Part shown: positions 1 through 64,000 of the stretch, in pieces
Layout of the letters: each line of letters opens with the position of its first letter
Position numbering within the stretch: the stretch's first letter is position 1
Assembly (NCBI GenBank): GCA_017541465.1
Contig: JAFXYZ010000017.1
Span: 1-64,000, forward strand
Source of the DNA: a bacterium
GTDB taxonomy: Bacteria; Cyanobacteriota; Vampirovibrionia; Gastranaerophilales; Gastranaerophilaceae
DNA: 64,000 bases
Direction: 5' to 3'
Translations under genes and position numbers: made by a program
The notes under the pieces: generated by a model
Database searches by the model: none
Seen by the model: the letters and a program-made list of their open reading frames with translations, nothing else
Told to the model about the DNA's origin: nothing

Positions 1-603
1 ACCGATATTGCAGGTACGACAAGAGATGTACTCGAGGAAACCCTGAACCTTGACGGCATTCCCTTAACTATCTCGGACACTGCAGGGATAAGAAGCGATG
101 AAAATATTGATAAGGTCGAGGCTATCGGAATTGACTGCTCGAAAAATTACATTGAGGAAGCAAATATTGTCCTGTTTTTGTACGATTTAACGCAGGGGTT
201 TAAAGATGAGGACAAAACCATTTTTGAGCTGATTAAGGATAAAAACTATATCAAAATCGGCACAAAATCAGATTTAACAGACAAAAGAGACACTGACAGC
301 ATCTGTCTTTCGGCTGTGAGCGGGGAAAATATTGAGGTTTTAAAAGAAAAAATTAAAGATATTGTTTTGGGTGATAACAATTTAGAAACAGAGTTTATCA
401 CAAACGAACGTCAGCAAAAGTGTCTTGAAAATGCGAAAAAATCACTTCTTCAGGCGCTTGAAACAACCATAAGCAGAGACTTGCAGGATTTAATATCAAT
501 AGACCTCAAATCTGCCTTGATGAGCGTGGGAGAAATCAGCGGAGAAGTCATCACCGATGACATTTTAAACAATATTTTTGAGAATTTCTGTATCGGGAAA
601 TAA
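1..603 (+). CDS. mnmE: tRNA uridine-5-carboxymethylaminomethyl(34) synthesis GTPase MnmE, 5'-truncated by window edge
   Basis: The reading frame is open from base 1 to the stop at 601-603. It holds the C-terminal ~200 residues of MnmE, which with MnmG modifies wobble uridine 34 of some tRNAs. Visible are the end of the G domain (DIAGTTRD switch region, DTAGIR G3 motif, a TKSD-like G4) and the final FCIGK, the C-terminal Cys-Ile-Gly-Lys motif typical of the family. The N-terminal folate-binding domain and Walker A loop lie outside the window. The gene ends 10 bases before a palindromic repeat. Family assignment is secure; completeness upstream cannot be judged. Confidence 0.95.
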   Translation, partial: TDIAGTTRDVLEETLNLDGIPLTISDTAGIRSDENIDKVEAIGIDCSKNYIEEANIVLFLYDLTQGFKDEDKTIFELIKDKNYIKIGTKSDLTDKRDTDSICLSAVSGENIEVLKEKIKDIVLGDNNLETEFITNERQQKCLENAKKSLLQALETTISRDLQDLISIDLKSALMSVGEISGEVITDDILNNIFENFCIGK

Positions 604-613
604 ACTTTATGAT

Positions 614-632
614 GTTGGGCTGAAAGCCCAAC
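614..632. repeat. dispersed palindrome, GTTGGGCT/AGCCCAAC stem
   Basis: A perfect 8-bp stem (614-621 with 625-632) and a 3-base loop, 10 bases after the mnmE stop. The same stem occurs at 7697-7716 and 29109-29128, also just after stop codons. There is no T run after it, so it is not a textbook terminator. Confidence 0.8.
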
Positions 633-689
633 TTACAATTTATCTTTATAAAAAAAACAAGCATTGTCTATACATTGTTTTATAATTTA

Positions 690-718
690 TTGACAATGTA
701 AATAAAATGTGTCATAAT
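690..718 (+). promoter_or_regulatory. promoter of the dinJ-yafQ operon with overlapping inverted repeat
   Basis: TTGACA at 690-695 and CATAAT at 713-718 are separated by 17 bp, 20 bases before the dinJ start. An inverted repeat ACATTG/CAATGT (672-677, 694-699) overlaps the -35 box, a plausible operator for autorepression by the antitoxin or toxin-antitoxin complex, as is usual in this family. Confidence 0.7.
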
Positions 719-738
719 GTAATAAAAGGAGAAACATT

Positions 739-1011
739 ATGGCACAGACTAATATTAATATAAGAATAGACGAAAATCTCAAAAAACAGTTCGATTTTCT
801 TTGCAACGAACTCGGGTTGACAATGTCAACCGCTATAAACATCTTTGCGAAAGCCTTTGTCAGATATAAAGGAATGCCGTTTGATGTTAATTTGAAAGTT
901 CCAAATGCCGAAACCCTTCAGGCTATTGATGATGTTAATAATCACAGAAATCTGTATGGTCCTTATGACACAGTTGAAGAAGCAATAAAAGCAATGTTGG
1001 ATGAAGAATAA
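739..1011 (+). CDS. dinJ: RelB/DinJ-family antitoxin
   Basis: A 90-residue protein. The N-terminal part (TNINIRIDENLKKQFD) is the ribbon-helix-helix DNA-binding segment of DinJ antitoxins, followed by the family signature around LGLTMSTAINIFAKA and an acidic C-terminal tail that would wrap the toxin. A clear ribosome site (AGGAG at 727-731) precedes the ATG. The last base of its stop is the first base of the toxin start (TAATG), giving translational coupling. It should neutralise the neighbouring YafQ-like toxin and repress the operon. Confidence 0.92.
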   Translation: MAQTNINIRIDENLKKQFDFLCNELGLTMSTAINIFAKAFVRYKGMPFDVNLKVPNAETLQAIDDVNNHRNLYGPYDTVEEAIKAMLDEE

Positions 1012-1283
1012 TGTTAAAAGTTGTTTTTAGTGGCAAGATGAAAAAAGATTTAAAATTAGCAAAAAAACGAGGCTATAATCTTGATAAACTTGCAGAAGTT
1101 ATGCATTTATTGGTTGACGGTAAACAATTACCCGAAAAATACAAAGACCATAAACTGACTGGAGAATACGAGGGGCAAAGAGAGTGCCATATTGAACCCG
1201 ATTGGCTTTTAATATACAAAATTGAGGATAATCTGCTCATTTTGACTTTGACACGAACGGGAACTCACAGCGATTTGTTTTAA
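1011..1283 (+). CDS. yafQ: YafQ-family mRNA interferase toxin
   Basis: A 90-residue RelE/YafQ-fold ribonuclease. The C-terminal half carries the family pattern DHKLTGEY, ECHIEPDWLLIYKI and RTGTHSDLF, including the histidines, the Asp-Trp pair and the final His that act in ribosome-dependent mRNA cleavage in characterised YafQ proteins. It starts on the last base of dinJ. Its stop codon directly abuts the stop of the convergent M14 gene. All key residues seem present, so the toxin looks intact. Confidence 0.92.
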   Translation: MLKVVFSGKMKKDLKLAKKRGYNLDKLAEVMHLLVDGKQLPEKYKDHKLTGEYEGQRECHIEPDWLLIYKIEDNLLILTLTRTGTHSDLF

Positions 1284-1925
1284 TCAAAACTGCGCGCAGT
1301 ATTCGAAAACCTTTTCGGTTCTTTTCCATAAATCGTCTATACTTTCGGTTTCAGAGAGCTCTAAGGTTATTATAGGGATATTTCTTTCAACCCCTGCATA
1401 AGTTCCAAAACTCCCGGGAGTTGAATATCCGATGTCGCCTTGGGAAGGATAACCGCATAATTCCGCAATTTTTTCCGCTTCAATATGCGCAGGCCCGTCA
1501 AAATTAACTATTTCAAACGGTGCGTGAAAAGAAAGAATAAAACTTGGCTTATATTCCTCTATAATTTCTGCCATAAACCTTGTTTCCGCCTCGCTCTCAG
1601 GTCTGTCGCCCCCAAAATAATCGGGATTTTGGACTACCTCCCAGTTTTGAGTCGGAAAATTTCTGTTTAAATCAACCCTATTGGCATTTTGCCTTGTGTT
1701 TAAATCCTTACCGTCAGGGTTCAGGCAGGGGATAAACAACAATTTGTTCACCAGTTTTGTTTCGTCCAAATTTTTTATAAATCTCTTAATAAGCGCTTCC
1801 CCCTGCGGTTCATCGCCATGGAAAACACCTATAAAAAGTATTGTTTTCTTAAAATTTTTGTTTTCCGTTTCAAGAAGTATAATCGGATTATTATTTTTAG
1901 TTAAAGCCGTTTTTGAAATTTTCAT
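1284..1925 (-). CDS. M14-family zinc carboxypeptidase / murein-peptide amidase-like protein
   Basis: 213 residues. The zinc site of the M14 family is visible: H36 and E39 in GVFHGDE, and a later His in LSFHAP. Substrate-side motifs are NPDG and RVDLNRNFP, and the likely catalytic Glu lies in ITLELSE. Length and motifs resemble the compact MpaA-type amidases that cut D-Glu-meso-diaminopimelate bonds in cell-wall peptides; the substrate is inferred. There is no signal peptide, so a cytoplasmic role in murein-peptide recycling is likely. It is divergent from the thioesterase gene. Confidence 0.8.
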   Translation of the reverse strand: MKISKTALTKNNNPIILLETENKNFKKTILFIGVFHGDEPQGEALIKRFIKNLDETKLVNKLLFIPCLNPDGKDLNTRQNANRVDLNRNFPTQNWEVVQNPDYFGGDRPESEAETRFMAEIIEEYKPSFILSFHAPFEIVNFDGPAHIEAEKIAELCGYPSQGDIGYSTPGSFGTYAGVERNIPIITLELSETESIDDLWKRTEKVFEYCAQF

Positions 1926-2026
1926 TGTTACCCCTCAATATTGTTTTTATTTTAATTTATTAAGAAGGATTTATCAATATTTTTTGTTTGTAGTAATATA
2001 AAATAAATACACTAGAGGGAAACATT

Positions 2027-2773
2027 ATGGAAATGACAATGGAAAAAACCTATCAAAAGGAATACACCATCCGCTCTGTTGAGATGGATTCAGAGTATAA
2101 GTTAAAGAAAATCGATGCGGTCAGATTTTTTCAGGAAACTTACGCGCTTTATTGCAAAGACAATAAAATTGCCGCTTTTGATATTATCGATAAAAACTTA
2201 ATCTGGGTGCTTGCTCAGATGAAGGTCGAATACACAGGCGAAATGCCGAAGTGGAGCGAGGATATAACAGTTAAATTCTGGTTCTCAGAGGTCGGCAAAC
2301 TAAAGATTTTCTCAGAGTTTGAGATTTTGCACGAGGACAAAGTTATCGTTCACGGCGACAGCATCTGGTTCCTGCTCGATACCCAAACAAAAAGACCTGT
2401 CTGCCCGATGCCGACTTTAGGCTGTATAGACATTAATCAAAACCTTGTTTTCGGCGAGCATACAAAGTTTATCAAGCCTCAGGGCGGGGAATTTATCCGC
2501 TCAAAAACTTATAAAGTCGGTATTTTTGATATTGATTTTAATCATCATCTCAATAATTTGAGGTATCTTGATTTTGCTATTTCAACACTGTCGGATAACT
2601 TCATCGAAAGCTGCGTTATGAAATCCTTTAAGGTTCAGTTCCAGAAGGAATGCTTCTTAGATGACGTGCTTGAATGCAGCGCCTACAAAAAAGACGACAA
2701 TACCATCTACTTTATTTTGACAAGACAATCTGATAATATGGTTGTCTGTGAAATGGAAATGAATTTACAGTAA
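2027..2773 (+). CDS. acyl-ACP thioesterase (Fat family)
   Basis: 248 residues forming two hot-dog-like halves. The N-terminal half has the WVLAQMKVEY and SEVGKLKIFSEFEI segments, and the second half has FNHHLNNLRYLDF, matching the Asn/His catalytic region (NxHxNN) of plant and bacterial acyl-ACP thioesterases. It would release free fatty acids from acyl carrier protein. The start is preceded by GAGGG at a suitable distance; a second Met five codons in is possible. rqcH begins 6 bases after the stop, so the two are probably cotranscribed. Confidence 0.85.
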   Translation: MEMTMEKTYQKEYTIRSVEMDSEYKLKKIDAVRFFQETYALYCKDNKIAAFDIIDKNLIWVLAQMKVEYTGEMPKWSEDITVKFWFSEVGKLKIFSEFEILHEDKVIVHGDSIWFLLDTQTKRPVCPMPTLGCIDINQNLVFGEHTKFIKPQGGEFIRSKTYKVGIFDIDFNHHLNNLRYLDFAISTLSDNFIESCVMKSFKVQFQKECFLDDVLECSAYKKDDNTIYFILTRQSDNMVVCEMEMNLQ

Positions 2774-2779
2774 AAAACG

Positions 2780-4405
2780 ATGATTAACTTTGATTCACTG
2801 ACGTTAAAAGCCTTCCTGGAGGAAAACAAAGATTTTCTTGTCGGCGCAAGAATACAGAAAATCAAACAGTTTTCAAGAGCTGAAGTTATGCTTCAGCTTC
2901 ATAAATCAGGTGAAACAAGAAAATTATACATTAATATTAACCCCTCATGCTTTCACCTTTGTTTTATGAGCGAAGAGAACGAGAAAAAACGCGCTCTTGT
3001 TGCCCCAAAATCAGCGCTGATGTTCTGTATGCTTTTAAGAAAGTATATGGACGGGGTTAAAATCACTGACGTTCAGGTGCCAAAATATGAGAGAATTTTT
3101 GAAATATATTTTGATTATTATGTTTCGGAAGAAGAAAAAAACAGATATTGTCTTGCTGTTGAATTAATGGGAAAATACAGTAACATAATTCTCTATAATT
3201 ATGATACAAACGTAATTGCAGGCTGCTGCCACAACGTCAGCGCACAAAAGAGCAAGGAAAGAGAACTCTCAGGGCTTCTTCCCTATTCCTACCCTAAAAA
3301 ACAAAGAAAAAAAGATTTACTCAAAACGAGTTTTGAAGAGTTTCAGGCGGTTTTAAAAGAAAACAAAAATCTGAGCGAAGAGTTTTACTACCTCACAAAC
3401 GTCATTGTTGAAAATGCTTTTGGTCTGTCAGAAAACGAACATGAGCTTTATGAAAAATTAAGAAATCTTGTTTCTCTTTCCTCTGTTTCACCTTCAGTCA
3501 GCAACGATTTTGAACAGTTTTCGCTTTTAGATATTGAAAATGCAAAAAAATATGACAGCACAAACGAAATGATTGACGATTATTTCACATATCAGCAGAG
3601 CGAAAAAGCAGCAAATACAACAAAAATTAAACTTCTCTCTCACATAAATCAGCAGATAGAAAAGTTTGAAGAATTAAAAGAAAAGCAGGAAAAACTTGCC
3701 TTTGAAACAGGGACTATTGAGGAAAACAAAGAAAAGGCCGATTTGATTATGGCAAACCTCTATCAGTTAAAAGACGGGGAAAAAGCACTCAGAGCGGTTG
3801 ATTTTAACGGCAGAGAGGTTGTAATCTCCCTTGACGAAAACAAAAGCGGAAGTGAAAATGCAGAGCACTACTATACTCTTTATAAAAAATCAAAATCAGC
3901 AAGCGAAAAATCAAAAGAGTTATTGGAAGAAACCCTTAAAAGTTTAAAATACTGGGAAGAAAAGAGGCAAGAAGCTGAAGAAACAGAAGATGCAAAACTG
4001 CTTGAAACTCTTTCAAAAGAACTTCTGCCCCAACAAACTAAGCAAAACAACCAGAAAAAATCGGACAAAAATTTAGAAATGGTTGAATTTTTAGGGTTTA
4101 AAATCTATGTCGGGAAAAATGACAGGCAAAATGACTATTTGCTCTCAAAAATTTCATCACCCGAGGACTTATGGTTCCACCCTCTGAACGGCGCAGGGGC
4201 GCACGTTTTGATTAAGAAGAACAAAAACGGTGAAACAGTGCCTGATGAGGTCATATTAAAAGCCGCAAGACTCACAAAACAATATTCTTCATCAAAAAAT
4301 TCAACGAAAGTGCCGATTATATACACTAACCGAAAATACGTCAAAAAAGCAAACAACAAAATCGCTTTCGTTACCTATAAATATGAATCAGAGATTATGG
4401 TGTAA
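2780..4405 (+). CDS. rqcH: ribosome quality-control protein RqcH (NFACT family)
   Basis: 541 residues with the NFACT layout: N-terminal NFACT-N domain (about 1-220), a long charged coiled coil (about 280-410, rich in Lys/Glu), then the NFACT-R domain with DLWFHPLNGAGAHVLI, AARLTKQYSSSKNSTKVPIIYT and the ending YKYESEIMV. Family members bind the obstructed 50S subunit and direct C-terminal alanine tailing of stalled chains. Older annotation calls the family fibronectin-binding protein; no secretion signal is present here. It follows the thioesterase gene closely. Confidence 0.92.
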   Translation: MINFDSLTLKAFLEENKDFLVGARIQKIKQFSRAEVMLQLHKSGETRKLYININPSCFHLCFMSEENEKKRALVAPKSALMFCMLLRKYMDGVKITDVQVPKYERIFEIYFDYYVSEEEKNRYCLAVELMGKYSNIILYNYDTNVIAGCCHNVSAQKSKERELSGLLPYSYPKKQRKKDLLKTSFEEFQAVLKENKNLSEEFYYLTNVIVENAFGLSENEHELYEKLRNLVSLSSVSPSVSNDFEQFSLLDIENAKKYDSTNEMIDDYFTYQQSEKAANTTKIKLLSHINQQIEKFEELKEKQEKLAFETGTIEENKEKADLIMANLYQLKDGEKALRAVDFNGREVVISLDENKSGSENAEHYYTLYKKSKSASEKSKELLEETLKSLKYWEEKRQEAEETEDAKLLETLSKELLPQQTKQNNQKKSDKNLEMVEFLGFKIYVGKNDRQNDYLLSKISSPEDLWFHPLNGAGAHVLIKKNKNGETVPDEVILKAARLTKQYSSSKNSTKVPIIYTNRKYVKKANNKIAFVTYKYESEIMV

Positions 4406-4408
4406 AAA

Positions 4409-5251
4409 CTATTTTACAAACCCAAAAAACAAAAACCCTAAAATGCCGACAAAGAAACAGTAGTAGGCGAAGATTTTCATTGAGTATTTATTCAAAAATG
4501 CCATAAAATATTTAACGCACAAATACCCTGAAATCATTGAAACAACAAAACCGCCAAAAATTGAAAGCCAGCTGAAGCCCTTCAGAACCGAAAAATCAAT
4601 TTCCAAAATCGGATAAAATATTGACGTTCCCGCAATAATCAGGATAGACAAAAGAAACGAAAATCTTGCACTTTCAACTCTGGTTAAACCGCAAAACAGC
4701 CCTGTTGAAATTGTCATTCCCGACCTCGATACCCCGGGAAATGCCGCTATACCCTGCGCTATACCGACCATAATTGCCTGTTTCCAGGTCAGCTCATCTC
4801 TTTTCTGAATCTTAGCTCCGATAATTTCACTCAGCAAAATAACAGTAGCCGTCACGAGTAACAGACCACACACTATCCTCGGACTCGAAACAAGTTTTTC
4901 AGATATATCCTTCAGAGGATACGCGACAAGCAGGGTAAAAAATGTTCCCAAAATCAGAAATAACCCGAGTTTTGACTCTTTAGAATTAAAATCTTTGGTT
5001 TTTACAGACGTAAACAGCCCTTTTAAAATATTCAAAACATCTTTTCTGAAATAGAAAAGAACAGCAATCAAAGTGCCGAGGTGAAGAATAATATCCAAAA
5101 ACACCTCTTCACTCGTCGCAGCCGCCATTTCTTTATGGGTAAAAAACTTATATAATGCCGAAAAAATGACGAGATGCCCCGAGCTTGAAACGGGCAAAAA
5201 TTCCGTCAAGCCCTGAACAAACCCGAGTAATAATGAATGAAGAAGCTCCAT
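4409..5251 (-). CDS. uppP: undecaprenyl-diphosphate phosphatase UppP/BacA
   Basis: 280 residues, strongly hydrophobic with about eight membrane segments. The two family signatures are present: GLTEFLPVSSSGHL near the N-terminus and FPGVSRSGMT in the middle, which hold the catalytic Glu, Ser and Arg residues. It regenerates the undecaprenyl-phosphate carrier used for peptidoglycan and surface glycans. It lies 10 bases downstream of queD on the same strand, at the end of a malQ-queD-uppP run that may be one transcript. Confidence 0.96.
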   Translation of the reverse strand: MELLHSLLLGFVQGLTEFLPVSSSGHLVIFSALYKFFTHKEMAAATSEEVFLDIILHLGTLIAVLFYFRKDVLNILKGLFTSVKTKDFNSKESKLGLFLILGTFFTLLVAYPLKDISEKLVSSPRIVCGLLLVTATVILLSEIIGAKIQKRDELTWKQAIMVGIAQGIAAFPGVSRSGMTISTGLFCGLTRVESARFSFLLSILIIAGTSIFYPILEIDFSVLKGFSWLSIFGGFVVSMISGYLCVKYFMAFLNKYSMKIFAYYCFFVGILGFLFFGFVK

Positions 5252-5261
5252 TTACTCTGCC

Positions 5262-5618
5262 CTATTCAAAATACGCCGCGCAGGAGTTGTTTGTTTCCCA
5301 GACCGCGACTTTTGAGACTATCGGAACAGTCTTTTTCATTTCATAATAAATGAATTTAGCGATAGCCTCACTGCTCGGGCTTACGTCTTTAAACTGTTCG
5401 AGTGTATTTATATCTTTATGGTCAAGCAAATCAAGTGTCTGGTTCAGAGTTTTCTTGAGAAGTTTAAAATCAATAAGCAAATTTGACTTATTGAGCTCTT
5501 CCCCTCTTACAAAAACCTCGACCTGCCAGTTGTGTCCGTGCTGATTTTCGCACTCACCATCATAGTTGAGAAGATGATGAGCTGCTGAAAACGAACTTTG
5601 TACCTTTAATTCATACAT
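5262..5618 (-). CDS. queD: 6-carboxy-5,6,7,8-tetrahydropterin synthase (queuosine biosynthesis)
   Basis: 118 residues of the QueD/PTPS family. The zinc ligands are visible as His14/15 in FSAAHHL and His27 and His29 in QHGHNW. The catalytic Cys is C23 and a catalytic Asp-His lies in LLDHKDIN. QueD converts 7,8-dihydroneopterin triphosphate to the preQ0 precursor 6-carboxytetrahydropterin. It sits 13 bases after malQ. No other queuosine genes are in the window. Confidence 0.95.
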   Translation of the reverse strand: MYELKVQSSFSAAHHLLNYDGECENQHGHNWQVEVFVRGEELNKSNLLIDFKLLKKTLNQTLDLLDHKDINTLEQFKDVSPSSEAIAKFIYYEMKKTVPIVSKVAVWETNNSCAAYFE

Positions 5619-5630
5619 TTTTTGTCTGTC

Positions 5631-7544
5631 CTATGCAATACTGTCTAACTGAGCAATTGTGTCTTTGTGTTTTTCCGCAAACTCTTTTCCTCTTGCGAGA
5701 ATTGCGAGCTTCAAAATCTTTGGAAGGTTAATTGCTCTGCCCTCTTTAAGGTTATGCTGATAAACTTCTTCAAAATTATTCGGTATGCGAAGCGACCAGT
5801 TGCCGTCACCTGATGTGCCCGGGCGGTTATAAACATCATAAATACCGAAGAAATCAGTGAAGAATAACTGAATATTCTCGGCAGGGCACGCAAAAAGTTC
5901 AACCAGTTTTGTTTCAAACAGGAAGTCGGAATTTTTTGTGAGTTCTACCGCAATAGTTTCTCTGTCCTGCTCAGATAACTCTTTAAACAAGTCCTCGGAA
6001 AGATTTTTGGCATGCAGATACCCTTCATGAGTATTTATCTGAGCATTTGCCCACATACTGATAGGCTCATTGTCGTGAGTTCCGACCATAGCCCAGCTGT
6101 GAGGTGTTATATTAGCGCACCTGTAAGGGTGTTCTGGCTTTTCGGGAACAACAAACTGAGTTAATTTCATACCCAAAAGCTCGTATTTTTTCATTACCGC
6201 AACAACAGGGCCGGTAAGGGTTCCGAGGTCCTCGCAAACAATAGCATCTTTATTCAGCCCGACTTCTTTTGCCGCACCGATAACGATTTTTTCAACAAAT
6301 CTGCCGTATTTTGTAACCTGCTCATCGTCAAGGTTTACAATTCTTTCTTCCTTGTCCGCCTCAACCTCATCGTTGATATTTTCCATTCTTGCGATGGCAT
6401 AACGGGATAAAATCGGGTGTTCGGGGGAAGAATAAAGCCTTCCTGCGCCCTCTTCAATTTTTGGTTTATGACCTGCCTTATAAACCCAGGGATCGATAAG
6501 ACCTACCATGTGGTCAATTCTGACACCGCCGGGGTTTTCGGTAAACATTTTTACATAAAGTGCCTTCATCAGTTTTCCTGCTTCGCCAAGTGAACCGTCA
6601 GGATTGAAAAGTTTTTCAGGGTCCATAACAGGGAAGCCCCATGCCTGACCATCCTCCGAGAAGTAATCGGGAGGACAACCAAGACACCAACCGTCTAAGA
6701 ACATTGACTGATATGCCCAGGTGTCTCTGTCAGAGAAAGCGACCTGTCTGTCTGCTATCATTTTCAGCCCTTTTGAAAGCGCATAGCTTTTTGCAGCTTC
6801 GTTTTGAACAAAGATGATATACTGACAGAAGGAATAGAACTCAATTTCATCAGAATATTTTGTTCTGAGTTCATTAATTCTGAACTGAAAATCTATTTTT
6901 TCCTGTTCGTTTTTGGGGTTGAACAGTCTTTTATCCATATCGGAATTCCACATCGGCCAGTAGTCATTATTGTGCTCGATAGAAAGTGCCTCATAGAGTG
7001 AATCTTTTTCGAGCCAGAATTTATTTTTTTCCTTAAATTCGCTGAAACCCGTCACCATAGCTTTTGGCTGTTTTGCTTTGAAATTTTCAAAAGCCTCTCT
7101 TAGTGCCTTTTTCTGTGCTTCAAAGATATATGAATAAGCAGTTTTTGCCTTATCTTTATTAGGATTATTGTTTACGACATTTTGATAGGTTTCATAAGAA
7201 AGAAGGTTACACCAGTCATCTGAAACCAACTGTTCAAGGTCGATAAAGAGGGGGTTGTTTGAGAAAATCGTTCCCGTATAAGGTGATGCGTCAATAGATT
7301 TAGTCTTTCCCGCAGGTCCAAGCTGCAAATCGGTAAATAAACCTGATACAAAATCAATTAATCTTTTGGCGGCAGCAGAGTTGCTTGTACCAAACCCCGA
7401 GTTTTTGCCATCATTTGACGGATAACTGTTCGCATGAGCAATAAAAGCAAGATGTTTTTTCCCTAAAACTCTGAGTGCATCTCTCAGGATTTTTTTTGAA
7501 TTTTCGTTTAAAACAAACCCTGTTTTTTCTTCACAATAAGCCAT
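5631..7544 (-). CDS. malQ: 4-alpha-glucanotransferase
   Basis: About 637 residues of GH77 type. Visible motifs are an N-terminal nucleotide-free loop SGFGTSN, GGVRIDHMVGL (nucleophile Asp), VCEDLG (acid/base Glu) and GTHDNEP (third carboxylate). The enzyme transfers alpha-1,4-glucan segments in glycogen or maltodextrin metabolism. The frame is open to 7610, but the ATG at 7544 is preceded by GAAGGG at normal spacing and starts a family-like N-terminus (MAYCEEKTG); the upstream 22 codons look like leader. The insertions around residues 130-250 make it longer than the commonest bacterial MalQ. Confidence 0.9.
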   Translation of the reverse strand: MAYCEEKTGFVLNENSKKILRDALRVLGKKHLAFIAHANSYPSNDGKNSGFGTSNSAAAKRLIDFVSGLFTDLQLGPAGKTKSIDASPYTGTIFSNNPLFIDLEQLVSDDWCNLLSYETYQNVVNNNPNKDKAKTAYSYIFEAQKKALREAFENFKAKQPKAMVTGFSEFKEKNKFWLEKDSLYEALSIEHNNDYWPMWNSDMDKRLFNPKNEQEKIDFQFRINELRTKYSDEIEFYSFCQYIIFVQNEAAKSYALSKGLKMIADRQVAFSDRDTWAYQSMFLDGWCLGCPPDYFSEDGQAWGFPVMDPEKLFNPDGSLGEAGKLMKALYVKMFTENPGGVRIDHMVGLIDPWVYKAGHKPKIEEGAGRLYSSPEHPILSRYAIARMENINDEVEADKEERIVNLDDEQVTKYGRFVEKIVIGAAKEVGLNKDAIVCEDLGTLTGPVVAVMKKYELLGMKLTQFVVPEKPEHPYRCANITPHSWAMVGTHDNEPISMWANAQINTHEGYLHAKNLSEDLFKELSEQDRETIAVELTKNSDFLFETKLVELFACPAENIQLFFTDFFGIYDVYNRPGTSGDGNWSLRIPNNFEEVYQHNLKEGRAINLPKILKLAILARGKEFAEKHKDTIAQLDSIA

Positions 7545-7632
7545 ATTTTTAATACCCTTCACATTAATAACTTTGCGATAGATTATATTATAAAAACAAC
7601 TTATAAACAATAGAGTGTTAAGTATTGGTAAA

Positions 7633-7658
7633 GCCTTCTTTTTTAAAAAAAAGAAGGC
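7633..7658. repeat. perfect 12-bp inverted repeat, possible terminator
   Basis: GCCTTCTTTTTT pairs with AAAAAAGAAGGC. It lies between the malQ start and the end of prepilin 1. A related sequence (CTTCTTTT/AAAAGAAG followed by an AAACTTT-type tail) is found in the leader of prepilin 3 at 28371-28392, so it looks like a dispersed element rather than only a terminator. Confidence 0.6.
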
Positions 7659-7696
7659 AAAAAACTTTTAATAATTAATATACTAATAATCTGTAA

Positions 7697-7716
7697 GTTG
7701 GGCTTTTCAGCCCAAC
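7697..7716. repeat. dispersed palindrome, GTTGGGCT/AGCCCAAC stem
   Basis: A perfect 8-bp stem with a 4-base loop, 7 bases beyond the stop of prepilin 1. It has the same stem and the same distance to the stop as the copy after prepilin 3 (29109-29128). Confidence 0.8.
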
Positions 7717-7722
7717 AAATTT

Positions 7723-8385
7723 TTAATAATTCATTGCACCTTCACGAAGGACTTTGCAAGCACAAGCTGTTCCGTTACGGTTACTGTCTGTACATTCCTC
7801 AATATGCTCACAACCTGCAGGATAAAGACCTTGTTCTTTAATTACAAAAATAAAAACATCTCTACCTGTTTTATTTGGTTTTTTTGCACCGTTTATATCT
7901 AAATGAATTGAGGCACAAACATTATCAGAACCACTCCAATCCTGACTACTACAATCTTCAGATACAGTATCAAAATAAACTTGTGTACCATCTGCTAATA
8001 CAAGATTATATGCATTATCATTATTCCGAATAGAATTGCCATAAGTTGCACTTTGTTGCCAACAACCTGTATTCGAACCACATTCTTTTGCATTGACTAA
8101 ATGTTTTTTATAAAGATTATAAATATTTCCACCAGAGGTTGCCCAACCACCTTTATCTACTCTTGGTGTTCCTTCTTCCGCAATAATCAAATTTGTTGCC
8201 TGAGCAAGTGTTGAATAGGCTTTTTTGAGTTTTGAAACATATTCCTGATTATTTGTTTTGTTTATCAATGTAGGAACTGTCATAGCAGCAATTACACCGA
8301 TAATAACAAGCGTAATTAAAACCTCAGCCAATGTAAAACCTTGTTTATAGGGGGGGGTAGCGGATTTATTTTTTAAATTAAGCAT
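7723..8385 (-). CDS. type IV prepilin / pseudopilin-like protein, copy 1
   Basis: 220 residues. A short basic leader ends in a prepilin peptidase site G|FTLAEVLITL, followed by the hydrophobic N-terminal helix to about residue 40. The mature part has paired cysteines and ends CACKVLREGAMNY, an ending shared with the copies at 16303 and 28331. Paralogues of this kind are usually annotated as type II secretion/type IV pilin proteins; whether it forms pili is not shown. The leader contains a C8 tract (8350-8357 on the plus strand). The 5' region (AATCAGAGAATTAAGAGAGG) is nearly identical to that of copy 2. Confidence 0.88.
   Translation of the reverse strand: MLNLKNKSATPPYKQGFTLAEVLITLVIIGVIAAMTVPTLINKTNNQEYVSKLKKAYSTLAQATNLIIAEEGTPRVDKGGWATSGGNIYNLYKKHLVNAKECGSNTGCWQQSATYGNSIRNNDNAYNLVLADGTQVYFDTVSEDCSSQDWSGSDNVCASIHLDINGAKKPNKTGRDVFIFVIKEQGLYPAGCEHIEECTDSNRNGTACACKVLREGAMNY
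8350..8357. repeat. homopolymeric tract (C8 on the coding strand) in prepilin 1 leader
   Basis: Eight consecutive G on the plus strand encode the Thr-Pro-Pro of the leader peptide on the minus strand. In this copy the length keeps the frame open into the prepilin helix. Confidence 0.9.
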
Positions 8386-8488
8386 ACTAAGAACCTCTCT
8401 TAATTCTCTGATTAAATTTATAATACCACAATTTTAAATTTTTTAACATCTTGGATTATTGACAATTTATAACAAATTTTTTAATAAA

Positions 8489-8521
8489 CCCTCTCCCTAA
8501 ATCCCTCTCCCTCGGAGAGGG
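8489..8521. repeat. REP-like repeat with CCCTCTCC/GGAGAGGG hairpin
   Basis: CCCTCTCC occurs twice (8489-8496, 8503-8510); the second copy pairs with GGAGAGGG at 8514-8521. A decayed relative lies in the leader of prepilin 2 (16409-16440). The position is the intergenic space between prepilin 1 and the DegT gene. Confidence 0.6.
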
Positions 8522-8610
8522 ACTTTAAATTTTTGTTATTAAGATTATATAAAGACACCGCATCCTCGTGGTAAACTATACTTAGGTTACAGTTTAAGGG
8601 GAGAAATAAT

Positions 8611-9726
8611 ATGATTCCTATTCTTGATTTAAAAAGACAATATCTTCAGACAGGCGAAAAGATTGAAAAAGCCGTTATTGAAGTTTTAAAATCAGGCTCA
8701 TATATTCTTGGAGCTAACAATAAAGCTCTTCAGGAAGAGTTTGCAAAATATGTCGGCACTAATTTTTCATTAGGGTTAAACTCCGGTACAGATGCGCTTC
8801 ATCTGGCTCTGAGAGCTTTAGACATCGGAAAAGGCGATGAAGTTATCACAACCGCTTTCACCTTTGTTGCAACGGCAAGTGCAATCGGGTTATCAGGTGC
8901 AACTCCTGTTTTTGTTGACAGTGTTGAAGGTACATTCAACATTGACGCAGACAAAATTGAGGCTGCTATAACACCAAAGACAAAAGCCATTATCCCTGTT
9001 CATCTTTACGGTCAGGCTTGCGATATGGATAAGATTATGGCTATCGCAAAGAAACACAACCTCAAAGTTGTTGAGGACTGCTGCCAGGCTATCGGTGCGG
9101 AGTATAAAGGAAAGAAAGTCGGCTCGTTCGGTGATTTCGGCTGTTTCAGTTTCTTCCCGACCAAAAACCTCGGCGGTATGGGCGACGGCGGAATGATTAC
9201 CATGAATGATGAAAAGTTAAGAGACAGAATTTTGGCTCTGAGAAACCACGGCGGCGCTATTCGTTATTACCACGATGAACTCGGAGTAAACTCAAGACTT
9301 GACGAAATTCAGGCTGCCATTTTGAGAGTAAAAATGCCTTACATCGATGAATGGAACGCAAAAAGAAGAGAAAACGCATACAGATACAATAAACTCTTTG
9401 AAAAATACTCTGAAATCATTACCCCGAAAGAGCTTGAAAACACCTATTGCGTTTATCACCAATACACAATAAAGGTTAAAAACAGAGATGAAGTTTATAA
9501 GATGCTTCAGGAAAAGGGTATAGGTGCTATGATTTATTATCCCGTTCCTCTTCACCTTCAGAAACTTCACAAATCTTTGGGATATAAAGAAGGCGATTTG
9601 CCTGTTACCGAAAAGAATACGCACATGGTTATGTCCCTTCCTATGTTCCCCGAACTGACGGAAGAAGAACAACAAACTATTGTTAATACTGTTGTTGAGT
9701 GTGTTTACAGAAAAGTAACGGCTTAA
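8611..9726 (+). CDS. DegT/DnrJ/EryC1/StrS-family sugar aminotransferase
   Basis: 371 residues of the PLP-dependent nucleotide-sugar aminotransferase family. The Schiff-base lysine is K185 in [14 protein letters not shown]. Other family segments are [23 protein letters not shown] and [21 protein letters not shown]. Such enzymes transfer an amino group to a keto-sugar nucleotide for surface glycans. It stands before four glycosyltransferase genes but is separated from them by a terminator and a new promoter, so a shared pathway is only inferred. The ribosome site AGGGGAG fits the ATG. Confidence 0.9.
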
Positions 9727-9744
9727 AAAATAACTCAATAAAAC

Positions 9745-9784
9745 AAAAAAACAGAGGTAAAGGTAAAACTTATCTCTGTTTTTT
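9745..9784 (+). terminator. rho-independent terminator after the DegT gene
   Basis: An A-rich 5' arm ending ACAGAG pairs with CTCTGT (9774-9779) followed by a T run. A-rich and T-rich flanks make it potentially bidirectional. It ends the transcript 19 bases after the stop. Confidence 0.8.
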
Positions 9785-9785
9785 G

Positions 9786-9814
9786 TTGTCTATTATTTGT
9801 AATTATTGTAAAAT
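9786..9814 (+). promoter_or_regulatory. promoter of the glycosyltransferase operon
   Basis: TTGTCT (9786-9791), a 17-bp spacer and TAAAAT (9809-9814), 26 bases before the GT8 start, directly after the preceding terminator. Confidence 0.6.
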
Positions 9815-9840
9815 CAAAAAAGGATTATCGGAATTTTGGT

Positions 9841-12075
9841 ATGAAGAAAAACACATTCAATATTTGTTTCAGTGCTGATAATAACTACATGGAGCAGCTT
9901 GGGGTTTCCCTTGTTTCCATTCTCAAAAATTCACTCGAGGATGAAGACTTTAATTTTTATGTCCTGAACAGCGGTATCGATGAAGAAAACAGAAAAAAAA
10001 TTGAAGACTTAAAGAAAATAAAAGATTTTAATATTGAATTTATTCAGGTAGATGCCGAAGAATTTAAAAACTGCAAACTTTTAAACAAAACCGAAAAAAA
10101 TATGGAGCACTACCACGTTACTCTTCCGACATATTTCAGGTATAAAATAGGGAGTATCTTTAAAAACCTTTCAAAACTGCTCTATATTGACTGCGATATT
10201 ATCGTCAGAAAGTCACTAAAACCCCTGTTCGATACCGATTTAAAAGATTATTACTGCGCAATGATTCCGGATGCCGAAAGCAAACAGGAAGCAAAACGGC
10301 TTAAACTGGACAAATATTTTAACGCAGGTGTCATTCTTATTAATCTTGATTTATGGAGAAAAGATGACCTTGAAACAAAACTCTTTGACTATACGGTTAA
10401 GAATGCCAAAAAGATTTATTGGCAGGATCAGGATGTTATAAATATCATTTGCAAAAACAAAATCAAAGAGCTCAAAAACGAATGGAATTTTCAGTTTTTC
10501 CTCTACGGACACGATAATTATTATGAACTCGTTAAACAATTAAAAACCGCAAATATTCTTCATCTCGCAGGCAGATTTAAGCCCTGGACGGATCCTTTTG
10601 AACACCCGATTTTTGAAGAATACTATTATTATCTCGGGTTTACGAACTGGGCTTATAAAATTAAAGAATATAAATATGAATGTTTCGGAAGATTTCTTGA
10701 AGGACACATAGGAGGAAACAACAAATATGTTATGTCCGAGGATGAAATTTTTCAGAGAAAACTAAGTCCGGTTTATTCCGCAATAACCTCTTCTGTTCAG
10801 TCAACAGACGAAAAAATCAGCAGTGTTTACTCTGAAATAACAAATAATTATGAATATACAAACTCCGAAATCAAAAAAACTTATGATTATACAAACACTG
10901 AATTAAATAATAAAGCTGAAGAAATAAAAAATGTCATTAACCAGACCACCGATGAGAAAATCGGGAATGTCTATAAGGAAATTTCTAATAATTATGACTA
11001 CACTAACTCCGAAATCAAAAAAACTTATGATTATACAAACTCTGAATTAAATAATAAAGCTGAAGAAATAAAGAATGTTATTAACCAGACCACCGATGAG
11101 AAAATCGGAAATGTCTATGGTGAAATAACAAGAAACTATGACTATACAAACTCCGAAATCAAAAAAACTTATGATTATACAAATACAGAATTAAATAATA
11201 AAGCTGAAGAAATAAAGAATGTTATTAACCGGACCACCGATGAGAAAATCGGAAATGTCTATGGTGAAATAAACAAAAAATCTGAAGAGCTCACAAGCAA
11301 AACTGAAAATAAAATAAATGAATTTTACAATAAAATAACAGATAATTTTGATAGACAACAAGAACTCTTTTCCCAAAACATAGACAAAAAAATCAATGAT
11401 TTGAGCAGTGTTTCAACAACTCTTGTTGAAAATAAAGCAAGAGAAACAGAGACAAAAATAAACAATATTTATTCTCAGATAACGGATAATCTTAATAAAA
11501 ACACCCAACTATATAGAGCCGAAGAGGAAAAATTAAAAAGTGAACTCTACTCACAATTTTCTCATTTTGAAGAATTATCTCTGAATAATTCTGAAGAAAT
11601 TAAAATGAGTTTTAACAAATTACTTGAACACTTAAAACTAAACAATGACAAGTTTTTTGAGTTAATGACGGAGCACCGCGAAAAGCAGGAAAGAGAGCTT
11701 CTTGAAAAACTCAATAACACTAAAAATGAAATTTTATCCGAAATAGTTCTTCCTAATTCAAACGAAATAAAACAGGAAATCAAAGGAGAGCTTGAAAAGA
11801 TAAAAAACAGCGAAATTGAAAACATAAGAATAATTGCACAAAATGAAATAAACAACACAAGAGCTCTTATCTCGGAAGCAATTAAACAAATGAATTCCGA
11901 CCTGAACAGACAGCAAAGAACCCAGCAGCTTGATTTTGAAAAGCAATTACTTGATATGGAAATGAAGTTTAAAGAATTAAACAGATTATTAAACCCTTTA
12001 ATTTCCGTGGTTAAAAAATTTCATAAAGGCAAAAAACCAAAACAGATGAAAGGCTTAAATAATGAGCGAGGTTAA
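9841..12075 (+). CDS. GT8-family glycosyltransferase with long repeat-containing coiled-coil tail
   Basis: 744 residues. Residues 1-280 are a GT8 (LgtC/glycogenin-like) domain: ICFSADNNY at the start, the DxD motif in YIDCDIIV, NAGVILINL, DQDVIN, and LHLAG followed by KPW. From about residue 310 to the end the protein is predicted coiled coil, poor in Pro and Gly. It includes three copies of a 48-residue unit with YDYTNSEIKKTYDYTN and NNKAEEIKNVIN. There is no membrane segment. The last 14 bases overlap the next gene, so translation is probably coupled. The tail may be a scaffold for the following coiled-coil transferases; that is inference. Confidence 0.85.
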   Translation: MKKNTFNICFSADNNYMEQLGVSLVSILKNSLEDEDFNFYVLNSGIDEENRKKIEDLKKIKDFNIEFIQVDAEEFKNCKLLNKTEKNMEHYHVTLPTYFRYKIGSIFKNLSKLLYIDCDIIVRKSLKPLFDTDLKDYYCAMIPDAESKQEAKRLKLDKYFNAGVILINLDLWRKDDLETKLFDYTVKNAKKIYWQDQDVINIICKNKIKELKNEWNFQFFLYGHDNYYELVKQLKTANILHLAGRFKPWTDPFEHPIFEEYYYYLGFTNWAYKIKEYKYECFGRFLEGHIGGNNKYVMSEDEIFQRKLSPVYSAITSSVQSTDEKISSVYSEITNNYEYTNSEIKKTYDYTNTELNNKAEEIKNVINQTTDEKIGNVYKEISNNYDYTNSEIKKTYDYTNSELNNKAEEIKNVINQTTDEKIGNVYGEITRNYDYTNSEIKKTYDYTNTELNNKAEEIKNVINRTTDEKIGNVYGEINKKSEELTSKTENKINEFYNKITDNFDRQQELFSQNIDKKINDLSSVSTTLVENKARETETKINNIYSQITDNLNKNTQLYRAEEEKLKSELYSQFSHFEELSLNNSEEIKMSFNKLLEHLKLNNDKFFELMTEHREKQERELLEKLNNTKNEILSEIVLPNSNEIKQEIKGELEKIKNSEIENIRIIAQNEINNTRALISEAIKQMNSDLNRQQRTQQLDFEKQLLDMEMKFKELNRLLNPLISVVKKFHKGKKPKQMKGLNNERG
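10807..11238 (+). repeat. three tandem copies of a 144-bp in-frame repeat
   Basis: Units start at 10807, 10951 and 11095, and a partial fourth starts at 11239. Spacing is exactly 144 bp (48 codons), and units 2 and 3 are almost identical at DNA level. The repeats lie in the coiled-coil tail of the GT8 gene. High DNA identity points to recent duplication or continuing copy-number change. Confidence 0.92.
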
Positions 12076-13621
12076 AGTATCAGTAGTTATACCGTTTCAC
12101 AATGTTGAGGAGTATCTTGAAACTTCTCTCAAATCTGTTGTGAACCAGACTTTAGGTGATATAGAAATTATCTGTATCAACGATGCTTCTGATGACGGCT
12201 CAGGGAATATTGTCTGGAATTTTGCCCAAAATGACGGAAGAATTAAAATTATCAACCTTGAAACAAGGCAAGGACAAGGGTATGCAAGAAATATCGGAAT
12301 TGAAAACGCAACAGGAAAATACATAGGGTTCGTCGATGCCGATGACTGGGTTGATACTTCAATGTTTGAAAAACTCTATAACAGAGCAGAAGAATTAAAC
12401 TCTGATATTTCAATGTGCAAAACAATTTTGTTTAATGAAAAAAGCCAAAAAGAAGAGTTTGAAGGCTATTATCAGCTAAATGCACTCGAAAAATTTTTTG
12501 ATAAGAGCTTTAACCCCTATGAAATTAAAGATAATCTTTTAAACTTTAATGTTGCTATCTGGAATAAAATATACAAAACTGAGTTTTTGAAGAATTTAAA
12601 CATCAGATTTCCCGCGGGGTTTATCTATGAAGATTTACCTTTCTTCTTTGAAACAATTTTAAAAAGCACAAATCTGAGTATAGTAAATGATAACCTTTAC
12701 TATTACAGAATAAACCGCCCGGGCTCAACCATGCAGAATGTCGGGGATAAAATTCTGAACAGAATTGATATGCTTGAAAGAGCTTTTGAACACATTAAAA
12801 ACTCAACTTTTTATTCCGAAATTGAAACACCTGTTATAAACTGGCTGGTCGAGGATATTTTCCACAGAGCCTCGATAATTGAGGAAGAATATTTTGAAAA
12901 ATACTTCTTTAAATCAAAAGAATTTCTGGAAAAAATCGGGTTTTCTTCAGATAGCGAACTCAAAAACAGGGGAATAATTTTCTTTGATGAAGTTCTTTTC
13001 TGGCTTGAACTCGAACCCCGTCAGGCACTTTTCTTCACAAGAACCCTGCGCTCAACCGATAAAAAACTCGACAAATTATACTCTGAACTCGGCAACAGTT
13101 ATAATTACATAAACTATAAAACAGGTGAAATAAGCCAGGAAACCCAACAAATAAAAACTCAGTTTAACGAGCTCAAAACTTCAACTGATAGTTGGTCAGA
13201 GCATTTTAACAGGGAATTTACCCAAGTTTATAACAACCTGACAAACCAGACAGGTGTTTTTGAAGAAACAATGAACAAACTGTTATATCTTCAGAAGGAA
13301 GAAATATCAAAAGAAAACGAGTTTAAAAAAGCTGAAACTGAAGCCCGTTTTGAAAAAGCACTTAAAAATCTTGAAGAACAACTTCTCGACAAAAATCTTG
13401 AAACCGTTCATAACCTGAAGGCAGAATTTGAAGAAGAAAAAAGAGCTATGACGGAGGAATTTGACAAGAGATTTAACGAACAAAGGGTTAAGTACGAAAG
13501 AAAAATCATTAAACTCGAAGAAGATTACAATAATTTTTACAGAAAACTAAAGCCCGTTATTAAGTTACTGCGCTTTTTAGGACTGACAAAAAAGGAGGAC
13601 AGAAATGGAAGAAAAGCCTAA
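12062..13621 (+). CDS. GT2-family glycosyltransferase with C-terminal coiled coil
   Basis: 519 residues. The N-terminal ~220 residues are a GT-A fold family 2 transferase: VSVVIPFHNVEEYL, NDASDDGS, ARNIGIENATGKYIGFVDADDW (DxD-type metal site), and a C-terminal YRINRPGST element. From about residue 330 a long Glu/Lys/Gln-rich coiled coil follows, interrupted only briefly. It overlaps the GT8 gene by 14 bases and the next GT2 gene by 17. The acceptor and donor sugars are unknown. Confidence 0.87.
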   Translation: MSEVKVSVVIPFHNVEEYLETSLKSVVNQTLGDIEIICINDASDDGSGNIVWNFAQNDGRIKIINLETRQGQGYARNIGIENATGKYIGFVDADDWVDTSMFEKLYNRAEELNSDISMCKTILFNEKSQKEEFEGYYQLNALEKFFDKSFNPYEIKDNLLNFNVAIWNKIYKTEFLKNLNIRFPAGFIYEDLPFFFETILKSTNLSIVNDNLYYYRINRPGSTMQNVGDKILNRIDMLERAFEHIKNSTFYSEIETPVINWLVEDIFHRASIIEEEYFEKYFFKSKEFLEKIGFSSDSELKNRGIIFFDEVLFWLELEPRQALFFTRTLRSTDKKLDKLYSELGNSYNYINYKTGEISQETQQIKTQFNELKTSTDSWSEHFNREFTQVYNNLTNQTGVFEETMNKLLYLQKEEISKENEFKKAETEARFEKALKNLEEQLLDKNLETVHNLKAEFEEEKRAMTEEFDKRFNEQRVKYERKIIKLEEDYNNFYRKLKPVIKLLRFLGLTKKEDRNGRKA

Positions 13622-14825
13622 GATTTCCGTTATTGTCACCGTCTATAACGTCGCAGAATATTTAGGTCAGTGTCTTGATTCAATAATAAACCAGACCGAA
13701 AAAGACCTTGAAATTATTTGTGTAAACGATGGTTCTACGGATAACTCGCCAAAAATTCTGAAGGAATACGAAAAAAAAGACAGCAGAATTAAAATTGTCA
13801 CAAAGAAAAACGGCGGTTTATCCTCTGCAAGAAATGCAGGCATGGAGGTCGCAAGAGGTGAATTTATCACTTTTATCGACTCTGATGACTGGGTAGATGA
13901 AAGATTTTGCGAAAAACTCTATGACAGTATAACCAAGAATAACGCAGATATTTCAATCTGCGCAGTTCATCAGTTTGACAACAAACTTCAGCAAAATGAC
14001 GATTCAAACCCCTATTACACTCTTGAATTTTTTGATTCCTCGTTTGATAACAGAGTTTTTTCGCACTATGACACAAAAAATTTCCTTTGTGATGTCTGTG
14101 TTATGGCATGGAATAAGATGTACAGAAAGAGTTTTATCGATTCTCTAGGGGCAAAATTCCCCGATGGTCTGATTTTTGAAGATGGACCTTTCTTCTTTTC
14201 AATTTTCTTTAAAACCCAAAGAGTAACTATAGTAAGAGATTATCTCTATTATTACAGAATAAACCGCAAAAACTCAATTATCACAAAAGGTGATGAAAAA
14301 TACTTCCATATTTTTAAAATCGTAACTCTGATTTATAACTCGATGAAAGAGCAGGAGTATTTTGACGAAATAAAATATGAATTTTTCAGAAAAAAGACAG
14401 AGGATATTCTCTACAGATTAAAGACAATTAAACCGAAATTAAGGGTTAAATTCTGCGAAGCAATACAGCACTTTGATATTTTCTATAACAACCCTGATTT
14501 TGATTTTAACTATGTCGACAAAGAATTTCCGTATCTCTATGACGTTATAACCTCTATCAAAAAAGGGGGTTATAAACAATTTAAACACGATCAGTTTGTC
14601 GAGAGCTGGAAATATAAAACAATGGAAATTTTATATCACGAACAAAACGTATATTTTATCCACTCAAAGAAATTCCACAGAACACTCAGAATCAAAAAGC
14701 GCCCGAAATATTATGATATTTGGTACGATAAGGATAAACTTTTCGTTGTCCTCTTCTCAAAATTCAGGTTTGAATTTGATTTTGTGTTCTCTGTGCTTGA
14801 GCGCAGAAATAACAAAAGGGTTTAA
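13605..14825 (+). CDS. GT2-family glycosyltransferase
   Basis: 406 residues with the canonical GT2 start ISVIVTVYNVAEYLGQCLDSIINQT, VNDGSTDNS, and FIDSDDWVDE as nucleotide/metal site. The later GLIFEDGPFFF and YYYRINRKNS match the neighbouring paralogues. The C-terminal ~100 residues are aromatic and basic rather than coiled coil, so this is the only member of the set without an arm. GGAGG upstream sits inside the previous gene. Only 2 bases separate it from the next gene. Confidence 0.88.
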   Translation: MEEKPKISVIVTVYNVAEYLGQCLDSIINQTEKDLEIICVNDGSTDNSPKILKEYEKKDSRIKIVTKKNGGLSSARNAGMEVARGEFITFIDSDDWVDERFCEKLYDSITKNNADISICAVHQFDNKLQQNDDSNPYYTLEFFDSSFDNRVFSHYDTKNFLCDVCVMAWNKMYRKSFIDSLGAKFPDGLIFEDGPFFFSIFFKTQRVTIVRDYLYYYRINRKNSIITKGDEKYFHIFKIVTLIYNSMKEQEYFDEIKYEFFRKKTEDILYRLKTIKPKLRVKFCEAIQHFDIFYNNPDFDFNYVDKEFPYLYDVITSIKKGGYKQFKHDQFVESWKYKTMEILYHEQNVYFIHSKKFHRTLRIKKRPKYYDIWYDKDKLFVVLFSKFRFEFDFVFSVLERRNNKRV

Positions 14826-14827
14826 TT

Positions 14828-16168
14828 ATGGCTGATAACGATTTTGAACAAAATATAGAAAATTCACTGCATAAAAGTGAAATTGATTTTTTAAATTCAA
14901 AACATCAATTTGAACTCAGACAGGCTGAAATAAAGTTTAAAGCAGAGTATGAATTTAAACTCTCAAAAAATATACAAAAAAAGGAAGAAGAACTCAAAGC
15001 CAGACTCGAAGAGCAAAAAAGGGAATATGAGGAAAAATTAATCAGCCAGAGAGACTGGTATGAAGGGGAAATTCTGAGAAGGCAGGAAGAAACGGCTGAG
15101 TGGCACATCGAAAATACGAAAAAACTTCTCGAAGAACAAAAAAAAGAGTTTGAAGAGAAATTAAAAGAGAAAGAAAAAGAACAAATCTCTGAAATTCAGA
15201 CAACAACCTCTGTTATCGATGAAACAAACCCCGTAAAGGTTTCAGTTATTCTTCCCATTTATAATGTCGGAAAATATCTTGTTCAGTGTCTGAACAGTTT
15301 AATCAGCCAAACCCTCTATGATATTGAGATTATCTGCGTTAATGACGGCTCAACCGATAACTGCTATGATATTTTAGAAAGTTATAAGAAAAAAGATGCA
15401 AGAATAAAGGTTATTCATAAGGAAAACGAAGGAACAGGAGTTGCAAGAAATACAGGACTGAAGGCAGCGACAGGGGAATGCATTGCCTTTGTTGATCCTG
15501 ATGACTGGATAAAAGAGAATATGCTCGAGCGGTTATATAATCTTTTGAAAGAAAAAGAGCTCGATATTGCAATGTGTATGCCGGATGGGTATAACGAAAA
15601 AGAGCAAAAGATGGAGGCTTTTCCCTATTTTGTCGAGGAAAACTTCAAAAATATCCCGACAGATAAAATCTTTAACTGGAGAGATTTATCACCTTTTTCA
15701 TACCCGATGTGCGTCTGGAATAAACTTTATCTGAGAAAGTTTTTAACTGATAACCACATTGATTTTGCGGAAAAGGTGGATTTTGAGGATCATAAAGTTA
15801 TATTTGGCGCACTTTTCCACGCAAAAAGAATTTTCTTTATCCCTGAAAAACTCTATGTTTACAGGTTTAACAGAGAAGGTTCAATTTTATCCGACAACAA
15901 CAAAAGACTTATGGACAGAATGAAGATGTTTGACTATGTTGAACAGATTATGAAGGATACGGGGGCTTATGAGGTTCTTAAAAACGAACTTCTTCTCTAT
16001 CAGGTACACGACCTTTTGTATTATTACAGTATGATTAAACCCGAATTTAAAGAGGAATATTTTACCCAAATGAGAGATAACATCAGCAAAATGAACCTGA
16101 ATGACGAGGAAAAGAAAATGCTTTGCGAAAAAGAAAGTGATTTCACCCGGATTTTAGAGAAGATGTAA
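14828..16168 (+). CDS. GT2-family glycosyltransferase with N-terminal coiled coil
   Basis: 446 residues. Residues 10-130 are an uninterrupted charged coiled coil (repeats of KKEEELKARLEEQK type), so here the arm precedes the enzyme, unlike in the two upstream genes. The GT2 domain starts near residue 137 with VSVILPIYNVGKYL, then VNDGSTDN and FVDPDDWIKE. It is the last gene of the four-transferase operon; the next 130 bases hold a small hairpin and the promoter of prepilin 2. The substrate is unknown. Confidence 0.87.
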   Translation: MADNDFEQNIENSLHKSEIDFLNSKHQFELRQAEIKFKAEYEFKLSKNIQKKEEELKARLEEQKREYEEKLISQRDWYEGEILRRQEETAEWHIENTKKLLEEQKKEFEEKLKEKEKEQISEIQTTTSVIDETNPVKVSVILPIYNVGKYLVQCLNSLISQTLYDIEIICVNDGSTDNCYDILESYKKKDARIKVIHKENEGTGVARNTGLKAATGECIAFVDPDDWIKENMLERLYNLLKEKELDIAMCMPDGYNEKEQKMEAFPYFVEENFKNIPTDKIFNWRDLSPFSYPMCVWNKLYLRKFLTDNHIDFAEKVDFEDHKVIFGALFHAKRIFFIPEKLYVYRFNREGSILSDNNKRLMDRMKMFDYVEQIMKDTGAYEVLKNELLLYQVHDLLYYYSMIKPEFKEEYFTQMRDNISKMNLNDEEKKMLCEKESDFTRILEKM

Positions 16169-16238
16169 AAGATATAAAAATATAAATTGGGCTTTCAGTA
16201 GGGTAGTCTTTAGTCTACCGATAAATAAAGGTTATAAA

Positions 16239-16267
16239 TTGTCAAAAACGGGAATATTTGATAATAT
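16239..16267 (+). promoter_or_regulatory. promoter of prepilin copy 2
   Basis: TTGTCA (16239-16244), exactly 17 bp, then TAATAT (16262-16267). The following leader has the AATCAGAGAATTAAGAGAGG block shared with prepilin 1, including the ribosome site. Copies 1 and 3 share a TATTATAAAT-like -10 region at the equivalent place. Confidence 0.7.
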
Positions 16268-16302
16268 AAATATTAATCAGAGAATTAAGAGAGGTTTTTA
16301 GT

Positions 16303-17091
16303 ATGTTTAATTTCAAAAATAAACTCGTTCCTACCCCCCCCCACAAAAATAATGGTTTAGAGAGTAGTGTAGGTTGGACATACTTGCCCAACAATTTCAA
16401 AAAAACTACCCTCACCCCAGACCTCTACCAGAGAAGAGGGAACATGTTTGCTTTTACTCTCGCTGAAGTTCTTATAACACTTGTTATAATCGGTGTTATT
16501 GCAGCAATAACCATTCCAAGTTTAATCAATAAAACAAATAATCAGGAAACTGTTTCAAGACTTAAAAAAGCATATTCAACTTTAGCGCAAGCAACTAATT
16601 TAATTATTGCGGAAGAAGGTCCTGCTAATAACTGGATAACAACAATTGATAATGTTTATAATTTATACAAAAAACACTTAAATAATGCAAAAGAGTGTAG
16701 TGCATCGACCGGATGTTTTTCGCAGTTAGTTGATGGTGGTTATTATGCTCTTAATAATGAAAGAGATACAAATAATTGGAATGAGAATACAGGTTTCAGA
16801 AAACTAGTATTAGCAGATGGTGTTCAAGTTATGTTTACAGATATAAGACAACCCTTATGTGTTAATGAAAATTTATATAATATGGGTTCAAGTGATGTTT
16901 GTGAAAGAATTTTTGTAGATATAAATGGTGAGAAAAAACCTAATGTGTATGGAAGAGATTTATTTGTATTTGTCATAAAGAAAAATGGACTTTATCCTGC
17001 TGGTTGTGATGTTGATGGACTATGCAATAAAAACGAATTTGGTACAGCATGCGCCTGCAAAGTCCTTCGTGAAGGTGCAATGAATTACTAA
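16303..17091 (+). CDS. type IV prepilin / pseudopilin-like protein, copy 2
   Basis: 262 residues. It begins MFNFKNKLVPTPP like copy 3, but about 35 extra residues lie between this and the prepilin helix FTLAEVLITLVIIGVIAA. The extra part is encoded by a C9 tract and two palindromic repeats, so the leader peptide is unusually long. The residue before Phe is Ala (MFA|FTLAEV) rather than Gly, which could weaken processing. The mature part shares the Cys pattern and the CACKVLREGAMNY ending with copy 1. It is intact in frame. Confidence 0.85.
   Translation: MFNFKNKLVPTPPHKNNGLESSVGWTYLPNNFKKTTLTPDLYQRRGNMFAFTLAEVLITLVIIGVIAAITIPSLINKTNNQETVSRLKKAYSTLAQATNLIIAEEGPANNWITTIDNVYNLYKKHLNNAKECSASTGCFSQLVDGGYYALNNERDTNNWNENTGFRKLVLADGVQVMFTDIRQPLCVNENLYNMGSSDVCERIFVDINGEKKPNVYGRDLFVFVIKKNGLYPAGCDVDGLCNKNEFGTACACKVLREGAMNY
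16334..16342 (+). repeat. homopolymeric C9 tract in prepilin 2 leader
   Basis: Nine consecutive C encode the end of the VPTPP leader segment. Here nine is the in-frame length. Confidence 0.9.
16373..16392. repeat. dispersed palindrome inside the prepilin 2 leader
   Basis: GTTGGACA and TGCCCAAC flank a 4-base loop, a variant of the family seen at 22850-22869 in the recA leader. It is translated here as part of the leader peptide. Confidence 0.65.
16409..16440. repeat. decayed REP-like repeat inside the prepilin 2 leader
   Basis: The pattern CCCTCACCCCAGACCTCT followed by AGAGAAGAGGG resembles the CCCTCTCC/GGAGAGGG element at 8489-8521. It lies just before the prepilin cleavage region. Confidence 0.45.
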
Positions 17092-17130
17092 ATATTTGTT
17101 GGCAAAATACCAAACATATAATTTACAAAT

Positions 17131-17167
17131 AAATTGAGGTTTAAATTTAAACCTCAATTTGTTTTTT
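17131..17167 (+). terminator. terminator after prepilin 2
   Basis: A perfect 30-bp palindrome (AAATTGAGGTTTAAA and its complement, 17131-17160) followed by GTTTTTT. Confidence 0.85.
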
Positions 17168-17214
17168 AAACTCATCTATTATCTTAAAAAACCTTTATTG
17201 ATAAGAAACTTTAC

Positions 17215-17243
17215 TTGACTTAGTTCTATATTCGACATAATAT
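17215..17243 (+). promoter_or_regulatory. promoter of the 2-oxoacid:ferredoxin oxidoreductase-fabH operon
   Basis: TTGACT (17215-17220), 17 bp, TAATAT (17238-17243), 49 bases upstream of the first start codon. Confidence 0.7.
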
Positions 17244-17291
17244 ATTTTTGAAAAAGAGATAGAGAAATTTTCAAAAAGAGAAAGGGGCAAG

Positions 17292-17498
17292 ATGGCTTAT
17301 ATTACTATCGATGAGAAGAAATGCAAATCTTGTTATTTATGTATCAATGCCTGCCCTAAAAAGACAATAAAGGTCGGGGAAAAGACCGGAAAAACAGGGG
17401 AAAAAGTTGCCGAATTTGTTGACAGCGGACAGTGTATCGGGTGCAAAAGCTGTGCTCTTGTATGCCCTGATTTAGCTATTACGGGAGTTTACAGATAA
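17292..17498 (+). CDS. 2-oxoacid:ferredoxin oxidoreductase, delta subunit (2[4Fe-4S] ferredoxin-like)
   Basis: 68 residues with two CxxCxxCxxxCP clusters (CKSCYLCINACP and CIGCKSCALVCP), so two [4Fe-4S] centres that pass electrons to external ferredoxin. It is the first gene of a five-gene operon with one-base stop/start overlaps (TAATG) to the next gene. AGGGG lies 6 bases before the ATG. The four-subunit organisation (delta, alpha, beta, gamma) is that of KorDABC/VorDABC enzymes of anaerobes. Confidence 0.93.
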   Translation: MAYITIDEKKCKSCYLCINACPKKTIKVGEKTGKTGEKVAEFVDSGQCIGCKSCALVCPDLAITGVYR

Positions 17499-18565
17499 TG
17501 AAACAGGAATTGATTAAAGGTAATATTGCAATTGCACAAAGTGCTTTTGATGCAGGGTGCGACAGTTATTTCGGTTATCCGATTACTCCTCAGACGGAAA
17601 TAGGCGAGTATTTAAGCAGAATTATGCCGAAAAACAACAGAGCTTATGTATGCTGCGAAAGTGAAATTGCCTCAATTAATATGTGTATAGGCGCTGCGGC
17701 CTCGGGCGGACACCCGATGACCTCATCTGCGTCCTGTGCTATTGCACTTATGCAGGAGGGCTTGTCCTATGCCTGCGCGCAAGAGCTTCCTATCGTTATT
17801 GCAAGTGTTATGAGAGCTGGCCCGGGGCTCGGGAACATCTATCCCTCTCAGGCAGATTATAATCAGGCGGTAAAGGGCGGCGGAAACGGTGATTATCACA
17901 TCATTGTGCTTGCTCCCTCGAATGTTCAGGAATGTATTAATTTCACTCATAAAGCCTTCTATCTCGCCCAAAAATACAGAAACCCAGTATTTATTCTGGC
18001 AGATGGGCTTTTAGGGCAGATGATGGAGCCTGCAAGTTTCATCGAACACCCTTATGAAAAAATTGATAATTCCTCCTGGGTTCTTACGGGCGCAAAGGGT
18101 AGAAGTTCCAAATTTATCCGTTCACTTTCAGAGAAAGAAGCACAGCACAACGAACACGTTTATAAGCTGTTTGAAAAATACAAGAAAATTGAAGAAAATG
18201 AAGTTATGTATGATGAAAACTTCACTGATGATGCCGATTTAATAGTTGTATCGTTCGGAAGTTTATCGAGAAACGTCAAGGCAGCCGTTAAAGAGGCAAG
18301 ACGTCAGGGCTTAAAGGTCGGCAGTTTTACACCGAAAACTCTTTATCCGTTCCCGACACAAAGGCTCAGAGAACTCAGCAGACGAACCAAAAAATTCATA
18401 GTCGCCGAAATGAATATGGGACAGATGATTAACGATGTTATCGTTGCAACAAGATGCGAAGATGTCAGACACATCGGGCGCCCTGCAGGAAATTGGCTTG
18501 ATATAGATGAAATAATCGGCGAAATTAAAACAACACTCGGAGATGTTTATGCAGCAAGTATTTAA
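17498..18565 (+). CDS. 2-oxoacid:ferredoxin oxidoreductase, alpha subunit (VorB/KorA type)
   Basis: 355 residues beginning MKQELIKGNIAIAQSAFDAGCDSYFGYPITPQTEI, the pyrimidine-binding domain start of VorB/KorA proteins. Also visible are ASGGHPMTSSASCAIALMQEGLSYA, the GPGLGNIYPSQADY segment, and a C-terminal transketolase-like domain with FTPKTLYPFP. The enzyme oxidatively decarboxylates a 2-oxoacid to acyl-CoA and reduced ferredoxin. VorB (branched-chain 2-oxoacids) is favoured over KorA (2-oxoglutarate) because of the downstream fabH, but sequence alone does not settle the substrate. Confidence 0.88.
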   Translation: MKQELIKGNIAIAQSAFDAGCDSYFGYPITPQTEIGEYLSRIMPKNNRAYVCCESEIASINMCIGAAASGGHPMTSSASCAIALMQEGLSYACAQELPIVIASVMRAGPGLGNIYPSQADYNQAVKGGGNGDYHIIVLAPSNVQECINFTHKAFYLAQKYRNPVFILADGLLGQMMEPASFIEHPYEKIDNSSWVLTGAKGRSSKFIRSLSEKEAQHNEHVYKLFEKYKKIEENEVMYDENFTDDADLIVVSFGSLSRNVKAAVKEARRQGLKVGSFTPKTLYPFPTQRLRELSRRTKKFIVAEMNMGQMINDVIVATRCEDVRHIGRPAGNWLDIDEIIGEIKTTLGDVYAASI

Positions 18566-19301
18566 GATACCTGACAGTTTAAAAAAGAATACGGAATATA
18601 CTTTTTGTCCCGGGTGCGGGCATGGTGTTGCCGTCAGACTTTTATGCCAGGCAATAGACGATTTTAATTTGAGAGAAAACGCAATTTGTATGGTCGGTGT
18701 CGGCTGCACCGCGTTTTTATACCACTTTTTGGATATAGATGCACTTGAATGTCCTCACGGCAGAGCAACCGCAGAGGGTACGGGTGTTAAGAGAATTAAC
18801 CCCGATAAATTCGTTTTTACCTATCAGGGTGACGGTGATTATGCCGCTATCGGTATGACAGAATCAATGTATGCGGGTATCAGAGGTGAAAACCTCACCA
18901 CCATTTGCGTAAACAATACAAACTATGGTATGACTGGCGGTCAGATGGGACCTACAACCTTAATCGGACAGGTTACCACTACAACTCCGTACGGAAGAGA
19001 CGAAAAACTGAACGGCTATCCCGTAAAAATAGCCGAACAGGTGGCACAATACAAGGGAACAGCCTTCAGTGCAAGAGTTTCGCTTGACAGTGTTCCGAAC
19101 ATTATTAAGGCTCAGGCAGCCATAAAAAAAGCATGTGAGGTGCAGATTAAAAAGCTGGGTTACGGTTTTGTCGAAATACTTTCACCATGCCCGACTAACT
19201 GGAAAATGACGCCCGAACAGGCAAACGAACATATCAGAGAAAATATGATGAAGGAATACCCTCTCGGAGTATTTAAAGATGTTACGGGGGAAATGAAATA
19301 A
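18549..19301 (+). CDS. 2-oxoacid:ferredoxin oxidoreductase, beta subunit (TPP-binding)
   Basis: About 250 residues. The thiamine diphosphate-binding region is visible as TYQGDGDYAAIG followed by NNTNYGMTGGQMGPTT, and a cysteine-containing TFCPGCGHG lies near the start. Two in-frame ATGs occur (18543 and 18549). GGAG at 18539-18542 is too close for the first but well spaced for the second, so 18549 is chosen. It overlaps the alpha gene by 17 bases and ends in a TAATG overlap with the gamma gene. Confidence 0.9.
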   Translation: MQQVFKIPDSLKKNTEYTFCPGCGHGVAVRLLCQAIDDFNLRENAICMVGVGCTAFLYHFLDIDALECPHGRATAEGTGVKRINPDKFVFTYQGDGDYAAIGMTESMYAGIRGENLTTICVNNTNYGMTGGQMGPTTLIGQVTTTTPYGRDEKLNGYPVKIAEQVAQYKGTAFSARVSLDSVPNIIKAQAAIKKACEVQIKKLGYGFVEILSPCPTNWKMTPEQANEHIRENMMKEYPLGVFKDVTGEMK

Positions 19302-19867
19302 TGCCGACAATGACACAAACATCGGAAAAGAGTTTAATTATAGCAGGTTTTGGCGGACAGGGTGTTTTGCTTTGCGGAAAAATTATTGCCAATATTTTTA
19401 TGCTGAACGGCAAAAAAGTAACATGGTATCCCTGCTACGGCTCAGAGATGAGAGGGGGCGCAGTCAACTGCGAAATAGTCGTCAGCGATGAAGAAGTCAC
19501 TTCTGTTCACAAACAACAAACAGATATTCTTTTAACTCTGAACGATATTTCCTACAACAGATTTCTTCCTCAGGTAAAAGACGGCGGAAGAATTATCGCT
19601 AACACTTCTTTGATTAAAGATATAAAAGAAGAGAGAAATATAGAATACATTAAAGCTGATATAACAGATAAGGCAAGTGATTTAGGAAACATTAAAGTCA
19701 CAAATATGGTAGCTCTCGGACTTTTGAGCACATTATTTGATAATGTCGATTTTTCGCACGTTGAAGAAATCATAAAAGATATGCTTCCTAAAAACAAAGC
19801 CGACCTTGTTGAACTCAATTTAAAGGCTTTTAAGGCAGGCAAAGAACTAAGAACGGAGAGAAATTAA
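19301..19867 (+). CDS. 2-oxoacid:ferredoxin oxidoreductase, gamma subunit
   Basis: 188 residues of the oxidoreductase gamma fold: IIAGFGGQGVLLCGKIIAN at the N-terminus and WYPCYGSEMRGGAVNCEIV, both family signatures. It completes the enzyme complex. Its stop overlaps the fabH start by one base, so fabH is translationally coupled to the oxidoreductase. Confidence 0.92.
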   Translation: MPTMTQTSEKSLIIAGFGGQGVLLCGKIIANIFMLNGKKVTWYPCYGSEMRGGAVNCEIVVSDEEVTSVHKQQTDILLTLNDISYNRFLPQVKDGGRIIANTSLIKDIKEERNIEYIKADITDKASDLGNIKVTNMVALGLLSTLFDNVDFSHVEEIIKDMLPKNKADLVELNLKAFKAGKELRTERN

Positions 19868-20856
19868 TGATACCTGTTGCAATAAGAGGAATGGAATTTG
19901 CCGTACCAAAACAGGCTTTTACAAACGATGATATGGCAAAAATAGTTGATACAAGCGATGAATGGATAACCCAGAGAACTGGAATAAAGACAAGATACAT
20001 CGCTTCGGCAGATGAAAACTCCGTCACACTTGCTATTGAGGCTGTTAAAAAACTTTTTGATTCAACAAAAATCAACCCTGATACAATAGATTTAATCATT
20101 TCAGCAACCTCGGCGCCTGAAAGACCTTATCCGAGTGTTGCCTGTGAAATTCAATATGCGTTTCATCTTGAACATGCAGGTGCCGTTGATATTGTTGCGG
20201 CCTGCTCAGGGTTTATTTACGGACTTCAGCTTGCAAGAGCAAGTATCGGTGCAGGAATTTATAAAAGAGTTTTGGTAATTGCAGCAGATACAACAAATAA
20301 ATTTGTCAACTGGGAAGACAGGAGCAGCTGCGTACTGTTTGGTGACGGCGCAAGCGCAACTATTGTTGAAGTTTCCCCTGACGGTAAGGACGACATAAAA
20401 ACAATTAATTTATATGCTGACGGAAGATACAAAGAAATTATTTCTCTGAATGTATCTTCAACCCTTTGTCCTCTGCACGAAAAACCGAAAGAAGAGCCAA
20501 GCAAAGTTATCTTTATGAATGGTAAAGAAGTTTATAAATACGTTATGAAAAGAATCCCTGCCATTATCGAGGATACCCTTCAAAGCGCAGATATGACAAT
20601 GGAAAATATTGACTTTTTCATACCTCATCAGGCTAATCTCAGAATGATAGAAGCACTTGCCGAGAGAATGAATCTTTCTTCCGATAAGGTACTGACAAAT
20701 ATTGCAAAATACGGAAATATGTCTGCAACTTCAATTCCTTGTGTTATTTCAGAATTTATGAAAAACGGCACAATAAAAGATAATTCAACACTTCTTTTGA
20801 GTGCTTTCGGTGCCGGAATGACCGCTGCCTGCGCTATTGTGAAGGTGAGAAAGTAA
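19867..20856 (+). CDS. fabH: beta-ketoacyl-ACP synthase III
   Basis: 329 residues with the catalytic triad C113 (AACSGF), H254 (IPHQAN) and N284 (GNMSATS). FabH condenses an acyl-CoA primer with malonyl-ACP to start fatty-acid synthesis. Its coupling to an oxidoreductase that makes acyl-CoA suggests the primer comes directly from a 2-oxoacid, as in branched-chain fatty-acid initiation; this is inference from context. The EWITQRTGIKTRY start segment is typical of FabH. Confidence 0.95.
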   Translation: MIPVAIRGMEFAVPKQAFTNDDMAKIVDTSDEWITQRTGIKTRYIASADENSVTLAIEAVKKLFDSTKINPDTIDLIISATSAPERPYPSVACEIQYAFHLEHAGAVDIVAACSGFIYGLQLARASIGAGIYKRVLVIAADTTNKFVNWEDRSSCVLFGDGASATIVEVSPDGKDDIKTINLYADGRYKEIISLNVSSTLCPLHEKPKEEPSKVIFMNGKEVYKYVMKRIPAIIEDTLQSADMTMENIDFFIPHQANLRMIEALAERMNLSSDKVLTNIAKYGNMSATSIPCVISEFMKNGTIKDNSTLLLSAFGAGMTAACAIVKVRK

Positions 20857-20862
20857 GAATCT

Positions 20863-20879
20863 GTCAGGCAGTGCCTGAC
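20863..20879. repeat. perfect palindrome, GTCAGGCA/TGCCTGAC
   Basis: An 8-bp stem around one base, 6 bases after the fabH stop, followed by CCTACA as in other members of the dispersed palindrome family. It lies between convergent fabH and the small minus-strand gene. Confidence 0.75.
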
Positions 20880-20887
20880 CTACATCT

Positions 20888-21148
20888 CTAAAATCTTCCG
20901 TTCCATCTTTCATAATCGTCATTGAGTATTCGTTTAATGTCATATTTTGCTAAAACAATACTGACGCCGTTTTTAGGTCCTTTTTCAATCAGGATATCTT
21001 TATTTTGTTTTTCGTATTCTGCTGCCATGCCTGATTTGTTTAATAAATCTCTGACCTGTTTTCCAAGCTCGCGCTGTTTTCCGGGTTCTAAATAATTTGA
21101 GAGATAAACTCCTTTAAAACTGACATTTGAAATACCTGTAATTCTCAT
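20888..21148 (-). CDS. small protein with ISNVSFKG N-terminus, function unknown
   Basis: 86 residues, start MRITGISNVSFKGVYLSNYLEPGKQ. A good ribosome site (AAGGAGA) precedes the ATG. The rest is charged and soluble, with no membrane segment, no cysteines, and no domain I recognise. The short hydrophobic-polar start ending in FKG resembles N-termini I associate with many small proteins of Gastranaerophilales; that is recollection, not a search. It is convergent with fabH and divergent from the sigma-factor gene. Confidence 0.7.
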   Translation of the reverse strand: MRITGISNVSFKGVYLSNYLEPGKQRELGKQVRDLLNKSGMAAEYEKQNKDILIEKGPKNGVSIVLAKYDIKRILNDDYERWNGRF

Positions 21149-21302
21149 TATATTCTCCTTAATACTATTTACAGAAAATCACATAAAAAGATTTTTTGCT
21201 ATATTGAATAAACTGCCCCACTGTCTATACCTGATATGATGAGGGAAGAGAAGCATCTTTTTATTATCTTTAAACTGGAAATGGTTTAAATACAGGTTTA
21301 TT

Positions 21303-21914
21303 TTGCTTAAAGATATTCTCAGAAAAAAATATAAAGACACAAAAGAAGAAGAGCTTGTTATTCTGTCGCAAAACAACGACTACGATGCACTCGAGGAGTT
21401 AATCAGGCGCACCCAAAAAAATATTTATTCCTCGTTTTATTATCTTAACGCGGACAAAGAGAACCTCTATGATTTAACCCAGGAGGCACTTTTGAGGATG
21501 GCAAAAAATATAGGAAACCTGAAAAACCCGAAGCTGTTTCGCTCCTGGCTCGGGCATATTGTTTCAAACCTCTTCTATGATGAACAAAGAAAAAAGCACA
21601 AGGAACACATAAACATTTCTCTTGAAAATTTTTGGGGAGAGGATGAGGACAATAAAGACCACGGATTTGAAATTTGCGACACGAAAGAAGTACCCGAAGA
21701 AAAAACTCACTCAAAAGAACTGAGTGAGGTTATAAAACACCAGATTTATGCACTTCCCGACCATTTTCGGATAGTAATTATCCTGCGGGAAATTCAGGGG
21801 CTAAGTTATGAGGAAATAGCAAAAATAACAAAAACAAACGTCAATACGGTCAAATCAAGAATTTCAAGAGCAAGAATAAAACTTCAGGAGCACCTGAAGC
21901 CGTATTTGAATTAA
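21303..21914 (+). CDS. ECF-type RNA polymerase sigma factor
   Basis: 203 residues starting at TTG. Region 2 is visible at about residues 25-95 (YDALEELIRRTQKNIYSSFY, LYDLTQEALLRMAKNI, FRSWLGHIVSNLFYDEQRK). Region 4 lies at 135-200 (LPDHFRIVIILREIQGLSYEEIA followed by NVNTVKSRISRARIKLQEHL). An acidic linker joins them. The next gene, 15 bases on, encodes a zinc-finger anti-sigma protein, so this is a standard sigma/anti-sigma pair, probably responding to an envelope signal. Confidence 0.9.
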   Translation: MLKDILRKKYKDTKEEELVILSQNNDYDALEELIRRTQKNIYSSFYYLNADKENLYDLTQEALLRMAKNIGNLKNPKLFRSWLGHIVSNLFYDEQRKKHKEHINISLENFWGEDEDNKDHGFEICDTKEVPEEKTHSKELSEVIKHQIYALPDHFRIVIILREIQGLSYEEIAKITKTNVNTVKSRISRARIKLQEHLKPYLN

Positions 21915-21929
21915 AGAAAGGGATATATT

Positions 21930-22628
21930 TTGGACAAAGCTCTGTGCAAAAAAATAAACACACTCATCGCTCTTTATGTTGAAAACAGGCTCGGTAGTGA
22001 AGAGCAAAATTTGGTGGAACGTCATCTCATCGACTGTCCCGAGTGCAGGGATAAGTATGTTCAGATGAAGGACGCAATCAAAAATCTTCGGAAATCTTAT
22101 GAAAACCTTCTCGAAGAGTTTGAAATAATGGAGCAGAATAACCTTGTAAAAGAACACGACATTTTTTATTCAAACATCTCTTCTTATATTGATAATGAAC
22201 TTCCCTATAATGATGCTGTCAGATTCAGAAAATATCTTCTGCGCTCAAAACCCGCACAAAAAGGGCTTAGAGAAGCATATTCGCTTGAAAATAAACTCCA
22301 AAAAACCTTCAGCGATTATTCGGATAATTTAAGAATAAATTATTCAAAAAATATAATTGAAAAACTCAAAAAAGAAAGAAAGGAGCCGGTTAGTATGGTT
22401 TTTAAAAGAATGGTAATAACTCTAGGAGTGCTTTTGTTGTTTACAATAGCCTTTTTTGTTTATGTTACAAGTGTTTACAATAAACAAATTTCGGAAACAA
22501 CAACAATAGAGACCTCTCAAACCTCCCCCGAAGTTCAGAGAGAAAACTGGGAAGAAGAGGAAATTGCAAGCCAAAGTGAAGCAAACGGGGAAACCCCTGA
22601 AACCCTCGCAGACGTTTCGGGCGAATAA
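21930..22628 (+). CDS. zinc-finger, membrane-anchored anti-sigma factor
   Basis: 232 residues starting at TTG after AAAGGGA. Residues 25-40 hold ERHLIDCPECRDKY, the His-x3-Cys-x2-Cys of ZAS-type anti-sigma domains. A second helical module (HDIFYSNISSYIDNELPYNDA) resembles a repeated zinc-finger-like domain without cysteines. One membrane helix lies at about 157-180, followed by a ~50-residue outer tail rich in Thr/Glu. It would hold the upstream sigma factor at the membrane. Confidence 0.85.
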   Translation: MDKALCKKINTLIALYVENRLGSEEQNLVERHLIDCPECRDKYVQMKDAIKNLRKSYENLLEEFEIMEQNNLVKEHDIFYSNISSYIDNELPYNDAVRFRKYLLRSKPAQKGLREAYSLENKLQKTFSDYSDNLRINYSKNIIEKLKKERKEPVSMVFKRMVITLGVLLLFTIAFFVYVTSVYNKQISETTTIETSQTSPEVQRENWEEEEIASQSEANGETPETLADVSGE

Positions 22629-22635
22629 AAAATTT

Positions 22636-22665
22636 AAAAGAGTGAGTTTGTCTCACTCTTTTTTT
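22636..22665 (+). terminator. terminator after the anti-sigma gene
   Basis: AAAAGAGTGAG (22636-22646), a 5-base loop, CTCACTCTTTT, then more T. Confidence 0.9.
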
Positions 22666-22693
22666 AAGAAAATATAAATAAATATAAACCTTA

Positions 22694-22722
22694 TTCCCAT
22701 GCCCCTATAAGTCGTGTATAAT
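22694..22722 (+). promoter_or_regulatory. promoter of recA
   Basis: TATAAT at 22717-22722 with an upstream TG (extended -10) and a weak -35 (TTCCCA, 22694-22699) at 17 bp. It implies a leader of about 165 bases before the recA start. I see no LexA-like operator. Confidence 0.55.
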
Positions 22723-22730
22723 TATGGTAG

Positions 22731-22869
22731 GGTGCAATTTTTTGCACCAAAACACGCACAAAATAATGGTAGACTAAAGTCTACCCTACATGCTCAAAAA
22801 TTAACCAAAACAAATATTATAGGTCGGACTTTAGCCCGACAACATGTAGGTTGGGCATACCTGCTCAAC
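22731..22869 (+). repeat. four consecutive palindromes in the recA leader
   Basis: Stems: GGTGCAA/TTGCACC (22731-22748), GGTAGACT/AGTCTACC (22768-22785), GTCGG...CCGAC (22823-22840) and GTTGGGCA/TGCTCAAC (22850-22869). They are different sequences with the same form and with CCTACA or TGTAGG edges, so they look like four members of one dispersed family. The frame is open through them, but they lie upstream of the real recA start. Confidence 0.75.
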
Positions 22870-22893
22870 ACAATTAAAAGACAGGGGAAAAAT

Positions 22894-23922
22894 ATGGCAG
22901 TTAAAGAAAAAGAAGAAGAAACAGTTAATGTTTCCGAAGAGAGAAAAAAAGTTTTAAACTCTACTCTCGAAAAAATAGAAAAAGCCTACGGAAAAGGCGC
23001 AATAATGAGACTCGGGGATAAACCCGCGGTTTATGTTGAGGCTATCCCGACAGGCGCACTTTCACTTGACGTAGCTTTAGGCATCGGCGGTATTCCGAGA
23101 GGAAGAATTATAGAAATTTACGGGCCTGAGGCAAGCGGTAAAACAACTTTGGCGCAGCACATTGTTTCTGAGTGCCAGAAAAAAGGCGGTATCGCAGCAT
23201 TTATTGATGCAGAACATGCTCTTGATCCTGAGTATGCAAGAAACTTAGGGGTTAATGTTGATGAACTCTTAATCTCTCAGCCCGACACAGGTGAACAGGC
23301 GCTTGAAATTACGGAAGAACTTGTCCGTTCATCTGCCGTTGATATTATAGTTGTTGACTCTGTTGCAGCGCTCGTTCCGAAAGACGAAATTGAAGGCGCT
23401 ATGGAAGACAAACAAATGGGTCTGCAGGCTCGTCTGATGTCAAAAGCCCTGAGAAAATTAACCGCAATTATCGGCAAAACAAATACAACGGTTATTTTTA
23501 TTAACCAGTTAAGACAAAAAATCGGTATTATGTTCGGAAACCCCGAAACAACAACCGGCGGTACGGCACTCAAATACTATTCAAGTATAAGACTTGATAT
23601 AAGAAGAATTGAAACAATTAAGAAAGACGATAAAGAAATCGGAAACAGAGTCAGAGTAAAGGTTGTTAAAAATAAGGTTGCACCTCCTTTCAGACAAGCT
23701 GAATTTGAAATTATTTACGGAAAAGGTATCAGCCGTGAGGGCTGCATACTTGATATGGCAGTAAGTCTTGACATCATCAAAAAAGCAGGTGCATGGTTCA
23801 GCTATAACGATGAGAAAATCGGACAGGGAAGAGATAAAGCAAAAGAATTTCTCATGGAAAACCCGGCTGTTCTCAAGGAAGTTGAAGTTAAAGTCAGAGA
23901 AATGCTTGCAAATAAAGAATAA
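22894..23922 (+). CDS. recA: recombinase RecA
   Basis: 342 residues from MAVKEKEEE. The frame extends 60 codons further upstream through the palindromes, but AGGGG sits just before the ATG at 22894 and the RecA family start ([18 protein letters not shown]) follows 35 residues later. Walker A is GPEASGKTT, Walker B ends [12 protein letters not shown], and the L2 loop is [16 protein letters not shown]-like. RecA does strand exchange and triggers the SOS response. A strong terminator follows. Confidence 0.98.
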
Positions 23923-23937
23923 TTTTCTTTTAAACAT

Positions 23938-23970
23938 AAATGCCCCCTTAGAAAAAAGGGGGCATTTTTT
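23938..23970 (+). terminator. terminator after recA
   Basis: AAATGCCCCC pairs with GGGGGCATTT around a 10-base loop, followed by T residues. Confidence 0.92.
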
Positions 23971-24048
23971 ATCGGTTATTTAGTCTATATCCCTTTATTT
24001 TTAAGAAAAAAAAGTGTATATTAAAAGAAGGACAAACAGAAAGGACAA

Positions 24049-24423
24049 ATGAAAATGAAAGGTCTCAGCTCTCTGATTTCTATTATACTTTTCGTGGCAG
24101 GCACCTGGTACATAGTGGCAAATTTTGACAATTTAAAAGCATCCGTGGATAAATCCCTGTCAAGACAAATCAAAGCCGAGAACAGAGAGTATGATCCGAA
24201 CAAAGATCCATCCTCTGCCGAGTTCAGAGAAAATGTCGCCAAAAAACTATACGGCACAAAGAACTACGAAGAGATGACCGATCCTAATATGGCATCGAGA
24301 ATTTATAACGAAAGAATGAACAGACCGACTCAAAAAGAACTCAACGAAGCCAAAATTAAGGCAAAACAACAATCAAAAAAACAGTCAAAAGAAACAAACA
24401 GAATAAGAACAATAAAGATGTAA
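24049..24423 (+). CDS. small membrane-anchored protein of unknown function
   Basis: 124 residues. One N-terminal hydrophobic helix (residues 6-24, SLISIILFVAGTWYIVA) is followed by a charged, mostly helical soluble part ending in a Lys/Gln-rich tail. There are no cysteines and no recognised domain. Two ATGs lie two codons apart; AAAGGA before the first supports it. It is monocistronic, flanked by the recA terminator and a hairpin shared with the convergent gene. Confidence 0.75.
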   Translation: MKMKGLSSLISIILFVAGTWYIVANFDNLKASVDKSLSRQIKAENREYDPNKDPSSAEFRENVAKKLYGTKNYEEMTDPNMASRIYNERMNRPTQKELNEAKIKAKQQSKKQSKETNRIRTIKM

Positions 24424-24462
24424 CTTTAGTTGCATTTGCAACGTTTTATACATAAATTTATT

Positions 24463-24494
24463 AAAGAGGAAATATGTAAAATTTTTCCTCTTTT
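24463..24494. terminator. bidirectional terminator between convergent genes
   Basis: AAAGAGGAAA (24463-24472) pairs with TTTCCTCTTT (24484-24493), with A and T flanks. A smaller hairpin GTTGC/GCAAC lies just upstream (24429-24442). Confidence 0.75.
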
Positions 24495-24708
24495 ATTCAT
24501 AGTCCCAACAGTAAATATTCCCGCAATATCGGCACACTGCGTGAGTATTCATAAAATTTAAATCGGGGACAAAAGTGTAGCCGTCAACACTGATAACTAT
24601 ATCACCATTTTCGTTATATGAGGTCTCAAAGTTCTTCGGCCCCAAATAATCAGGGTTGAACATGAGTTCAAATTTATCCTTACTGTTACACTTTTTGCAC
24701 TTAAACAT
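24493..24708 (-). CDS. small zinc-ribbon protein
   Basis: 71 residues with CKKC at 4-7 and CRYC near residue 60, a four-cysteine zinc-ribbon pattern. The middle is rich in Asn, Asp and aromatic residues. It lies 4 bases downstream of a polytopic membrane protein gene on the same strand, so probably cotranscribed. Function unknown. Confidence 0.7.
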   Translation of the reverse strand: MFKCKKCNSKDKFELMFNPDYLGPKNFETSYNENGDIVISVDGYTFVPDLNFMNTHAVCRYCGNIYCWDYE

Positions 24709-24712
24709 CTGT

Positions 24713-25648
24713 TTATTCTTTGTCCTCTTTTTCTTCCGCGTTTCTTCCTATCGCATCAATGTCAAGTGCGGCATACAAATTAGTGAAGGTACAGCACCTC
24801 AGAGGAAGGGTAAACATTAGAAATATCGTGTATATTGTTACATCGACAATTTTCTTTGAACACTCCGTAATTTCAAGTGTCATCGGCATCATATTAGCCT
24901 TCAGCATAGCATTAACCGAATCAAAATCAATGGGCATGGCTGATAAGAACTTTTCAACGGGTATCATAAGATACTGAGTAATTTTAAAGTAATTAAATGC
25001 CCAGACAAAGAGCTCGGGGATAAAAATATAGGTGAAAATAACAACAAGAAGAATAGCAATAAGGGTTTGAATATAGTGTCCTTTCACCAAATCGACACTT
25101 CTTGAAATCGAATATCTTGCGCCTGCGCTCTGCTCAAGGGCGAAAACCTGGAATACAAGTACAAAAAACGGAATAAATATCCACGAAACAGGAACGGTTA
25201 AAATAATCGAGATTAAGGTAAACAGGAATAATAAAACAATATAGTGAAAAATTCTGCGCTCTATGGCTTCATTATGGGTATCAAAGGTTATTTCCTGAAC
25301 CTTTTTCTTAGGGGTTATTATATAACAAACCGAATTGAGTGCGCTGAAGGCTATGAGATATTCATAAAATGCCTTCAGAAAAATAACGAAAAACGGCGCT
25401 AAACAACATAAATAGGTGATAATTAAATTCCTTTCAGAGAGCAAAAACGGTATCTTTTCCCCGAGAGTTGTCATATTTACCGTAAACAAATAAGCAACGG
25501 TAAAGAGGGCTATCAACCCGAAAATCTGTCCAAAAACAGGAAACATAAGGTATTTCACGAATTTATCAAGGTATAAAAAATACACCTTTACTGAGGTAAA
25601 AAATATCTTAAATGCGTTCAGCGAAACTTTTCTTTTTTTTCTTCCCAT
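24713..25648 (-). CDS. polytopic inner-membrane protein of unknown function
   Basis: 311 residues with about six hydrophobic segments, a very basic N-terminus (MGRKKRKVS) and an acidic C-terminal tail (EEKEDKE). The region with ALEQSAGARYSISRSVDLVKGHY between membrane segments resembles membrane domains found in glycerophosphodiester phosphodiesterase-linked and DUF975-like proteins, but I cannot assign it. It is divergent from the PHP gene. Confidence 0.75.
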   Translation of the reverse strand: MGRKKRKVSLNAFKIFFTSVKVYFLYLDKFVKYLMFPVFGQIFGLIALFTVAYLFTVNMTTLGEKIPFLLSERNLIITYLCCLAPFFVIFLKAFYEYLIAFSALNSVCYIITPKKKVQEITFDTHNEAIERRIFHYIVLLFLFTLISIILTVPVSWIFIPFFVLVFQVFALEQSAGARYSISRSVDLVKGHYIQTLIAILLVVIFTYIFIPELFVWAFNYFKITQYLMIPVEKFLSAMPIDFDSVNAMLKANMMPMTLEITECSKKIVDVTIYTIFLMFTLPLRCCTFTNLYAALDIDAIGRNAEEKEDKE

Positions 25649-25716
25649 GCTAAATCACTCATCTGGAATTTTTCTTATTTTTATAATATCATAATTTTGA
25701 ATAAATGAGGAAGAAA

Positions 25717-26382
25717 ATGAACTATTCTGATTTAAAAGAAAAATTACGGTCACTCTCAAAAGATGATTTTTTATCAAAGGCGGATTTACACATCCACTCA
25801 AAATACTCTGACGGCGCGCTTTACCCGGAGGAAATCGTAAAAATCACAAAAGAAAAAAATTATAAACTTATATCTATAACAGACCATAACACAGTCAGCG
25901 GATACTTAAAAACAAACGTTCTCAGAAACGATTTTGTTATCCCCGGAATAGAATTTGACTGCTGGCACAAGGGTGTTCTGGTGCATATTCTCGGTTATGG
26001 AATTGATATTCACAACGACCACATCAAAACCCTTTGCGTAAGAAATAAAAATTGTGTTAAATCTTTTGGGCTCAGATTTATGTTCACTACTCTGAGCGCA
26101 AAAGAAGCAATAAAAACAATAAAAGAAGCGGGCGGAGTTGCTGTTTTGGCGCATCCTGCGTGCTACTGGGCAGTTTCACTAGAAACTCTCTTCAGAGAAC
26201 TCAAAGAAATAGGGCTCGACGGAGTTGAGTGCTACTATCTTTACATCGGATTTCTGAAAAACCTGTTGAAATTCCACTCTGAAAAGCTCGTTATCGATTT
26301 GGCGGAAAAATATAATTTCATCAAAACCGGGGGCTCGGATAACCATTCCACAACCTTTGATTTTGAAAAATATACCTTCTAA
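25717..26382 (+). CDS. PHP-domain metal-dependent phosphoesterase
   Basis: About 221 residues. Metal-binding motifs of PHP enzymes are visible: DLHIHSKYSDG, SITDHNT, PGIEFDC, a central His in VLVHILGYGID, VLAHPAC and GGSDNHS at the end. The form matches TrpH/YciV-type exonucleases acting on 3',5'-bisphosphonucleotides or short RNA, though substrates vary. The frame opens at 25705, but GAGGAAG sits directly before the ATG at 25717, which is chosen. A TATAAT lies at 25682-25687. The gene overlaps the convergent bioG-like gene by 4 bases. Confidence 0.85.
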   Translation: MNYSDLKEKLRSLSKDDFLSKADLHIHSKYSDGALYPEEIVKITKEKNYKLISITDHNTVSGYLKTNVLRNDFVIPGIEFDCWHKGVLVHILGYGIDIHNDHIKTLCVRNKNCVKSFGLRFMFTTLSAKEAIKTIKEAGGVAVLAHPACYWAVSLETLFRELKEIGLDGVECYYLYIGFLKNLLKFHSEKLVIDLAEKYNFIKTGGSDNHSTTFDFEKYTF

Positions 26383-27014
26383 AACTTCAGAATATCACTG
26401 TAGCTCTTAATTTGGAAGAATAAATTGTGTCTTGCATTTCTGACTGTTTTAAGTCTGGTTTTGTAGTATTTTCTCTGGGCTTCAGGACTGAAAATTTTGT
26501 CATATTCACCGATTACGGCATAATCATAATCGTCTTTTATGTTGTTCTTTTCTTTCTGATAAATCTCTTTTAAGGCTTCAAATTCTGTTTGGCAGCTCTC
26601 TAAGGTTCTTCCTGACGGGTGGAAATTTTTGTATTCTTCATCAGAAAATATAAGATAATTTTTAACAAATTCCTCCTGGGTTTCCGGGGTTATTGAAAAT
26701 AAAATCTTTTGTATTTCTTTTGAAAGCCCTAAATTTTCATCAAAAAGATAGGGATTTCCGCTCAGAGCAATTTTTTTGTTTATTTTAAAATCATATTTAA
26801 AAACAGAGCCGACAAAAACACCGGCAGAGAAAGAGAGAACGTTAATTTCAGAGTATTTTGAAAAATCAAAGTTATGGTTTAAATCGGTGTAATCATAGAA
26901 AAGAAGGACATCACAAGAGGTTTTAAGATGTTCAAACTCAAACTCATCACACCCCCAGCCCGTAAAAAATAAAATCAGTTTATCGGAATTATTATTAATA
27001 AAAAATTGTTTCAT
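26379..27014 (-). CDS. bioG: BioG-type pimeloyl-ACP methyl ester esterase-like protein (DUF452)
   Basis: 211 residues of alpha/beta-hydrolase type with the DUF452/BioG pattern: FFTGWGCDE at the oxyanion site, the nucleophile Ser in LSFSAGVFVG, a late Asp, and the catalytic His in NARHNLFF. BioG removes the methyl group from pimeloyl-ACP at the end of pimelate synthesis in biotin formation. No other bio genes are in the window, so the pathway link rests on family resemblance. Confidence 0.78.
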   Translation of the reverse strand: MKQFFINNNSDKLILFFTGWGCDEFEFEHLKTSCDVLLFYDYTDLNHNFDFSKYSEINVLSFSAGVFVGSVFKYDFKINKKIALSGNPYLFDENLGLSKEIQKILFSITPETQEEFVKNYLIFSDEEYKNFHPSGRTLESCQTEFEALKEIYQKEKNNIKDDYDYAVIGEYDKIFSPEAQRKYYKTRLKTVRNARHNLFFQIKSYSDILKF

Positions 27015-27033
27015 AAAATATCTTTCTTTAAAA

Positions 27034-28131
27034 TTAAACCAAAATATAATGTGTTGCCCGAGCTTCCCCGCACTTTTTAAGAATATTTTTGTTTACCAAA
27101 TCCGCTAAATCTCTGTTAGCTGTATCGTGGGAACAATTACAAATTTTCGCCCATTTTTTAGCCGTCAGCTTACCTTCAAAATTATCAAACAACTTCGTCA
27201 GAACTTTAATTTGTCTGTCATTGAAAACCTGAGTTTTATTCTTATCCCAAAATTCTGCTCTTTTTAAAACATCATTAATCAATAATTGAGAATTATCTAT
27301 TGAAATAATCAGATTTTCCAAAAACCATTTAAGCCAGGAAGTTATATCAACCGAAGATTTTTGGGTTATTTCCAAAACCTTATAATAAGAATTTCTGACT
27401 TTTTTAATCTGAGAGGACATTGAATAAAATCTGTCCTGAGAATTTTCACTTCTTGCAAGCAGCATATCCGTTAAGGCTCTTGCTATTCTGCCGTTGCCAT
27501 CCTCAAACGGGTGAATAATAACAAACCATAAATGAACAATTCCGGCTTTTATGACTAAATCGGTATCTTGTTTTCTGTTAATATAATTAATTAATCTTGA
27601 CATTTCTTTCGGGATAACCTCTGCGTCAGGGGCTTCATAGTGAACCTTTTCATGCCCTAAAGCACCTGAGACAACCTGCATTTTCCCTTTTTTATAATCG
27701 CGCCAGGTGCCAGTTTTAATTTTATACAGCCCGCTTCTGCCATTCGGAAACATTGATGCCTGCCAGCTAAATAATCTTTTTACCGTCATCGGCTCATTAA
27801 AATTAATTGTCGCATCAAGCATCATATCAACTATACCCTGAACATCGCGCTCTATATAAATATCAGAGCCGATATTTAAGCCTAATCTCTTTGCAACAGA
27901 CGAGCGAACCTGCTCAACATTCAGTTTTAACCCCTCTATTTCACTTGATTTTATAACATCCTCAGTTAAAACGTTCAGTTTTGCATGCTGATTATTATTA
28001 TACCCGACAGTTTGCATTTTGCCGATTAACATTCCCTGTTTTAGCCTGACGAGAGATAATAAAGGCATAATAACATCTTTATTGTAAGTAAAATCAGGAT
28101 ATTTCGGGTTTTGCCAAATATATTTTTTCAT
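27034..28131 (-). CDS. Fic-family AMP-transferase with N-terminal DUF4172 and C-terminal winged helix
   Basis: About 366 residues. The N-terminus MKKYIWQNPKYPDFTY is DUF4172-like. An inhibitory helix motif is visible in KSSEIEGL (S/T-x3-E-G/N class). The Fic core motif is IHPFEDGNGRIARA. The last ~80 residues form a winged-helix domain that could bind DNA. The frame starts at 28167, but the ATG at 28131 matches the family start. A TTGCGTAGAT motif array overlaps the promoter, which suggests autoregulation. Targets of AMPylation are unknown. Confidence 0.9.
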   Translation of the reverse strand: MKKYIWQNPKYPDFTYNKDVIMPLLSLVRLKQGMLIGKMQTVGYNNNQHAKLNVLTEDVIKSSEIEGLKLNVEQVRSSVAKRLGLNIGSDIYIERDVQGIVDMMLDATINFNEPMTVKRLFSWQASMFPNGRSGLYKIKTGTWRDYKKGKMQVVSGALGHEKVHYEAPDAEVIPKEMSRLINYINRKQDTDLVIKAGIVHLWFVIIHPFEDGNGRIARALTDMLLARSENSQDRFYSMSSQIKKVRNSYYKVLEITQKSSVDITSWLKWFLENLIISIDNSQLLINDVLKRAEFWDKNKTQVFNDRQIKVLTKLFDNFEGKLTAKKWAKICNCSHDTANRDLADLVNKNILKKCGEARATHYILV

Positions 28132-28148
28132 AAAATCAACGCACTTTC

Positions 28149-28232
28149 TGCGTACATTATACAACATTATCTACGCAATTTCAAGAGGTATCAACGCAAA
28201 ATTTGCGTAGATTTTAATAAGTATCTACGCAA
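28149..28232 (-). promoter_or_regulatory. fic promoter with repeated TTGCGTAGAT operators
   Basis: On the minus strand, -35 TTGAAA (28179-28184) and -10 TATAAT (28156-28161) are 17 bp apart. A TTGCGTAGAT site fills the spacer (28169-28178). A longer palindrome ATCAACGCAAAATTTGCGTA(GAT) lies at 28190-28212, another site at 28223-28232, and a half site (TGCGTA) at 28150-28155. The arrangement is that of a repressor blocking the promoter; the winged-helix end of the Fic protein is the natural candidate. Confidence 0.75.
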
Positions 28233-28330
28233 AAAATTGTTTGTGAAAAAAGTACATGCTAAAAACTGTTATAATTCTGAAAAATATGGTATTATAAATA
28301 TAATAAGATTTAAGAGAAAGAGAGGATTTT

Positions 28331-29102
28331 ATGTTTAATTTCAAAAATAAACCTGTTCCTACCCCCCCCCTACTTCTTTTGTAAAAGAAGTAGACAAGAA
28401 AACTTTCGTAGTTTTTCAAGTTCTATAAAGAAATTACTAAATAATTGTGATGGTAAAAGTAATGGTTTCACCCTCGCCGAGGTTCTTATTACTTTGGTTA
28501 TTATCGGTGTCATCGCTGCTTTAACCGTTCCTACTTTGATGAATAAAACAAATAATCAGGAATTTGTTGCTAAATTAAAAAAAACATATTCTACCTTTGC
28601 ACAAGCAACAAATTTAATTATTTCAAATGAAGGCTTACCTAAAGATAATTGGGCAACATCTGATGAAGCCGTTTATCAACAATACAAAAAATACTTAAAC
28701 AATGTAAAAGAATGTGCAGGTGGCACTGGCTGTATGAATCAATTAACAGATACGTACAGATATAAAAATTTACAAGGTAATAACATTTCAACAAATTGGA
28801 ATAAGCAAACCAGTAACAGGAGATTTATTGTAGGAGACGGTGTCCAGGTTATGATATATGGTTCTAATGCTGCTTGTTCTTTAAGTAGTAATAATTGGGC
28901 AGATAATTATTGCAGTTTAATCTGGGTTGATTTAAACGGAGAAAAGAAACCGAATACTTTTGGCAGAGATGTATTTATGTTTGCACTTAAAGGTGACGGG
29001 AAATTAATTCCGGGCGGTTGCGACAGAAAAGAAGATGTATGCTTAACTGTTAATGAAAAATGTGCTTGCAAAGTTATTCGTGAAGGTGCTATGAATTATT
29101 AA
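28331..29102 (+). CDS. type IV prepilin / pseudopilin-like protein, copy 3, out of frame at a C9 tract
   Basis: The ATG at 28331 begins MFNFKNKPVPTPP as in copy 2, but after nine C the frame meets a stop at 28382. The frame one base over carries an uninterrupted prepilin: NGFTLAEVLITLVIIGVIAALTVPTLMNKTNNQEF, a cysteine-containing mature part, and the ending CACKVIREGAMNY at 29102. Removing one C would join start and body (TPPY, as in copy 1). The only in-frame start after the break is a TTG inside the helix (28494). So the gene is either phase-variable and off, or recently inactivated. Confidence 0.8.
28362..28370 (+). repeat. homopolymeric C9 tract in prepilin 3 leader (off length)
   Basis: Nine C, where eight would keep the frame. 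Equivalent to 8350-8357 and 16334-16342. Confidence 0.9.
28371..28392. repeat. 10-bp perfect inverted repeat directly after the C tract
   Basis: TACTTCTTTT and AAAAGAAGTA around a 2-base loop. It is related to 7633-7658, including the A-rich tail that follows. In the open frame it would be translated as leader peptide. Confidence 0.7.
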
Positions 29103-29108
29103 AAATTT

Positions 29109-29128
29109 GTTGGGCTGGAAAGCCCAAC
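29109..29128. repeat. dispersed palindrome, GTTGGGCT/AGCCCAAC stem
   Basis: 8-bp stem with GGAA loop, 7 bases after the prepilin 3 stop, followed by TTACA. Same as 614-632 and 7697-7716. Confidence 0.8.
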
Positions 29129-29164
29129 TTACATAAAACAACCCTAAACCGAAAGAGAGAACTT

Positions 29165-30775
29165 TTACCCTGCATTCTTAAAATCGTTTCCGCCGACTAT
29201 ACGGAGCCTTCTTTGTGCGCCTTCGCCGACACTTTCTGAGGACATATTATGCTGCTCGACATATTCATGCTGAAGTTTTCTTATCTGCTGATTTTGAGGC
29301 TGCAATTCAACGTTTTCCGCCCCTGCCAAAATCTTCTGAATAGCCGCTTTTGCTTCATCCAGCGCTCTTTCTGCTTCATCATAATACCCCTGAAGTGTTT
29401 CAGAATCCTGAACGTGAAGTGCATCTTTGACAACCTTCTGCACCTGCGCCATCGAGTTAGAGCGAACATAATAGATCGGAAGTCTGTAATCATTTGCTAT
29501 GCTCAAAATCTTTGTTCCGCTTTTTGCAAACGATCTGTGGGCAATAACAATATCGGCATCTTCAATGTTTCTTGTTATCTCTGCCTGCAAATTCAGACGT
29601 TCAAGCACTTTTTCCAAAACCGTTCTTGAAACGGCATAGATATAAATTTTCTTGAAATCTTTAACCTGATTAACGTATTCCTGACGGGAGAAGCTGAATT
29701 TCAGGCTCTGCGCAGCCAAATCTTCTTCCTGTTTTTTCTCTTCGGGTTTTGGCTGAGACTGTTGTTCTGCCTGTTTTTCAAGCACTTTATTTTCGTAATT
29801 TTGGTCAACTTTTCTAATCTCAGGCTTAATCGGCCAGCCTCTTAAAATATAATCAACGGTTTCTGCCGTGTTTTTATAGACGGCAAGTGTGTTTCTGTCG
29901 ATTATTTCGATTACCATATCAAAAGTAGGCTGTTTTTCACGTTCAAGAACCGTTTTCTGACTTCCTCTGCGTTTTGCCTCGTCATCACCTAAAGTTACGG
30001 ACTGAACACCGCCGACAAGGTCAGAGAGAACAGGGTTTTTGATTAAGTTATCGAGTGTATTTCCGTGAGCCGTTGCTATAAGCATAACACCGCGCTCTGC
30101 AATTGTTCTTGCAGCCTGGGCTTCCTCCTCCGTACCGATTTCATCAACAACAATGACTTCCGGGGTATGGTTTTCAACGGCTTCTATCATAATATCTTTT
30201 TGGTAAATCGGCTGAGGAACCTGCATTCTTCTTGCTCTGCCTATTGCAGGGTGCGGTGTATCGCCGTCACCGGCTATTTCGTTTGAGGTATCGACTACTA
30301 CAACTCTTTTCCCGAGTTCATCTGCAACAAGCCTTGAAATTTCTCTTAATTTGGTCGTTTTCCCGACTCCCGGACGTCCTAAGAACAAAATACTCTTATT
30401 TTGAAGGACAAAATCTTTAATACATGCTATTGTTCCCGTAACAACTCTGCCTATTCTGCAGGTCAGACCGATTACTTTTCCCTGCCTGTTTCGGATGGCG
30501 CTTATTCTGTGAAGAGTTCCGGCAATACCCGAGCGGTTATCGGTGGTAAACGGAGGTATTTTTTCGGTTATAAAATCCAAATCTTCCTGTGTAATCAAGC
30601 CCGATGATAAATATTCAACCCCGCCGCCGGAGTATCGGACTTCCGCCTCTCTTCCCAAATCAAAAACCAACTCTATTGCATCGTCCATTTTATTAATGTT
30701 CAGTGCTTTGACGATTCTCGGAGGTAAAATCTCAATTAACCTGTTAAGGTCATTGTGAAATTGTACTTTGTCCAT
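29165..30775 (-). CDS. Ycf45/SpoIIIAA-like AAA ATPase with C-terminal R3H domain
   Basis: 536 residues. Residues 1-290 are the ATPase: Walker A GRPGVGKTT, a VVVVDTSNEIAGDGD segment, and VIVVDEIGTEEEA as Walker B, as in stage III sporulation protein AA and the plastid/cyanobacterial Ycf45 family. After a Gln/Glu-rich linker a second module with VSRTVLEKVLERLNL follows. The C-terminal ~60 residues carry an R3H-like single-strand nucleic-acid-binding segment (HNMSSESVG). This domain order is typical of Cyanobacteria and relatives. The cellular role is unknown. Confidence 0.85.
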   Translation of the reverse strand: MDKVQFHNDLNRLIEILPPRIVKALNINKMDDAIELVFDLGREAEVRYSGGGVEYLSSGLITQEDLDFITEKIPPFTTDNRSGIAGTLHRISAIRNRQGKVIGLTCRIGRVVTGTIACIKDFVLQNKSILFLGRPGVGKTTKLREISRLVADELGKRVVVVDTSNEIAGDGDTPHPAIGRARRMQVPQPIYQKDIMIEAVENHTPEVIVVDEIGTEEEAQAARTIAERGVMLIATAHGNTLDNLIKNPVLSDLVGGVQSVTLGDDEAKRRGSQKTVLEREKQPTFDMVIEIIDRNTLAVYKNTAETVDYILRGWPIKPEIRKVDQNYENKVLEKQAEQQSQPKPEEKKQEEDLAAQSLKFSFSRQEYVNQVKDFKKIYIYAVSRTVLEKVLERLNLQAEITRNIEDADIVIAHRSFAKSGTKILSIANDYRLPIYYVRSNSMAQVQKVVKDALHVQDSETLQGYYDEAERALDEAKAAIQKILAGAENVELQPQNQQIRKLQHEYVEQHNMSSESVGEGAQRRLRIVGGNDFKNAG

Positions 30776-30927
30776 ATTTCCCTTTCGCTTGTGTGTGCGC
30801 TCAGGTGTTTTTTATTACTTGTACTTTCTTTTTGAAAGTGTGTCCCTACTTTTATTATACCACTTTGTTTAATAAAGTGCCAAAAAAATCATACTATGAA
30901 TGTAGTAATTTTACATATCTTTATAAA

Positions 30928-31047
30928 AACAATTTTGCGTAGTGCGAAGCGAAGCGGAGACACGAAGTAGCGCCGAAAAAAGTGAGCGGTGCTTTTGTGA
31001 ACAACAAAAACAAGCGAACGACTTGAAGGCGTGAAGCAATAATTGTT
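30928..31047. repeat. possible MITE-like element with imperfect terminal inverted repeats
   Basis: The ends read AACAATTTTGC and GCAATAATTGTT, inverted relative to each other with one extra base. The interior is rich in GCGAAGCG-type motifs and codes for nothing. The right end (31025-31044) is repeated base for base, in reverse orientation, at 42727-42746. It lies in the ~290-base gap between the R3H ATPase gene and the SGNH-like gene; the rest of the gap holds only AT-rich promoter-like sequence. Confidence 0.5.
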
Positions 31048-31062
31048 GCAACGATTTATAAC

Positions 31063-31968
31063 CTATATCCCTGTTTTTTCGATTATCAAAGGAGTTAGAA
31101 GTTCCCAGGCTTTTTCTGAAGGATGGGCATTATCGGGCGCTTTATATTCCTTCCGGGTTAAATCAACATCGGTCAAATCGTTAAGTGAAAGACACATAAA
31201 CCCATCCTGAGAGAGCGAAGGCTTTAGTTGTTCATATAAAAAGTCGTTTGTATCATAGAACAAAAAGAGGTATTTAATATCATCACCCCATTGTTTTTGG
31301 GTTTCATTTTTGATTTCGTGCATAACGGATAAATAGTGTTTTATGTATTCGGGGTTATTAATGTAGTTTTTTGAGTTTTTAAAGGTATAAACCAGTGGGG
31401 TATTGAAGTTCGGTTTTATATTAAAATTTTCGTCAAAATAAACACCGTTATCGACAATACTGCAGGGGAGCTGGGCGCGTCTTATCTGATCGGGGATAAA
31501 GACATAGATGAACCATTCGGGTTTTGGGAACATATAATAGAATTTTTTCGTCCTTACCTGAAAATACATTTCGTTGACACCGCGGGCAGAAATGGCTCTG
31601 TTATATACAGGACGGTCTGCGTATTTTACCAGCTTGCCCATAAAAGACTGACGGGGATTGAGGTCACTGCCGTAGGCATACGAACAGCCCATGATCATTA
31701 CGGGCTTTTTCTTTGATTCGAGGTTGAGGGGGGAACGAAAATAAGTCTGCTGAGTTCCGTAGATGAAAATGTTTTCATAATCTTTTTCGGAATAGAAAAT
31801 TCGGCTATAGGTGTTGAGGTAATATTTTACGGCAGTCAGAGGGGTGGAAAGCGCATAAAGACGGCCATGGTATCTGACATCTTTAACAAAGCAATAAAAA
31901 TCAACTGCAATATAACCGATTAAAAAGATTATTAAGTTAATCAAAAGTATTTTAACAATTTTATTCAT
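31063..31968 (-). CDS. membrane-anchored SGNH/GDSL-like protein
   Basis: About 301 residues from MNKIVKILLIN. One N-terminal membrane helix is followed by an outer domain. SGNH-type blocks are visible: GCSYAYGSDL (Ser nucleophile region), NRAISARGVNEM (block with Gly/Asn), and DNAHPSEKAW (Asp-x-x-His end). These fit an esterase or acetyltransferase partner acting on surface polymers. The longer frame from 31995 adds nine residues without a good ribosome site. Substrate unknown. Confidence 0.75.
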   Translation of the reverse strand: MNKIVKILLINLIIFLIGYIAVDFYCFVKDVRYHGRLYALSTPLTAVKYYLNTYSRIFYSEKDYENIFIYGTQQTYFRSPLNLESKKKPVMIMGCSYAYGSDLNPRQSFMGKLVKYADRPVYNRAISARGVNEMYFQVRTKKFYYMFPKPEWFIYVFIPDQIRRAQLPCSIVDNGVYFDENFNIKPNFNTPLVYTFKNSKNYINNPEYIKHYLSVMHEIKNETQKQWGDDIKYLFLFYDTNDFLYEQLKPSLSQDGFMCLSLNDLTDVDLTRKEYKAPDNAHPSEKAWELLTPLIIEKTGI

Positions 31969-32025
31969 TTTGAACCTCAAAAAATAGTATAGCATAAAAA
32001 ATTGTTTGGTATATAATTGAGTTAT

Positions 32026-32097
32026 GCGGGTGTAATTCAGTGGTAGAATGTTTGCTTCCCAAGCAAAATGCCGCGAGTTCGAGTCTCGTCGCCCGCT
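32026..32097 (+). tRNA. tRNA-Gly (anticodon CCC)
   Basis: A complete cloverleaf: acceptor GCGGGTG with CGCCCGC (one G-U), anticodon stem TTTGC/GCAAA with loop TTCCCAA, T arm GAGTTCGAGTCTC, and U as discriminator. CCA is not encoded. A terminator follows directly, then the restriction-modification island. Confidence 0.93.
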
Positions 32098-32104
32098 GAT
32101 TTAT

Positions 32105-32138
32105 AAAAAGTCCGACCTTTTTTTGTTGGACTTTTTTT
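32105..32138 (+). terminator. terminator after tRNA-Gly
   Basis: AAAAAGTCC (32105-32113) pairs with GGACTTTTT (32128-32136) followed by T. Confidence 0.85.
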
Positions 32139-32398
32139 ATATTTTCACAAGTAGTTTGAAAATCCCAGACAGTTTGGTAGAAATCGCCAAAAAGCAATGT
32201 TTACAATAGTTTCTATTAATTTTTAAGTTTGAGATTTTTCTACCATACCATTTTGAAACTTCCGTTTAACTTCCGACAATTTCCAATTCCGAGAAAGTGC
32301 ATTATAACTGAATTACAAGAAAATTAATCAAAATTTTAAAATTTCACAAACAGTTTGGTATTTTTCGGCATTTTTATAGTTTGATAAATAAAACTAAT
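32139..32398. other. noncoding AT-rich stretch between tRNA-Gly and the island
   Basis: No convincing gene. CAGTTTGGTA occurs twice (around 32168 and 32350), each after an AT-rich run, a possible pair of direct repeats. The tRNA-proximal position would fit an integration boundary, but no integrase is present. Confidence 0.4.
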
Positions 32399-33142
32399 TT
32401 ATTTTTTACCCTTACTTTCAATATTCCAATTTGGATAATCAATCAATAAGACAATATCTTCTAATACAATTCTTAGTTCGGATTTAAAATCATTAAAATC
32501 TGTTTTTTTAGCAATAAACCTTCGAGTATGAGCACTTGTATCACCCCATTTTTTAATTTTTGGTATATTGTTTGCGATATTTCTACCCGCAGTCCAATGT
32601 GTTGATGTTAAAAAAGCAGGAATAAGTTCACTTAAAAATAAATAATGACCATCTTTTTTTATTTCATTTTCTACTCCATATCTTTCATAACATTCAATAA
32701 TTAAAGTTTCTAATAATTTTCTCATCATCACTAATGCTGCATCATATAGACCATAATCGTAGCATTTGCACATTTGTTCAGCTGTTGAAATAATATATTG
32801 TCTTGTATTGTCAAATATATTTATAGGAATCAAATTATTTGTAACTGGAAGTTTAACAATTTCATTTAGTTTTATTGCAATTTCTTCTTTTAATTTACGC
32901 GACATTCTAAAACAATTTTTATTTTTTAGCAAAATTGGATTTTTGCGCTTTGCTTTTGAATTAAGATATGCGGATATATTAGAATAAGGTTTTATTGATA
33001 ATGTTTCGTAGCAATGTTTTATAAGGATTGGAGTTACTTTATAATTCTTTTCTTGACAATAATATACAAAATACAAAATAATATTACTTGTTTCTCTAAC
33101 TTCCTGTGGAATTCTACTATAAAATAATTCTAATGTATCCAT
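32399..33142 (-). CDS. DUF4145-like (HEPN-type) protein of the R-M island
   Basis: 247 residues. The C-terminal half has the DUF4145 pattern: YGLYDAALVMMRKLLETLIIECYE and, later, KWGDTSAHTRRFIAK. HEPN relatives often act as RNases or dimerisation modules in defence systems, but the typical RxxxxH catalytic motif is not clear here. The N-terminal part looks helical. It is the last gene of the minus-strand island, 23 bases after the next gene. Function unassigned. Confidence 0.65.
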   Translation of the reverse strand: MDTLELFYSRIPQEVRETSNIILYFVYYCQEKNYKVTPILIKHCYETLSIKPYSNISAYLNSKAKRKNPILLKNKNCFRMSRKLKEEIAIKLNEIVKLPVTNNLIPINIFDNTRQYIISTAEQMCKCYDYGLYDAALVMMRKLLETLIIECYERYGVENEIKKDGHYLFLSELIPAFLTSTHWTAGRNIANNIPKIKKWGDTSAHTRRFIAKKTDFNDFKSELRIVLEDIVLLIDYPNWNIESKGKK

Positions 33143-33165
33143 TTATTATCCTTGTGATTATTCTG

Positions 33166-34044
33166 TTAATATTTTGAGATTAATTCCTCACCAATGTGCG
33201 AGATCTGGAATTCGCCTTTGTTCTGACCTTTCCAAAAATAATTCTTTTTCTTAGCATTATTTAAAGCATCTTGAATACTAAATGCTGTACTTACATTTCC
33301 ATTTTTTAGTATTGAATATACAATGTCTTTGTTTACTGTGTTGTTATTTTTTTTGGTTTTATACCAATTAGCAGCCATTACCGTTTTTTCAAGGTTATTT
33401 AAATTTTCTTTATTTGAAAATAAATCTATAATATTTTTTTTGTCTTCTTCATTTAAACCCAAATCAACAAGTTCATACTTTGTATTAACATTTTTAATTG
33501 TTTTGTTTTTTCTGCTTTCAGTTTTTACACTCTCAGCAAAAATCAATGTTTTTGCATATTCTTGTCCACATTGAGTAATTGAGTAACTGTTTTCGCCATA
33601 TGAAGATAATACTTTTTTATCTCCAATAAGTTTTTTTAGATTTGTTTTAAAATTACTGCTAGCGGTTTTTGTCCACAAATTCATTTCTTTAAACTTGTCT
33701 CTGATACTATCTTCTATAACAACATCTCTACCATAATTTGACAAATAAAAAGAAATGACAAATAATTTGTCTTGTTCATTGCTAAGCTTTCCTTGAATAA
33801 TCAAATCTTTTATTGGAGGAAATTTTTCTGATACTACACAACTTTCATTTTCAGAAAAATCATTTGGTTCTATAACATCATTGCTTATAGGTATGCATTC
33901 TTTTTTTAAAGGTTGTATGTTTGCGGACAAATTTCCTAATCCTGTTTCTTTTAAATCTTTAAAAATTTCTTTTACTAAAACCCCATCACCTTCTAATTCT
34001 ATTGAAGCATCACCTATATTTATTTTTAATTTAAATTCTGTCAT
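33166..34044 (-). CDS. uncharacterised protein of the R-M island
   Basis: 292 residues. The N-terminus FKLKINIGDASIELEGDGVLVKEIFKDL forms a short beta-alpha unit. The rest holds helical segments resembling winged-helix modules (YGENSYSITQCGQEYAKTL, and GEFQISHIGEELISKY at the end). There are no membrane segments or catalytic motif I can name. It probably pairs with the downstream DUF4145-like gene. A DNA-binding or effector-recognition role is a guess from the winged-helix-like parts. Confidence 0.6.
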   Translation of the reverse strand: MTEFKLKINIGDASIELEGDGVLVKEIFKDLKETGLGNLSANIQPLKKECIPISNDVIEPNDFSENESCVVSEKFPPIKDLIIQGKLSNEQDKLFVISFYLSNYGRDVVIEDSIRDKFKEMNLWTKTASSNFKTNLKKLIGDKKVLSSYGENSYSITQCGQEYAKTLIFAESVKTESRKNKTIKNVNTKYELVDLGLNEEDKKNIIDLFSNKENLNNLEKTVMAANWYKTKKNNNTVNKDIVYSILKNGNVSTAFSIQDALNNAKKKNYFWKGQNKGEFQISHIGEELISKY

Positions 34045-34211
34045 AGATACTCCTCCCTATTCTAAAATAATTTACATGTTTAAGTTTATATTATGATTTT
34101 ATAATTTTAAAAAATGTTAATTAAAAATTAATATTTCATTTTAAAATCAAAATATAAGACACTTATATAAAAAATGTCATTTTAAAAGTTTCTACACGTA
34201 AAAATATTAGT

Positions 34212-34730
34212 TTAAATAGGTAGACCCAATCTTTGTAGTGGAATATAGTTAAAGTAATAATCGCAACCAACACTATGAATATATGCTAAAACATCTTTAT
34301 ATTCTGGTTTTTTAAACCAATCATTTAATATGTATATATATTCAACTTCAAAGTTCAAAGACGCTAAAAGTCTTTTGTATTGTTTCTTTTTAAAATCACA
34401 AGTTTGTAATTTCTCGTCAACAGAACCACCTACTTGTTGATATTTGCATTCGATTACATAAAAAGTGTTGTTTAAAATTACATAAATTGAATCATCAGGC
34501 AATAATCTTTTTGACAAATAATCTTGCCATCTTACACCATTTTTATCTAAAAATTTGTATAAATCGTATTTTACAAAAATCATACCAACAAGTTTGCCTT
34601 TAAATAAAACATTATTTTCAGAGTCAACACTATAATTAGGCACACCATTTAATAAAGTTTTTAAATCTGCTTTTGTTTCAAATACCAATCCTGTTGTGGT
34701 ATTACCACCACCAATTCCGTCTTTTATCAT
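34212..34730 (-). CDS. PD-(D/E)XK type II restriction endonuclease
   Basis: 172 residues. The nuclease motif is visible as LPDDSIYVI followed by FYVIECKYQ, giving Asp...Glu-x-Lys. The start IGGGNTTTGLVFE looks like the N-terminal region of some small type II enzymes. It is far shorter than DpnII (about 288 residues), so it is not simply that enzyme, although the partner methyltransferases look DpnII-like. Its ATG overlaps the stop of the Dam-like gene by one base. The specificity, perhaps GATC, is inferred from the methyltransferases. Confidence 0.75.
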   Translation of the reverse strand: MIKDGIGGGNTTTGLVFETKADLKTLLNGVPNYSVDSENNVLFKGKLVGMIFVKYDLYKFLDKNGVRWQDYLSKRLLPDDSIYVILNNTFYVIECKYQQVGGSVDEKLQTCDFKKKQYKRLLASLNFEVEYIYILNDWFKKPEYKDVLAYIHSVGCDYYFNYIPLQRLGLPI

Positions 34731-35569
34731 TAATAGTTCCTCACTAAAACTTCCGTAATTTTGCCTCTGCCATCTGCATTTGCATTTATCTGACGTGAAG
34801 CAAAAACTTTTTTAATATTGTAATTTTCGTATAATTCATTGACTAATTTTGTATCAGAATTTGATAGCAAGAATTTTACACCCATTGTATCTAATTCATC
34901 ACATACATCTCTGAGCTTGAATTGCATATCCATATCAAAACCGTCTTTAGTGTAAGAAGTAAAACTAGAAGTTTCACTTAATGGTACATACGGCGGATCA
35001 AAATACACAAAATCATCCTTTTTGACCTTTTTCAAAATCTCAGAAAAATCTGCGTGTTTGATTTCAGTTCTTTGCAATAAATTTGAACAATTGATTAAAT
35101 TGTTTTCATCTAAAATTCTTGGGTTTTTATAATGCCCAAACGGAACATTAAATTCACCTTTTGAATTTACGCGATACATTCCATTGAAGCAAGTTCTGTT
35201 TAAATAGATAAAACGGCTTGCCTTTTTAACATCAGACCAGTTTTCATATTCTTCAGTACGGTCAATGTTTCTGATTTTCATAAAATACTCTTTGGAAATA
35301 TCGTGTTTTTGCAAGTCTGCAACAAGTTCATCAACATTATCTCTTACGACTTGATATAGGTTTATTAGCTCTTTGTTCATATCAGAAATATAGGCATTGT
35401 TAGGTTGAAGTTCAAAAAATAATGCACCACCGCCGATAAAAGGTTCAAAATATCTGTTGTAGTTTTCCGGCATGTTTTTTAACAACTCAAACATAAGCTG
35501 ACGTTTACCGCCAACCCATTTGACTATCGGATAAGTTTCCTCTTTCAGTTTTTCTAAAACTACTGCCAT
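34730..35569 (-). CDS. Dam/DpnM-like DNA adenine methyltransferase
   Basis: 279 residues of the D12 class N6-adenine methyltransferase family: VKWVGGKRQLM and EPFIGGGALFFEL (SAM-binding), and YFDPPYVPLSETSSFTSY (catalytic DPPY). Dam and DpnM, which methylate GATC, are close relatives. It overlaps the preceding methyltransferase gene by 10 bases and the nuclease gene by one, so the three are one unit. Confidence 0.9.
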   Translation of the reverse strand: MAVVLEKLKEETYPIVKWVGGKRQLMFELLKNMPENYNRYFEPFIGGGALFFELQPNNAYISDMNKELINLYQVVRDNVDELVADLQKHDISKEYFMKIRNIDRTEEYENWSDVKKASRFIYLNRTCFNGMYRVNSKGEFNVPFGHYKNPRILDENNLINCSNLLQRTEIKHADFSEILKKVKKDDFVYFDPPYVPLSETSSFTSYTKDGFDMDMQFKLRDVCDELDTMGVKFLLSNSDTKLVNELYENYNIKKVFASRQINANADGRGKITEVLVRNY

Positions 35570-36363
35570 TCTAGTTCCTTATTTACAAACTCTTGCTCAA
35601 ACCTTTTGATTGAAAGGTCTAAATATTCTTTTTCCAAGTCTATACCGATGAATTTTCGCCCTAACTTTAATGCCATTATACCAGTTGTTGAACTGCCTGT
35701 AAACGGATCAAGAATCAAATCGCCTTTATTTGTTGAAGCAAGGATTATCCGCCTTAACAATTCTAAAGGTTTCTGTGTTGGGTGTTTGCCGAAAGTTTTT
35801 TCGTAAGATTTAGGGGTATCAATCTGCCAAACCGAACGCATTTGTTTGTTTGGTTTTTTGATTGCATCATCGCCCCAATCTCCATTTTTCATAGCATCAT
35901 AATTGAAAGTATGCTTGCCTTTTGGATCTTTTCTTGCCCAAAGTAAAGTTTCATGACTTGCTGTAAAATATCTGCAACTCATATTTGGTGAAGCATTTGG
36001 CTTAAACCAACAAATATCGTTTAGGATTTTAAAGCCGGATTTTTGTAAAGCAAATCCGCAAGCATAAATTGAATGATATGTTCCTGAAATCCAAATTGTT
36101 CCGTTAGGTTTAAGAACTCTGCGACAAGCATCAATCCATTTTTGGTGAAACTCAAAATCTTCGTCTAAACCTTTACTTTCATCCCATTTGCCTTTATTAA
36201 CACAAACAACTTTGCCTGCTTGGCAACTTATTCCGCCATTTGATAACATATAAGGTGGATCCGCAAAAATCATATCAACTGATTCCGGAGCAGCCTTCTC
36301 CAAAATCTCAATACAATCACCTAAAAACAGCCTAATATCTTCTTTTTCATAGTATTTTTGCAT
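35560..36363 (-). CDS. DpnA-like DNA adenine methyltransferase
   Basis: About 267 residues of the beta-type N6-adenine class, with catalytic FADPPYMLSNGGIS first and SAM-binding LDPFTGSSTTGIMAL near the end. Segments such as NGTIWISGTYHSIYACG and SCRYFTASHETLLWARK strongly recall DpnA, the single-strand-active second methyltransferase of the DpnII system. The frame extends to a TTG at 36417, but the ATG at 36363 fits family length. It is the first gene of the island operon. Confidence 0.85.
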   Translation of the reverse strand: MQKYYEKEDIRLFLGDCIEILEKAAPESVDMIFADPPYMLSNGGISCQAGKVVCVNKGKWDESKGLDEDFEFHQKWIDACRRVLKPNGTIWISGTYHSIYACGFALQKSGFKILNDICWFKPNASPNMSCRYFTASHETLLWARKDPKGKHTFNYDAMKNGDWGDDAIKKPNKQMRSVWQIDTPKSYEKTFGKHPTQKPLELLRRIILASTNKGDLILDPFTGSSTTGIMALKLGRKFIGIDLEKEYLDLSIKRFEQEFVNKELEWQ

Positions 36364-36736
36364 ATTTGAATTATATAACAAATAAGAGTTAGATGATAAT
36401 TTGTAAAAACTTTGCAAAACTTAAACTAATCCGAACCGAAAACATTGGCTTTTGGCGATTTTACAAATCGGTTGTTTCTATTGCTATCATTATTCAAAAG
36501 GCCGTTTTTAAAATTGTTCGGTTCCGAACTCTTGAGATTACTGTGGTTATACGATAGAATATATAATGACATAGGTAAGTTAATTTTTTTAATTTACTGC
36601 TGAATAATATAAACAAATGGTACGAAAAATATTTATACATTGCTGGGTTCGAATCTCGTCTCCACTAAAGTGAGAAAAAATATCAAACTGACTGTGAATT
36701 TATATTTTTATTATCAAACGGAGTATTCTCTTTACA
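36364..36736. other. intergenic region with a tRNA 3'-end-like fragment
   Basis: No gene is seen. An imperfect inverted pair (CCGAACCGAA near 36431 and TTCGGTTCCGAA near 36517) lies in it. At 36643-36666 there is a sequence like the T arm and acceptor end of a tRNA (GGGTTCGAATCTCGTCTCC), similar to the 3' end of the tRNA-Gly at 32026, without the rest of a cloverleaf. It could mark the far edge of the island that begins beside the tRNA-Gly. Confidence 0.5.
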
Positions 36737-39205
36737 ATGAATAAAGAAACGGCTTTAAAAATTTTAGAAATAAACGATAATAAAAATTTGTCTTATGAAG
36801 AAAAAATAAGTCAAATGGAAGAGCTTTTCAAAGAAGATATTGAGGCGCACTACAGTCTGAAAACAGGAAAAGCTTTCGGAAAAAGAAACTGCTTTATCCT
36901 TGAAGCCTTCAGTTCTTTATACAATTTTAAATCAAAATTCTGGATTTCTTCAGAAGAAAATCCCGAAATAAAACAAAATGAAAAGCCGACAGAATATGAA
37001 ATTATTACACAAGCAAGCAAAACAATAAAATATTCTCTCTATAATTACGACCAGTTATCAGACGATTATCGCGAAAAAATAAAGGAATCAAATAACAAAA
37101 CGGAAAAAGAAAACCCTATCGAAGAAAATCTGATAATATCAGACACACCCGAAAATTACGACAATTACAATTTAAAAGATTATTTATTATCGATATTCAA
37201 TAAAGAAGTCTATAACATCCGCAATAATCAAATTTTCAAATTCAGATATGGCTTTGAAGATAACCAAATTCATACTCTTGAAGATGCAGGAAATCGTTAT
37301 AATATATCAAGAGAGCGAGTCAGACAAATAACAACCAAAATTATTAAGCGTATAAAATTCAGGTGTAAAACAGCAAAGAGAAGAAATCTGTTTAATATCT
37401 TTTTATCCTTGTATTATTATCTGGAAACACTAAAAAAAGATTTAATGCATAATTCACAAAACAATTATATTAATCAAGAATATGCAGACAAAATATTAAC
37501 CCGGGAATTCGGAGTTAATGATTCAATATATTTACACCTGATAAACAACTTATGCGATACTTGTTTTGTTATTCAAAAAGAGGAAAAATCTTTTTCTGTA
37601 TTCATTAAAAATTGTAATATAAAAAAAGCAATATTGGCCTGTATAGAAGAGTTTAGCGGACAATACGGCATAAGCGGTATTGCAAAGATTTTAAAAGGCA
37701 GCAAACTGAAAGATAACTACCGAAACAATAATTCTAAAAATTCAAAATACTATGGAGTCTTTAAACAAATGACTCTTTCATCTATTACATCCGAAATTAA
37801 TGAATTATTAAAAGATGAAATGCTTGTCAGTTCAAAAGTCAGTTTTGGTTTGCCTGTTTTGAAAATCAACCCTGAATATAAAGAAAAAATTGACTGTTTT
37901 CCGGAAGAAAAACCTGTTGTAAATGATAACGATGATGAAAATATAAAGAGGGTTTTATATTTAATTAAACAAAACAAAAACCTATTTATAACAGGTCACG
38001 CAGGCACAGGGAAAAGTTATATTTTATCAAAACTGAAGGAAAAAATACCCTCTCTTGTTATCACCAGCACAACGGGAATAGCCGCCGTAAACGTAAAAGG
38101 ACAGACTCTTCACTCCTGGGCGGGAGTCGGAATTTGCAATTTGCCGATTAATACTATCGTTTCAAAAATTCTGAGAAAAGCTCAGGTCAAAAACAAAATT
38201 CAAAAATGTAAAATCTTAGCCGTTGATGAAATTTCAATGTTAAATATAAAAACTTTTGAATATGTTGATGCGGTTTTAAGACAGGTCAGAAATTGTGATG
38301 AACCTTTTGGCGGTATTCAGGTTATATTCATAGGCGATTTTTTCCAGCTCCCTCCTGTTGAAAAAAATGAAATTGTTCTTCAAAAATACTGTTTTGAATC
38401 ACCTTTATGGGAAGCTCTTGATTTAAAAACGGTTTTACTGACAAAAAATTACAGACAAAATGAAGAAAATCTGATAACGGCTCTTTCAAATATGAGGACT
38501 AATTCTCTGACGCAGGAGGATATAGCTTTATTAAGAACAAGAGAGAGCAGGGAAAATGACGATACCGCACTTCATATTTTTGCCACAAACCTTGAAGCAG
38601 ACAATTATAATAATTTAAAATTCAGGGCAATAAAATCAAAGGAATATAAGTTAATAGCTATAGACGGAGTATATAAGGGAACAAAATTAATAGAAACACC
38701 AACAACAGAGTGGGAAGAAACTCTTTTGAAAAGAATTGATGTTGTATGCAGCGCAGAGAAAAGTATTTCTTTAAAAATCGGCGCAAGAGTAATTCTTCTT
38801 ATTAATTTTGATTTTAAAAAAGGACTAATAAACGGCTCATGCGGTGAAGTTAAAGAAATCAACGATAATTATATTTTAATCAGATTTGATAACGGGCAGA
38901 CTGAACAAATTCCAAAACACGATTTTGAGTTTTATAACAACGACAAACTGATTGCACTAAGAAGACAATTTCCTTTAAAACTCGCATACGGAATAACCAT
39001 TCATAAATCTCAGGGAATGTCTTTGGATAAACTTGTTGTCGATTGTTCAAGAATTTTTGAAAAGGGACAGGCTTATGTCGCCCTGAGCAGAATAAGGACT
39101 TTAAACGGACTGTATCTCAAAAATTTCTCCCCTGCAAAGGTTATGGTTGATAATACGGTGGTTGAATTTTATAAAAATCTCAAAATCTTTGATGAGGAAA
39201 TTTGA
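36737..39205 (+). CDS. Pif1-like helicase with sigma-region-4-like and RQC-like domains
   Basis: 822 residues. Residues 165-225 read TLEDAGNRYNISRERVRQITTKIIKRI, the helix-turn-helix of sigma70 region 4. Residues ~295-375 (AILACIEEFSGQYGISGIAKILKGSK onward) resemble the winged RQC domain of RecQ. From ~415 the helicase core follows: Walker A GHAGTGKSY, AVDEISMLN, IFIGDFFQLPPV, and near the end YGITIHKSQGMSL and YVALSRIRTLNGL, as in Pif1/RecD2-type SF1B helicases. It lies next to the R-M island. Its role in DNA repair or replication is inferred. Confidence 0.82.
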   Translation: MNKETALKILEINDNKNLSYEEKISQMEELFKEDIEAHYSLKTGKAFGKRNCFILEAFSSLYNFKSKFWISSEENPEIKQNEKPTEYEIITQASKTIKYSLYNYDQLSDDYREKIKESNNKTEKENPIEENLIISDTPENYDNYNLKDYLLSIFNKEVYNIRNNQIFKFRYGFEDNQIHTLEDAGNRYNISRERVRQITTKIIKRIKFRCKTAKRRNLFNIFLSLYYYLETLKKDLMHNSQNNYINQEYADKILTREFGVNDSIYLHLINNLCDTCFVIQKEEKSFSVFIKNCNIKKAILACIEEFSGQYGISGIAKILKGSKLKDNYRNNNSKNSKYYGVFKQMTLSSITSEINELLKDEMLVSSKVSFGLPVLKINPEYKEKIDCFPEEKPVVNDNDDENIKRVLYLIKQNKNLFITGHAGTGKSYILSKLKEKIPSLVITSTTGIAAVNVKGQTLHSWAGVGICNLPINTIVSKILRKAQVKNKIQKCKILAVDEISMLNIKTFEYVDAVLRQVRNCDEPFGGIQVIFIGDFFQLPPVEKNEIVLQKYCFESPLWEALDLKTVLLTKNYRQNEENLITALSNMRTNSLTQEDIALLRTRESRENDDTALHIFATNLEADNYNNLKFRAIKSKEYKLIAIDGVYKGTKLIETPTTEWEETLLKRIDVVCSAEKSISLKIGARVILLINFDFKKGLINGSCGEVKEINDNYILIRFDNGQTEQIPKHDFEFYNNDKLIALRRQFPLKLAYGITIHKSQGMSLDKLVVDCSRIFEKGQAYVALSRIRTLNGLYLKNFSPAKVMVDNTVVEFYKNLKIFDEEI

Positions 39206-39229
39206 ACCCTCAGAGGAAATATCTAAAAA

Positions 39230-40210
39230 TCAGGTATTTTTGGAATAGTTCCCGTATTCTTTTTTTACCATTTCCCCCTGTTTAAAAATTCTGTATTTAA
39301 ACCAGTTAAGGAAGGTTTGAGGTCCGAGGACTTTTATTGTAGGTCCGAAGGACAAAAGTTTTATCAAAACCTCCGTTTCATCATTGTTTCTGTAATAAAT
39401 TTTTGTCCTGCAAATTTTTTCTTCATCGTCAAACTCGCTGTTTTTTTGGTAAGCCGAAAACTCCACCATAAAACGTTCTATGGCATTTCTTTCGTCATAA
39501 ATTTCCACCTCAATCGGCTCGGCGCAGTCAAATTTTTCAATATGCACTTCAAAATTTAATTCCACATCATAATTTTCATGGGAATTTCTGACCTCAAGCA
39601 CTCTGCCCATATTTAAGAAAACGTAATCGGATATTCTGCCCTCTAAAACCCTTGCGGCAAAGAACCTGAACTTGTCATCTTTTGGCGAAAACTCGAATTT
39701 TAAAGGGATATAGTGCCCCACCGTTACCCTGTTCCTTTTAGGGCTTTGATAAATGATTTTCACCACCTTTTTATTATCCATGGCTTCGTTTATTCTGCGG
39801 AAAGATTTTTGGTAGTTAAAATTACCGAAATCATCACCGTCAGAGTATTTATCGTAGTATTTAAACTGTGCTTGTTCATATAAAGGCTCGGTTTCAGCCA
39901 ATTTTGATTTGTCAAAATCTTCTGAAAACAAGTCAAACCGAACATCTTGCGAAACAGATTTCAGCCATGATTTTTCAATTTTCGTTAAAGGCATTTTGAT
40001 TTTATTTTCTAAAAGCGAATAATATTTATCCCCCTTCTTCTCAATAAACGGAAGGATTTCAAGTTTTGGCAGAAGGTGAAAACAGCTCTCGGCGAAACCG
40101 TTTTCATTAATGATATTTTTGATTTCCTCTTCAGTCAAAGGCGAGTTATTGACAATTTCCTCAATAACCTTATAATAACAGCCGAAAATTTCAGAGAACA
40201 GACTATCCAT
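39230..40210 (-). CDS. WYL-domain transcriptional regulator 2 of the RNA-repair locus
   Basis: About 326 residues. The WYL-type region is at 145-240 (KKVVKIIYQSPKRNRVTVGHYIPLKFEFSPKDDKFRFFAARV), followed by a WCX-like C-terminal extension. GGAGGTG lies 7 bases before the ATG at 40210, which overlaps the end of the upstream WYL gene by 8 bases; the longer frame from 40249 is not needed. WYL proteins bind nucleic-acid-type ligands and control DNA-damage, CRISPR and RNA-repair genes. It is last in the minus arm. Confidence 0.82.
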   Translation of the reverse strand: MDSLFSEIFGCYYKVIEEIVNNSPLTEEEIKNIINENGFAESCFHLLPKLEILPFIEKKGDKYYSLLENKIKMPLTKIEKSWLKSVSQDVRFDLFSEDFDKSKLAETEPLYEQAQFKYYDKYSDGDDFGNFNYQKSFRRINEAMDNKKVVKIIYQSPKRNRVTVGHYIPLKFEFSPKDDKFRFFAARVLEGRISDYVFLNMGRVLEVRNSHENYDVELNFEVHIEKFDCAEPIEVEIYDERNAIERFMVEFSAYQKNSEFDDEEKICRTKIYYRNNDETEVLIKLLSFGPTIKVLGPQTFLNWFKYRIFKQGEMVKKEYGNYSKNT

Positions 40211-41429
40211 TTTCACCTCCGTACATTTCCAGCATTTGTTTAATATCACTATAAAAAAGCCTTATAACTTTTTTGTTATCGCCTTTTAGCTCAACAATTC
40301 TGCCGATAAAGGTTTTTATCCAGGGAGTAAGCTCGTTTGTATCATAAACATCGGTTGAATATTTGTAGAGATTATCACCGATTTTCTCGACTTTTCCGCC
40401 CCTGCCCTCTCTTTCTAACCTCTGGATAATATAATCTTCGGTTTCTTCATCAAGAGATAAGGTCATTTCAAAGTGCTCTACCCGGCCTTCTCTAATCAGC
40501 GCAGTTGAAAACGAAGTTTTAAAACATTCTTCAAGTGTTGATTTCAGCTGTTCAAAATTTTCGTCTTTTTCTAAAATTTTGACATTTTTTATATAGTCAA
40601 GCCGATAAACCGAAAATCTGTATTTGCCCTTCCCCTGCGCAATTACATACCTTCTTCCCGTCTGAACACTGACATAGATTATCAGAGGAAGAATATTAAA
40701 TTTGCTTTTGTTTTCATATCTTGGGGAAAAATTTTCTATTTCAACCCGTTTCTGGTCCTTTATTGCGCTTATTATACCGAGCAAAATATTGTCCTCAAGT
40801 GTGTTTACAATAAAATTGTGCTTAAACTGAAATTTTGTATTTTTATTATTGATACGGTCATTGATAAAACTCCCGATTACCCCAAACGGCGCCATTTCGC
40901 TGAAGAAATTCAGCGCATCTTTTGAGATGCCCAAATCTTCAAAATCACATTTGTTCAGAGAATAAAAATGCGCTTTTTTCTCTTTTTCTGCAGTAATAAT
41001 TCCGTATTCTATATATTCCTTCAGTTTATTTCTGACAGTCTGGGGCTCAAAAAGAATTTCCGCCCTGTCGTTGATTTTGTCCGTAATTTCTTCAAGCGAA
41101 AACCTGCCCCCACCCGACAAAATATCCAAAATCAAAAAGTGAAGAATAATATCGTTATCGGTAAAACTCTTTGATTTATAGGCTTTATAAAACGGGTTAG
41201 AGGGAATTTTTGAGGAATCAACAGAGATAAAAATTTTCTTTCCGTTTTCGCTGTATTCCCACTTTGTTAAATTGCCGAGGTAATTTTCAATTCTTCTTCT
41301 TTCGTTGTCGTAGGTGCGTTTGCTCTTTTGATTAAAATCGTTTCTGGTCTTAAACCCGAACACAAAAAACTCACGCATATAATCTCTTATGCGCCCGAAG
41401 TTTTTAATTAATTCAGAGTATTCAGACAT
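40203..41429 (-). CDS. WYL-domain transcriptional regulator 1 of the RNA-repair locus
   Basis: About 408 residues from MSEYSELI. The N-terminal part includes a winged-helix segment (FSLEEITDKINDRAEILFEPQTVRNKLKEYIEYGIITAE). The WYL domain follows near 225-300 (KDQKRVEIENFSPRYENKSKFNILPLIIYVSVQTGRRYVIAQ). The WCX-like end has VELKGDNKKVIRLF. It starts 13 bases after the Thg1-like gene and is coupled to the second WYL gene. Two tandem WYL genes with one HTH may act as a hetero-oligomer. Confidence 0.83.
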   Translation of the reverse strand: MSEYSELIKNFGRIRDYMREFFVFGFKTRNDFNQKSKRTYDNERRRIENYLGNLTKWEYSENGKKIFISVDSSKIPSNPFYKAYKSKSFTDNDIILHFLILDILSGGGRFSLEEITDKINDRAEILFEPQTVRNKLKEYIEYGIITAEKEKKAHFYSLNKCDFEDLGISKDALNFFSEMAPFGVIGSFINDRINNKNTKFQFKHNFIVNTLEDNILLGIISAIKDQKRVEIENFSPRYENKSKFNILPLIIYVSVQTGRRYVIAQGKGKYRFSVYRLDYIKNVKILEKDENFEQLKSTLEECFKTSFSTALIREGRVEHFEMTLSLDEETEDYIIQRLEREGRGGKVEKIGDNLYKYSTDVYDTNELTPWIKTFIGRIVELKGDNKKVIRLFYSDIKQMLEMYGGENG

Positions 41430-41442
41430 TTTTCGACCTCTT

Positions 41443-42198
41443 TTATTTAACAAATTGCTCTATAAATTTTGCATAATTCTGACCGGAGGGTAAATCAAAA
41501 TCTGTAAATAATTTTTTTCTTGTTGTTGTTTCCCTTTCATTTTTAACAGGATTAAACCCGACTTTTTCAACTGTTTTAAAGTAAACTCCAAAGCCGTAAA
41601 TTTCCCATTTCGGAATACTATTTAAATTTATTCCGTAGGTTGATAAAATAAATTCTTTTTCATCCAAAATTTTACCGCTAAGTTCTTTTTCTGCTTCAGC
41701 AGGAGTTTTTCCGTCTGATAATAACTTATAAAAACAGTGCGCATAGACAGAATTTCTGTGTGAATCTTCTCTTCGCCACAAAAAATAATCCTTAACATCT
41801 TCAACAGAGAGAAGGGGAATAATTCTGCAGTCAAAGACGGCGGTCGTATTCATAAGCTGAGAGAATTTTACACTTGCCTCTGCCGAGAGAAGAGAATTAT
41901 ATTTTCTGACTTTTCTTCCGAATAAATTCGTATTTTTTCTGAATAATAGAGAAATTTCATCACTTTCGCTGTAAGCATAAGCAATGTCAAAATCGGAATC
42001 CATCAGATAATAAATCGTTTGAATAATTGCATCTCTGAAGGTTTCGTCAAACGGACGTTTGAGGGATAATTTTTCTTTTGTAAGTTTAGTAAACCCTTTC
42101 CCGTCAAGACGCGCGACCATATAACAGTCCTGAGGAACAGTCTGGTCTATTGATTGTTCAAATTTTCTCATTTTTTCATCAAAATCGTCAAATTTCAT
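41443..42198 (-). CDS. Thg1-like 3'-5' RNA polymerase (tRNA-His guanylyltransferase family)
   Basis: 251 residues of the Thg1 superfamily. The metal-binding aspartates are visible: D32 in ARLDGKGFTKLT and D80-E81 in YSESDEISLLF. KYNSLLSAEASVKFSQLM and the WRREDSHRNSVYAHCF element also match. Bacterial Thg1-like proteins add nucleotides in the 3'-5' direction to repair tRNA 5' ends; eukaryotic Thg1 adds G-1 to tRNA-His. It overlaps the kinase gene by 4 bases. A tRNA-His gene lies 3 kb away on the other arm. Confidence 0.9.
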   Translation of the reverse strand: MKFDDFDEKMRKFEQSIDQTVPQDCYMVARLDGKGFTKLTKEKLSLKRPFDETFRDAIIQTIYYLMDSDFDIAYAYSESDEISLLFRKNTNLFGRKVRKYNSLLSAEASVKFSQLMNTTAVFDCRIIPLLSVEDVKDYFLWRREDSHRNSVYAHCFYKLLSDGKTPAEAEKELSGKILDEKEFILSTYGINLNSIPKWEIYGFGVYFKTVEKVGFNPVKNERETTTRKKLFTDFDLPSGQNYAKFIEQFVK

Positions 42199-42644
42199 AG
42201 TGTTTCATCCCACTTGCTTAGGTGAAATTTATTATTTTCTATCTTTACATAATAGAGCTCATCAAAGTTTTCACCGTAACTTGGTTGTTTTAGTTTTTTT
42301 GCCGAAGATAAAATGGCTTTTAAAGGAACTTTATTCCCGCGCGCAAGATTTCTTTTTGAACACTCATCAACGGTTGAGCGGAAATATATTCCGACTTTTT
42401 TATATCCGTCTGCAATATCAATATATTTTTTTCTTTCTTCTATAGTCAAATTAGTGTTATCAATAACAAAATTTTTTCCTGTCCGAATTAAATCAGAAAT
42501 CATTTTATCTTCTTTTTTTCGGGTTTTTAAGATATCAAGGCTGACAATATCAAAACCGGCAAAATATTCTCTGGAAAAAGTTGTTTTTCCGCTTGCCTGA
42601 AGTCCGATTAATATAAAAATTGTTTTTTGATAATCTTTGAACAT
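42195..42644 (-). CDS. polynucleotide-kinase-like P-loop kinase
   Basis: 149 residues. Walker A is GLQASGKTT (14-22). A downstream SLDILKTRKKEDK and VIDNTNLTIEERKKYIDIA match the kinase domain of T4 Pnk-like and related zeta-toxin-type small kinases. It would phosphorylate RNA or DNA 5' ends, or remove/transfer phosphates in end healing. It is the first gene of the minus arm, facing the noncoding RNA array, and is translationally coupled to the Thg1-like gene. The substrate is inferred from context. Confidence 0.82.
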   Translation of the reverse strand: MFKDYQKTIFILIGLQASGKTTFSREYFAGFDIVSLDILKTRKKEDKMISDLIRTGKNFVIDNTNLTIEERKKYIDIADGYKKVGIYFRSTVDECSKRNLARGNKVPLKAILSSAKKLKQPSYGENFDELYYVKIENNKFHLSKWDETL

Positions 42645-42726
42645 GTTATCCTTAACCTCTTATATTTATATTATACTAACACACTACATCAAATTCGGAC
42701 GTAATTGATTTTTTTATTAAATCTTA

Positions 42727-42746
42727 AATTATTGCTTCACGCCTTC
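42727..42746. repeat. copy of the end of the 30928-31047 element
   Basis: Twenty bases identical to 31025-31044 in reverse orientation, then a small hairpin AAAGTT/AACTTT with T run (42759-42776). It lies in the divergent gap upstream of the noncoding RNA array. Confidence 0.6.
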
Positions 42747-42840
42747 AAAGTCTGCCGAAAGTTCGCAACTTTTTTTAAATGATTTTTATTATTTAATCGT
42801 TTATTCTTAAAATGTAAGTTTTCAAATAAAGAAATTTACA

Positions 42841-42900
42841 CGAAAGGTACTGACAGCAAAGTTTAGAATAGACTGTAAATCTATGTGAACTCGTACTTTG
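42841..42900 (+). ncRNA. Y-RNA-like unit 1, with Tyr-type anticodon arm
   Basis: The closing stem CGAAAGGTAC/GTACTTTG has a bulged G. ACAGCAAA follows the 5' strand. Inside, GTTTA/TGAAC (42861-42865, 42886-42890) encloses ATAGA/TCTAT with the 7-base loop CTGTAAA (42868-42884), which is an anticodon arm of tRNA-Tyr (GUA). No protein can be read from it. The Y-RNA assignment rests on structure and on the Ro60-like gene downstream. Confidence 0.65.
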
Positions 42901-43028
42901 AAAGGTACATACTGCAAACAAAATTTAGCTCCACTATCGGCTACAACTCAAACCCGCTCTGATTATTACGTTCAGGTAAGTGGGGTTGTACCGGTAATTT
43001 CAGGATATGCTAACCTGAGTGTACCTTG
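42900..43028 (+). ncRNA. Y-RNA-like unit 2
   Basis: The closing stem AAGGTAC (42902-42908) with GTACCTT (43021-43027) is followed by TACTGCAAAC, close to the ACAGCAAA of other units. The longest unit (about 129 bases), with inner hairpins including CAGG...CCTG near the 3' end. GTTTTT after the stem could end transcription or be a processing site. Confidence 0.6.
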
Positions 43029-43049
43029 TTTTTAAAACCAAATAAAAAA

Positions 43050-43128
43050 GGAATACTTTGGCAGTTATGCCATGCCGTCATCTCAAGACGATACGTGAGT
43101 TTGTGCAGACCTGCGCACAAAATATTCC
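43050..43128 (+). ncRNA. Y-RNA-like unit 3
   Basis: Closing stem GGAATA/TATTCC. Inside are GGCA/TGCC, a CGTC/GACG stem with a 7-base loop ATCTCAA (43076-43090), and TTTGTGC/GCGCACAAA. It is the most diverged unit; ACAGCAAA is replaced by a GGCAGTTA-like sequence. Confidence 0.55.
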
Positions 43129-43129
43129 T

Positions 43130-43208
43130 GAGGTGTAAACAGCAAATACCAAGATTGAACTAATAATTATAATTAGTGATCTGCTTCGGCAGGATAAAAT
43201 GCACCTCG
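43130..43208 (+). ncRNA. Y-RNA-like unit 4
   Basis: Closing stem GAGGTG (43130-43135) and CACCTC (43202-43207). TAAACAGCAAAT follows the 5' strand. Inside are CTAAT/ATTAG with a 7-base loop and CTGC-TTCG-GCAG, a UUCG tetraloop hairpin. It starts two bases after unit 3. Confidence 0.62.
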
Positions 43209-43226
43209 CTAAAATTTAATATTATT

Positions 43227-43270
43227 CTTTAAACTGCCTTGTAAAAAGAGGTTAGATATACAGTTTAAAG
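43227..43270 (+). ncRNA. hairpin element between units 4 and 5
   Basis: A perfect 10-bp stem CTTTAAACTG/CAGTTTAAAG with a 24-base loop. It does not share the ACAGCAAA motif. It may be a processing signal or a shortened unit. Confidence 0.45.
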
Positions 43271-43272
43271 AA

Positions 43273-43380
43273 GAGGTATTAACAGCAAAAACCGATTAGC
43301 AGTGTCGCTCCTCTGCGTCTGATTTTTAATCAGAAGTTATGGAGCCGGAAAGGAAACTTTCCGTTCGGAACAGTACCTCG
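43273..43380 (+). ncRNA. Y-RNA-like unit 5, with Lys-type anticodon arm
   Basis: Closing stem GAGGTA (43273-43278) and TACCTC (43374-43379), followed by TTAACAGCAAAA. Inside, GCTCC/GGAGC (43307-43311, 43341-43345) encloses TCTGA/TCAGA with loop TTTTTAA (43318-43334), an anticodon arm of tRNA-Lys (UUU). Next come a GGAAAG-GAAA-CTTTCC hairpin with a GNRA loop (43347-43362) and GTT-CGG-AAC. The tRNA-like core within a Y-type stem is clearest here. Confidence 0.68.
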
Positions 43381-43385
43381 GAAGC

Positions 43386-43440
43386 GACCTGCGAGCAGAG
43401 GATGAGAGCGAAAGCGAAATCCGTTTAATGCGAGCAGGTC
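43386..43440 (+). ncRNA. structured leader element before the TROVE gene
   Basis: GACCTGC (43386-43392) pairs with GCAGGTC (43434-43440), enclosing GGAT/ATCC and GC-GAAA-GC. A further hairpin AGGGG/CCCCT (43453-43469) precedes the gene. It could be a sixth small RNA or a 5'-UTR regulatory structure. Confidence 0.45.
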
Positions 43441-43505
43441 AAGAAGCTGGAGAGGGGAAGAATACCCCTCCTCCTCTTCAAAAAAAAATGAAAGGACAAA
43501 ACACA

Positions 43506-44963
43506 ATGTTAAACTATTTAAAACAGGAAGCAAATAAAACAGAAACGCTAAATGGCGCAACAACCTATATTTCAAGCGGAAAGTTTTGTCTTGATTTATT
43601 TTCCTCAATAGGCGCATTGAGAAACTGCAGTGAAAAAGAAATTTTAAAGCGGTTCCACAGAGCCTTTTGCGAAGATAAAAATCTTGCGATGAAAATTCTT
43701 TTCTATGCAAGAGATATTCGTGGCGGATTAGGTGAAAGAAAGGTTTTCAGAACGATTATTAAAAACCTTCCCCGAACTTCTCATAATGCTCTGGTTAAGA
43801 ATATAAAAAATATCCCCGAATACGGGCGGTATGATGACCTTCTTGAGCTTATGGACACTTCTTGCAAAAAAGAAGTTGTTGAGTTTATCAGGGAACAACT
43901 GAAAAATGATATTGCAAATATTGAAACGGACAAGGTTTCTCTGCTTGCAAAGTGGCTCCCTTCGGTTAATGCAACAAACCCCCAAACCGTAAAACTCGCC
44001 AAAAGGCTTGCCCAGTGTTTAAATATGAGCGAAAAAGAGTATCGTCAGACACTCTCAAAACTTCGTGCAAAGATTAAAATTATTGAAAATAACCTTAGAG
44101 AAAAAGATTACTCTTTTGATTACTCAAAACAGCCCTCAAAAGCCATGTTTAAGTACAAAAAAGCATTTATCAGGAACGACAAAGAGCGCTATGAAGAGTT
44201 TTTAAACAAAGTTCAGTCGGGCGAAACGAAGATGAATACGAAAACTCTATATCCTTATGATATTGTAAGACCGATTGTTCACAGTACAATGATGACCGAA
44301 AGTGTGCAAAAAGCTGTTGAGACAGCCTGGAACTCGCTTCCGAATTATACAAAAGACGAAAATGCTCTTGTTTTGCTCGATACCTCGGGTTCAATGTACT
44401 ATGGCGGAAACCCAAAACCTGTCGATGTTGCAATGGCTTTAACCATATATTTTTCAGAAAGATGTAAGGGAAAATTCGCAAATCACTTTATTATGTTTTC
44501 CAAAACACCTCAGTTAATTGAAATAAAAGGTGAAAATCTTTATCAAAAAGTCAAATATTGTATGAGTTTTAACCAAATTGCAAATACCGACCTGATGAAG
44601 GTATTTAAATTAATACTTAAAACAGCAGTGAAGTATAATCTTCCGCAGGAAGAAATGCCTGAAAAACTCTATATCATTTCAGATATGGAATTTGATGAAG
44701 GGTTTACAAATGCAGACTTAACAAACTTTGAATATGCAAAGAAACTGTTTCAAAGAAAACATTATAAACTGCCAAAAATCGTATTCTGGAATGTAAACTC
44801 ATGGCAACAACAAGTTCCCGTAAAAGAAAATGAACAGGGCGCAGTGCTGGTTTCAGGTTGCACTCCAAAAATATTTGAAATGGTAATGGAGGGCGAAACT
44901 TCACCTTATAAGTTTATGCTCGACACACTCAACAATGAAAGGTACGAAAAGATAAGTGCATAA
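43506..44963 (+). CDS. Ro60/Rsr-like TROVE-vWA RNA-binding protein
   Basis: About 485 residues. Residues 1-270 are a TROVE-like helical-repeat region (SSGKFCLDLFSSIGALRNCSE, KILFYARDIRGGLGERKVFR, KWLPSVNATN). The C-terminal half is a von Willebrand A domain with MIDAS DTSGSM. Proteins of this build (TROVE or DUF2828) form rings that bind Y RNAs and misfolded RNAs. The frame extends upstream to 43428 through a hairpin; AAAGGA before the ATG at 43506 decides the start. Its position between the noncoding array and tRNA/rtcB genes strongly supports an RNA role. Confidence 0.85.
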   Translation: MLNYLKQEANKTETLNGATTYISSGKFCLDLFSSIGALRNCSEKEILKRFHRAFCEDKNLAMKILFYARDIRGGLGERKVFRTIIKNLPRTSHNALVKNIKNIPEYGRYDDLLELMDTSCKKEVVEFIREQLKNDIANIETDKVSLLAKWLPSVNATNPQTVKLAKRLAQCLNMSEKEYRQTLSKLRAKIKIIENNLREKDYSFDYSKQPSKAMFKYKKAFIRNDKERYEEFLNKVQSGETKMNTKTLYPYDIVRPIVHSTMMTESVQKAVETAWNSLPNYTKDENALVLLDTSGSMYYGGNPKPVDVAMALTIYFSERCKGKFANHFIMFSKTPQLIEIKGENLYQKVKYCMSFNQIANTDLMKVFKLILKTAVKYNLPQEEMPEKLYIISDMEFDEGFTNADLTNFEYAKKLFQRKHYKLPKIVFWNVNSWQQQVPVKENEQGAVLVSGCTPKIFEMVMEGETSPYKFMLDTLNNERYEKISA

Positions 44964-44975
44964 AATTTCAAATTA

Positions 44976-45046
44976 TCCCCGGTCGTCTAACGGCAGGACA
45001 ACAGGCTTTGATTCTGTTTATGGGTGTTCGAATCACTCTCGGGGAA
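44976..45046 (+). tRNA. tRNA-Gln (anticodon TTG)
   Basis: Acceptor TCCCCGG/TCGGGGA, D arm GTCT/GGAC with 7-base loop, anticodon stem ACAGG/TCTGT with loop CTTTGAT, T arm GGGTG/CACTC with G-U. Discriminator A; CCA not encoded. It begins 13 bases after the TROVE stop, so it is probably on the same transcript. Confidence 0.85.
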
Positions 45047-45050
45047 AAAC

Positions 45051-45122
45051 GGCTCTATAGCTCAAAGGCAGAGCAACTCCCTCATAAGGAGTGGGTTCTT
45101 GGTTCGAATCCAAGTGGAGCCA
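45051..45122 (+). tRNA. tRNA-Met (anticodon CAT), elongator or Ile2 type
   Basis: Acceptor GGCTCTA/TGGAGCC, anticodon stem ACTCC/GGAGT with loop CTCATAA, T arm CTTGG/CCAAG. The paired 1-72 position excludes an initiator tRNA. CAU could also be lysidine-modified Ile2; sequence alone does not decide. Four bases separate it from the tRNA-Gln. Confidence 0.88.
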
Positions 45123-45125
45123 CAT

Positions 45126-45198
45126 GGCTCTGTAGCTCAGGCGGTAGAGCGCGGCCCTGAAAAGGCCGGCGTCACTTGTTCAAATCAAGTCGGAGCTA
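45126..45198 (+). tRNA. tRNA-Phe (anticodon GAA)
   Basis: Acceptor GGCTCTG/CGGAGCT (1-72 is a G-U wobble, unusual), anticodon stem CGGCC/GGCCG with loop CTGAAAA, T arm ACTTG/CAAGT with loop TTCAAAT. Discriminator A, no encoded CCA. The weak first pair may suit end trimming or repair. Confidence 0.85.
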
Positions 45199-45207
45199 AA
45201 TTTATAT

Positions 45208-45282
45208 GGTGCCTGTAGTTTAACGGTAAAACCCTCGTCTGTGGAACGGGCGATGAGGGTTCGACTCCCTCCGGGCACACCA
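45208..45282 (+). tRNA. tRNA-His (anticodon GTG) with A73
   Basis: Acceptor GTGCCTG/CGGGCAC, D arm GTTT/AAAC, anticodon stem CTCGT/ACGGG with loop CTGTGGA, T arm GAGGG/CCCTC. The base before G1 is G (a possible encoded G-1), but the discriminator is A instead of the usual bacterial C73, so G-1 would not be paired. ACCA at the end may be an encoded CCA. Relevant to the Thg1-like gene nearby. Confidence 0.88.
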
Positions 45283-45305
45283 TATTTTCTGATAAAGGAA
45301 AAAAT

Positions 45306-45306
45306 A
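45306..45306 (+). other. start point of the rtcB coding unit directly after the tRNA cluster
   Basis: Only 23 bases lie between the tRNA-His CCA and the rtcB ATG, with AAAGGAAAAA as ribosome site and no separate promoter visible. The rtcB message must therefore be released by processing of the tRNA cluster. Confidence 0.5.
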
Positions 45307-46529
45307 TGAAAGAAATCATCGGACAATTTAACAGCGCAAAGGTTTTCATCGATTCGGCAGATGAAAAATCACTTAACCAGATTCAGGAGCTTTGCAACCA
45401 GGAATTTATCAAAGGAAGCAGAATTCGTATCATGCCTGATGTTCACGCAGGGGCAGGATGCACAATAGGAACAACAATGACTATAGTTGATAAGGTTGTT
45501 CCGAACCTTGTTGGTGTTGATATCGGGTGCGGTATGGAAACAATTTTGCTTGAAGAAAAGACTATTGATTTTGAAAAATTTGACAGGTTTATTTATGACA
45601 ATATTCCTTCAGGCATGGAGGTCAGAACAACTCCCCACAAATATGCAGATGAAACCGAAATCAGTGAATTAAAATGCTTCCGAATGATTAAACAACACAG
45701 GGCAATTCACAGTATCGGCACACTCGGGGGCGGTAATCATTTTATTGAAATAGATAAAGATGAGGAGGGTAATTTATATCTCGTTATCCACTCGGGAAGC
45801 AGATATTTGGGAAAAGAAACTGCAGAATACTATCAGGAGGAAGCCTATAATCAATTAAACAACTGTTCAAGAAAAATGATTGATGAATTAATCGCCCAAT
45901 TAAAAGCGCAGGGGAAAAGAACTGAAATTCCTTCAAGAGTTGAGGAATTAAAAAAACAGATAATAACCGATATTCCAAAATCTCTCGCCTATGCAAGCGG
46001 ATATTTGTTTGATGATTATATCCACGATATGAAAATTGTGCAAAAATATGCCGTTTTAAACAGAAAAGCCATGGCGGAGGAAATAATTAAAGGGTTGAAT
46101 TTGACCGTCAGAGAAGAGTTTACGACTATCCACAATTACATAGATACCGAATCGATGATTTTAAGAAAAGGGGCGGTATCGGCGAAAAAAGGTGAAAAAC
46201 TTTTAATACCGATTAATATGAGGGATGGAAGTTTAATCTGCACGGGAAAAGGAAACGAGGACTGGAACTGCTCGGCTCCCCACGGCGCAGGAAGATTATT
46301 CAGCAGAACTCAGGCAAAGAAAAATTTTACCGTTGAAGAGTTTAAAAAATCAATGGCTGGAATTTTTACCACCTCCCTGAACGAAGAAACTTTAGACGAA
46401 TGTCCTATGGCATACAAAACAATGGACGATATTGTAAACAACATCTCTCCGACCGCCGAAATAACAAAAATCATAAAGCCCGTTTATAACTTCAAAGCAA
46501 GTGAAACTTTTTTGGGGTTCAGAAAATGA
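45306..46529 (+). CDS. rtcB: RNA-splicing ligase RtcB
   Basis: 407 residues. Family blocks are clear: MPDVHAGAGCTIGTTMTI, GVDIGCGMET (metal-binding Cys), LGGGNHFIEI, HSGSRYLG, and H326 in CSAPHGAGRLFSR, the guanylated histidine. RtcB joins 2',3'-cyclic phosphate or 3'-phosphate RNA ends to 5'-OH ends, repairing tRNAs cut by anticodon nucleases. This is a short-type RtcB compared with the ~480-residue archaeal enzyme. It follows four tRNA genes and overlaps the next small gene by 4 bases. Confidence 0.95.
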   Translation: MKEIIGQFNSAKVFIDSADEKSLNQIQELCNQEFIKGSRIRIMPDVHAGAGCTIGTTMTIVDKVVPNLVGVDIGCGMETILLEEKTIDFEKFDRFIYDNIPSGMEVRTTPHKYADETEISELKCFRMIKQHRAIHSIGTLGGGNHFIEIDKDEEGNLYLVIHSGSRYLGKETAEYYQEEAYNQLNNCSRKMIDELIAQLKAQGKRTEIPSRVEELKKQIITDIPKSLAYASGYLFDDYIHDMKIVQKYAVLNRKAMAEEIIKGLNLTVREEFTTIHNYIDTESMILRKGAVSAKKGEKLLIPINMRDGSLICTGKGNEDWNCSAPHGAGRLFSRTQAKKNFTVEEFKKSMAGIFTTSLNEETLDECPMAYKTMDDIVNNISPTAEITKIIKPVYNFKASETFLGFRK

Positions 46530-46756
46530 AAGTCGGGTTTAAATGGAAATCGATAGAAGGGCTCTCAAGAGGAAAACTGTTTAAAATAACGGAAATTACT
46601 TCTGAGAAGGTTTTCTATAAATCGGAAGAAACAGGAAAAATTTACTGCGCCGACAGAAAATTCTTTGAAAAATATATTGAAAGAGTAAACAAATTCTGGT
46701 CAGAAAAAAATAAAACGTACAAAAATAAAAAAGAAAAACTGAAAAATGAAAGATAA
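46526..46756 (+). CDS. small basic protein of the RNA-repair operon
   Basis: 76 residues, Lys-rich, with a C-terminal stretch of alternating Lys/Asn/Glu (KNKTYKNKKEKLKNER). The beta-rich N-terminal half (GFKWKSIEGLSRGKLFKITEI) may be a small barrel. It is coupled to rtcB (4-base overlap) and to the nucleotidyltransferase gene (11-base overlap). No known family recognised. The charge fits RNA binding. Confidence 0.65.
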   Translation: MKVGFKWKSIEGLSRGKLFKITEITSEKVFYKSEETGKIYCADRKFFEKYIERVNKFWSEKNKTYKNKKEKLKNER

Positions 46757-47525
46757 AATAAAAACTTTACTTCAGCAAACGGAAAAAGATAACGGTATAA
46801 AAATTCTTTTTGCGATAGAAAACGGAAGCCGTTCCTGGGGAATGGCAAGCAAAGACAGTGATTTTGATGTTCGTTTTGTGTTCTTCCGCGAAATAAAATA
46901 CTATCTTTCCCTGAGCAAAAAAGAAGAAGTTTTAAATTCCTCTTTCGATAAAAACCTCAACCCCTGCCCTGTTCAGGGGGCTTTGGTTGATATATGCGGT
47001 TTTGATATTTTTAAATATTTAAAGTTACTGTTATCTTCAAACCCGACTACTATCGAATGGCTCAACTCCCCGATTGTCTATTATGGGGATAATAACCTTT
47101 CGCTAAGAGGATATATGAAGGAAAATTTTAATCAGGAAAGGTTATTCAGGCACTATTTTTCTTTGTTTAAAAACAACTACAGAGAATTTATCCAGCTCGG
47201 AAAAGCAATAACCTATAAAAAATATCTCTACTCTATGAGAGGGCTTTTAAATGCAAAATATGTTTATGAGTTTAACAAAATTCCTCCGCTTGATTTAAGA
47301 CAAACCGTTGAAGAAGTCAAAAACCTTATTCCGAAAAAAGTTTATGAAAAAATTGAAGAGGTTATAAAAATAAAATCTCTCGGGCTTGAAAGAGATACTA
47401 TTTTGAGAATAGAAGAATTTGACGAATTTTTTAACTCGGAACTTCAAAAAGAATATCAAAACTTCAACCCTAAAAAACCTGATGTAAAAGTGTTAAATGA
47501 GTTTTTGGAAAAGATTTTTATATAA
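46746..47525 (+). CDS. RlaP-type DNA polymerase beta-fold nucleotidyltransferase
   Basis: 259 residues. The nucleotidyltransferase motif is ENGSRSWGMASKDSDFDVRFVF, with the Gly-Ser and the Asp-x-Asp metal site. The later WLNSPIVYYGD and the helical C-terminal part match the family called RlaP, which is associated with RtcB-type RNA repair and is thought to add nucleotides to RNA ends. It closes the plus arm and overlaps the convergent glycosylase gene by 8 bases. Confidence 0.87.
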   Translation: MKDKIKTLLQQTEKDNGIKILFAIENGSRSWGMASKDSDFDVRFVFFREIKYYLSLSKKEEVLNSSFDKNLNPCPVQGALVDICGFDIFKYLKLLLSSNPTTIEWLNSPIVYYGDNNLSLRGYMKENFNQERLFRHYFSLFKNNYREFIQLGKAITYKKYLYSMRGLLNAKYVYEFNKIPPLDLRQTVEEVKNLIPKKVYEKIEEVIKIKSLGLERDTILRIEEFDEFFNSELQKEYQNFNPKKPDVKVLNEFLEKIFI

Positions 47526-48015
47526 ACTTTTCAATAACTCCCCATTCTTTTTTAAGATTTTCTATTGAATACCTTGCGTTTGCGGGGCTGGTAGAGGGCA
47601 TTTTGAAGCAGTTATATTTTTCAAGTAAATCAGGAAAATATTTTTTAAACGAAGAATATGATTTATTTCCGTTCAAAAAAATTGCGCTGATTTTTGGATA
47701 AGTTTTCAGTAATTTTCTTATATCGTTCGGGGTTTCATTTTCTATATCAGAATCAAGACTGCCTTCTCTTTTGCAGGTCCCGATTGTATCCCAGAGTGCA
47801 ATATGGTTTTTTAACAGGGTTTTTAATTTCTCTTCATAAGAAAAATCCTTCAAATTTTTTTCCTGGCAAATCCCTCCCATCACTTTCCAGAAACGGTTTT
47901 GTGGGTGGGCATAGTACTCTTGTTCTTCTAAAGACTTCACCCCGGGCATTGAACCTAAAATAAGCACAAGAGAATTTTTATCAACATATGCTTTAAAACT
48001 TTTGCAGTTATTCAT
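47518..48015 (-). CDS. DNA-deoxyinosine glycosylase (uracil-DNA glycosylase superfamily)
   Basis: 165 residues. Motif 1 LILGSMPGVKS is followed by QEYYAHPQNRFWKVM, and motif 2 PSTSPANA, as in the hypoxanthine-DNA glycosylase (HDG) branch of the UDG superfamily. It excises deaminated adenine from DNA. It is convergent with the RNA-repair operon; a functional link is not evident. Confidence 0.87.
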   Translation of the reverse strand: MNNCKSFKAYVDKNSLVLILGSMPGVKSLEEQEYYAHPQNRFWKVMGGICQEKNLKDFSYEEKLKTLLKNHIALWDTIGTCKREGSLDSDIENETPNDIRKLLKTYPKISAIFLNGNKSYSSFKKYFPDLLEKYNCFKMPSTSPANARYSIENLKKEWGVIEKFI

Positions 48016-48073
48016 AAATTATACTTTCATTAACATTGTTGCCATACAGGTTATTTCATATTAAATTTATACC

Positions 48074-50725
48074 ATGAAGAGAAAAAATGTTTTTATATAT
48101 TTACTGTCATTTTTTCTGCCGATATTTGTCTTATTGGCTGTTATGTTTCTGCTGAAAATTTTTCCGTTCGGAAACGGCTCTTTTCTCTACTGGGACGGCG
48201 AAATTCAGTATGTTAATTTCTACACCTACCTAAAAACCGTTTTTACCTCAAACAGTAATTTATTCTACAGTGTCTCTAATCTCGGCGGAAATAATATGTT
48301 TGATTTTGCAGCATATTATAATTTCTTCAGTCCGTTTAACCTTATCTTTCTTCTCTTCCCCGCCGATTACACGAATATCGCCCTTGAAATTTTGATGCTG
48401 ATAAAACTCGGGCTTTGCGGAGTTACGTTTGCTTATTTTATAAACAAAGAATTTTCGCCGGGGTATTATTCCGCCTTTTTCGGGCTCTCTTATGCACTTT
48501 CCATGCACTCTCTGATTACCACCATGAGTAATTTTATCCTTATGGATGGAATAATTCTTCTTCCTCTTGTGGCTGCGGGTGTTTCAAAAATAATAAAAGA
48601 AAAAAAATGGGCGCTCTTTGTTTTTGCGCTCTTCTTTTCTCTTCTGACAAATGCCTATATGGGCTATGTTGCAATAGTCTTTTCGGCACTCTTCCTGATA
48701 TATAAAATCATTTTAACAAACGAAAAAACAAAACAGGATATTCTGAAATGGCTCAGAATTTATTGTTTGGGAACAATAATCTCTATAGGTTTAAATGCCT
48801 GGCTTTTAATACCGGTAAGATTTGCCCTCGACAGCGGGAAATATCATTATTTTGACATCTTAGACAGGTTATTTTTAATTAAATGCAACCCGCTTGAGGT
48901 TATCTCAAAACTGTTTTCCTACAACCTTGATGCGGAATTTTGGGCAGAAAAATGCCCTTACATTTTCTGCGGAATATTAATCGTTGTTCTCTTTATTATG
49001 TACTTCCTGAACAGTCATTTCAGCAAAAAAGAACGACTTGTTGACGGACTGATGGCACTGTTTTTATTCTTATCCTTCCACATTAACTGTTTGTTTGTCA
49101 TCTGGTCGATGGGGGTTGAAAACCCTAACGGCACGATGTTCCGCTTTGGTTATGTCTTTATCTTTTTCATGATTTATCTTGCGAAAAAAGCCACCATGCC
49201 CGTTGACAAAATCAATATAAAAACCTGGCGGAGTATATTAATCATTTTCGGGATAACCGCACTTGCCATATATACAAACCATTTTGAGACAATAAAATAC
49301 AAAATGTTCTTACTCGATATTCTCTTTTGCATCTTCTTAATTGCCTCAATACAGTTAATGAGAAAATATAAAAATAAAATTCTCACATTATCTCTTATCT
49401 CGGTTATTGCGATAATTCATGTTATTAATATAGGATACAACACCTATTTTGTATTTTCTTCCCAAAGATGTTTTTGTTTATCAAATGACATTCATTATTT
49501 TTCAACCTTCAGACAGACAATGGCTCAGGTTCTCAAAAAAATATATGACTCAGATGATGATTACTACAGAATTGCCTCTCAGGAAACCTACATTAGAGAA
49601 GACGGTCACAAAATCTATAACAACAGCTCATTTCTGAACAATTATGATTCTATGGCTGGGTATTCCAGTTTTGGCACTGTTCCGACCAGAAGATTTTATT
49701 ATAATATCGGTGTTCCTGTTTTTATGCACAACATGCTTATAACCTATCACGATTTTATTGAAGTCTTCCCTGTTTCCTTTCTCGGGGTTAAATATATAAT
49801 AACAAGAAACCCCTTTATTCATGAGCCTTATGAAAAAACAGACGCAGTAGATGATAATTTGTTTATCTATAAAAACCATGCGGCTTTTCCGTTTGCCTTC
49901 CTGATAAATAATTCCGATGACATAAAAGGTGAAGCGCTTTATGAAAAAAGCCCCTTTATCCCCGATTTTCAGAATAATATAGCAAAACTCCTCTCGGGCA
50001 ACGATTTCGGAAATATTTACACCTACAAACAACTTCCTCTGTTTGAAGATGCGCTTCAGCCCTCAAAAAGAACAACCATTAATAATGAAGAGCATATCTT
50101 TTTTAATGAAACCGCAAAAACAGATTACAATTACTATCTGACTATCAACTCTGAAGATTATAACAGTTATGAATATCTTTTAAACATCATCGTTACAGCC
50201 CCTTATTTTTCCTATATGCACATTATTGATGAGCTTAATTATAATTCTTTGTTTCTCGGAAATGAAATTAAAGACAGGACCGTCAAACTCGACATATCTT
50301 TAAATCCGTACTGTTTTAAAGAAGAGGGAAATATAAACGGTTTATCTCATCTGACCTTATTATTTGTTGAAGAAAATACGGATATTTTAAAAAAATATTC
50401 TGATTTAATTAATACCCAAAAATGCAACATGAAAAAAATAACAAGCTCACACTATAAAGGAAGTTTTAAAGCAGAAGGGGATAATAAACTTCTGTTCATC
50501 TCTATTCCCTATGATTTAGGGTGGAATATTAAGATAAACGGCAAAAAAGTTACGCCGATAAAGGTCTTCAATTCAATGATGGCTATTCCCGTTTCCGAAG
50601 GAGAGAGCGAAATTGATATGAACTATATTCCAAAAGGCTTATTGTTGGGAATAATTATTTCACTCTTCAGCCTGCTTCTTTTATGTGCGCTCGTATTTCT
50701 TAACCGCAAAGAGGAATTATCTTAA
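48074..50725 (+). CDS. YfhO-family membrane protein, copy 1
   Basis: 883 residues. About a dozen membrane segments occupy the first ~450, and a large outer domain of ~400 residues is followed by a final membrane helix. The N-terminal block FPFGNGSFLYWDGEIQYVNF carries acidic residues equivalent to the catalytic loop of GT-C glycosyltransferases, and TSSHYKGSFKAEGDNKLLF is shared with all the paralogues downstream. B. subtilis YfhO adds GlcNAc to lipoteichoic acid; the polymer here is unknown. It opens the glycan block and is convergent with the next gene. Confidence 0.85.
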   Translation: MKRKNVFIYLLSFFLPIFVLLAVMFLLKIFPFGNGSFLYWDGEIQYVNFYTYLKTVFTSNSNLFYSVSNLGGNNMFDFAAYYNFFSPFNLIFLLFPADYTNIALEILMLIKLGLCGVTFAYFINKEFSPGYYSAFFGLSYALSMHSLITTMSNFILMDGIILLPLVAAGVSKIIKEKKWALFVFALFFSLLTNAYMGYVAIVFSALFLIYKIILTNEKTKQDILKWLRIYCLGTIISIGLNAWLLIPVRFALDSGKYHYFDILDRLFLIKCNPLEVISKLFSYNLDAEFWAEKCPYIFCGILIVVLFIMYFLNSHFSKKERLVDGLMALFLFLSFHINCLFVIWSMGVENPNGTMFRFGYVFIFFMIYLAKKATMPVDKINIKTWRSILIIFGITALAIYTNHFETIKYKMFLLDILFCIFLIASIQLMRKYKNKILTLSLISVIAIIHVINIGYNTYFVFSSQRCFCLSNDIHYFSTFRQTMAQVLKKIYDSDDDYYRIASQETYIREDGHKIYNNSSFLNNYDSMAGYSSFGTVPTRRFYYNIGVPVFMHNMLITYHDFIEVFPVSFLGVKYIITRNPFIHEPYEKTDAVDDNLFIYKNHAAFPFAFLINNSDDIKGEALYEKSPFIPDFQNNIAKLLSGNDFGNIYTYKQLPLFEDALQPSKRTTINNEEHIFFNETAKTDYNYYLTINSEDYNSYEYLLNIIVTAPYFSYMHIIDELNYNSLFLGNEIKDRTVKLDISLNPYCFKEEGNINGLSHLTLLFVEENTDILKKYSDLINTQKCNMKKITSSHYKGSFKAEGDNKLLFISIPYDLGWNIKINGKKVTPIKVFNSMMAIPVSEGESEIDMNYIPKGLLLGIIISLFSLLLLCALVFLNRKEELS

Positions 50726-52756
50726 TCTTGCCGTATCATACCAGTTATAAGGGTTTGTATTCGGGTACATTGTTCTGAATTTTTCAAACCCTATCCATAA
50801 ATTAAATCCGTTTTTCTCTTTAACCTCAACAAAATCAACCCTTGCGGTTATATCAGAAAAATCATTGTTTACATACAAACAAAAATCAACGTCATTATCA
50901 TTTATTTTAACGGTAAATTTTGCTTCATTTTTAATTATGGTTTTATCATAGATTTTGATTTTTTTATCGTTTACAAGCGCAAGAAATTCAAGTTTATCAA
51001 GGTTTTCACCTTTGACTGTTATTTCATATTCATCAGCCGAGGAAATTTCCCGTTCAAAAATTTTCTCATTATAGGAAAAATGAGGAATAACCTTTTCGGG
51101 TATAGCCTCAAAAATATCGGGAGTTCTTTCCACCCAAATATTTTCGGGTTTGATTTTTTTATTCTCGGGTATTGAAGGGAAAAACCACAGAGCATCCGTT
51201 TGTTGGGTAAAATCAAACTGATAAGAGAGTTCTTTATCGTTAAAAACCTCTTCCCTGTAATTTTCGATAATATCGTGGTCTGCCATAAGAGGGAATTTCC
51301 CCGTCAAAAAGTTATCCCCTTCAATTTTTACCCTGTAATGACCTTTCGGATAAACAATATAAGGAAGGCAATAAAATGCCTCCTGAAGAAGGTATTTTTT
51401 ATTATTAAATTCCCCGACTCTCGCAAAATACTTGCCGTTTATGAGTTTAAAGGAAAACAGGTCTTTATAGGTATTCAGCCCCGATTCCTCGGGAAGTGCT
51501 TTTGTCAGGTACATAAAATACATACAATTAGTGAAAAAGAAACAAAGAATACAAAAAGCAACAAATATTTTTGAATATAATTTATTTTGCAGAATATAAT
51601 AGAGAGCACAGGCAAAAAAGAGCATTAACAGAGGATAGTAGTCAACGAACATTCTTGAGCCGAAGCTGTCCGCCTGAAACCAGCCTGTCCACCATATCGA
51701 AACCATATAAAATACAACAAGAAGAAACCCTAAACTTCCCCAAAAGATTTCTCTGAAGTGCCTTTTATAAAACCACAGACCTATCAGGCACACCAGCAAA
51801 ACAGGAAGATAGAAAAAGAGCCCTTTGGTTGGACCAAACAATACCAAAAGAAACTTCGGGTTTAGCCAGTAAAAGGTTTCATTATAGTAAGTATTCAGAT
51901 AAAATTTTCCGCAAACCTTATACCAGTAAGCTATCTGAAGAGAAAGAGGCAACAATAAACCCAGAAAATTAAAGGGAAGGCGGGATAAAGAAAATATTTC
52001 CTTCATTCTTTGTATGAAAGTCTCTTTATCCACCGCTTTATACAAAATATAGATAAGCAAAACTGAAATATTTATTGATTTTACAAGAAACAATATCCCT
52101 GAAATTATCCCCAGAAAAAGAGAATAGAGAGGTTTATTTTTAAAATTATCCTCCTTTAAAACAAGATATATAAAAAGAGAAATTAAGAAAAAGGAATAGG
52201 TATGCCCCATTGAAGCATAAAGAGTTAAATAATTAATGAAATTAGTGCAAAGCGCAAAAATTATGCAGGTTATTAACCCGATTTTTTTACTGAATTTCTC
52301 TTCAATTATTCTGTAGAGCAAGAACGTCCCCAAAGCCCAGTAAACAAAACAGCCGACCGCAACCGAAATCTGGTAGGGAAGAGAATAACCGTCAGCAGGG
52401 AAAGAGCGGAGGAGGGAAACAAAAAAATGTGTGGTTATAAAGAAGGGAAACTGCAAAATCGCAATTCCGACAGGGTATTTATTAAACAGTCTGCCATCGG
52501 GAAGGATATTAAAATCTATCGCATCAGAGTGGCACCCCGGGATTTTATCGGCAAAATTCATAAAAATATCGTGGTGGATAAAAACCGCAGGAAGATAAGA
52601 ATAATAGCCTTCTCCATCCGAATAAACAAAACCTCTGAAGCTCCCTATCATAGAATGAAAAAAGAACAGGTCAAAAACAACAAGAAGTATTGCCATTATT
52701 CCCAAAAATATAAAAAACAGTTTATGTTCGCCCAAAAAAGAAGTTATTTTATTCAT
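50717..52756 (-). CDS. GT-C-like polytopic membrane glycosyltransferase
   Basis: About 679 residues. Residues 1-430 are ~11 membrane helices, with an acidic N-terminal loop GFVYSDGEGYYSYLP as in GT-C (GT39/83-like) enzymes. The C-terminal ~230 residues form an outer beta-rich domain whose HYRVKIEGDNF segment resembles the repeats of the 965-residue protein at 60701. The frame begins TTG at 52768, but the ATG at 52756 follows a GGCGGA site. It is the only minus-strand gene of the block. Confidence 0.78.
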   Translation of the reverse strand: MNKITSFLGEHKLFFIFLGIMAILLVVFDLFFFHSMIGSFRGFVYSDGEGYYSYLPAVFIHHDIFMNFADKIPGCHSDAIDFNILPDGRLFNKYPVGIAILQFPFFITTHFFVSLLRSFPADGYSLPYQISVAVGCFVYWALGTFLLYRIIEEKFSKKIGLITCIIFALCTNFINYLTLYASMGHTYSFFLISLFIYLVLKEDNFKNKPLYSLFLGIISGILFLVKSINISVLLIYILYKAVDKETFIQRMKEIFSLSRLPFNFLGLLLPLSLQIAYWYKVCGKFYLNTYYNETFYWLNPKFLLVLFGPTKGLFFYLPVLLVCLIGLWFYKRHFREIFWGSLGFLLVVFYMVSIWWTGWFQADSFGSRMFVDYYPLLMLFFACALYYILQNKLYSKIFVAFCILCFFFTNCMYFMYLTKALPEESGLNTYKDLFSFKLINGKYFARVGEFNNKKYLLQEAFYCLPYIVYPKGHYRVKIEGDNFLTGKFPLMADHDIIENYREEVFNDKELSYQFDFTQQTDALWFFPSIPENKKIKPENIWVERTPDIFEAIPEKVIPHFSYNEKIFEREISSADEYEITVKGENLDKLEFLALVNDKKIKIYDKTIIKNEAKFTVKINDNDVDFCLYVNNDFSDITARVDFVEVKEKNGFNLWIGFEKFRTMYPNTNPYNWYDTARLR

Positions 52757-52881
52757 ATTTTCCGCCAAAACTTTATTCTCTTTTCTATTCTACCAGCAAA
52801 AAATCAACGGGACAAAACAATTAAATATATTAAGAACAGTCATAAATTTGCTTTTAGCCGAATTTAAACTATAATTTTTAT

Positions 52882-55491
52882 ATGAAGAAAAATGTAATCA
52901 TCTGTTGTTTATCATTTTTTATTCCGATTATACTCTTACTTTTGGGGACAGTATCATCACACATATTTCCGTTCGGAACACAGTCTTTTATCGAATGGGA
53001 CTCCGAACTTGAATTTGTCGAAGCACTGGGATATTTTAAATCACTGTTTACTTCTGATAATGATATTTTTTATTCCTTTTCAAAGATTGGAGGTAATTGG
53101 GTTTTAGATTATCTGTCGTTTTACTGCGCCAGTCCTCTTAATTTTATTTCCTTATTTTTCCCCGAAAAATACCTGCATCTTGCACTCTATTTAATAACCA
53201 TTCTCAAAATCGGGCTTTGCGGATTAACCTTTTCATACCTTGTAAATAAGGTCTTTAATTTATCCTATAAATCTATCTTTTTTGCAGTTACCTATGCTCT
53301 TTGCGGATATAATCTCATCTACATCCCAAATATAATCTTCTATGACGGAATTTATCTCCTTCCCCTCATTGCTCTCGGAATAATTTCACTCGTTAAGCAA
53401 AACAGGTATTTTCTCTATATCTTCGCTCTCGCTCTTTCAATTATATCAAACTCCTTCACGGGCTATATCGTAATCGTCTTTGGGTTTTTCTTATTTATAT
53501 ATGAGCTGCTTCAAAACAAATTTGAAACATCAAAAGAACTTGCAGGAAGGATAAAGACATACTGTTTTTCAACTCTCACTTCGCTTCTCTTAACTGCCTG
53601 GCTGTTAATACCCATTAAATATTCCCTTTCCGTCAATGCAAAATATGAATTTTTCGATATTTTTAACCGTTTATTTTTCTTCAGAACGGATATTATCCCT
53701 GTTTTATCAAAATTCTATACGGGAAGTGTTCTTGAAAACCAGTTTTGGCTTGAACAGATACCTTTTGTCTTTATAGGTATTTTGTGTCTTTTGTTTTTTA
53801 TCCTCTACTTCTTCAACAAAACTTTTTCGGTTAAGGAGAGAATTATTACTTTTTGCTTTTTTATCTTTTTGTTTTTGAGCTTCTCTCTAAACTGCCTGTT
53901 TGTTTTATGGAATATGGGTGTTGAAGAGCCTAACGGAACGATTTTTCGTTTCGGGTTTATCTTTCCCTTCTTCACAATTTTTATTGCGGCAAAATCTTTT
54001 AAAGAGCTTGATAAACTTACTCTGCCAAACATACTTTTAACAGGCTTTATTTTTATCTTGATGTCGGTTATAGTTTATCTTCAGCACTACAGCTACACCG
54101 ATTATTTCCTCTTTTCAATAGACGTGCTTTCCGTCTTTGTATTTTTATCGCTTTTATATCTTGCAATAAAAAAACCGAAGCTGACGGCTCTTTTCCTCAG
54201 TGTTGCGGCTCTTATTCATTTTTATAATTTATATGTAAATACGGAAAGGGTTATTGCATCTCAAAGAGGTTGCTGTTATTCAAAAGAAATAAGTTATTTT
54301 AAAGATTATTCCGAAAGTATGCAGGAGGTTCTCTCATACATAAAAGCAAAAGACAAAAGTTTTTACAGGCTTGATACCTACACAAGTTTTGTTCCCTCTA
54401 TGTACGATCGAATTTATAACAATATGTCGATGTTATTCGGCTATAATTCCATTTCAAACTATTCTTCCCTCGGAAACCTTGAAACAAAAGATTTTCTGAC
54501 ACAAATCGGCTATCCCTCGTTTTTCCAGAAAAATAATCTTCAGATAACCTATCTTGATTCTCTTCAGATTTTCCCGACAATGCTGATGGGGGTAAAATAT
54601 CTTATATCAACCGAACCTTCTTTAGGAAGAGGTTTTGAGAAAATCTACACTTCTCAAAATACAACCTTTGACACCCCTTTAAACCTTTTCAAAAACCCTT
54701 ATGCTCTGCCTGTCGGGATAATTATTGACAATACGGATAAATTAAAAACAATAAAAGAAAAAGAGGTTATGCCTGATTTTCAGAATAATCTTATTAAAAT
54801 AATCTCAAATAAAGATTTCGGAAATATATATTCTTATACCCTCTTCCCTTCGGTTTCAAAAGAAATAGAAACAAAAGACAGAACATTAATTCCCCTGTCT
54901 TATAAAGCCACTTCAAACGAAAATCTATATCTTGTTTTTCAGAAAAATCAGGAAATATATTATCCTGTTTTGGATATTATCAAAAATAACGAGCTTTTTG
55001 GTTTTTATTCTAATCTTCTGAATTTTAATATCTACTATCTCGGAAATAACCAAAATAACAGGCAATTTGATTTTTATCTTTTATCAACTCTCGATGATTC
55101 AAATTTTGATTATAATAAATTCAAAATCTATTTTATGTATGAAAATACCGATATTTTAAAAAAATATTATGACGAGCTGACAAAAAACACCTGTAATCTC
55201 AGCCAGCTTACAAGCTCTCATCTCAAAGGTCATTTTGAAATCAGAGAAGATAACAAATTATTACTCTTAACAATACCTTATGATAAAAACTGGGTAATCA
55301 AAATTGACGGGGAAGTACAAAAACAAATTAAAGTTCTGAATATGCTGACAGGAATAAAGGTTGAAAAGGGCAGTCACACTATTGAAATGAGATACAGACA
55401 AAAGGGCTTTTTAACGGGAAGCATTATTTCAGGCCTGACCTTAATTATACTTACAGGTATACTTATCAGAAGAAGGAAGAAAAATGACTAG
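52882..55491 (+). CDS. YfhO-family membrane protein, copy 2
   Basis: 869 residues of the same build as copy 1: FPFGTQSFIEWDSELEFVEAL at the N-terminus, about 12 membrane helices, an outer domain with TSSHLKGHFEIREDNKLLLL, and a last helix followed by a basic RRRKKND tail. The start block has Trp-Asp-Ser where copies 1 and 3 have Trp-Asp-Gly or Trp-Asp-Val, so the acceptors may differ. It overlaps the next copy by 8 bases. Confidence 0.85.
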   Translation: MKKNVIICCLSFFIPIILLLLGTVSSHIFPFGTQSFIEWDSELEFVEALGYFKSLFTSDNDIFYSFSKIGGNWVLDYLSFYCASPLNFISLFFPEKYLHLALYLITILKIGLCGLTFSYLVNKVFNLSYKSIFFAVTYALCGYNLIYIPNIIFYDGIYLLPLIALGIISLVKQNRYFLYIFALALSIISNSFTGYIVIVFGFFLFIYELLQNKFETSKELAGRIKTYCFSTLTSLLLTAWLLIPIKYSLSVNAKYEFFDIFNRLFFFRTDIIPVLSKFYTGSVLENQFWLEQIPFVFIGILCLLFFILYFFNKTFSVKERIITFCFFIFLFLSFSLNCLFVLWNMGVEEPNGTIFRFGFIFPFFTIFIAAKSFKELDKLTLPNILLTGFIFILMSVIVYLQHYSYTDYFLFSIDVLSVFVFLSLLYLAIKKPKLTALFLSVAALIHFYNLYVNTERVIASQRGCCYSKEISYFKDYSESMQEVLSYIKAKDKSFYRLDTYTSFVPSMYDRIYNNMSMLFGYNSISNYSSLGNLETKDFLTQIGYPSFFQKNNLQITYLDSLQIFPTMLMGVKYLISTEPSLGRGFEKIYTSQNTTFDTPLNLFKNPYALPVGIIIDNTDKLKTIKEKEVMPDFQNNLIKIISNKDFGNIYSYTLFPSVSKEIETKDRTLIPLSYKATSNENLYLVFQKNQEIYYPVLDIIKNNELFGFYSNLLNFNIYYLGNNQNNRQFDFYLLSTLDDSNFDYNKFKIYFMYENTDILKKYYDELTKNTCNLSQLTSSHLKGHFEIREDNKLLLLTIPYDKNWVIKIDGEVQKQIKVLNMLTGIKVEKGSHTIEMRYRQKGFLTGSIISGLTLIILTGILIRRRKKND

Positions 55492-58111
55492 AAAAAAAAT
55501 TACGATATATTGTTTATCCTTCTTCCTTCCCATAATCTTTGCCCTTCTGGCATGCTTTATTGCGGGAATTTTTCCCTTCTCCCATAAGTCTTTTTTATAC
55601 TGGGATGTAGAGTTTCAGTATCTCAGCTACCTCGGGTATTTTAAATCTTTGTTTACGACAAACAACGATATTTTCTATACCTTTGCCCGCTACGGCGGGG
55701 AAAATATGCTCGATTTTACCGCCTATTATCTTTTGAGCCCGACTAATTTACTGTTGTTTTTCTTTCCCGAAAAATATCTGAACATAGGGGTTGAGTTCCT
55801 GATGATTTTAAGACTGGGGCTTCTCGGGTTAACCTTCTCTTATTTTCTCAACAAAGAATTTCCTCTCAGCTATAAATCAATTATATTCGCTCTCACCTAC
55901 GCGCTTTGCGGATATAATCTAATGAACATTTCCAATATAATCTATTTTGATTCGATAATCCTTCTTCCGTTTGTTTTAATCGGAATAAACAAAATTGTTA
56001 AAAACAATAACCCTCTTTTCTATCTTATCTCAATATTTGCGGTTATTTTATCTCATGCCTTTATCGGATATATGTTTATTATCTTTGCAGGGTTGTTTTT
56101 AATTTATAAACTTTTGCTGAAGGAAGATGAAAAACTAAAAACGGCTTTCAAAAAAATCACCTCTTTTGTTATCTCTTCCGTGCTTGCCGCAGGGTTAAAT
56201 GCCTGGCTTTTAATACCCGTAAAAGCTGCTTTTTCCGATGGAAAATATACCTACTTTGATATTCTGGACAGATTATTTTTGATAAGAATTAATATTATCG
56301 ATATTTTTTCAAAATTCTATACGGGAACAATTCTTGAAAATGAGTTTTGGGCAGAAACTGCGCCTTATATTTTTATTGGTATTTTATCCCTTCTTCTTAT
56401 GATTTTATTCTTCTTTAACAAAAACTTTTCAAAACGGGAAAAGCTGGTTTCCTTCGGCTTTCTTCTCGTTCTCTTTTTGAGTTTTACCGTTAATTTTCTG
56501 TTTGTTATGTGGAATATGGGGGTTGAAAACCCAAACGGAACTATCTACCGTTTCAGCTTCCTGTTTGATTTTTTCGCTCTTATCCTCGGGTATAAAGCTC
56601 TTCAGAATACGGAATTTATTAAACCCTCTTCTTTAATTTATACCGCTTTGATTTTTCTTGTAATAAGCGCTTTGGTATTCTCTCAACACTACAGTTATAT
56701 AAATATCTATTGGTTTTCTCTGGATATTATTCTCGGGCTTGTTTTTCTTTGGCTTTTTTATTATATGGTTCAAAAAAGTCCAAAATACGCATTTAGTGCC
56801 CTCTGCGCCATATTTCTTCTTCACGGGTTAAACCTTTTGATGAATACGGAATATTCCTTTTCCTCTCAGGATTACTGCCACCTGTCAAAAGATGTCAGAA
56901 CTTTTACTCAGACAACAAGCGGGATTAGAGAGAGTTTAAATTACATCAAAGAGCACGACAAGGGTTTATATAAAATCGAAACCCAGGAATATTTTATAGA
57001 TGAAATCCATGAAGAACACCTTTATTATAACACTTCTCTTTTAATGAACTTTGACTCTGTTTCCCAGTACAGCTCGTTTGGAAAACTTTCCTATAAAGAT
57101 TTTCTGAGTCGCCTCGGCTATTATACTCTATTTAATAACTTTGGCATTCAGTATGTCGATTCCATGCAAACACTTCCTCTGAGTTTGTTGAATGTAAAAT
57201 ATATTCTTTCTGCGAACCCTCAGCTCCATAAACCCTATATAAAAATCTTTGAAACAAACAACTATAAACCATACAGAACACTCTATACCTATGAAAACCC
57301 CTATGCGCTTCCTCTTTGCTTTTTGGTCGGCGATAAGAGAATAAAAGATGAAAATTTATCGTTTGAAAAATTCCCCGATTTTCAGAATTATCTTTTAAAA
57401 GTCTTATCGGGAAAAGATTTTGGGGATATTTACAATTACAAATTACTCTCAGAAATAACGGATAATTTTGAGAGCGAAAATGCGGAAAAAAGAGAAACAA
57501 GATTTGATTATACTGCGGAAAAAGACGGAAACCACTATCTTTTAATTCAAAATAATCAAAATATGTATATTCCTTTTATGATGAGCGTTTCAGATAAATT
57601 AATAAAGGACGAATATTCGGGACTTTCAAGATTTAATTCTCTCTATCTCGGGAATTTTAAAAAGGGCGAAAAGTTATCCTTTGATATTTTTGAAGATATT
57701 TTTGATGTCGGAATAATTGATTATCTTGAAAATAAAGAGCTCTATATCTATCTTGCCTCTGAAAATCTTGATGCTTTAAAGAATTATTATGATGAAATCT
57801 CTCATAATGCCTGCGATATTAAAAAAATCACAAGCTCTCACCTTAAAGGAAATTGTGAAGTTAACGAGGACAACAGGTATGTATTTATTTCCCTTCCTTA
57901 TGATAAAGGGTGGAGAATAAAAATTGACGGAAAAGAAACAAAAACCTTCCCTGTCTTTGACCATTTGACGGGCTTTTCCATCCCAAAAGGTGCAAAAGAA
58001 ATTGATATGCGCTTCAGGCCTTCAGGATTTAATTCAGGCTTAACCGTTTCCGCTTTTTCTTTCTTTTTGGTTATAATATTCTTATTCATAAGGAGAAGAA
58101 ACGATGGATAA
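55484..58111 (+). CDS. YfhO-family membrane protein, copy 3
   Basis: 875 residues. It has the block FPFSHKSFLYWDVEFQYLSYL, the loops MGVENPNGTIYRFSFLF and DFQNYLLKVLSGKDFGDIYNY, and the ending TSSHLKGNCEVNEDNRYVF before a final helix and RRRNDG. It is most similar to copies 1 and 2 by these blocks, so recent tandem duplication is likely. It overlaps copy 4 by 8 bases. Confidence 0.85.
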   Translation: MTRKKITIYCLSFFLPIIFALLACFIAGIFPFSHKSFLYWDVEFQYLSYLGYFKSLFTTNNDIFYTFARYGGENMLDFTAYYLLSPTNLLLFFFPEKYLNIGVEFLMILRLGLLGLTFSYFLNKEFPLSYKSIIFALTYALCGYNLMNISNIIYFDSIILLPFVLIGINKIVKNNNPLFYLISIFAVILSHAFIGYMFIIFAGLFLIYKLLLKEDEKLKTAFKKITSFVISSVLAAGLNAWLLIPVKAAFSDGKYTYFDILDRLFLIRINIIDIFSKFYTGTILENEFWAETAPYIFIGILSLLLMILFFFNKNFSKREKLVSFGFLLVLFLSFTVNFLFVMWNMGVENPNGTIYRFSFLFDFFALILGYKALQNTEFIKPSSLIYTALIFLVISALVFSQHYSYINIYWFSLDIILGLVFLWLFYYMVQKSPKYAFSALCAIFLLHGLNLLMNTEYSFSSQDYCHLSKDVRTFTQTTSGIRESLNYIKEHDKGLYKIETQEYFIDEIHEEHLYYNTSLLMNFDSVSQYSSFGKLSYKDFLSRLGYYTLFNNFGIQYVDSMQTLPLSLLNVKYILSANPQLHKPYIKIFETNNYKPYRTLYTYENPYALPLCFLVGDKRIKDENLSFEKFPDFQNYLLKVLSGKDFGDIYNYKLLSEITDNFESENAEKRETRFDYTAEKDGNHYLLIQNNQNMYIPFMMSVSDKLIKDEYSGLSRFNSLYLGNFKKGEKLSFDIFEDIFDVGIIDYLENKELYIYLASENLDALKNYYDEISHNACDIKKITSSHLKGNCEVNEDNRYVFISLPYDKGWRIKIDGKETKTFPVFDHLTGFSIPKGAKEIDMRFRPSGFNSGLTVSAFSFFLVIIFLFIRRRNDG

Positions 58112-60704
58112 AAAAAGGGTTATAATATACAGTTTATCTTTTCTTCTTCCTCTGTTTGCCCTCCTGTTAATTTGTTGTTTTCAGGGAATATATCCGTTTG
58201 GAAATGCTTTATTCCTTCATTTTGACAATGAATTTGAAACTCTAAACTATCTTGCTTTTTTTAAATCGCTTTACTCGGAGCACCATAATTTCTTTTATTC
58301 TCTCTCAAAATCAGGGGGCAGCGGGCTTTTGGATTTCAACCTGTTTTATGGTATGTATAACCCGATTAATTTTTTCCTGTTTTTGTTTCCTAACGATAAA
58401 CTCGATATAGGACTTCAATGGTTAACCCTCATCAAAATGTCGCTTGCGGGTTTTACTTTTAACTATTTTATAAACAGAATTTATCCTCTGAGCAAAAAAT
58501 CTCTGATAGTTTCAAGCTCTTATGCCCTCAGCGGATATCTGCTCGGACATATAACAAACATCATCTTTTTTGACGGTTATATTCTTCTTCCCTTAATGAT
58601 TTTAGGGATAATTAAAATAATTAAAGAAAAAAAGGCAGGGTTGTTTTTGGGAATAAGTCTTGCTTCTATGGTTTGTAATGCCTTTACCTGCTATATTTCC
58701 CTTCTTTTCTCGTTTATGTTTTTCTTTTATTATTTGCTCTCACAATATAATTTAAAAGAACAAAAAGCGGAAATAATAAGTGCAATAAAGAAATATTTCA
58801 CCTCGCTCGGTATTTTTCTTCTATTGACGGCGGTTTTATATATCCCCGTTATTTACACTTTATTTGAAAGCAAATTTGCAATTTCCCTGAAGCCCGTTGA
58901 TAACTTCTATATTAACCCGCTTTTACTGCTTTCAAGATTTTTTACTGGCTGTGTTGAATATAATTACAGTGATTATAACGTTCCTTATGTTTTTTGCGGA
59001 ATATTTATTTTCTTTATGGTTATTTTATATTTTTATAACCAAAACATTTCACTTAAAAAACGGCTCTGTTCTCTTGTTTTTCTGACCTTTATTTTTTCCT
59101 GCTTTTTCCTTCAGCCCCTTCATAATATGTGGAATTTATTTGTTTCTATGCCCTATGGCTTTATTTACAGATACGGGTTTATTTTTACCTTTTTGTTTTT
59201 ATATATTTCTTATGAAGAAATCATTAATTTTAAATATTCCGATAAAACAAAAATTATAATTCCCATGGTTTTTATTGCTTCGGGGGCATACCTTCTTATC
59301 GTTCAGAATGAATTATATAAAATAAATTCGTTTCTTGTTTTGGATATTATTCTCTCTCTTCTGTTCGGAGCTCTTTTATTCGGAGTATTGAAATACCCCA
59401 AATATACAAAACCTTTATTTATAACAATAATTATCCTGCATATTTTTAATTTAACCTTAAATACTTATCACTTTATAAGTGTGGGAAAATATAATTCCCA
59501 GATTAGAGCAGATTCCTTTTACAGATATTATAAAACCTATAAAACAGCCTTTGATTACATAAAAAATAATGATACTTCTTTATACAGAATAAATTCAAAC
59601 GATACTTATCTGGCTCTGTCAAAATCATGGGCGGCAAAACATAACAATATGCCTATGCTCTTTAACTACAGTGGATTTGAACATTACGGAAGTTTAGGAA
59701 AAATTTTTTACAAAAACTTTCTTATGAACCTCGGACTTGAAACAAATGTCCATAACCAGTATGTGACTTACTATGATGACAATATGCCGATGTTTTCGGA
59801 TATGTTTTTCGGGATAAAATATTTTGTTACCTCCGATAAAAACTTTATAAAACCTTATGAGGTTTATAAAACTTTTGAAAATACCTATAATCAAAAGATA
59901 ACCGTTTATAAAAATCCTTATGCTCTTCCTTTTGCGTTTCCCGTAAACGGAAGTATTTCCGAAATTAAAGAGCTCAAAGATTTAACTTTAGGTGAAGTAT
60001 ATAATAAACTGGCACAAAGTATTCTTCCTCAAAATACGATTTATTTCAGCGAAGAAAAAATTAATCCCCGTTTATCAAAAGAAACCTTCTTTTATGTTAT
60101 GCCGTATTCTTCTTTAATCACAACACTTCTGCAAATAAAAAAAGGTGGTAATTACTGTATTTCCCTGTCAGAAACAGATAAACCTCTTTTGGTTTCAAGA
60201 CTGGTTTTCGATGAAAAGAAAACTCTGTGGGAGCAGGAATCAAATGAAAATCTTTTTAATGTCGTTTGCCAAAAGGGTGAAAAACAAGATAGTGAACACA
60301 TCGTTTCACTGCTATTAAACGAAGAATTACCAAATACTTTAGAATTTTCCGTTTTGTATGAAAATGAAGAAGGAATAAAAAAATTATATGAACATATTAC
60401 AAAATCAAAATCTGACTGGAAACAAATCAGCCCGTCTTCGTTTGAAGGAACTGTAGAGACAGAGGAAGATAATCAGATTTTATTGTTTACTCTTCCTTAT
60501 GAAGAGGACTGGAAAATAAAAATCAACGGAGAAAAAGCAGAAAAAACAAAAGTTTTAAATGCTCTTTTGGGTGTTCCTCTTTCAAAACAGGGAACTTATA
60601 AAATTCAGATTTACTACTGTCCGAGAGGGCTAAATCTTGGTATTTTGGTATCTCTTATCGGGTTAATTATTCTTATGGTACTGATTAGAAAGAAAGAGTT
60701 ATGA
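58104..60704 (+). CDS. YfhO-family membrane protein, copy 4
   Basis: 866 residues. The start block is diverged (YPFGNALFLHFDNEFETLNYL, with Asp-Asn-Glu), and the outer domain carries fewer of the shared motifs, but SSFEGTVETEEDNQILLFTLPYEEDWKIKING still matches. It is the most distant copy in this set. It overlaps the repeat-protein gene by 4 bases, indicating translational coupling. Confidence 0.83.
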   Translation: MDKKRVIIYSLSFLLPLFALLLICCFQGIYPFGNALFLHFDNEFETLNYLAFFKSLYSEHHNFFYSLSKSGGSGLLDFNLFYGMYNPINFFLFLFPNDKLDIGLQWLTLIKMSLAGFTFNYFINRIYPLSKKSLIVSSSYALSGYLLGHITNIIFFDGYILLPLMILGIIKIIKEKKAGLFLGISLASMVCNAFTCYISLLFSFMFFFYYLLSQYNLKEQKAEIISAIKKYFTSLGIFLLLTAVLYIPVIYTLFESKFAISLKPVDNFYINPLLLLSRFFTGCVEYNYSDYNVPYVFCGIFIFFMVILYFYNQNISLKKRLCSLVFLTFIFSCFFLQPLHNMWNLFVSMPYGFIYRYGFIFTFLFLYISYEEIINFKYSDKTKIIIPMVFIASGAYLLIVQNELYKINSFLVLDIILSLLFGALLFGVLKYPKYTKPLFITIIILHIFNLTLNTYHFISVGKYNSQIRADSFYRYYKTYKTAFDYIKNNDTSLYRINSNDTYLALSKSWAAKHNNMPMLFNYSGFEHYGSLGKIFYKNFLMNLGLETNVHNQYVTYYDDNMPMFSDMFFGIKYFVTSDKNFIKPYEVYKTFENTYNQKITVYKNPYALPFAFPVNGSISEIKELKDLTLGEVYNKLAQSILPQNTIYFSEEKINPRLSKETFFYVMPYSSLITTLLQIKKGGNYCISLSETDKPLLVSRLVFDEKKTLWEQESNENLFNVVCQKGEKQDSEHIVSLLLNEELPNTLEFSVLYENEEGIKKLYEHITKSKSDWKQISPSSFEGTVETEEDNQILLFTLPYEEDWKIKINGEKAEKTKVLNALLGVPLSKQGTYKIQIYYCPRGLNLGILVSLIGLIILMVLIRKKEL

Positions 60705-63598
60705 TAAAAAAATATATTTCCGAAATAATATTTATTATCTTTATTCTTTTTTGCTCGGTTTTATTCACAAAAAACTATCAGGCAATAACGGAAAATCTTT
60801 CATATTATAATTCAGACCAAAAACCTTTTATTTCGACCGCAGAAAAAGATTTTAAGGCATACAGAAAAAATAATAATTATTTTTTAAACCCGGAAGGGTA
60901 TATCTCTGGTCCTTTTATTCCGCTCAAAAGAGGTTATTATTTTATAAAAATTACGGGTGAAAATTTAAATGATTCAAGTATTTCTCTTTTTGCAAGAAAT
61001 GAAAGTCTGTCTATTCCTTTGCTTGCACAGAAAAAAGAAGATAATGAAATAAAAATAATAACAAAAACAACCTCTCTTATTAATGATTTTGAAATTAAAA
61101 TTATAAATCAGGGTACAAAAATCTCTCAGATTAAAAATATTGTGATTTATCCTGTTTCGGAAAAAATAATCACAAGTTCTTTTTCTCTTCCAAAAGAGGT
61201 AAACGTCCTTTTTTCAATAAAAGATTTTGACGAACCTTATAGCCCGGAAATCATTAAATACCTGATAAAAAATCACAGAACCATTAAAAATATCGACTAT
61301 TATCCAAGCTATATTATTTCAAAAAAAATAAAACAAAAAAACAGTATTTCTTTTATTTCAAAAAATGATGCCGTTAATCATCTGAAAAATTTTGATTATT
61401 ATTATGAAACCCCAAATGAAATAATCGGATCTTTTGTTCCCTTAAAAGAAACCTCCGAATTAAAATTAAAAAGAAAAAATATTATAGATGACCAAAAGCC
61501 CTATTCTATTGATTTTAAAAACAGTATAGACTGTGAACGTTGTTATTATGATTCGGGTACAAGATTTATTCTTCAGAACGGTCGCTCCTTCGGTCCTCAT
61601 ATTACCTTAAATAAAGGTCCTTACCTTATCGACATTAAAGGAAAAAACCTCAAAGATGCCGAATTTACTCTTTTAGAAGATTACGGAAGAAAAATGATTC
61701 CGTTTGTTGTTATCGATATTAATTCTGATGAACACAAACAACTTCTTTTTAATACCGAAAACTTAATTGATGATTTTGAAATTCAAATTATTAATCAGAG
61801 TAACCATATTATCTCTTTTAATAATATTTCTGTCAGACAAATATCTCCCAAAGAGGTTTCAATAAAAGAAAATCTTCCTTCTCAAATTAACAGGGTTTTT
61901 GTTTATAACGGAACAATAAATCTTGATTTACTTATGATGTCTGTAAAAAATCATTTTTCCGTTGTTGATATATCAACCCTCCCGGATTTCGTCAAAAAGC
62001 TGTTTCTTTATATTCCAAACTCTGTTTCTTATGTTTCCAATAGTTCTGTTATCGGAAAAAACCTGTTTTTATATAATATAAACAATAATTTCTTTATTTC
62101 AAAAAGAAAAATTAACGGGTTAAAAGAAGTTCTTTTTATATATAATGTTGATTTTAAAAATAATACTTTCCTGGAAAACGGATATGACAAGAATAATGAA
62201 AGGTTTATTAACCCTCAAGGGCGCTCGTTTGGTCCTGACATTACCCTGGATAACGGCGGATACTTTATTGAAATAAAGGGTGAAAATCTCAATAGTGCAA
62301 ACTTCACTTTGTATTCTAACTATGGCAAAAAAGAGATTAAATATACTTTCTCTAAAGATTCTGATTCCGGTAAGGTTTTAAATTTCATCTCAGATAAAAA
62401 AATCAATAACTTTGAAATTGAAGTTAAAAATGACAGTAATAATCAAATTAAAATCTCTCAGATTTCTGTTCACAAAACTAACTATAAATCACCTTCTTTG
62501 ATTGCAAAAATTAAAAAGTTCTCTCTCAAAACAGTTTCAAAGATTAAAAGATTTCTTAATAAACCTTTTAATTATTCCTTCGTATTTAAAAATAACTACT
62601 GGATTGAAAACGGATTTGATAAGAATAATGAAAGGTTTATTAACCCTCAAGGACGCTCGTTTGGGCCTGACATTACCCTTAAAAAAGGTTTTTATAGGGT
62701 TGATATTAAAGGTGAAAATCTTAACAGTGCAAATTATACTCTTTATAGAAATTTTGGTAAAAAAGAAATTTTGTATGCTCTGTCTGACACAAACTTTGAT
62801 GACCATAAAATTCTATATTTTGTCACGGATAAAAAAATCAATAACTTTGAAATTGAAGTTAAAAATGACAGTTCAAAAGTTGTGAATATTTCTTCTTTGA
62901 GTTTTTCAAAAATAAAAAATCAGGATATTGAAGCCCTTCAGCTCCTTCCAAAATCCGTAAAAAGAATTTTTATTATGGAAGAAGAAGTTTTAGACAATGA
63001 TATTATAAAAACAGCATTCAAAAATAATATAAAAATTTATAATATATCTCAAATGCCTGATTTTTATAAACATTTATGCACTTTTATTCCAAAATCCATA
63101 TATCAGATTTCAAAAGAAAGTATTGATGAATACCTCAAAAAAGGTGTTTATTTATACAAAATAAAAAATAATTTATTCTTCTCCGATAAAAAAATCGAAG
63201 GGTTAAAACCCGATAATAAAAATATAAAACAATTATTCTTCAATTACATTTATGACTTTAAAGAAAATCCTTATATTGAAAAAGGTAAAGACAAAAATAA
63301 TATAAGATTTCTTGAAAAAGGCGGTCGTTCGTTTGGTCCTTATATCGAATTAGAAAAAGGTAAATATAGAATTGAAACGGAAGGTTCAAACCTCGACAAG
63401 GGTAATTTTGTTCTTTATACGGAAATAGGTAAAAATGAAATTTCTTATACAAAAGATAAAAATAATACCTCTAAAAAAACTGTTTTATATTTTGAAACGG
63501 ATAAACCCCTGAAACAGTTTGAAGTTTCAGTTACAAACGAAGGAAAAAATGTTCTTTCAATAAATAAAATAGAAATAAAATCAAACTCTGATAATTAA
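60701..63598 (+). CDS. large membrane-anchored protein with alternating beta-domain repeats
   Basis: 965 residues. One N-terminal membrane helix (about 7-22) is followed by five copies of a ~95-residue unit with GRSFGPDITL, a KGENLNSANFTLY segment and NNFEIEVKND (around residues 45, 285, 505, 640, 865). A second unit type (LPKSVKRIFIMEEE ... ISQMPDFYKHL) is interspersed three times. Copies 3 and 4 are nearly identical in DNA over about 60 bases (offset 432). There are almost no cysteines. It probably sits outside the membrane and binds or displays glycan, judged only from its YfhO neighbours. I know no family for it. Confidence 0.78.
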   Translation: MIKKYISEIIFIIFILFCSVLFTKNYQAITENLSYYNSDQKPFISTAEKDFKAYRKNNNYFLNPEGYISGPFIPLKRGYYFIKITGENLNDSSISLFARNESLSIPLLAQKKEDNEIKIITKTTSLINDFEIKIINQGTKISQIKNIVIYPVSEKIITSSFSLPKEVNVLFSIKDFDEPYSPEIIKYLIKNHRTIKNIDYYPSYIISKKIKQKNSISFISKNDAVNHLKNFDYYYETPNEIIGSFVPLKETSELKLKRKNIIDDQKPYSIDFKNSIDCERCYYDSGTRFILQNGRSFGPHITLNKGPYLIDIKGKNLKDAEFTLLEDYGRKMIPFVVIDINSDEHKQLLFNTENLIDDFEIQIINQSNHIISFNNISVRQISPKEVSIKENLPSQINRVFVYNGTINLDLLMMSVKNHFSVVDISTLPDFVKKLFLYIPNSVSYVSNSSVIGKNLFLYNINNNFFISKRKINGLKEVLFIYNVDFKNNTFLENGYDKNNERFINPQGRSFGPDITLDNGGYFIEIKGENLNSANFTLYSNYGKKEIKYTFSKDSDSGKVLNFISDKKINNFEIEVKNDSNNQIKISQISVHKTNYKSPSLIAKIKKFSLKTVSKIKRFLNKPFNYSFVFKNNYWIENGFDKNNERFINPQGRSFGPDITLKKGFYRVDIKGENLNSANYTLYRNFGKKEILYALSDTNFDDHKILYFVTDKKINNFEIEVKNDSSKVVNISSLSFSKIKNQDIEALQLLPKSVKRIFIMEEEVLDNDIIKTAFKNNIKIYNISQMPDFYKHLCTFIPKSIYQISKESIDEYLKKGVYLYKIKNNLFFSDKKIEGLKPDNKNIKQLFFNYIYDFKENPYIEKGKDKNNIRFLEKGGRSFGPYIELEKGKYRIETEGSNLDKGNFVLYTEIGKNEISYTKDKNNTSKKTVLYFETDKPLKQFEVSVTNEGKNVLSINKIEIKSNSDN

Positions 63599-63613
63599 AA
63601 CAAAAGGATAAAG

Positions 63614-64000
63614 ATGAAAAAATCAATTATTATTAATATAACTTCTTTTCTGATACCAATATTTATAATCCTGACTGCCTGCGCTTTTAACGGGGTTTTT
63701 CCATTTGGGCAACATACTTTTCTCTATCTTGATTCTGACACCCAGTATCTTAATTATCTGAACTATGGAAAAACTATCTTTTCTGGGGAAAATAATCTTT
63801 TCTATTCTTTTGCAAAAAACGGAGGAAGCGGAATTGTTGATTTTGCATCTTATTATCTCTTTAGTCCTTTGAACCTTGTTTTTCTTTTCTTCCATGATAA
63901 ATACAGTGATATTGCTTATCAGATAATTCATATTTTAAATTCGGCTCTTGCAGGTTTAACGTTTTGCTATATGCTATCAAAACTATATAAAGAAAGGTTT
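63614..64000 (+). CDS. YfhO-family membrane protein, copy 5, cut by window end
   Basis: 129 codons without a stop to the window edge, start ATG after AAAGGA. It contains FPFGQHTFLYLDSDTQYLNYL, the N-terminal block of the YfhO paralogues, and two to three membrane segments. The array therefore continues beyond the window. Confidence 0.85.
   Translation, partial: MKKSIIINITSFLIPIFIILTACAFNGVFPFGQHTFLYLDSDTQYLNYLNYGKTIFSGENNLFYSFAKNGGSGIVDFASYYLFSPLNLVFLFFHDKYSDIAYQIIHILNSALAGLTFCYMLSKLYKERF

Follow-up and report, generated by a model that had tools for sequence, protein, structure and literature searches.

A tandem array of candidate Y-RNA-like RNAs upstream of a Ro-like gene in an RNA-repair neighbourhood of a Gastranaerophilales bacterium

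Among the closest described systems is the rsr-yrlBA-rtcBA operon of Salmonella, which responds to cut tRNAs and in which YrlA has been proposed to act as a competitive inhibitor of an anticodon nuclease (PMC7790460). In Deinococcus, a Y RNA tethers the Ro ring to PNPase (PMC7790460, PMC8394870). RNA-repair systems in a survey of jumbo phages include TROVE proteins, RlaP and Thg1 (PMC7824862), and candidate Y RNAs of mycobacteriophages were reported earlier, as PMC12282133 states in citing Chen 2014; on that testimony the general kind of RNA discussed here is known.

The window, by which we mean the whole stretch of 64,000 nucleotides that was analysed (contig JAFXYZ010000017.1 of assembly GCA_017541465.1, from a member of the Gastranaerophilaceae), contains a Ro-like gene preceded by an array of short structured units. 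As in the Salmonella operon, which has been linked to damaged tRNAs, a Ro protein, Y RNAs or RNAs resembling them, and RtcB stand together; unlike that operon, the window shows neither RtcA nor RtcR among the neighbours and has instead a WYL pair, a Thg1-like polymerase, a kinase, RlaP and tRNA genes. Homologous loci from other records are given L numbers where they need to be told apart.

39230-40249, minus strand: companion of the WYL regulator, without a Pfam match; the pair is conserved
40203-41453, minus strand: WYL-domain regulator, with homologs beside the Ro-like gene in L006, L007, L008, L010 and L011
41443-42198, minus strand: Thg1-like 3'-5' RNA polymerase (PF04446, E 2.7e-30)
42195-42644, minus strand: P-loop kinase resembling polynucleotide kinase (AAA_33; weak Pnkp and PSTK matches)
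43506-44963, plus strand: Ro-like gene (DUF2828 + DUF7788; phrog_850), helical array and vWA domain with MIDAS residues
44976-45282, plus strand: tRNA-Gln(TTG), tRNA-Met(CAT), tRNA-Phe(GAA) and tRNA-His(GTG)
45306-46529, plus strand: RtcB RNA ligase (PF01139, E 1e-64)
46746-47525, plus strand: RlaP, RNA-repair nucleotidyltransferase (PF10127, E 3.7e-54)

Several peculiarities of this neighbourhood may be recorded here. The tRNA-His of the cluster (45209-45282) has a body unlike that of the genome's canonical copy and carries A73 opposite an encoded G-1, with the Thg1-like gene nearby; the canonical copy ends C73-type. The tRNA-Phe(GAA) at 45125-45199 is the sole tRNA-Phe found in the assembly, which may be without some tRNAs, Lys(UUU) being also absent from it. 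The protein encoded at 36737-39205 combines sigma70 region 4, RQC and PIF1 helicase domains.

The preliminary description of this DNA, made from its letters, had called the gene beside the array TROVE-vWA. The vWA domain stands, as does, by prediction, the kinship in fold; the family assignment does not, since Pfam TROVE (PF05731) finds no match in the protein, which belongs to the DUF2828/DUF7788 branch (PF11443 and PF25043) and matches phrog_850, 'RNA-binding protein', in PHROGs. An AlphaFold2 model of moderate quality, built with cellular relatives (pLDDT 71, pTM 0.59, TM 0.44 to Ro) was submitted to Foldseek, whose ten best PDB matches are all Ro60, Rsr or TROVE structures (E 1.5e-8 to the best, 9kop, and 7.4e-6 to Rsr 2nvo), and the protein is predicted to have the Ro60/Rsr fold of a helical ring and a vWA domain. 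Its family profile picks up classical TROVE proteins weakly (E 2e-4), and the MIDAS residues D292, S294, S296, T361 and D393 are invariant among 24 homologs. Bacterial occurrence of this branch is patchy, with 4 further matching genomes among 288 of the family and 3 strong matches in 386 genomes of the phylum, the window's own included; in phages it is common (681 records), and this distribution suggests that the DUF2828 Ro branch has spread horizontally. The phrog_850/DUF2828 proteins of mycobacteriophages, Listeria phages and others are of the window's family, at about 40% identity, and units flank their genes too, but the window copy is chromosomal and is accompanied by WYL regulators, a Thg1-like polymerase, a PNK-like kinase, RtcB and RlaP.

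Between the minus-strand kinase and polymerase genes and the Ro-like gene lie about 860 bases without a credible ORF. Five units had been described there, four of them with a shared motif, and the count is literally right; only four belong to the RNA class defined below, 'unit 3' being without its signature. Scores in the following list are those of the held-out model introduced further on.

42842-42900, plus strand: unit 1, stem AAGGTAC/GTACTTT with ACAGCAA bulge; 12.8 bits
42868-42884, plus strand: Tyr(GUA)-type anticodon stem-loop ATAGA-CTGTAAA-TCTAT in unit 1, matching the host tRNA-Tyr loop
42901-43029, plus strand: unit 2, stem AAGGTACAT/(GT)GTACCTT with the variant ACTGCAA; 26.2 bits
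43050-43128, plus strand: 'unit 3' hairpin, paired ends, no ACAGCAA, outside the class
43129-43209, plus strand: unit 4, stem GAGGTGTA/TGCACCTC with ACAGCAA; 16.1 bits
43225-43272, plus strand: perfect 12-bp hairpin between units 4 and 5
43272-43380, plus strand: unit 5, stem GAGGTATT/AGTACCTC with ACAGCAA; 17.1 bits
43318-43334, plus strand: Lys(UUU)-type anticodon stem-loop TCTGA-TTTTTAA-TCAGA in unit 5
43443-43479, plus strand: leader hairpin GAAG..GGGGAAGAATACCCC..CTTC before the Ro-like ORF, kept in L006 and L010

Common to the four class members are a terminal stem, ACAGCAA (once ACTGCAA) straight after the 5' arm, and a 3' (U)UG. Read directly, the paired arms are AAAGGTAC..GTACTTTG in unit 1, AAGGTACAT..(GT)GTACCTTG in unit 2, GAGGTGTA..TGCACCTCG in unit 4 and GAGGTATT..AGTACCTCG in unit 5, each 5' arm being followed by (A)CAGCAAA or ACTGCAAA; at the RNA level units 1 and 2 start with AAAGG and end with CUUUG or CCUUG, and units 4 and 5 start with GAGG and end with CCUCG. 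The 12-bp hairpin is a possible candidate for a processing element. A strong promoter or terminator was not seen, so that the RNAs may be transcribed singly or be processed from one leader. Rfam, at gathering score and at E up to 5, returned nothing relevant for the array. Single-sequence folding gave z values of -0.6, -3.19, -2.52, -2.3 and -3.84 for units 1 to 5, modest against shuffles, and because the folds are only moderately better than those of shuffled sequences we brought in relatives as evidence. The two nearest are L006 and L010, both MAGs (75-77%). In alignment with them unit 5 is the most conserved unit; unit 1 has a near-identical counterpart in L010, unit 2 has homologs in both, reading ACAGCAA where the window has ACTGCAA, and unit 4 corresponds to L006:4653-4772. 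A GC-richer structured insert at 43386-43440, between unit 5 and the leader hairpin, is missing from both relatives.

In the spirit of the check proposed with the preliminary description, a model was built, here from units of other loci, and it bore the array out; the observation is confirmed as real. A short covariance model (R1) fitted short units but, owing to its limited scan length, missed those with long interiors and found 0 window units; it was replaced by a pair-plus-motif scan made for this work. The held-out version of that model was built from 52 training units, with the window array and L006 and L010 left out, and was run on Ro-like-gene loci from bacterial MAGs, phages and plasmids. 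Within the array it finds exactly the four units, at 12.8-26.2 bits, and does not recover 'unit 3'; shuffled 64-kb strands reach at most 9.6 bits and antisense at most 5.5. The next plus-strand match in the window after the four units, in one run of the held-out model, scored 3.5 bits. An extra plus-strand match at 285-431 scored 25.9 bits, far over the shuffled maximum of 9.6; we reject it as a unit, as it lies within a coding frame (ORF 178-603) resembling the C-terminal part of MnmE, and it is probably due to chance. Over 25 loci there are 76 matches of at least 12 bits, this coding-sequence match included, and the antisense maximum with the same model is 6.3 bits over 283 kb of loci.

The arms differ between units and yet stay paired, as had been claimed, and the claim extends well beyond the array. 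In 63 aligned homologous units all seven of seven stem pairs covary, with 149 compensatory cells against 35.5 in shuffles, and 99.5% of stem cells pair against 33-46% in slid controls. These 63 units were chosen for pairing, so that the unbiased weight is carried by two other measures. Scanning 14 loci for ACAGCAA with pairing arms turned up 30 sense-strand units, 0 antisense ones and 0.8 in shuffles; over all loci the motif found 59, where permuted motifs averaged 2.85 with a maximum of 25 that probably belongs to a shifted form of ACAGCAA itself. In a structure-blind test, 57 of the 80 exact sense-strand occurrences of ACAGCAA in Ro-like loci are followed by a fully complementary 7-nt arm; on the antisense strand 0 of 8 are, and at random positions 14%.

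The same RNAs adjoin Ro-like genes in Clostridia, plasmids and phages. Their consensus is A-AAG-RYRC-NN-ACAGCAA, a variable interior, and G-YRY-CUU-G-U, in units of about 45 to 135 nt in which ACAGCAA is nearly invariant. Five units in tandem had been thought unusual; the expectation does not hold for this class. Aeromonas phage LAh_6 carries 8 units, Bacillus phage vB_BcoS-136 carries 9, interspersed with tRNA genes, a sheep-gut Clostridia MAG has at least 5 and Listeria phages have 3. Several copies, tandem or dispersed, are the rule, and the number in the array is therefore no surprise. At 20 classical TROVE loci of the phylum we found 0 units, and the ACAGCAA signature therefore goes with the DUF2828 Ro branch. 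Two further observations concern members in other loci: L004r, L013:2583, L029:3509, L056, L059 and L061 hold short units with a second motif like CUUUCAUUAGGCGAAAAAG and a small hairpin, which look, from their sequence, as if they formed a subtype, and in Sinorhizobium phage phiN3 (L024:1518-1659) a 21-bp stem surrounds ACAGCAA and a permuted T-arm/D-arm tRNA-like module, the length of that stem being nearer to YrlA.

Published RNA-seq of Listeria phage CKA15 was considered as proof of expression and set aside: the transcripts concerned, CKA15_059-061, correspond to L018:3004-3314, and the units lie at 4149-4413. CKA15_059-061 are that phage's most abundant RNAs, two of the genes accounting for about 67% of phage transcripts at 40 min, and are without homologs according to the paper (PMC12282133). 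They (L018:3004-3314; L014:2410-3000) make up a noncoding RNA region of their own, which lies some 1 kb upstream of the units; other highly transcribed CKA15 regions of that paper could be sites of units.

The Y-RNA identity put forward in the preliminary description survives in part. The units are structured and noncoding and stand upstream of a gene of Ro/TROVE-vWA type; they have no Rfam match and are not canonical YrlA. YrlA (RF02553) and the class are alike in lying beside a gene for a Ro fold (Rsr or Ro60 in the case of YrlA) and RtcB, in having a stem closed by the 5' and 3' ends, which is conserved by pairing in the units, and in a tRNA-like module, which in the window is present only as the anticodon stem-loops of units 1 and 5. 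At its gathering score of 69, RF02553 matches no class member, the best partial match being 41.4 bits (L008). The Ro-binding stem of YrlA is without ACAGCAA, whereas the units carry it as a bulge; the units, moreover, come several to an array, with diverse interiors (anticodon loops, whole tRNA cores), and their partner is of the DUF2828/DUF7788 type, not PF05731. Rfam's sole YrlA match in the window's own genome falls on the tRNA-Met/tRNA-Phe junction and is rejected as an artefact of permuted tRNA order.

The interiors often resemble parts of tRNAs. Hairpins with 5 bp in the stem and 7 nt in a loop of anticodon or T type occur in 19 of 67 interiors, compared with 0.92 +- 0.89 in dinucleotide shuffles; by this hairpin-loop test about 70% of units have no tRNA piece, and in the window two of four are recognisable (units 1 and 5). 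The loops match what we take to be those of tRNAs for Tyr (CTGTAAA), Asn (CTGTTAA), Phe (CTGAAAA), Met (CTCATAA), Lys (CTTTTAA), Ser (CTGCTAA) and His (TTGTGGT). Unit 1 repeats an 11-nt core of the host tRNA-Tyr anticodon arm, and GACTGTAAATC has 4 copies in the 2.1-Mb genome: host tRNA-Tyr(gta), unit 1 and two further places. In the L006 homolog of unit 1 the arms are kept and the loop is TTGTGGT, that of the canonical tRNA-His of the window genome. The assembly yielded no host tRNA gene for Lys(UUU) with which unit 5 could be compared. Copied parts across the class include anticodon loops, T-arms and permuted or near-whole tRNAs: L016:3414-3476, within a unit, matches the Rfam tRNA model at 45.7 bits, units of L008 and L013 have a T-arm and then a D-arm, in permuted order as in YrlA, and at L008:4822-4888 the YrlA model matches with its tRNA-like half (41.4 bits, E 4e-8).

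We propose that small Y-RNA-like RNAs are produced from the array and serve the adjoining Ro-like ring protein, their likely partner, and we consider it probable that they are adaptors or decoys of that ring in a tRNA-repair locus. The constant part, a 7-9 bp terminal stem with unpaired 5'-side ACAGCAA and 3' UG, would likely be the docking site, and the variable interior the effector module, often a tRNA piece (anticodon stem-loop, T-arm, permuted T-arm/D-arm or near-whole core). Each unit would be a separate RNA bound by the Ro-like protein and, we infer, induced by damage; the resulting RNP would work upon tRNA cutting, its mimic modules serving either as nuclease decoys or as scaffolds by which damaged tRNA and the enzymes that act on tRNA are kept at the Ro ring. 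The PNK-like kinase, the Thg1-like polymerase, RlaP and RtcB would mend the ends, the local tRNA genes would refill the pool, and the WYL regulators would control the locus. A Ro-like ring with exchangeable tRNA-mimic RNAs amid enzymes that heal and seal RNA ends fits a tRNA-damage response.

Much of this could also be accommodated if the units were classical bacterial Y RNAs, which would control access to the Ro ring and attach to it an exonuclease such as PNPase that degrades structured RNA, the tRNA-like pieces contributing only to stability or to the recruitment of modification enzymes. The genomic association and the build, a terminal stem with a tRNA-like module, would be the same; the partial YrlA match in L008 and the PNPase tether of Deinococcus (PMC7790460, PMC8394870) point in that direction as well. 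We nevertheless regard this reading as unlikely, given the lack of ACAGCAA in the Ro-binding stem of YrlA, the absence of units from classical TROVE loci, and the differing anticodon loops within one array, which suggest more than one tether.

An array that acted in cis, as a leader of stacked hairpins steering translation, stability or processing of the Ro-like mRNA, would be expected on the same strand as the gene and close to it, and the window units do lie on one strand, at most 670 bases upstream of the Ro-like ORF, with the conserved leader hairpin just 5' of the start codon. Yet in LeBron, S-CoN_Ph2 and Alsa_4 the units are 3' of the Ro-like gene, in BcoS-136, FADO and bumzen they are scattered between tRNA genes, and the constant part joins both ends of the RNA, as in free-standing RNAs; a cis-acting leader seems to us distinctly improbable. 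Least credible of all are hairpins repeated by chance, or a mobile repeat of REP type that has no function as RNA. The likeness of unit 1 to unit 2 (84% over the first 19 nt) and of unit 4 to unit 5 (86% over 21 nt) is what such a repeat might leave behind, but covariation, strand bias and the linkage of motif and arms across phyla and phages, together with the near absence of units elsewhere in the window, speak strongly against either.

A second resemblance leads outside the prokaryotes. Class I RNAs of social amoebas start with AAG, end with CUGU and have a covarying terminal stem, the 11-nt CCUUACAGCAA on the 5' side and a variable interior; they were reported absent outside Dictyostelia, the one bacterium tested being Myxococcus xanthus (PMC7919456). 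These features recur, to a varying extent, in phage units. The AAG start and CUGU end are exact in the ValKK3 unit, which reads AAGTAATCTTACAGCAA...GGATTACTGT, and in several LAh_6 units; CCUU upstream of ACAGCAA, part of CCUUACAGCAA, is seen in some phage units only, and window unit 2 has ACTGCAA. The amoeba-built Rfam model RF01414 (Dicty_Class_I_RNA) matches a unit in L008 and, on 17 phage and plasmid records bearing a Ro-like gene, gives 19 matches at E<=0.1 where about 1.7 are expected. Thirteen of the 19 are units beside the Ro-like gene, 7 of them in LAh_6, and 4 of the remaining 6 score as units in an independent model, making 17 of 19. The best match, at 31.8 bits (E 4.4e-5), is under the gathering score of 41.5; RF01414 has no match in the window genome, window units included, and on 7 phages without a Ro-like gene it gave 2 matches, 0 of them units. 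Class I RNAs differ in being 42-65 nt long, in having a promoter element of their own (DUSE), in being known from social amoebas only, in their binding protein known so far, the RRM protein Rnp1A, and in the distance between the conserved G and the motif, which is 1-2 nt greater than in prokaryotic units. As judged from sequence the resemblance is a strong lead and not membership, because RF01414 scores fall below the cut-off, the window units are unmatched and the DUF2828 partner in amoebas is putative. We hold tentatively, with somewhat more doubt than belief, that Class I RNAs and the units of prokaryotes and phages form a single class, related through descent or transfer, marked by the terminal stem with ACAGCAA, bound by DUF2828 Ro proteins and acting in prokaryotes and phages as decoys of anticodon nucleases. 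If it is true, Class I RNAs would be Y-RNA-like adaptors and no amoeba-specific invention, and the bacterial and phage class would consist of interchangeable tRNA-mimic decoys against anticodon nucleases.

In the literature, which our search covered partially, we found no earlier description of the ACAGCAA signature, of the anticodon-loop mimicry or of the amoeba resemblance. A widespread class of RNAs that goes with DUF2828-type Ro proteins, with their 681 phage records, gains a definition in sequence. Since the interiors copy chosen parts of tRNAs, one can now test directly for roles as decoy or scaffold when tRNAs are damaged; and for the dictyostelid Class I RNAs, which are abundant, orphan and reported from amoebas only, there is a hypothesis of both partner and function.

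Follow-up and report, generated by a model that had tools for sequence, protein, structure and literature searches.

Gene content of the YfhO array

The analysed stretch of DNA (hereafter the window) covers the opening 64 kb of a contig of 77.6 kb from a Candidatus Gastranaerophilales MAG, a gut bacterium related to cyanobacteria, whose 2.12 Mb genome in 74 contigs is estimated to be 99.7% complete with 1.4% contamination. Near the 3′ end of the window lies an array of YfhO (PF09586) genes. YfhO copy 1 (48074–50725, forward strand, 883 aa) matches the whole profile with 426 bits and carries the motif WDGEIQ in its first loop. It converges on the only reverse gene of the array (50717–52768), and their 3′ ends overlap by 9 bases. 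This gene, which the first-pass annotation had already listed as a GT-C, encodes a 683-aa GT-C protein of the PMT_2 type (PF13231, 32.9 bits with a cut-off of 26.1); its start is listed as TTG, and an ATG four codons further is equally likely.

By coordinates and sequence, a divergent intergenic region of 113 bases (52769–52881) separates the opposed GT-C gene from a forward run of YfhO copies 2 to 5. The run opens with copy 2 (52882–55491, 869 aa, 426 bits, WDSELE), followed by copy 3 (55484–58111, 875 aa, 453 bits, WDVEFQ), which was chosen for modelling, and by the most divergent one, copy 4 (58104–60704, 866 aa, 365 bits, FDNEFE). The next forward gene (60701–63598) is not a YfhO; it encodes a 965-aa protein, here called REP, with one N-terminal TM, five modules A and three modules B. 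Copy 5 (878 aa, 399 bits, LDSDTQ) starts on the same strand at 63614, extends beyond the end of the window at 64000 and ends at position 66250 of the contig (L009:3615-6251).

The first-pass annotation had described five YfhO copies lying nearly head to tail, with overlaps of 4–8 bases, in an array continuing past the window. There are indeed four complete genes and a fifth that starts at 63614, but they follow one another in this way only if REP is skipped. The overlaps of copies 2/3 and 3/4 are of 8 bases each, while the 4-base overlap joins copy 4 to REP, which has no Pfam match, and a 15-base gap separates REP from copy 5. Extension of the locus confirmed that the array continues, by one gene only. 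The spacing of copies 2–5 and REP suggests that they form one transcript; promoter-like sites in 52769–52881 were no more frequent than expected by chance, so the predicted operon rests on gene spacing.

Downstream of 66250 we found a 210-aa ORF without assignment, then pgk, thrB and dnaN. The adjoining thrB showed a best identity of 66%, and its homologues in the named collection belong to Candidatus Gastranaerophilales (Melainabacteria) or to gut MAGs with no finer name. Further along, downstream of glnA, glycosyltransferases and a polytopic flippase-like protein (L009:12444-17336) form another surface-polysaccharide region before the contig ends. Directly upstream of the array, 43428–47525 holds an RNA-repair-like cluster with RtcB, RlaP and four tRNA genes (Gln, Met, Phe, His), as well as a vWA-like DUF2828/DUF7788 protein that resembles the Ro60 type by eye. 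Elsewhere in the window, 8611–16168 is a glycan gene cluster with closely spaced genes for a DegT aminotransferase, a GT8 and three GT2 glycosyltransferases; 36737–39205, at the end of a low-GC stretch (32–38 kb, 27–30%), encodes an 822-aa protein joining sigma-70 region 4, RQC and PIF1-like helicase domains.

The whole genome has 8 YfhO copies at three loci, 5 of them in the array. The remaining 3 are on two other contigs, two at the start of contig C25 (C25a and C25b) and one on C48, where it adjoins a gene named by eye as obgE. All eight scored 364–453 bits as full-length matches, with a gathering cut-off of 28.5, and one is shortened only by the contig start. As C25 starts inside a YfhO gene, further copies may be missing from the assembly.

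Conserved and variable parts of the YfhO copies

According to hydropathy and the model, each YfhO has many TMs, then an outer domain of roughly 390 residues before the last TM. The divergence of the copies had been placed mostly in an acidic N-terminal loop and in the outer domain. The first half of this claim was contradicted, as conservation is highest in residues 1–120 (pairwise identity 0.45–0.48 on average). In the first outer loop, with its Asp-containing, DXD-like motif, D41 is present in 8/8 own copies and D/E at position 43 in 7/8. The second half held: residues 641–760, in the outer domain, are the most variable (0.17–0.25), with 9–31% identity between array copies.

The AF2 model of copy 3 (pLDDT 74, pTM 0.76) was of moderate confidence overall, falling to low in the first loop and in some stretches of the variable domain. 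Its best structural matches are GT-C proteins, led by the oligosaccharyltransferase OST STT3 (Z 18.9 over 424 residues) and followed by AftD (Z 17.6), PglB (Z 15.0), AftA (Z 14.6) and ArnT (Z 13.2), with PMT also among them; Foldseek gave AftD as best match (E 2.9e-6). A search of solved structures by sequence returned only a chance match. By the modelled fold and the first-loop motif, the YfhO copies are assigned to the GT-C superfamily. Residues 625–761 of copy 3 form a beta-sandwich in the model and align weakly with GH2 sandwich domains (Z about 6).

Since the catalytic side is kept and the outer beta-sandwich has diverged, the copies most likely differ in their acceptor or attachment site, and the diverged outer part is probably acceptor-binding. 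The conserved catalytic-side loop, the variable sandwich and the supported GT-C fold make the earlier suggestion of a family diversified for specificity plausible; as a caveat on this reading, divergence of the outer domain is also expected from relaxed selection.

REP and its modules

No Pfam family matched REP above cut-off, and no match was found in NCBIfam or PADLOC. Its five modules A, beta-sandwiches of roughly 100 aa, alternate with the three modules B, of ~100 aa. Module A was modelled with good confidence as a CBM-like jelly-roll beta-sandwich (pLDDT 89.7, pTM 0.82) and aligned structurally, at low sequence identity, with carbohydrate-binding-like domains (Z 8 to 10.7; no Foldseek E < 0.001), namely Vip3 C-terminal domains, a porphyran-binding CBM, CBM4, CBM16, CBM35 and the N-terminal domain of GlfT2.

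Two diverged copies of module A also lie in the outer C-terminal part of the opposed GT-C (HMM E 1.6e-7). None of the family libraries searched contains this link between GT-C outer domains and a carbohydrate-binding-like repeat protein that stands alone. Going by the models, REP is probably a membrane-anchored string of carbohydrate-binding-like modules that holds or presents a polymer, and probably acts as an acceptor-binding helper. Another Gastranaerophilales genome (G518; L131:1537-3342) encodes a polytopic membrane protein with no Pfam match and with module A at its C-terminus, which supports a place for module A as an outer domain of such enzymes.

Age and relationships of the copies

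The array copies are about 28–43% identical to each other and 28–35% identical to the other three own copies, while C25a and C25b share 57%. The phylogeny called for by the first-pass annotation rejected a clade made up of the five window copies (p-AU 0.004). One clade was formed by C25a, C25b and C48 (100/100), and a single clade of all eight own copies, with a support of 56/61, was neither shown nor rejected. Against the plasmid-borne outgroups, a thin sample of three sequences only, the eleven Gastranaerophilales copies clustered together with support of 98/99 with all three outgroups and 100/100 with two. The low identities and the trees indicate that the copies are old and did not arise through recent duplication. 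Their GC3 (0.25–0.41) overlaps that of housekeeping genes and was therefore no basis for judging a recent acquisition.

The same comparisons bear on antigenic variety, which had also been proposed; in the sense considered here, the copies would recombine or be switched on and off, thus varying the surface. We regard such a cassette as highly improbable. Several related genes do stand in tandem, and copy 4 is placed differently in the trees of the membrane half and the outer half, as a mosaic origin of this copy would predict, but this conflict has weak support and is confined to long branches. Besides the 28–43% identity among array copies, the longest exact DNA word common to two of them is only 23 bases; the array holds no simple repeat longer than A8, the inverted repeats found in it are short or imperfect, and neither gene conversion nor a phase-variable tract was found among its copies.

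Distribution among relatives

Full-length YfhO was detected in 2 of 97 genomes of the family and 2 of 286 of the order, the same two in both cases, the host and G017; among 386 genomes drawn from the phylum, no further one had a full-length match. Other matches in the phylum covered mostly the last 60–130 profile positions, in the C-terminal domain, and belong to other GT-C-like proteins. Three candidate genomes (G086, G105 and G118) had matches that were short or below cut-off and were excluded from the count. In all, 29 relatives have pgk beside thrB, mostly as dnaN-thrB-pgk, and no YfhO-like sequence was present in the flanks examined, up to 10 kb. Scanning genome contigs with a three-copy alignment found no YfhO relatives, and a donor of the YfhO set was not found.

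Relatives thus vary in the number and order of their YfhO copies, and the host differs sharply from them in both, so the outcome named by the first-pass annotation as refuting its reading, a fixed number and order in distant relatives, was not observed. This sporadic presence suggests either horizontal gain with local expansion or many losses.

G017 has a second Gastranaerophilales GT-C array (L021:6624-19243), in which three YfhO genes are interleaved with genes for three tandem DUF6311 membrane proteins that share a conserved C-terminal tail. One of its YfhO genes is broken across two frames, a second is missing the middle TMs, and in a third the first-loop Asp has been lost. Decay thus occurs in the family, and the host copies could likewise be redundant or decaying duplicates that do the same job, their divergence reflecting age and relaxed selection. 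We consider this quite unlikely for the host, as all eight of its copies are uninterrupted and have kept the first-loop Asp and the GT-C core despite identities of only 28–57%.

Partner genes and envelope

In known three-component systems with YfhO, a GT2 and a GtrA protein work with this enzyme (PMC5836110, PMC8035078), and both partner families are encoded in the host. GtrB/CsbB-like GT2s with two C-terminal TMs are found on contigs C43 and C71; the one on C43 shares 35% identity with a GT2 from a Priestia plasmid, on which the genes for GT2, GtrA and YfhO stand in a row. There are two GtrA genes, on C3 and C43. No GT2 or GtrA gene was detected among the genes flanking the array, in contrast to the csbB-yfhO and GT2-GtrA-YfhO arrangements, and the genes on C3, C43 and C71 all lie away from it, so the assignment to a three-component pathway depends on genes in trans.

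The GtrA gene on C3 (L024, 306–4974, within C3:1-6000 of the host genome) lies beside genes that, named by eye, encode a short-chain dehydrogenase, a polytopic membrane protein and a UbiA-type prenyltransferase. This cluster resembles the three-component pathway for polyprenyl-phosphate pentofuranose (PMC11127046), and its GtrA probably works in a pathway other than that of the array.

According to a published inference, Melainabacteria have LPS and an envelope of the Gram-negative type (PMC3787301). The host genome encodes LpxC, which points to an outer membrane, and a Wzy_C-type ligase or polymerase. No match to the sulfatase family PF00884 was found in the genome, while a control search found it in B. 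subtilis and L. lactis. LtaS is a member of this family; with no such protein there would be no LtaS, and judged by gene content classical LTA is an unlikely acceptor. This absence rules out the known polyglycerol-phosphate LTA route, but no other.

Proposed function

We think it probable, with a fair measure of doubt, that the copies are lineage-specific paralogous periplasmic GT-C enzymes of a three-component pathway, with diverged acceptor recognition, that act on LPS, capsular polysaccharide or protein; donor sugar and acceptor are what we infer. GtrB/CsbB-like GT2s encoded elsewhere in the genome would load single sugars onto polyprenyl phosphate, and a GtrA-type flippase would turn the loaded lipids over. 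Each YfhO would then take the sugar on the periplasmic side by means of its conserved first-loop Asp and hand it to an acceptor gripped by its own outer beta domain. Most likely, the copies would not all place the same sugar at the same position; they would diverge in the acceptor served or in the site of attachment. The acceptor would most likely be LPS/O-antigen or a capsule-type polysaccharide, less likely a surface protein, and not LTA. We infer the division of labour among the copies, the role of REP and the operon.

Protein O-glycosylation deserves separate consideration, as the sole NCBIfam matches of a window YfhO were PgfM1 (249 bits) and PgfM2 (247 bits). In Streptococcus mutans, pgfM1 and pgfM2 are needed for the modification of the adhesin Cnm (PMC5856776). 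Perhaps the copies likewise add successive sugars to surface proteins, such as the repeat-rich REP, a surface-type repeat protein encoded within the gene run of the array. This is unlikely in our judgement. The scores are far from the equivalog cut-offs (249 of 1400 and 247 of 1500 bits), the array has neither an epimerase nor a PgfS-like GT2, and REP looks like a binder that shares the module of the opposed GT-C, unlike a Ser/Thr-rich acceptor.

Returning to diverged acceptor recognition, a more specific version is possible, though doubtful, in which up to eight YfhO copies with diverged acceptor domains, the opposed GT-C and REP as common acceptor scaffold, the last two sharing one domain family, would be one periplasmic decorating assembly of an LTA-less diderm, adding different sugars, or sugars at different positions, to one surface polymer. 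A helper role for REP in acceptor binding is favoured because a GT-C with a substrate-binding CBM is known to add side sugars in a three-component O-antigen side-chain system (PMC11127046), and because a review of three-component systems raises the possibility of acceptor-binding proteins separate from the transferases (PMC8035078).

YfhO has been studied as a Gram-positive teichoic-acid enzyme, and a large set of copies in an LtaS-less host with an outer membrane suggests other acceptors for the family. Paralogues whose catalytic part is constant while the outer part varies also offer a natural series in which to look for the region of a GT-C enzyme that reads the acceptor.

Comparison with known systems

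GlcNAc is added to LTA in B. subtilis and S. aureus, and to WTA in Listeria, by a GT2-GtrA-YfhO system with YfhO as its GT-C (PMC5836110, PMC8035078). The host proteins belong to the same full-length Pfam family as the YfhO of the B. subtilis and S. aureus YfhO-CsbB-GtcA systems and share its topology, with a large outer domain preceding the last TM (B. subtilis topology: PMC5836110), and the GT2 and GtrA partner families are likewise present in the host genome. However, the host has eight copies rather than one, is a diderm with LpxC and no LtaS-type sulfatase, and keeps its partner genes outside the gene run, inside which an extra carbohydrate-binding-like protein is encoded.

PgfM1 and PgfM2 of S. 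mutans are the closest named curated models, and there too two related membrane proteins are encoded in one operon; the host, in contrast, reaches a sixth of the equivalog cut-off, has no PgfS or PgfE nearby and has more copies. The arabinosyltransferases AftD and Emb of mycobacteria also combine a GT-C core with carbohydrate-binding outer domains, but identity is about 8% and hosts and sugars differ. With the O-antigen side-chain systems (GtrA/GtrB/Gtr, and the Citrobacter youngae ribofuranose system with a GT-C plus CBM) the host shares a predicted Gram-negative envelope, a putative periplasmic GT-C and CBM-like modules that may bind the substrate, whereas its GT-Cs are YfhO-family proteins with many paralogues, and its CBM-like modules are also carried by a separate membrane-anchored protein.
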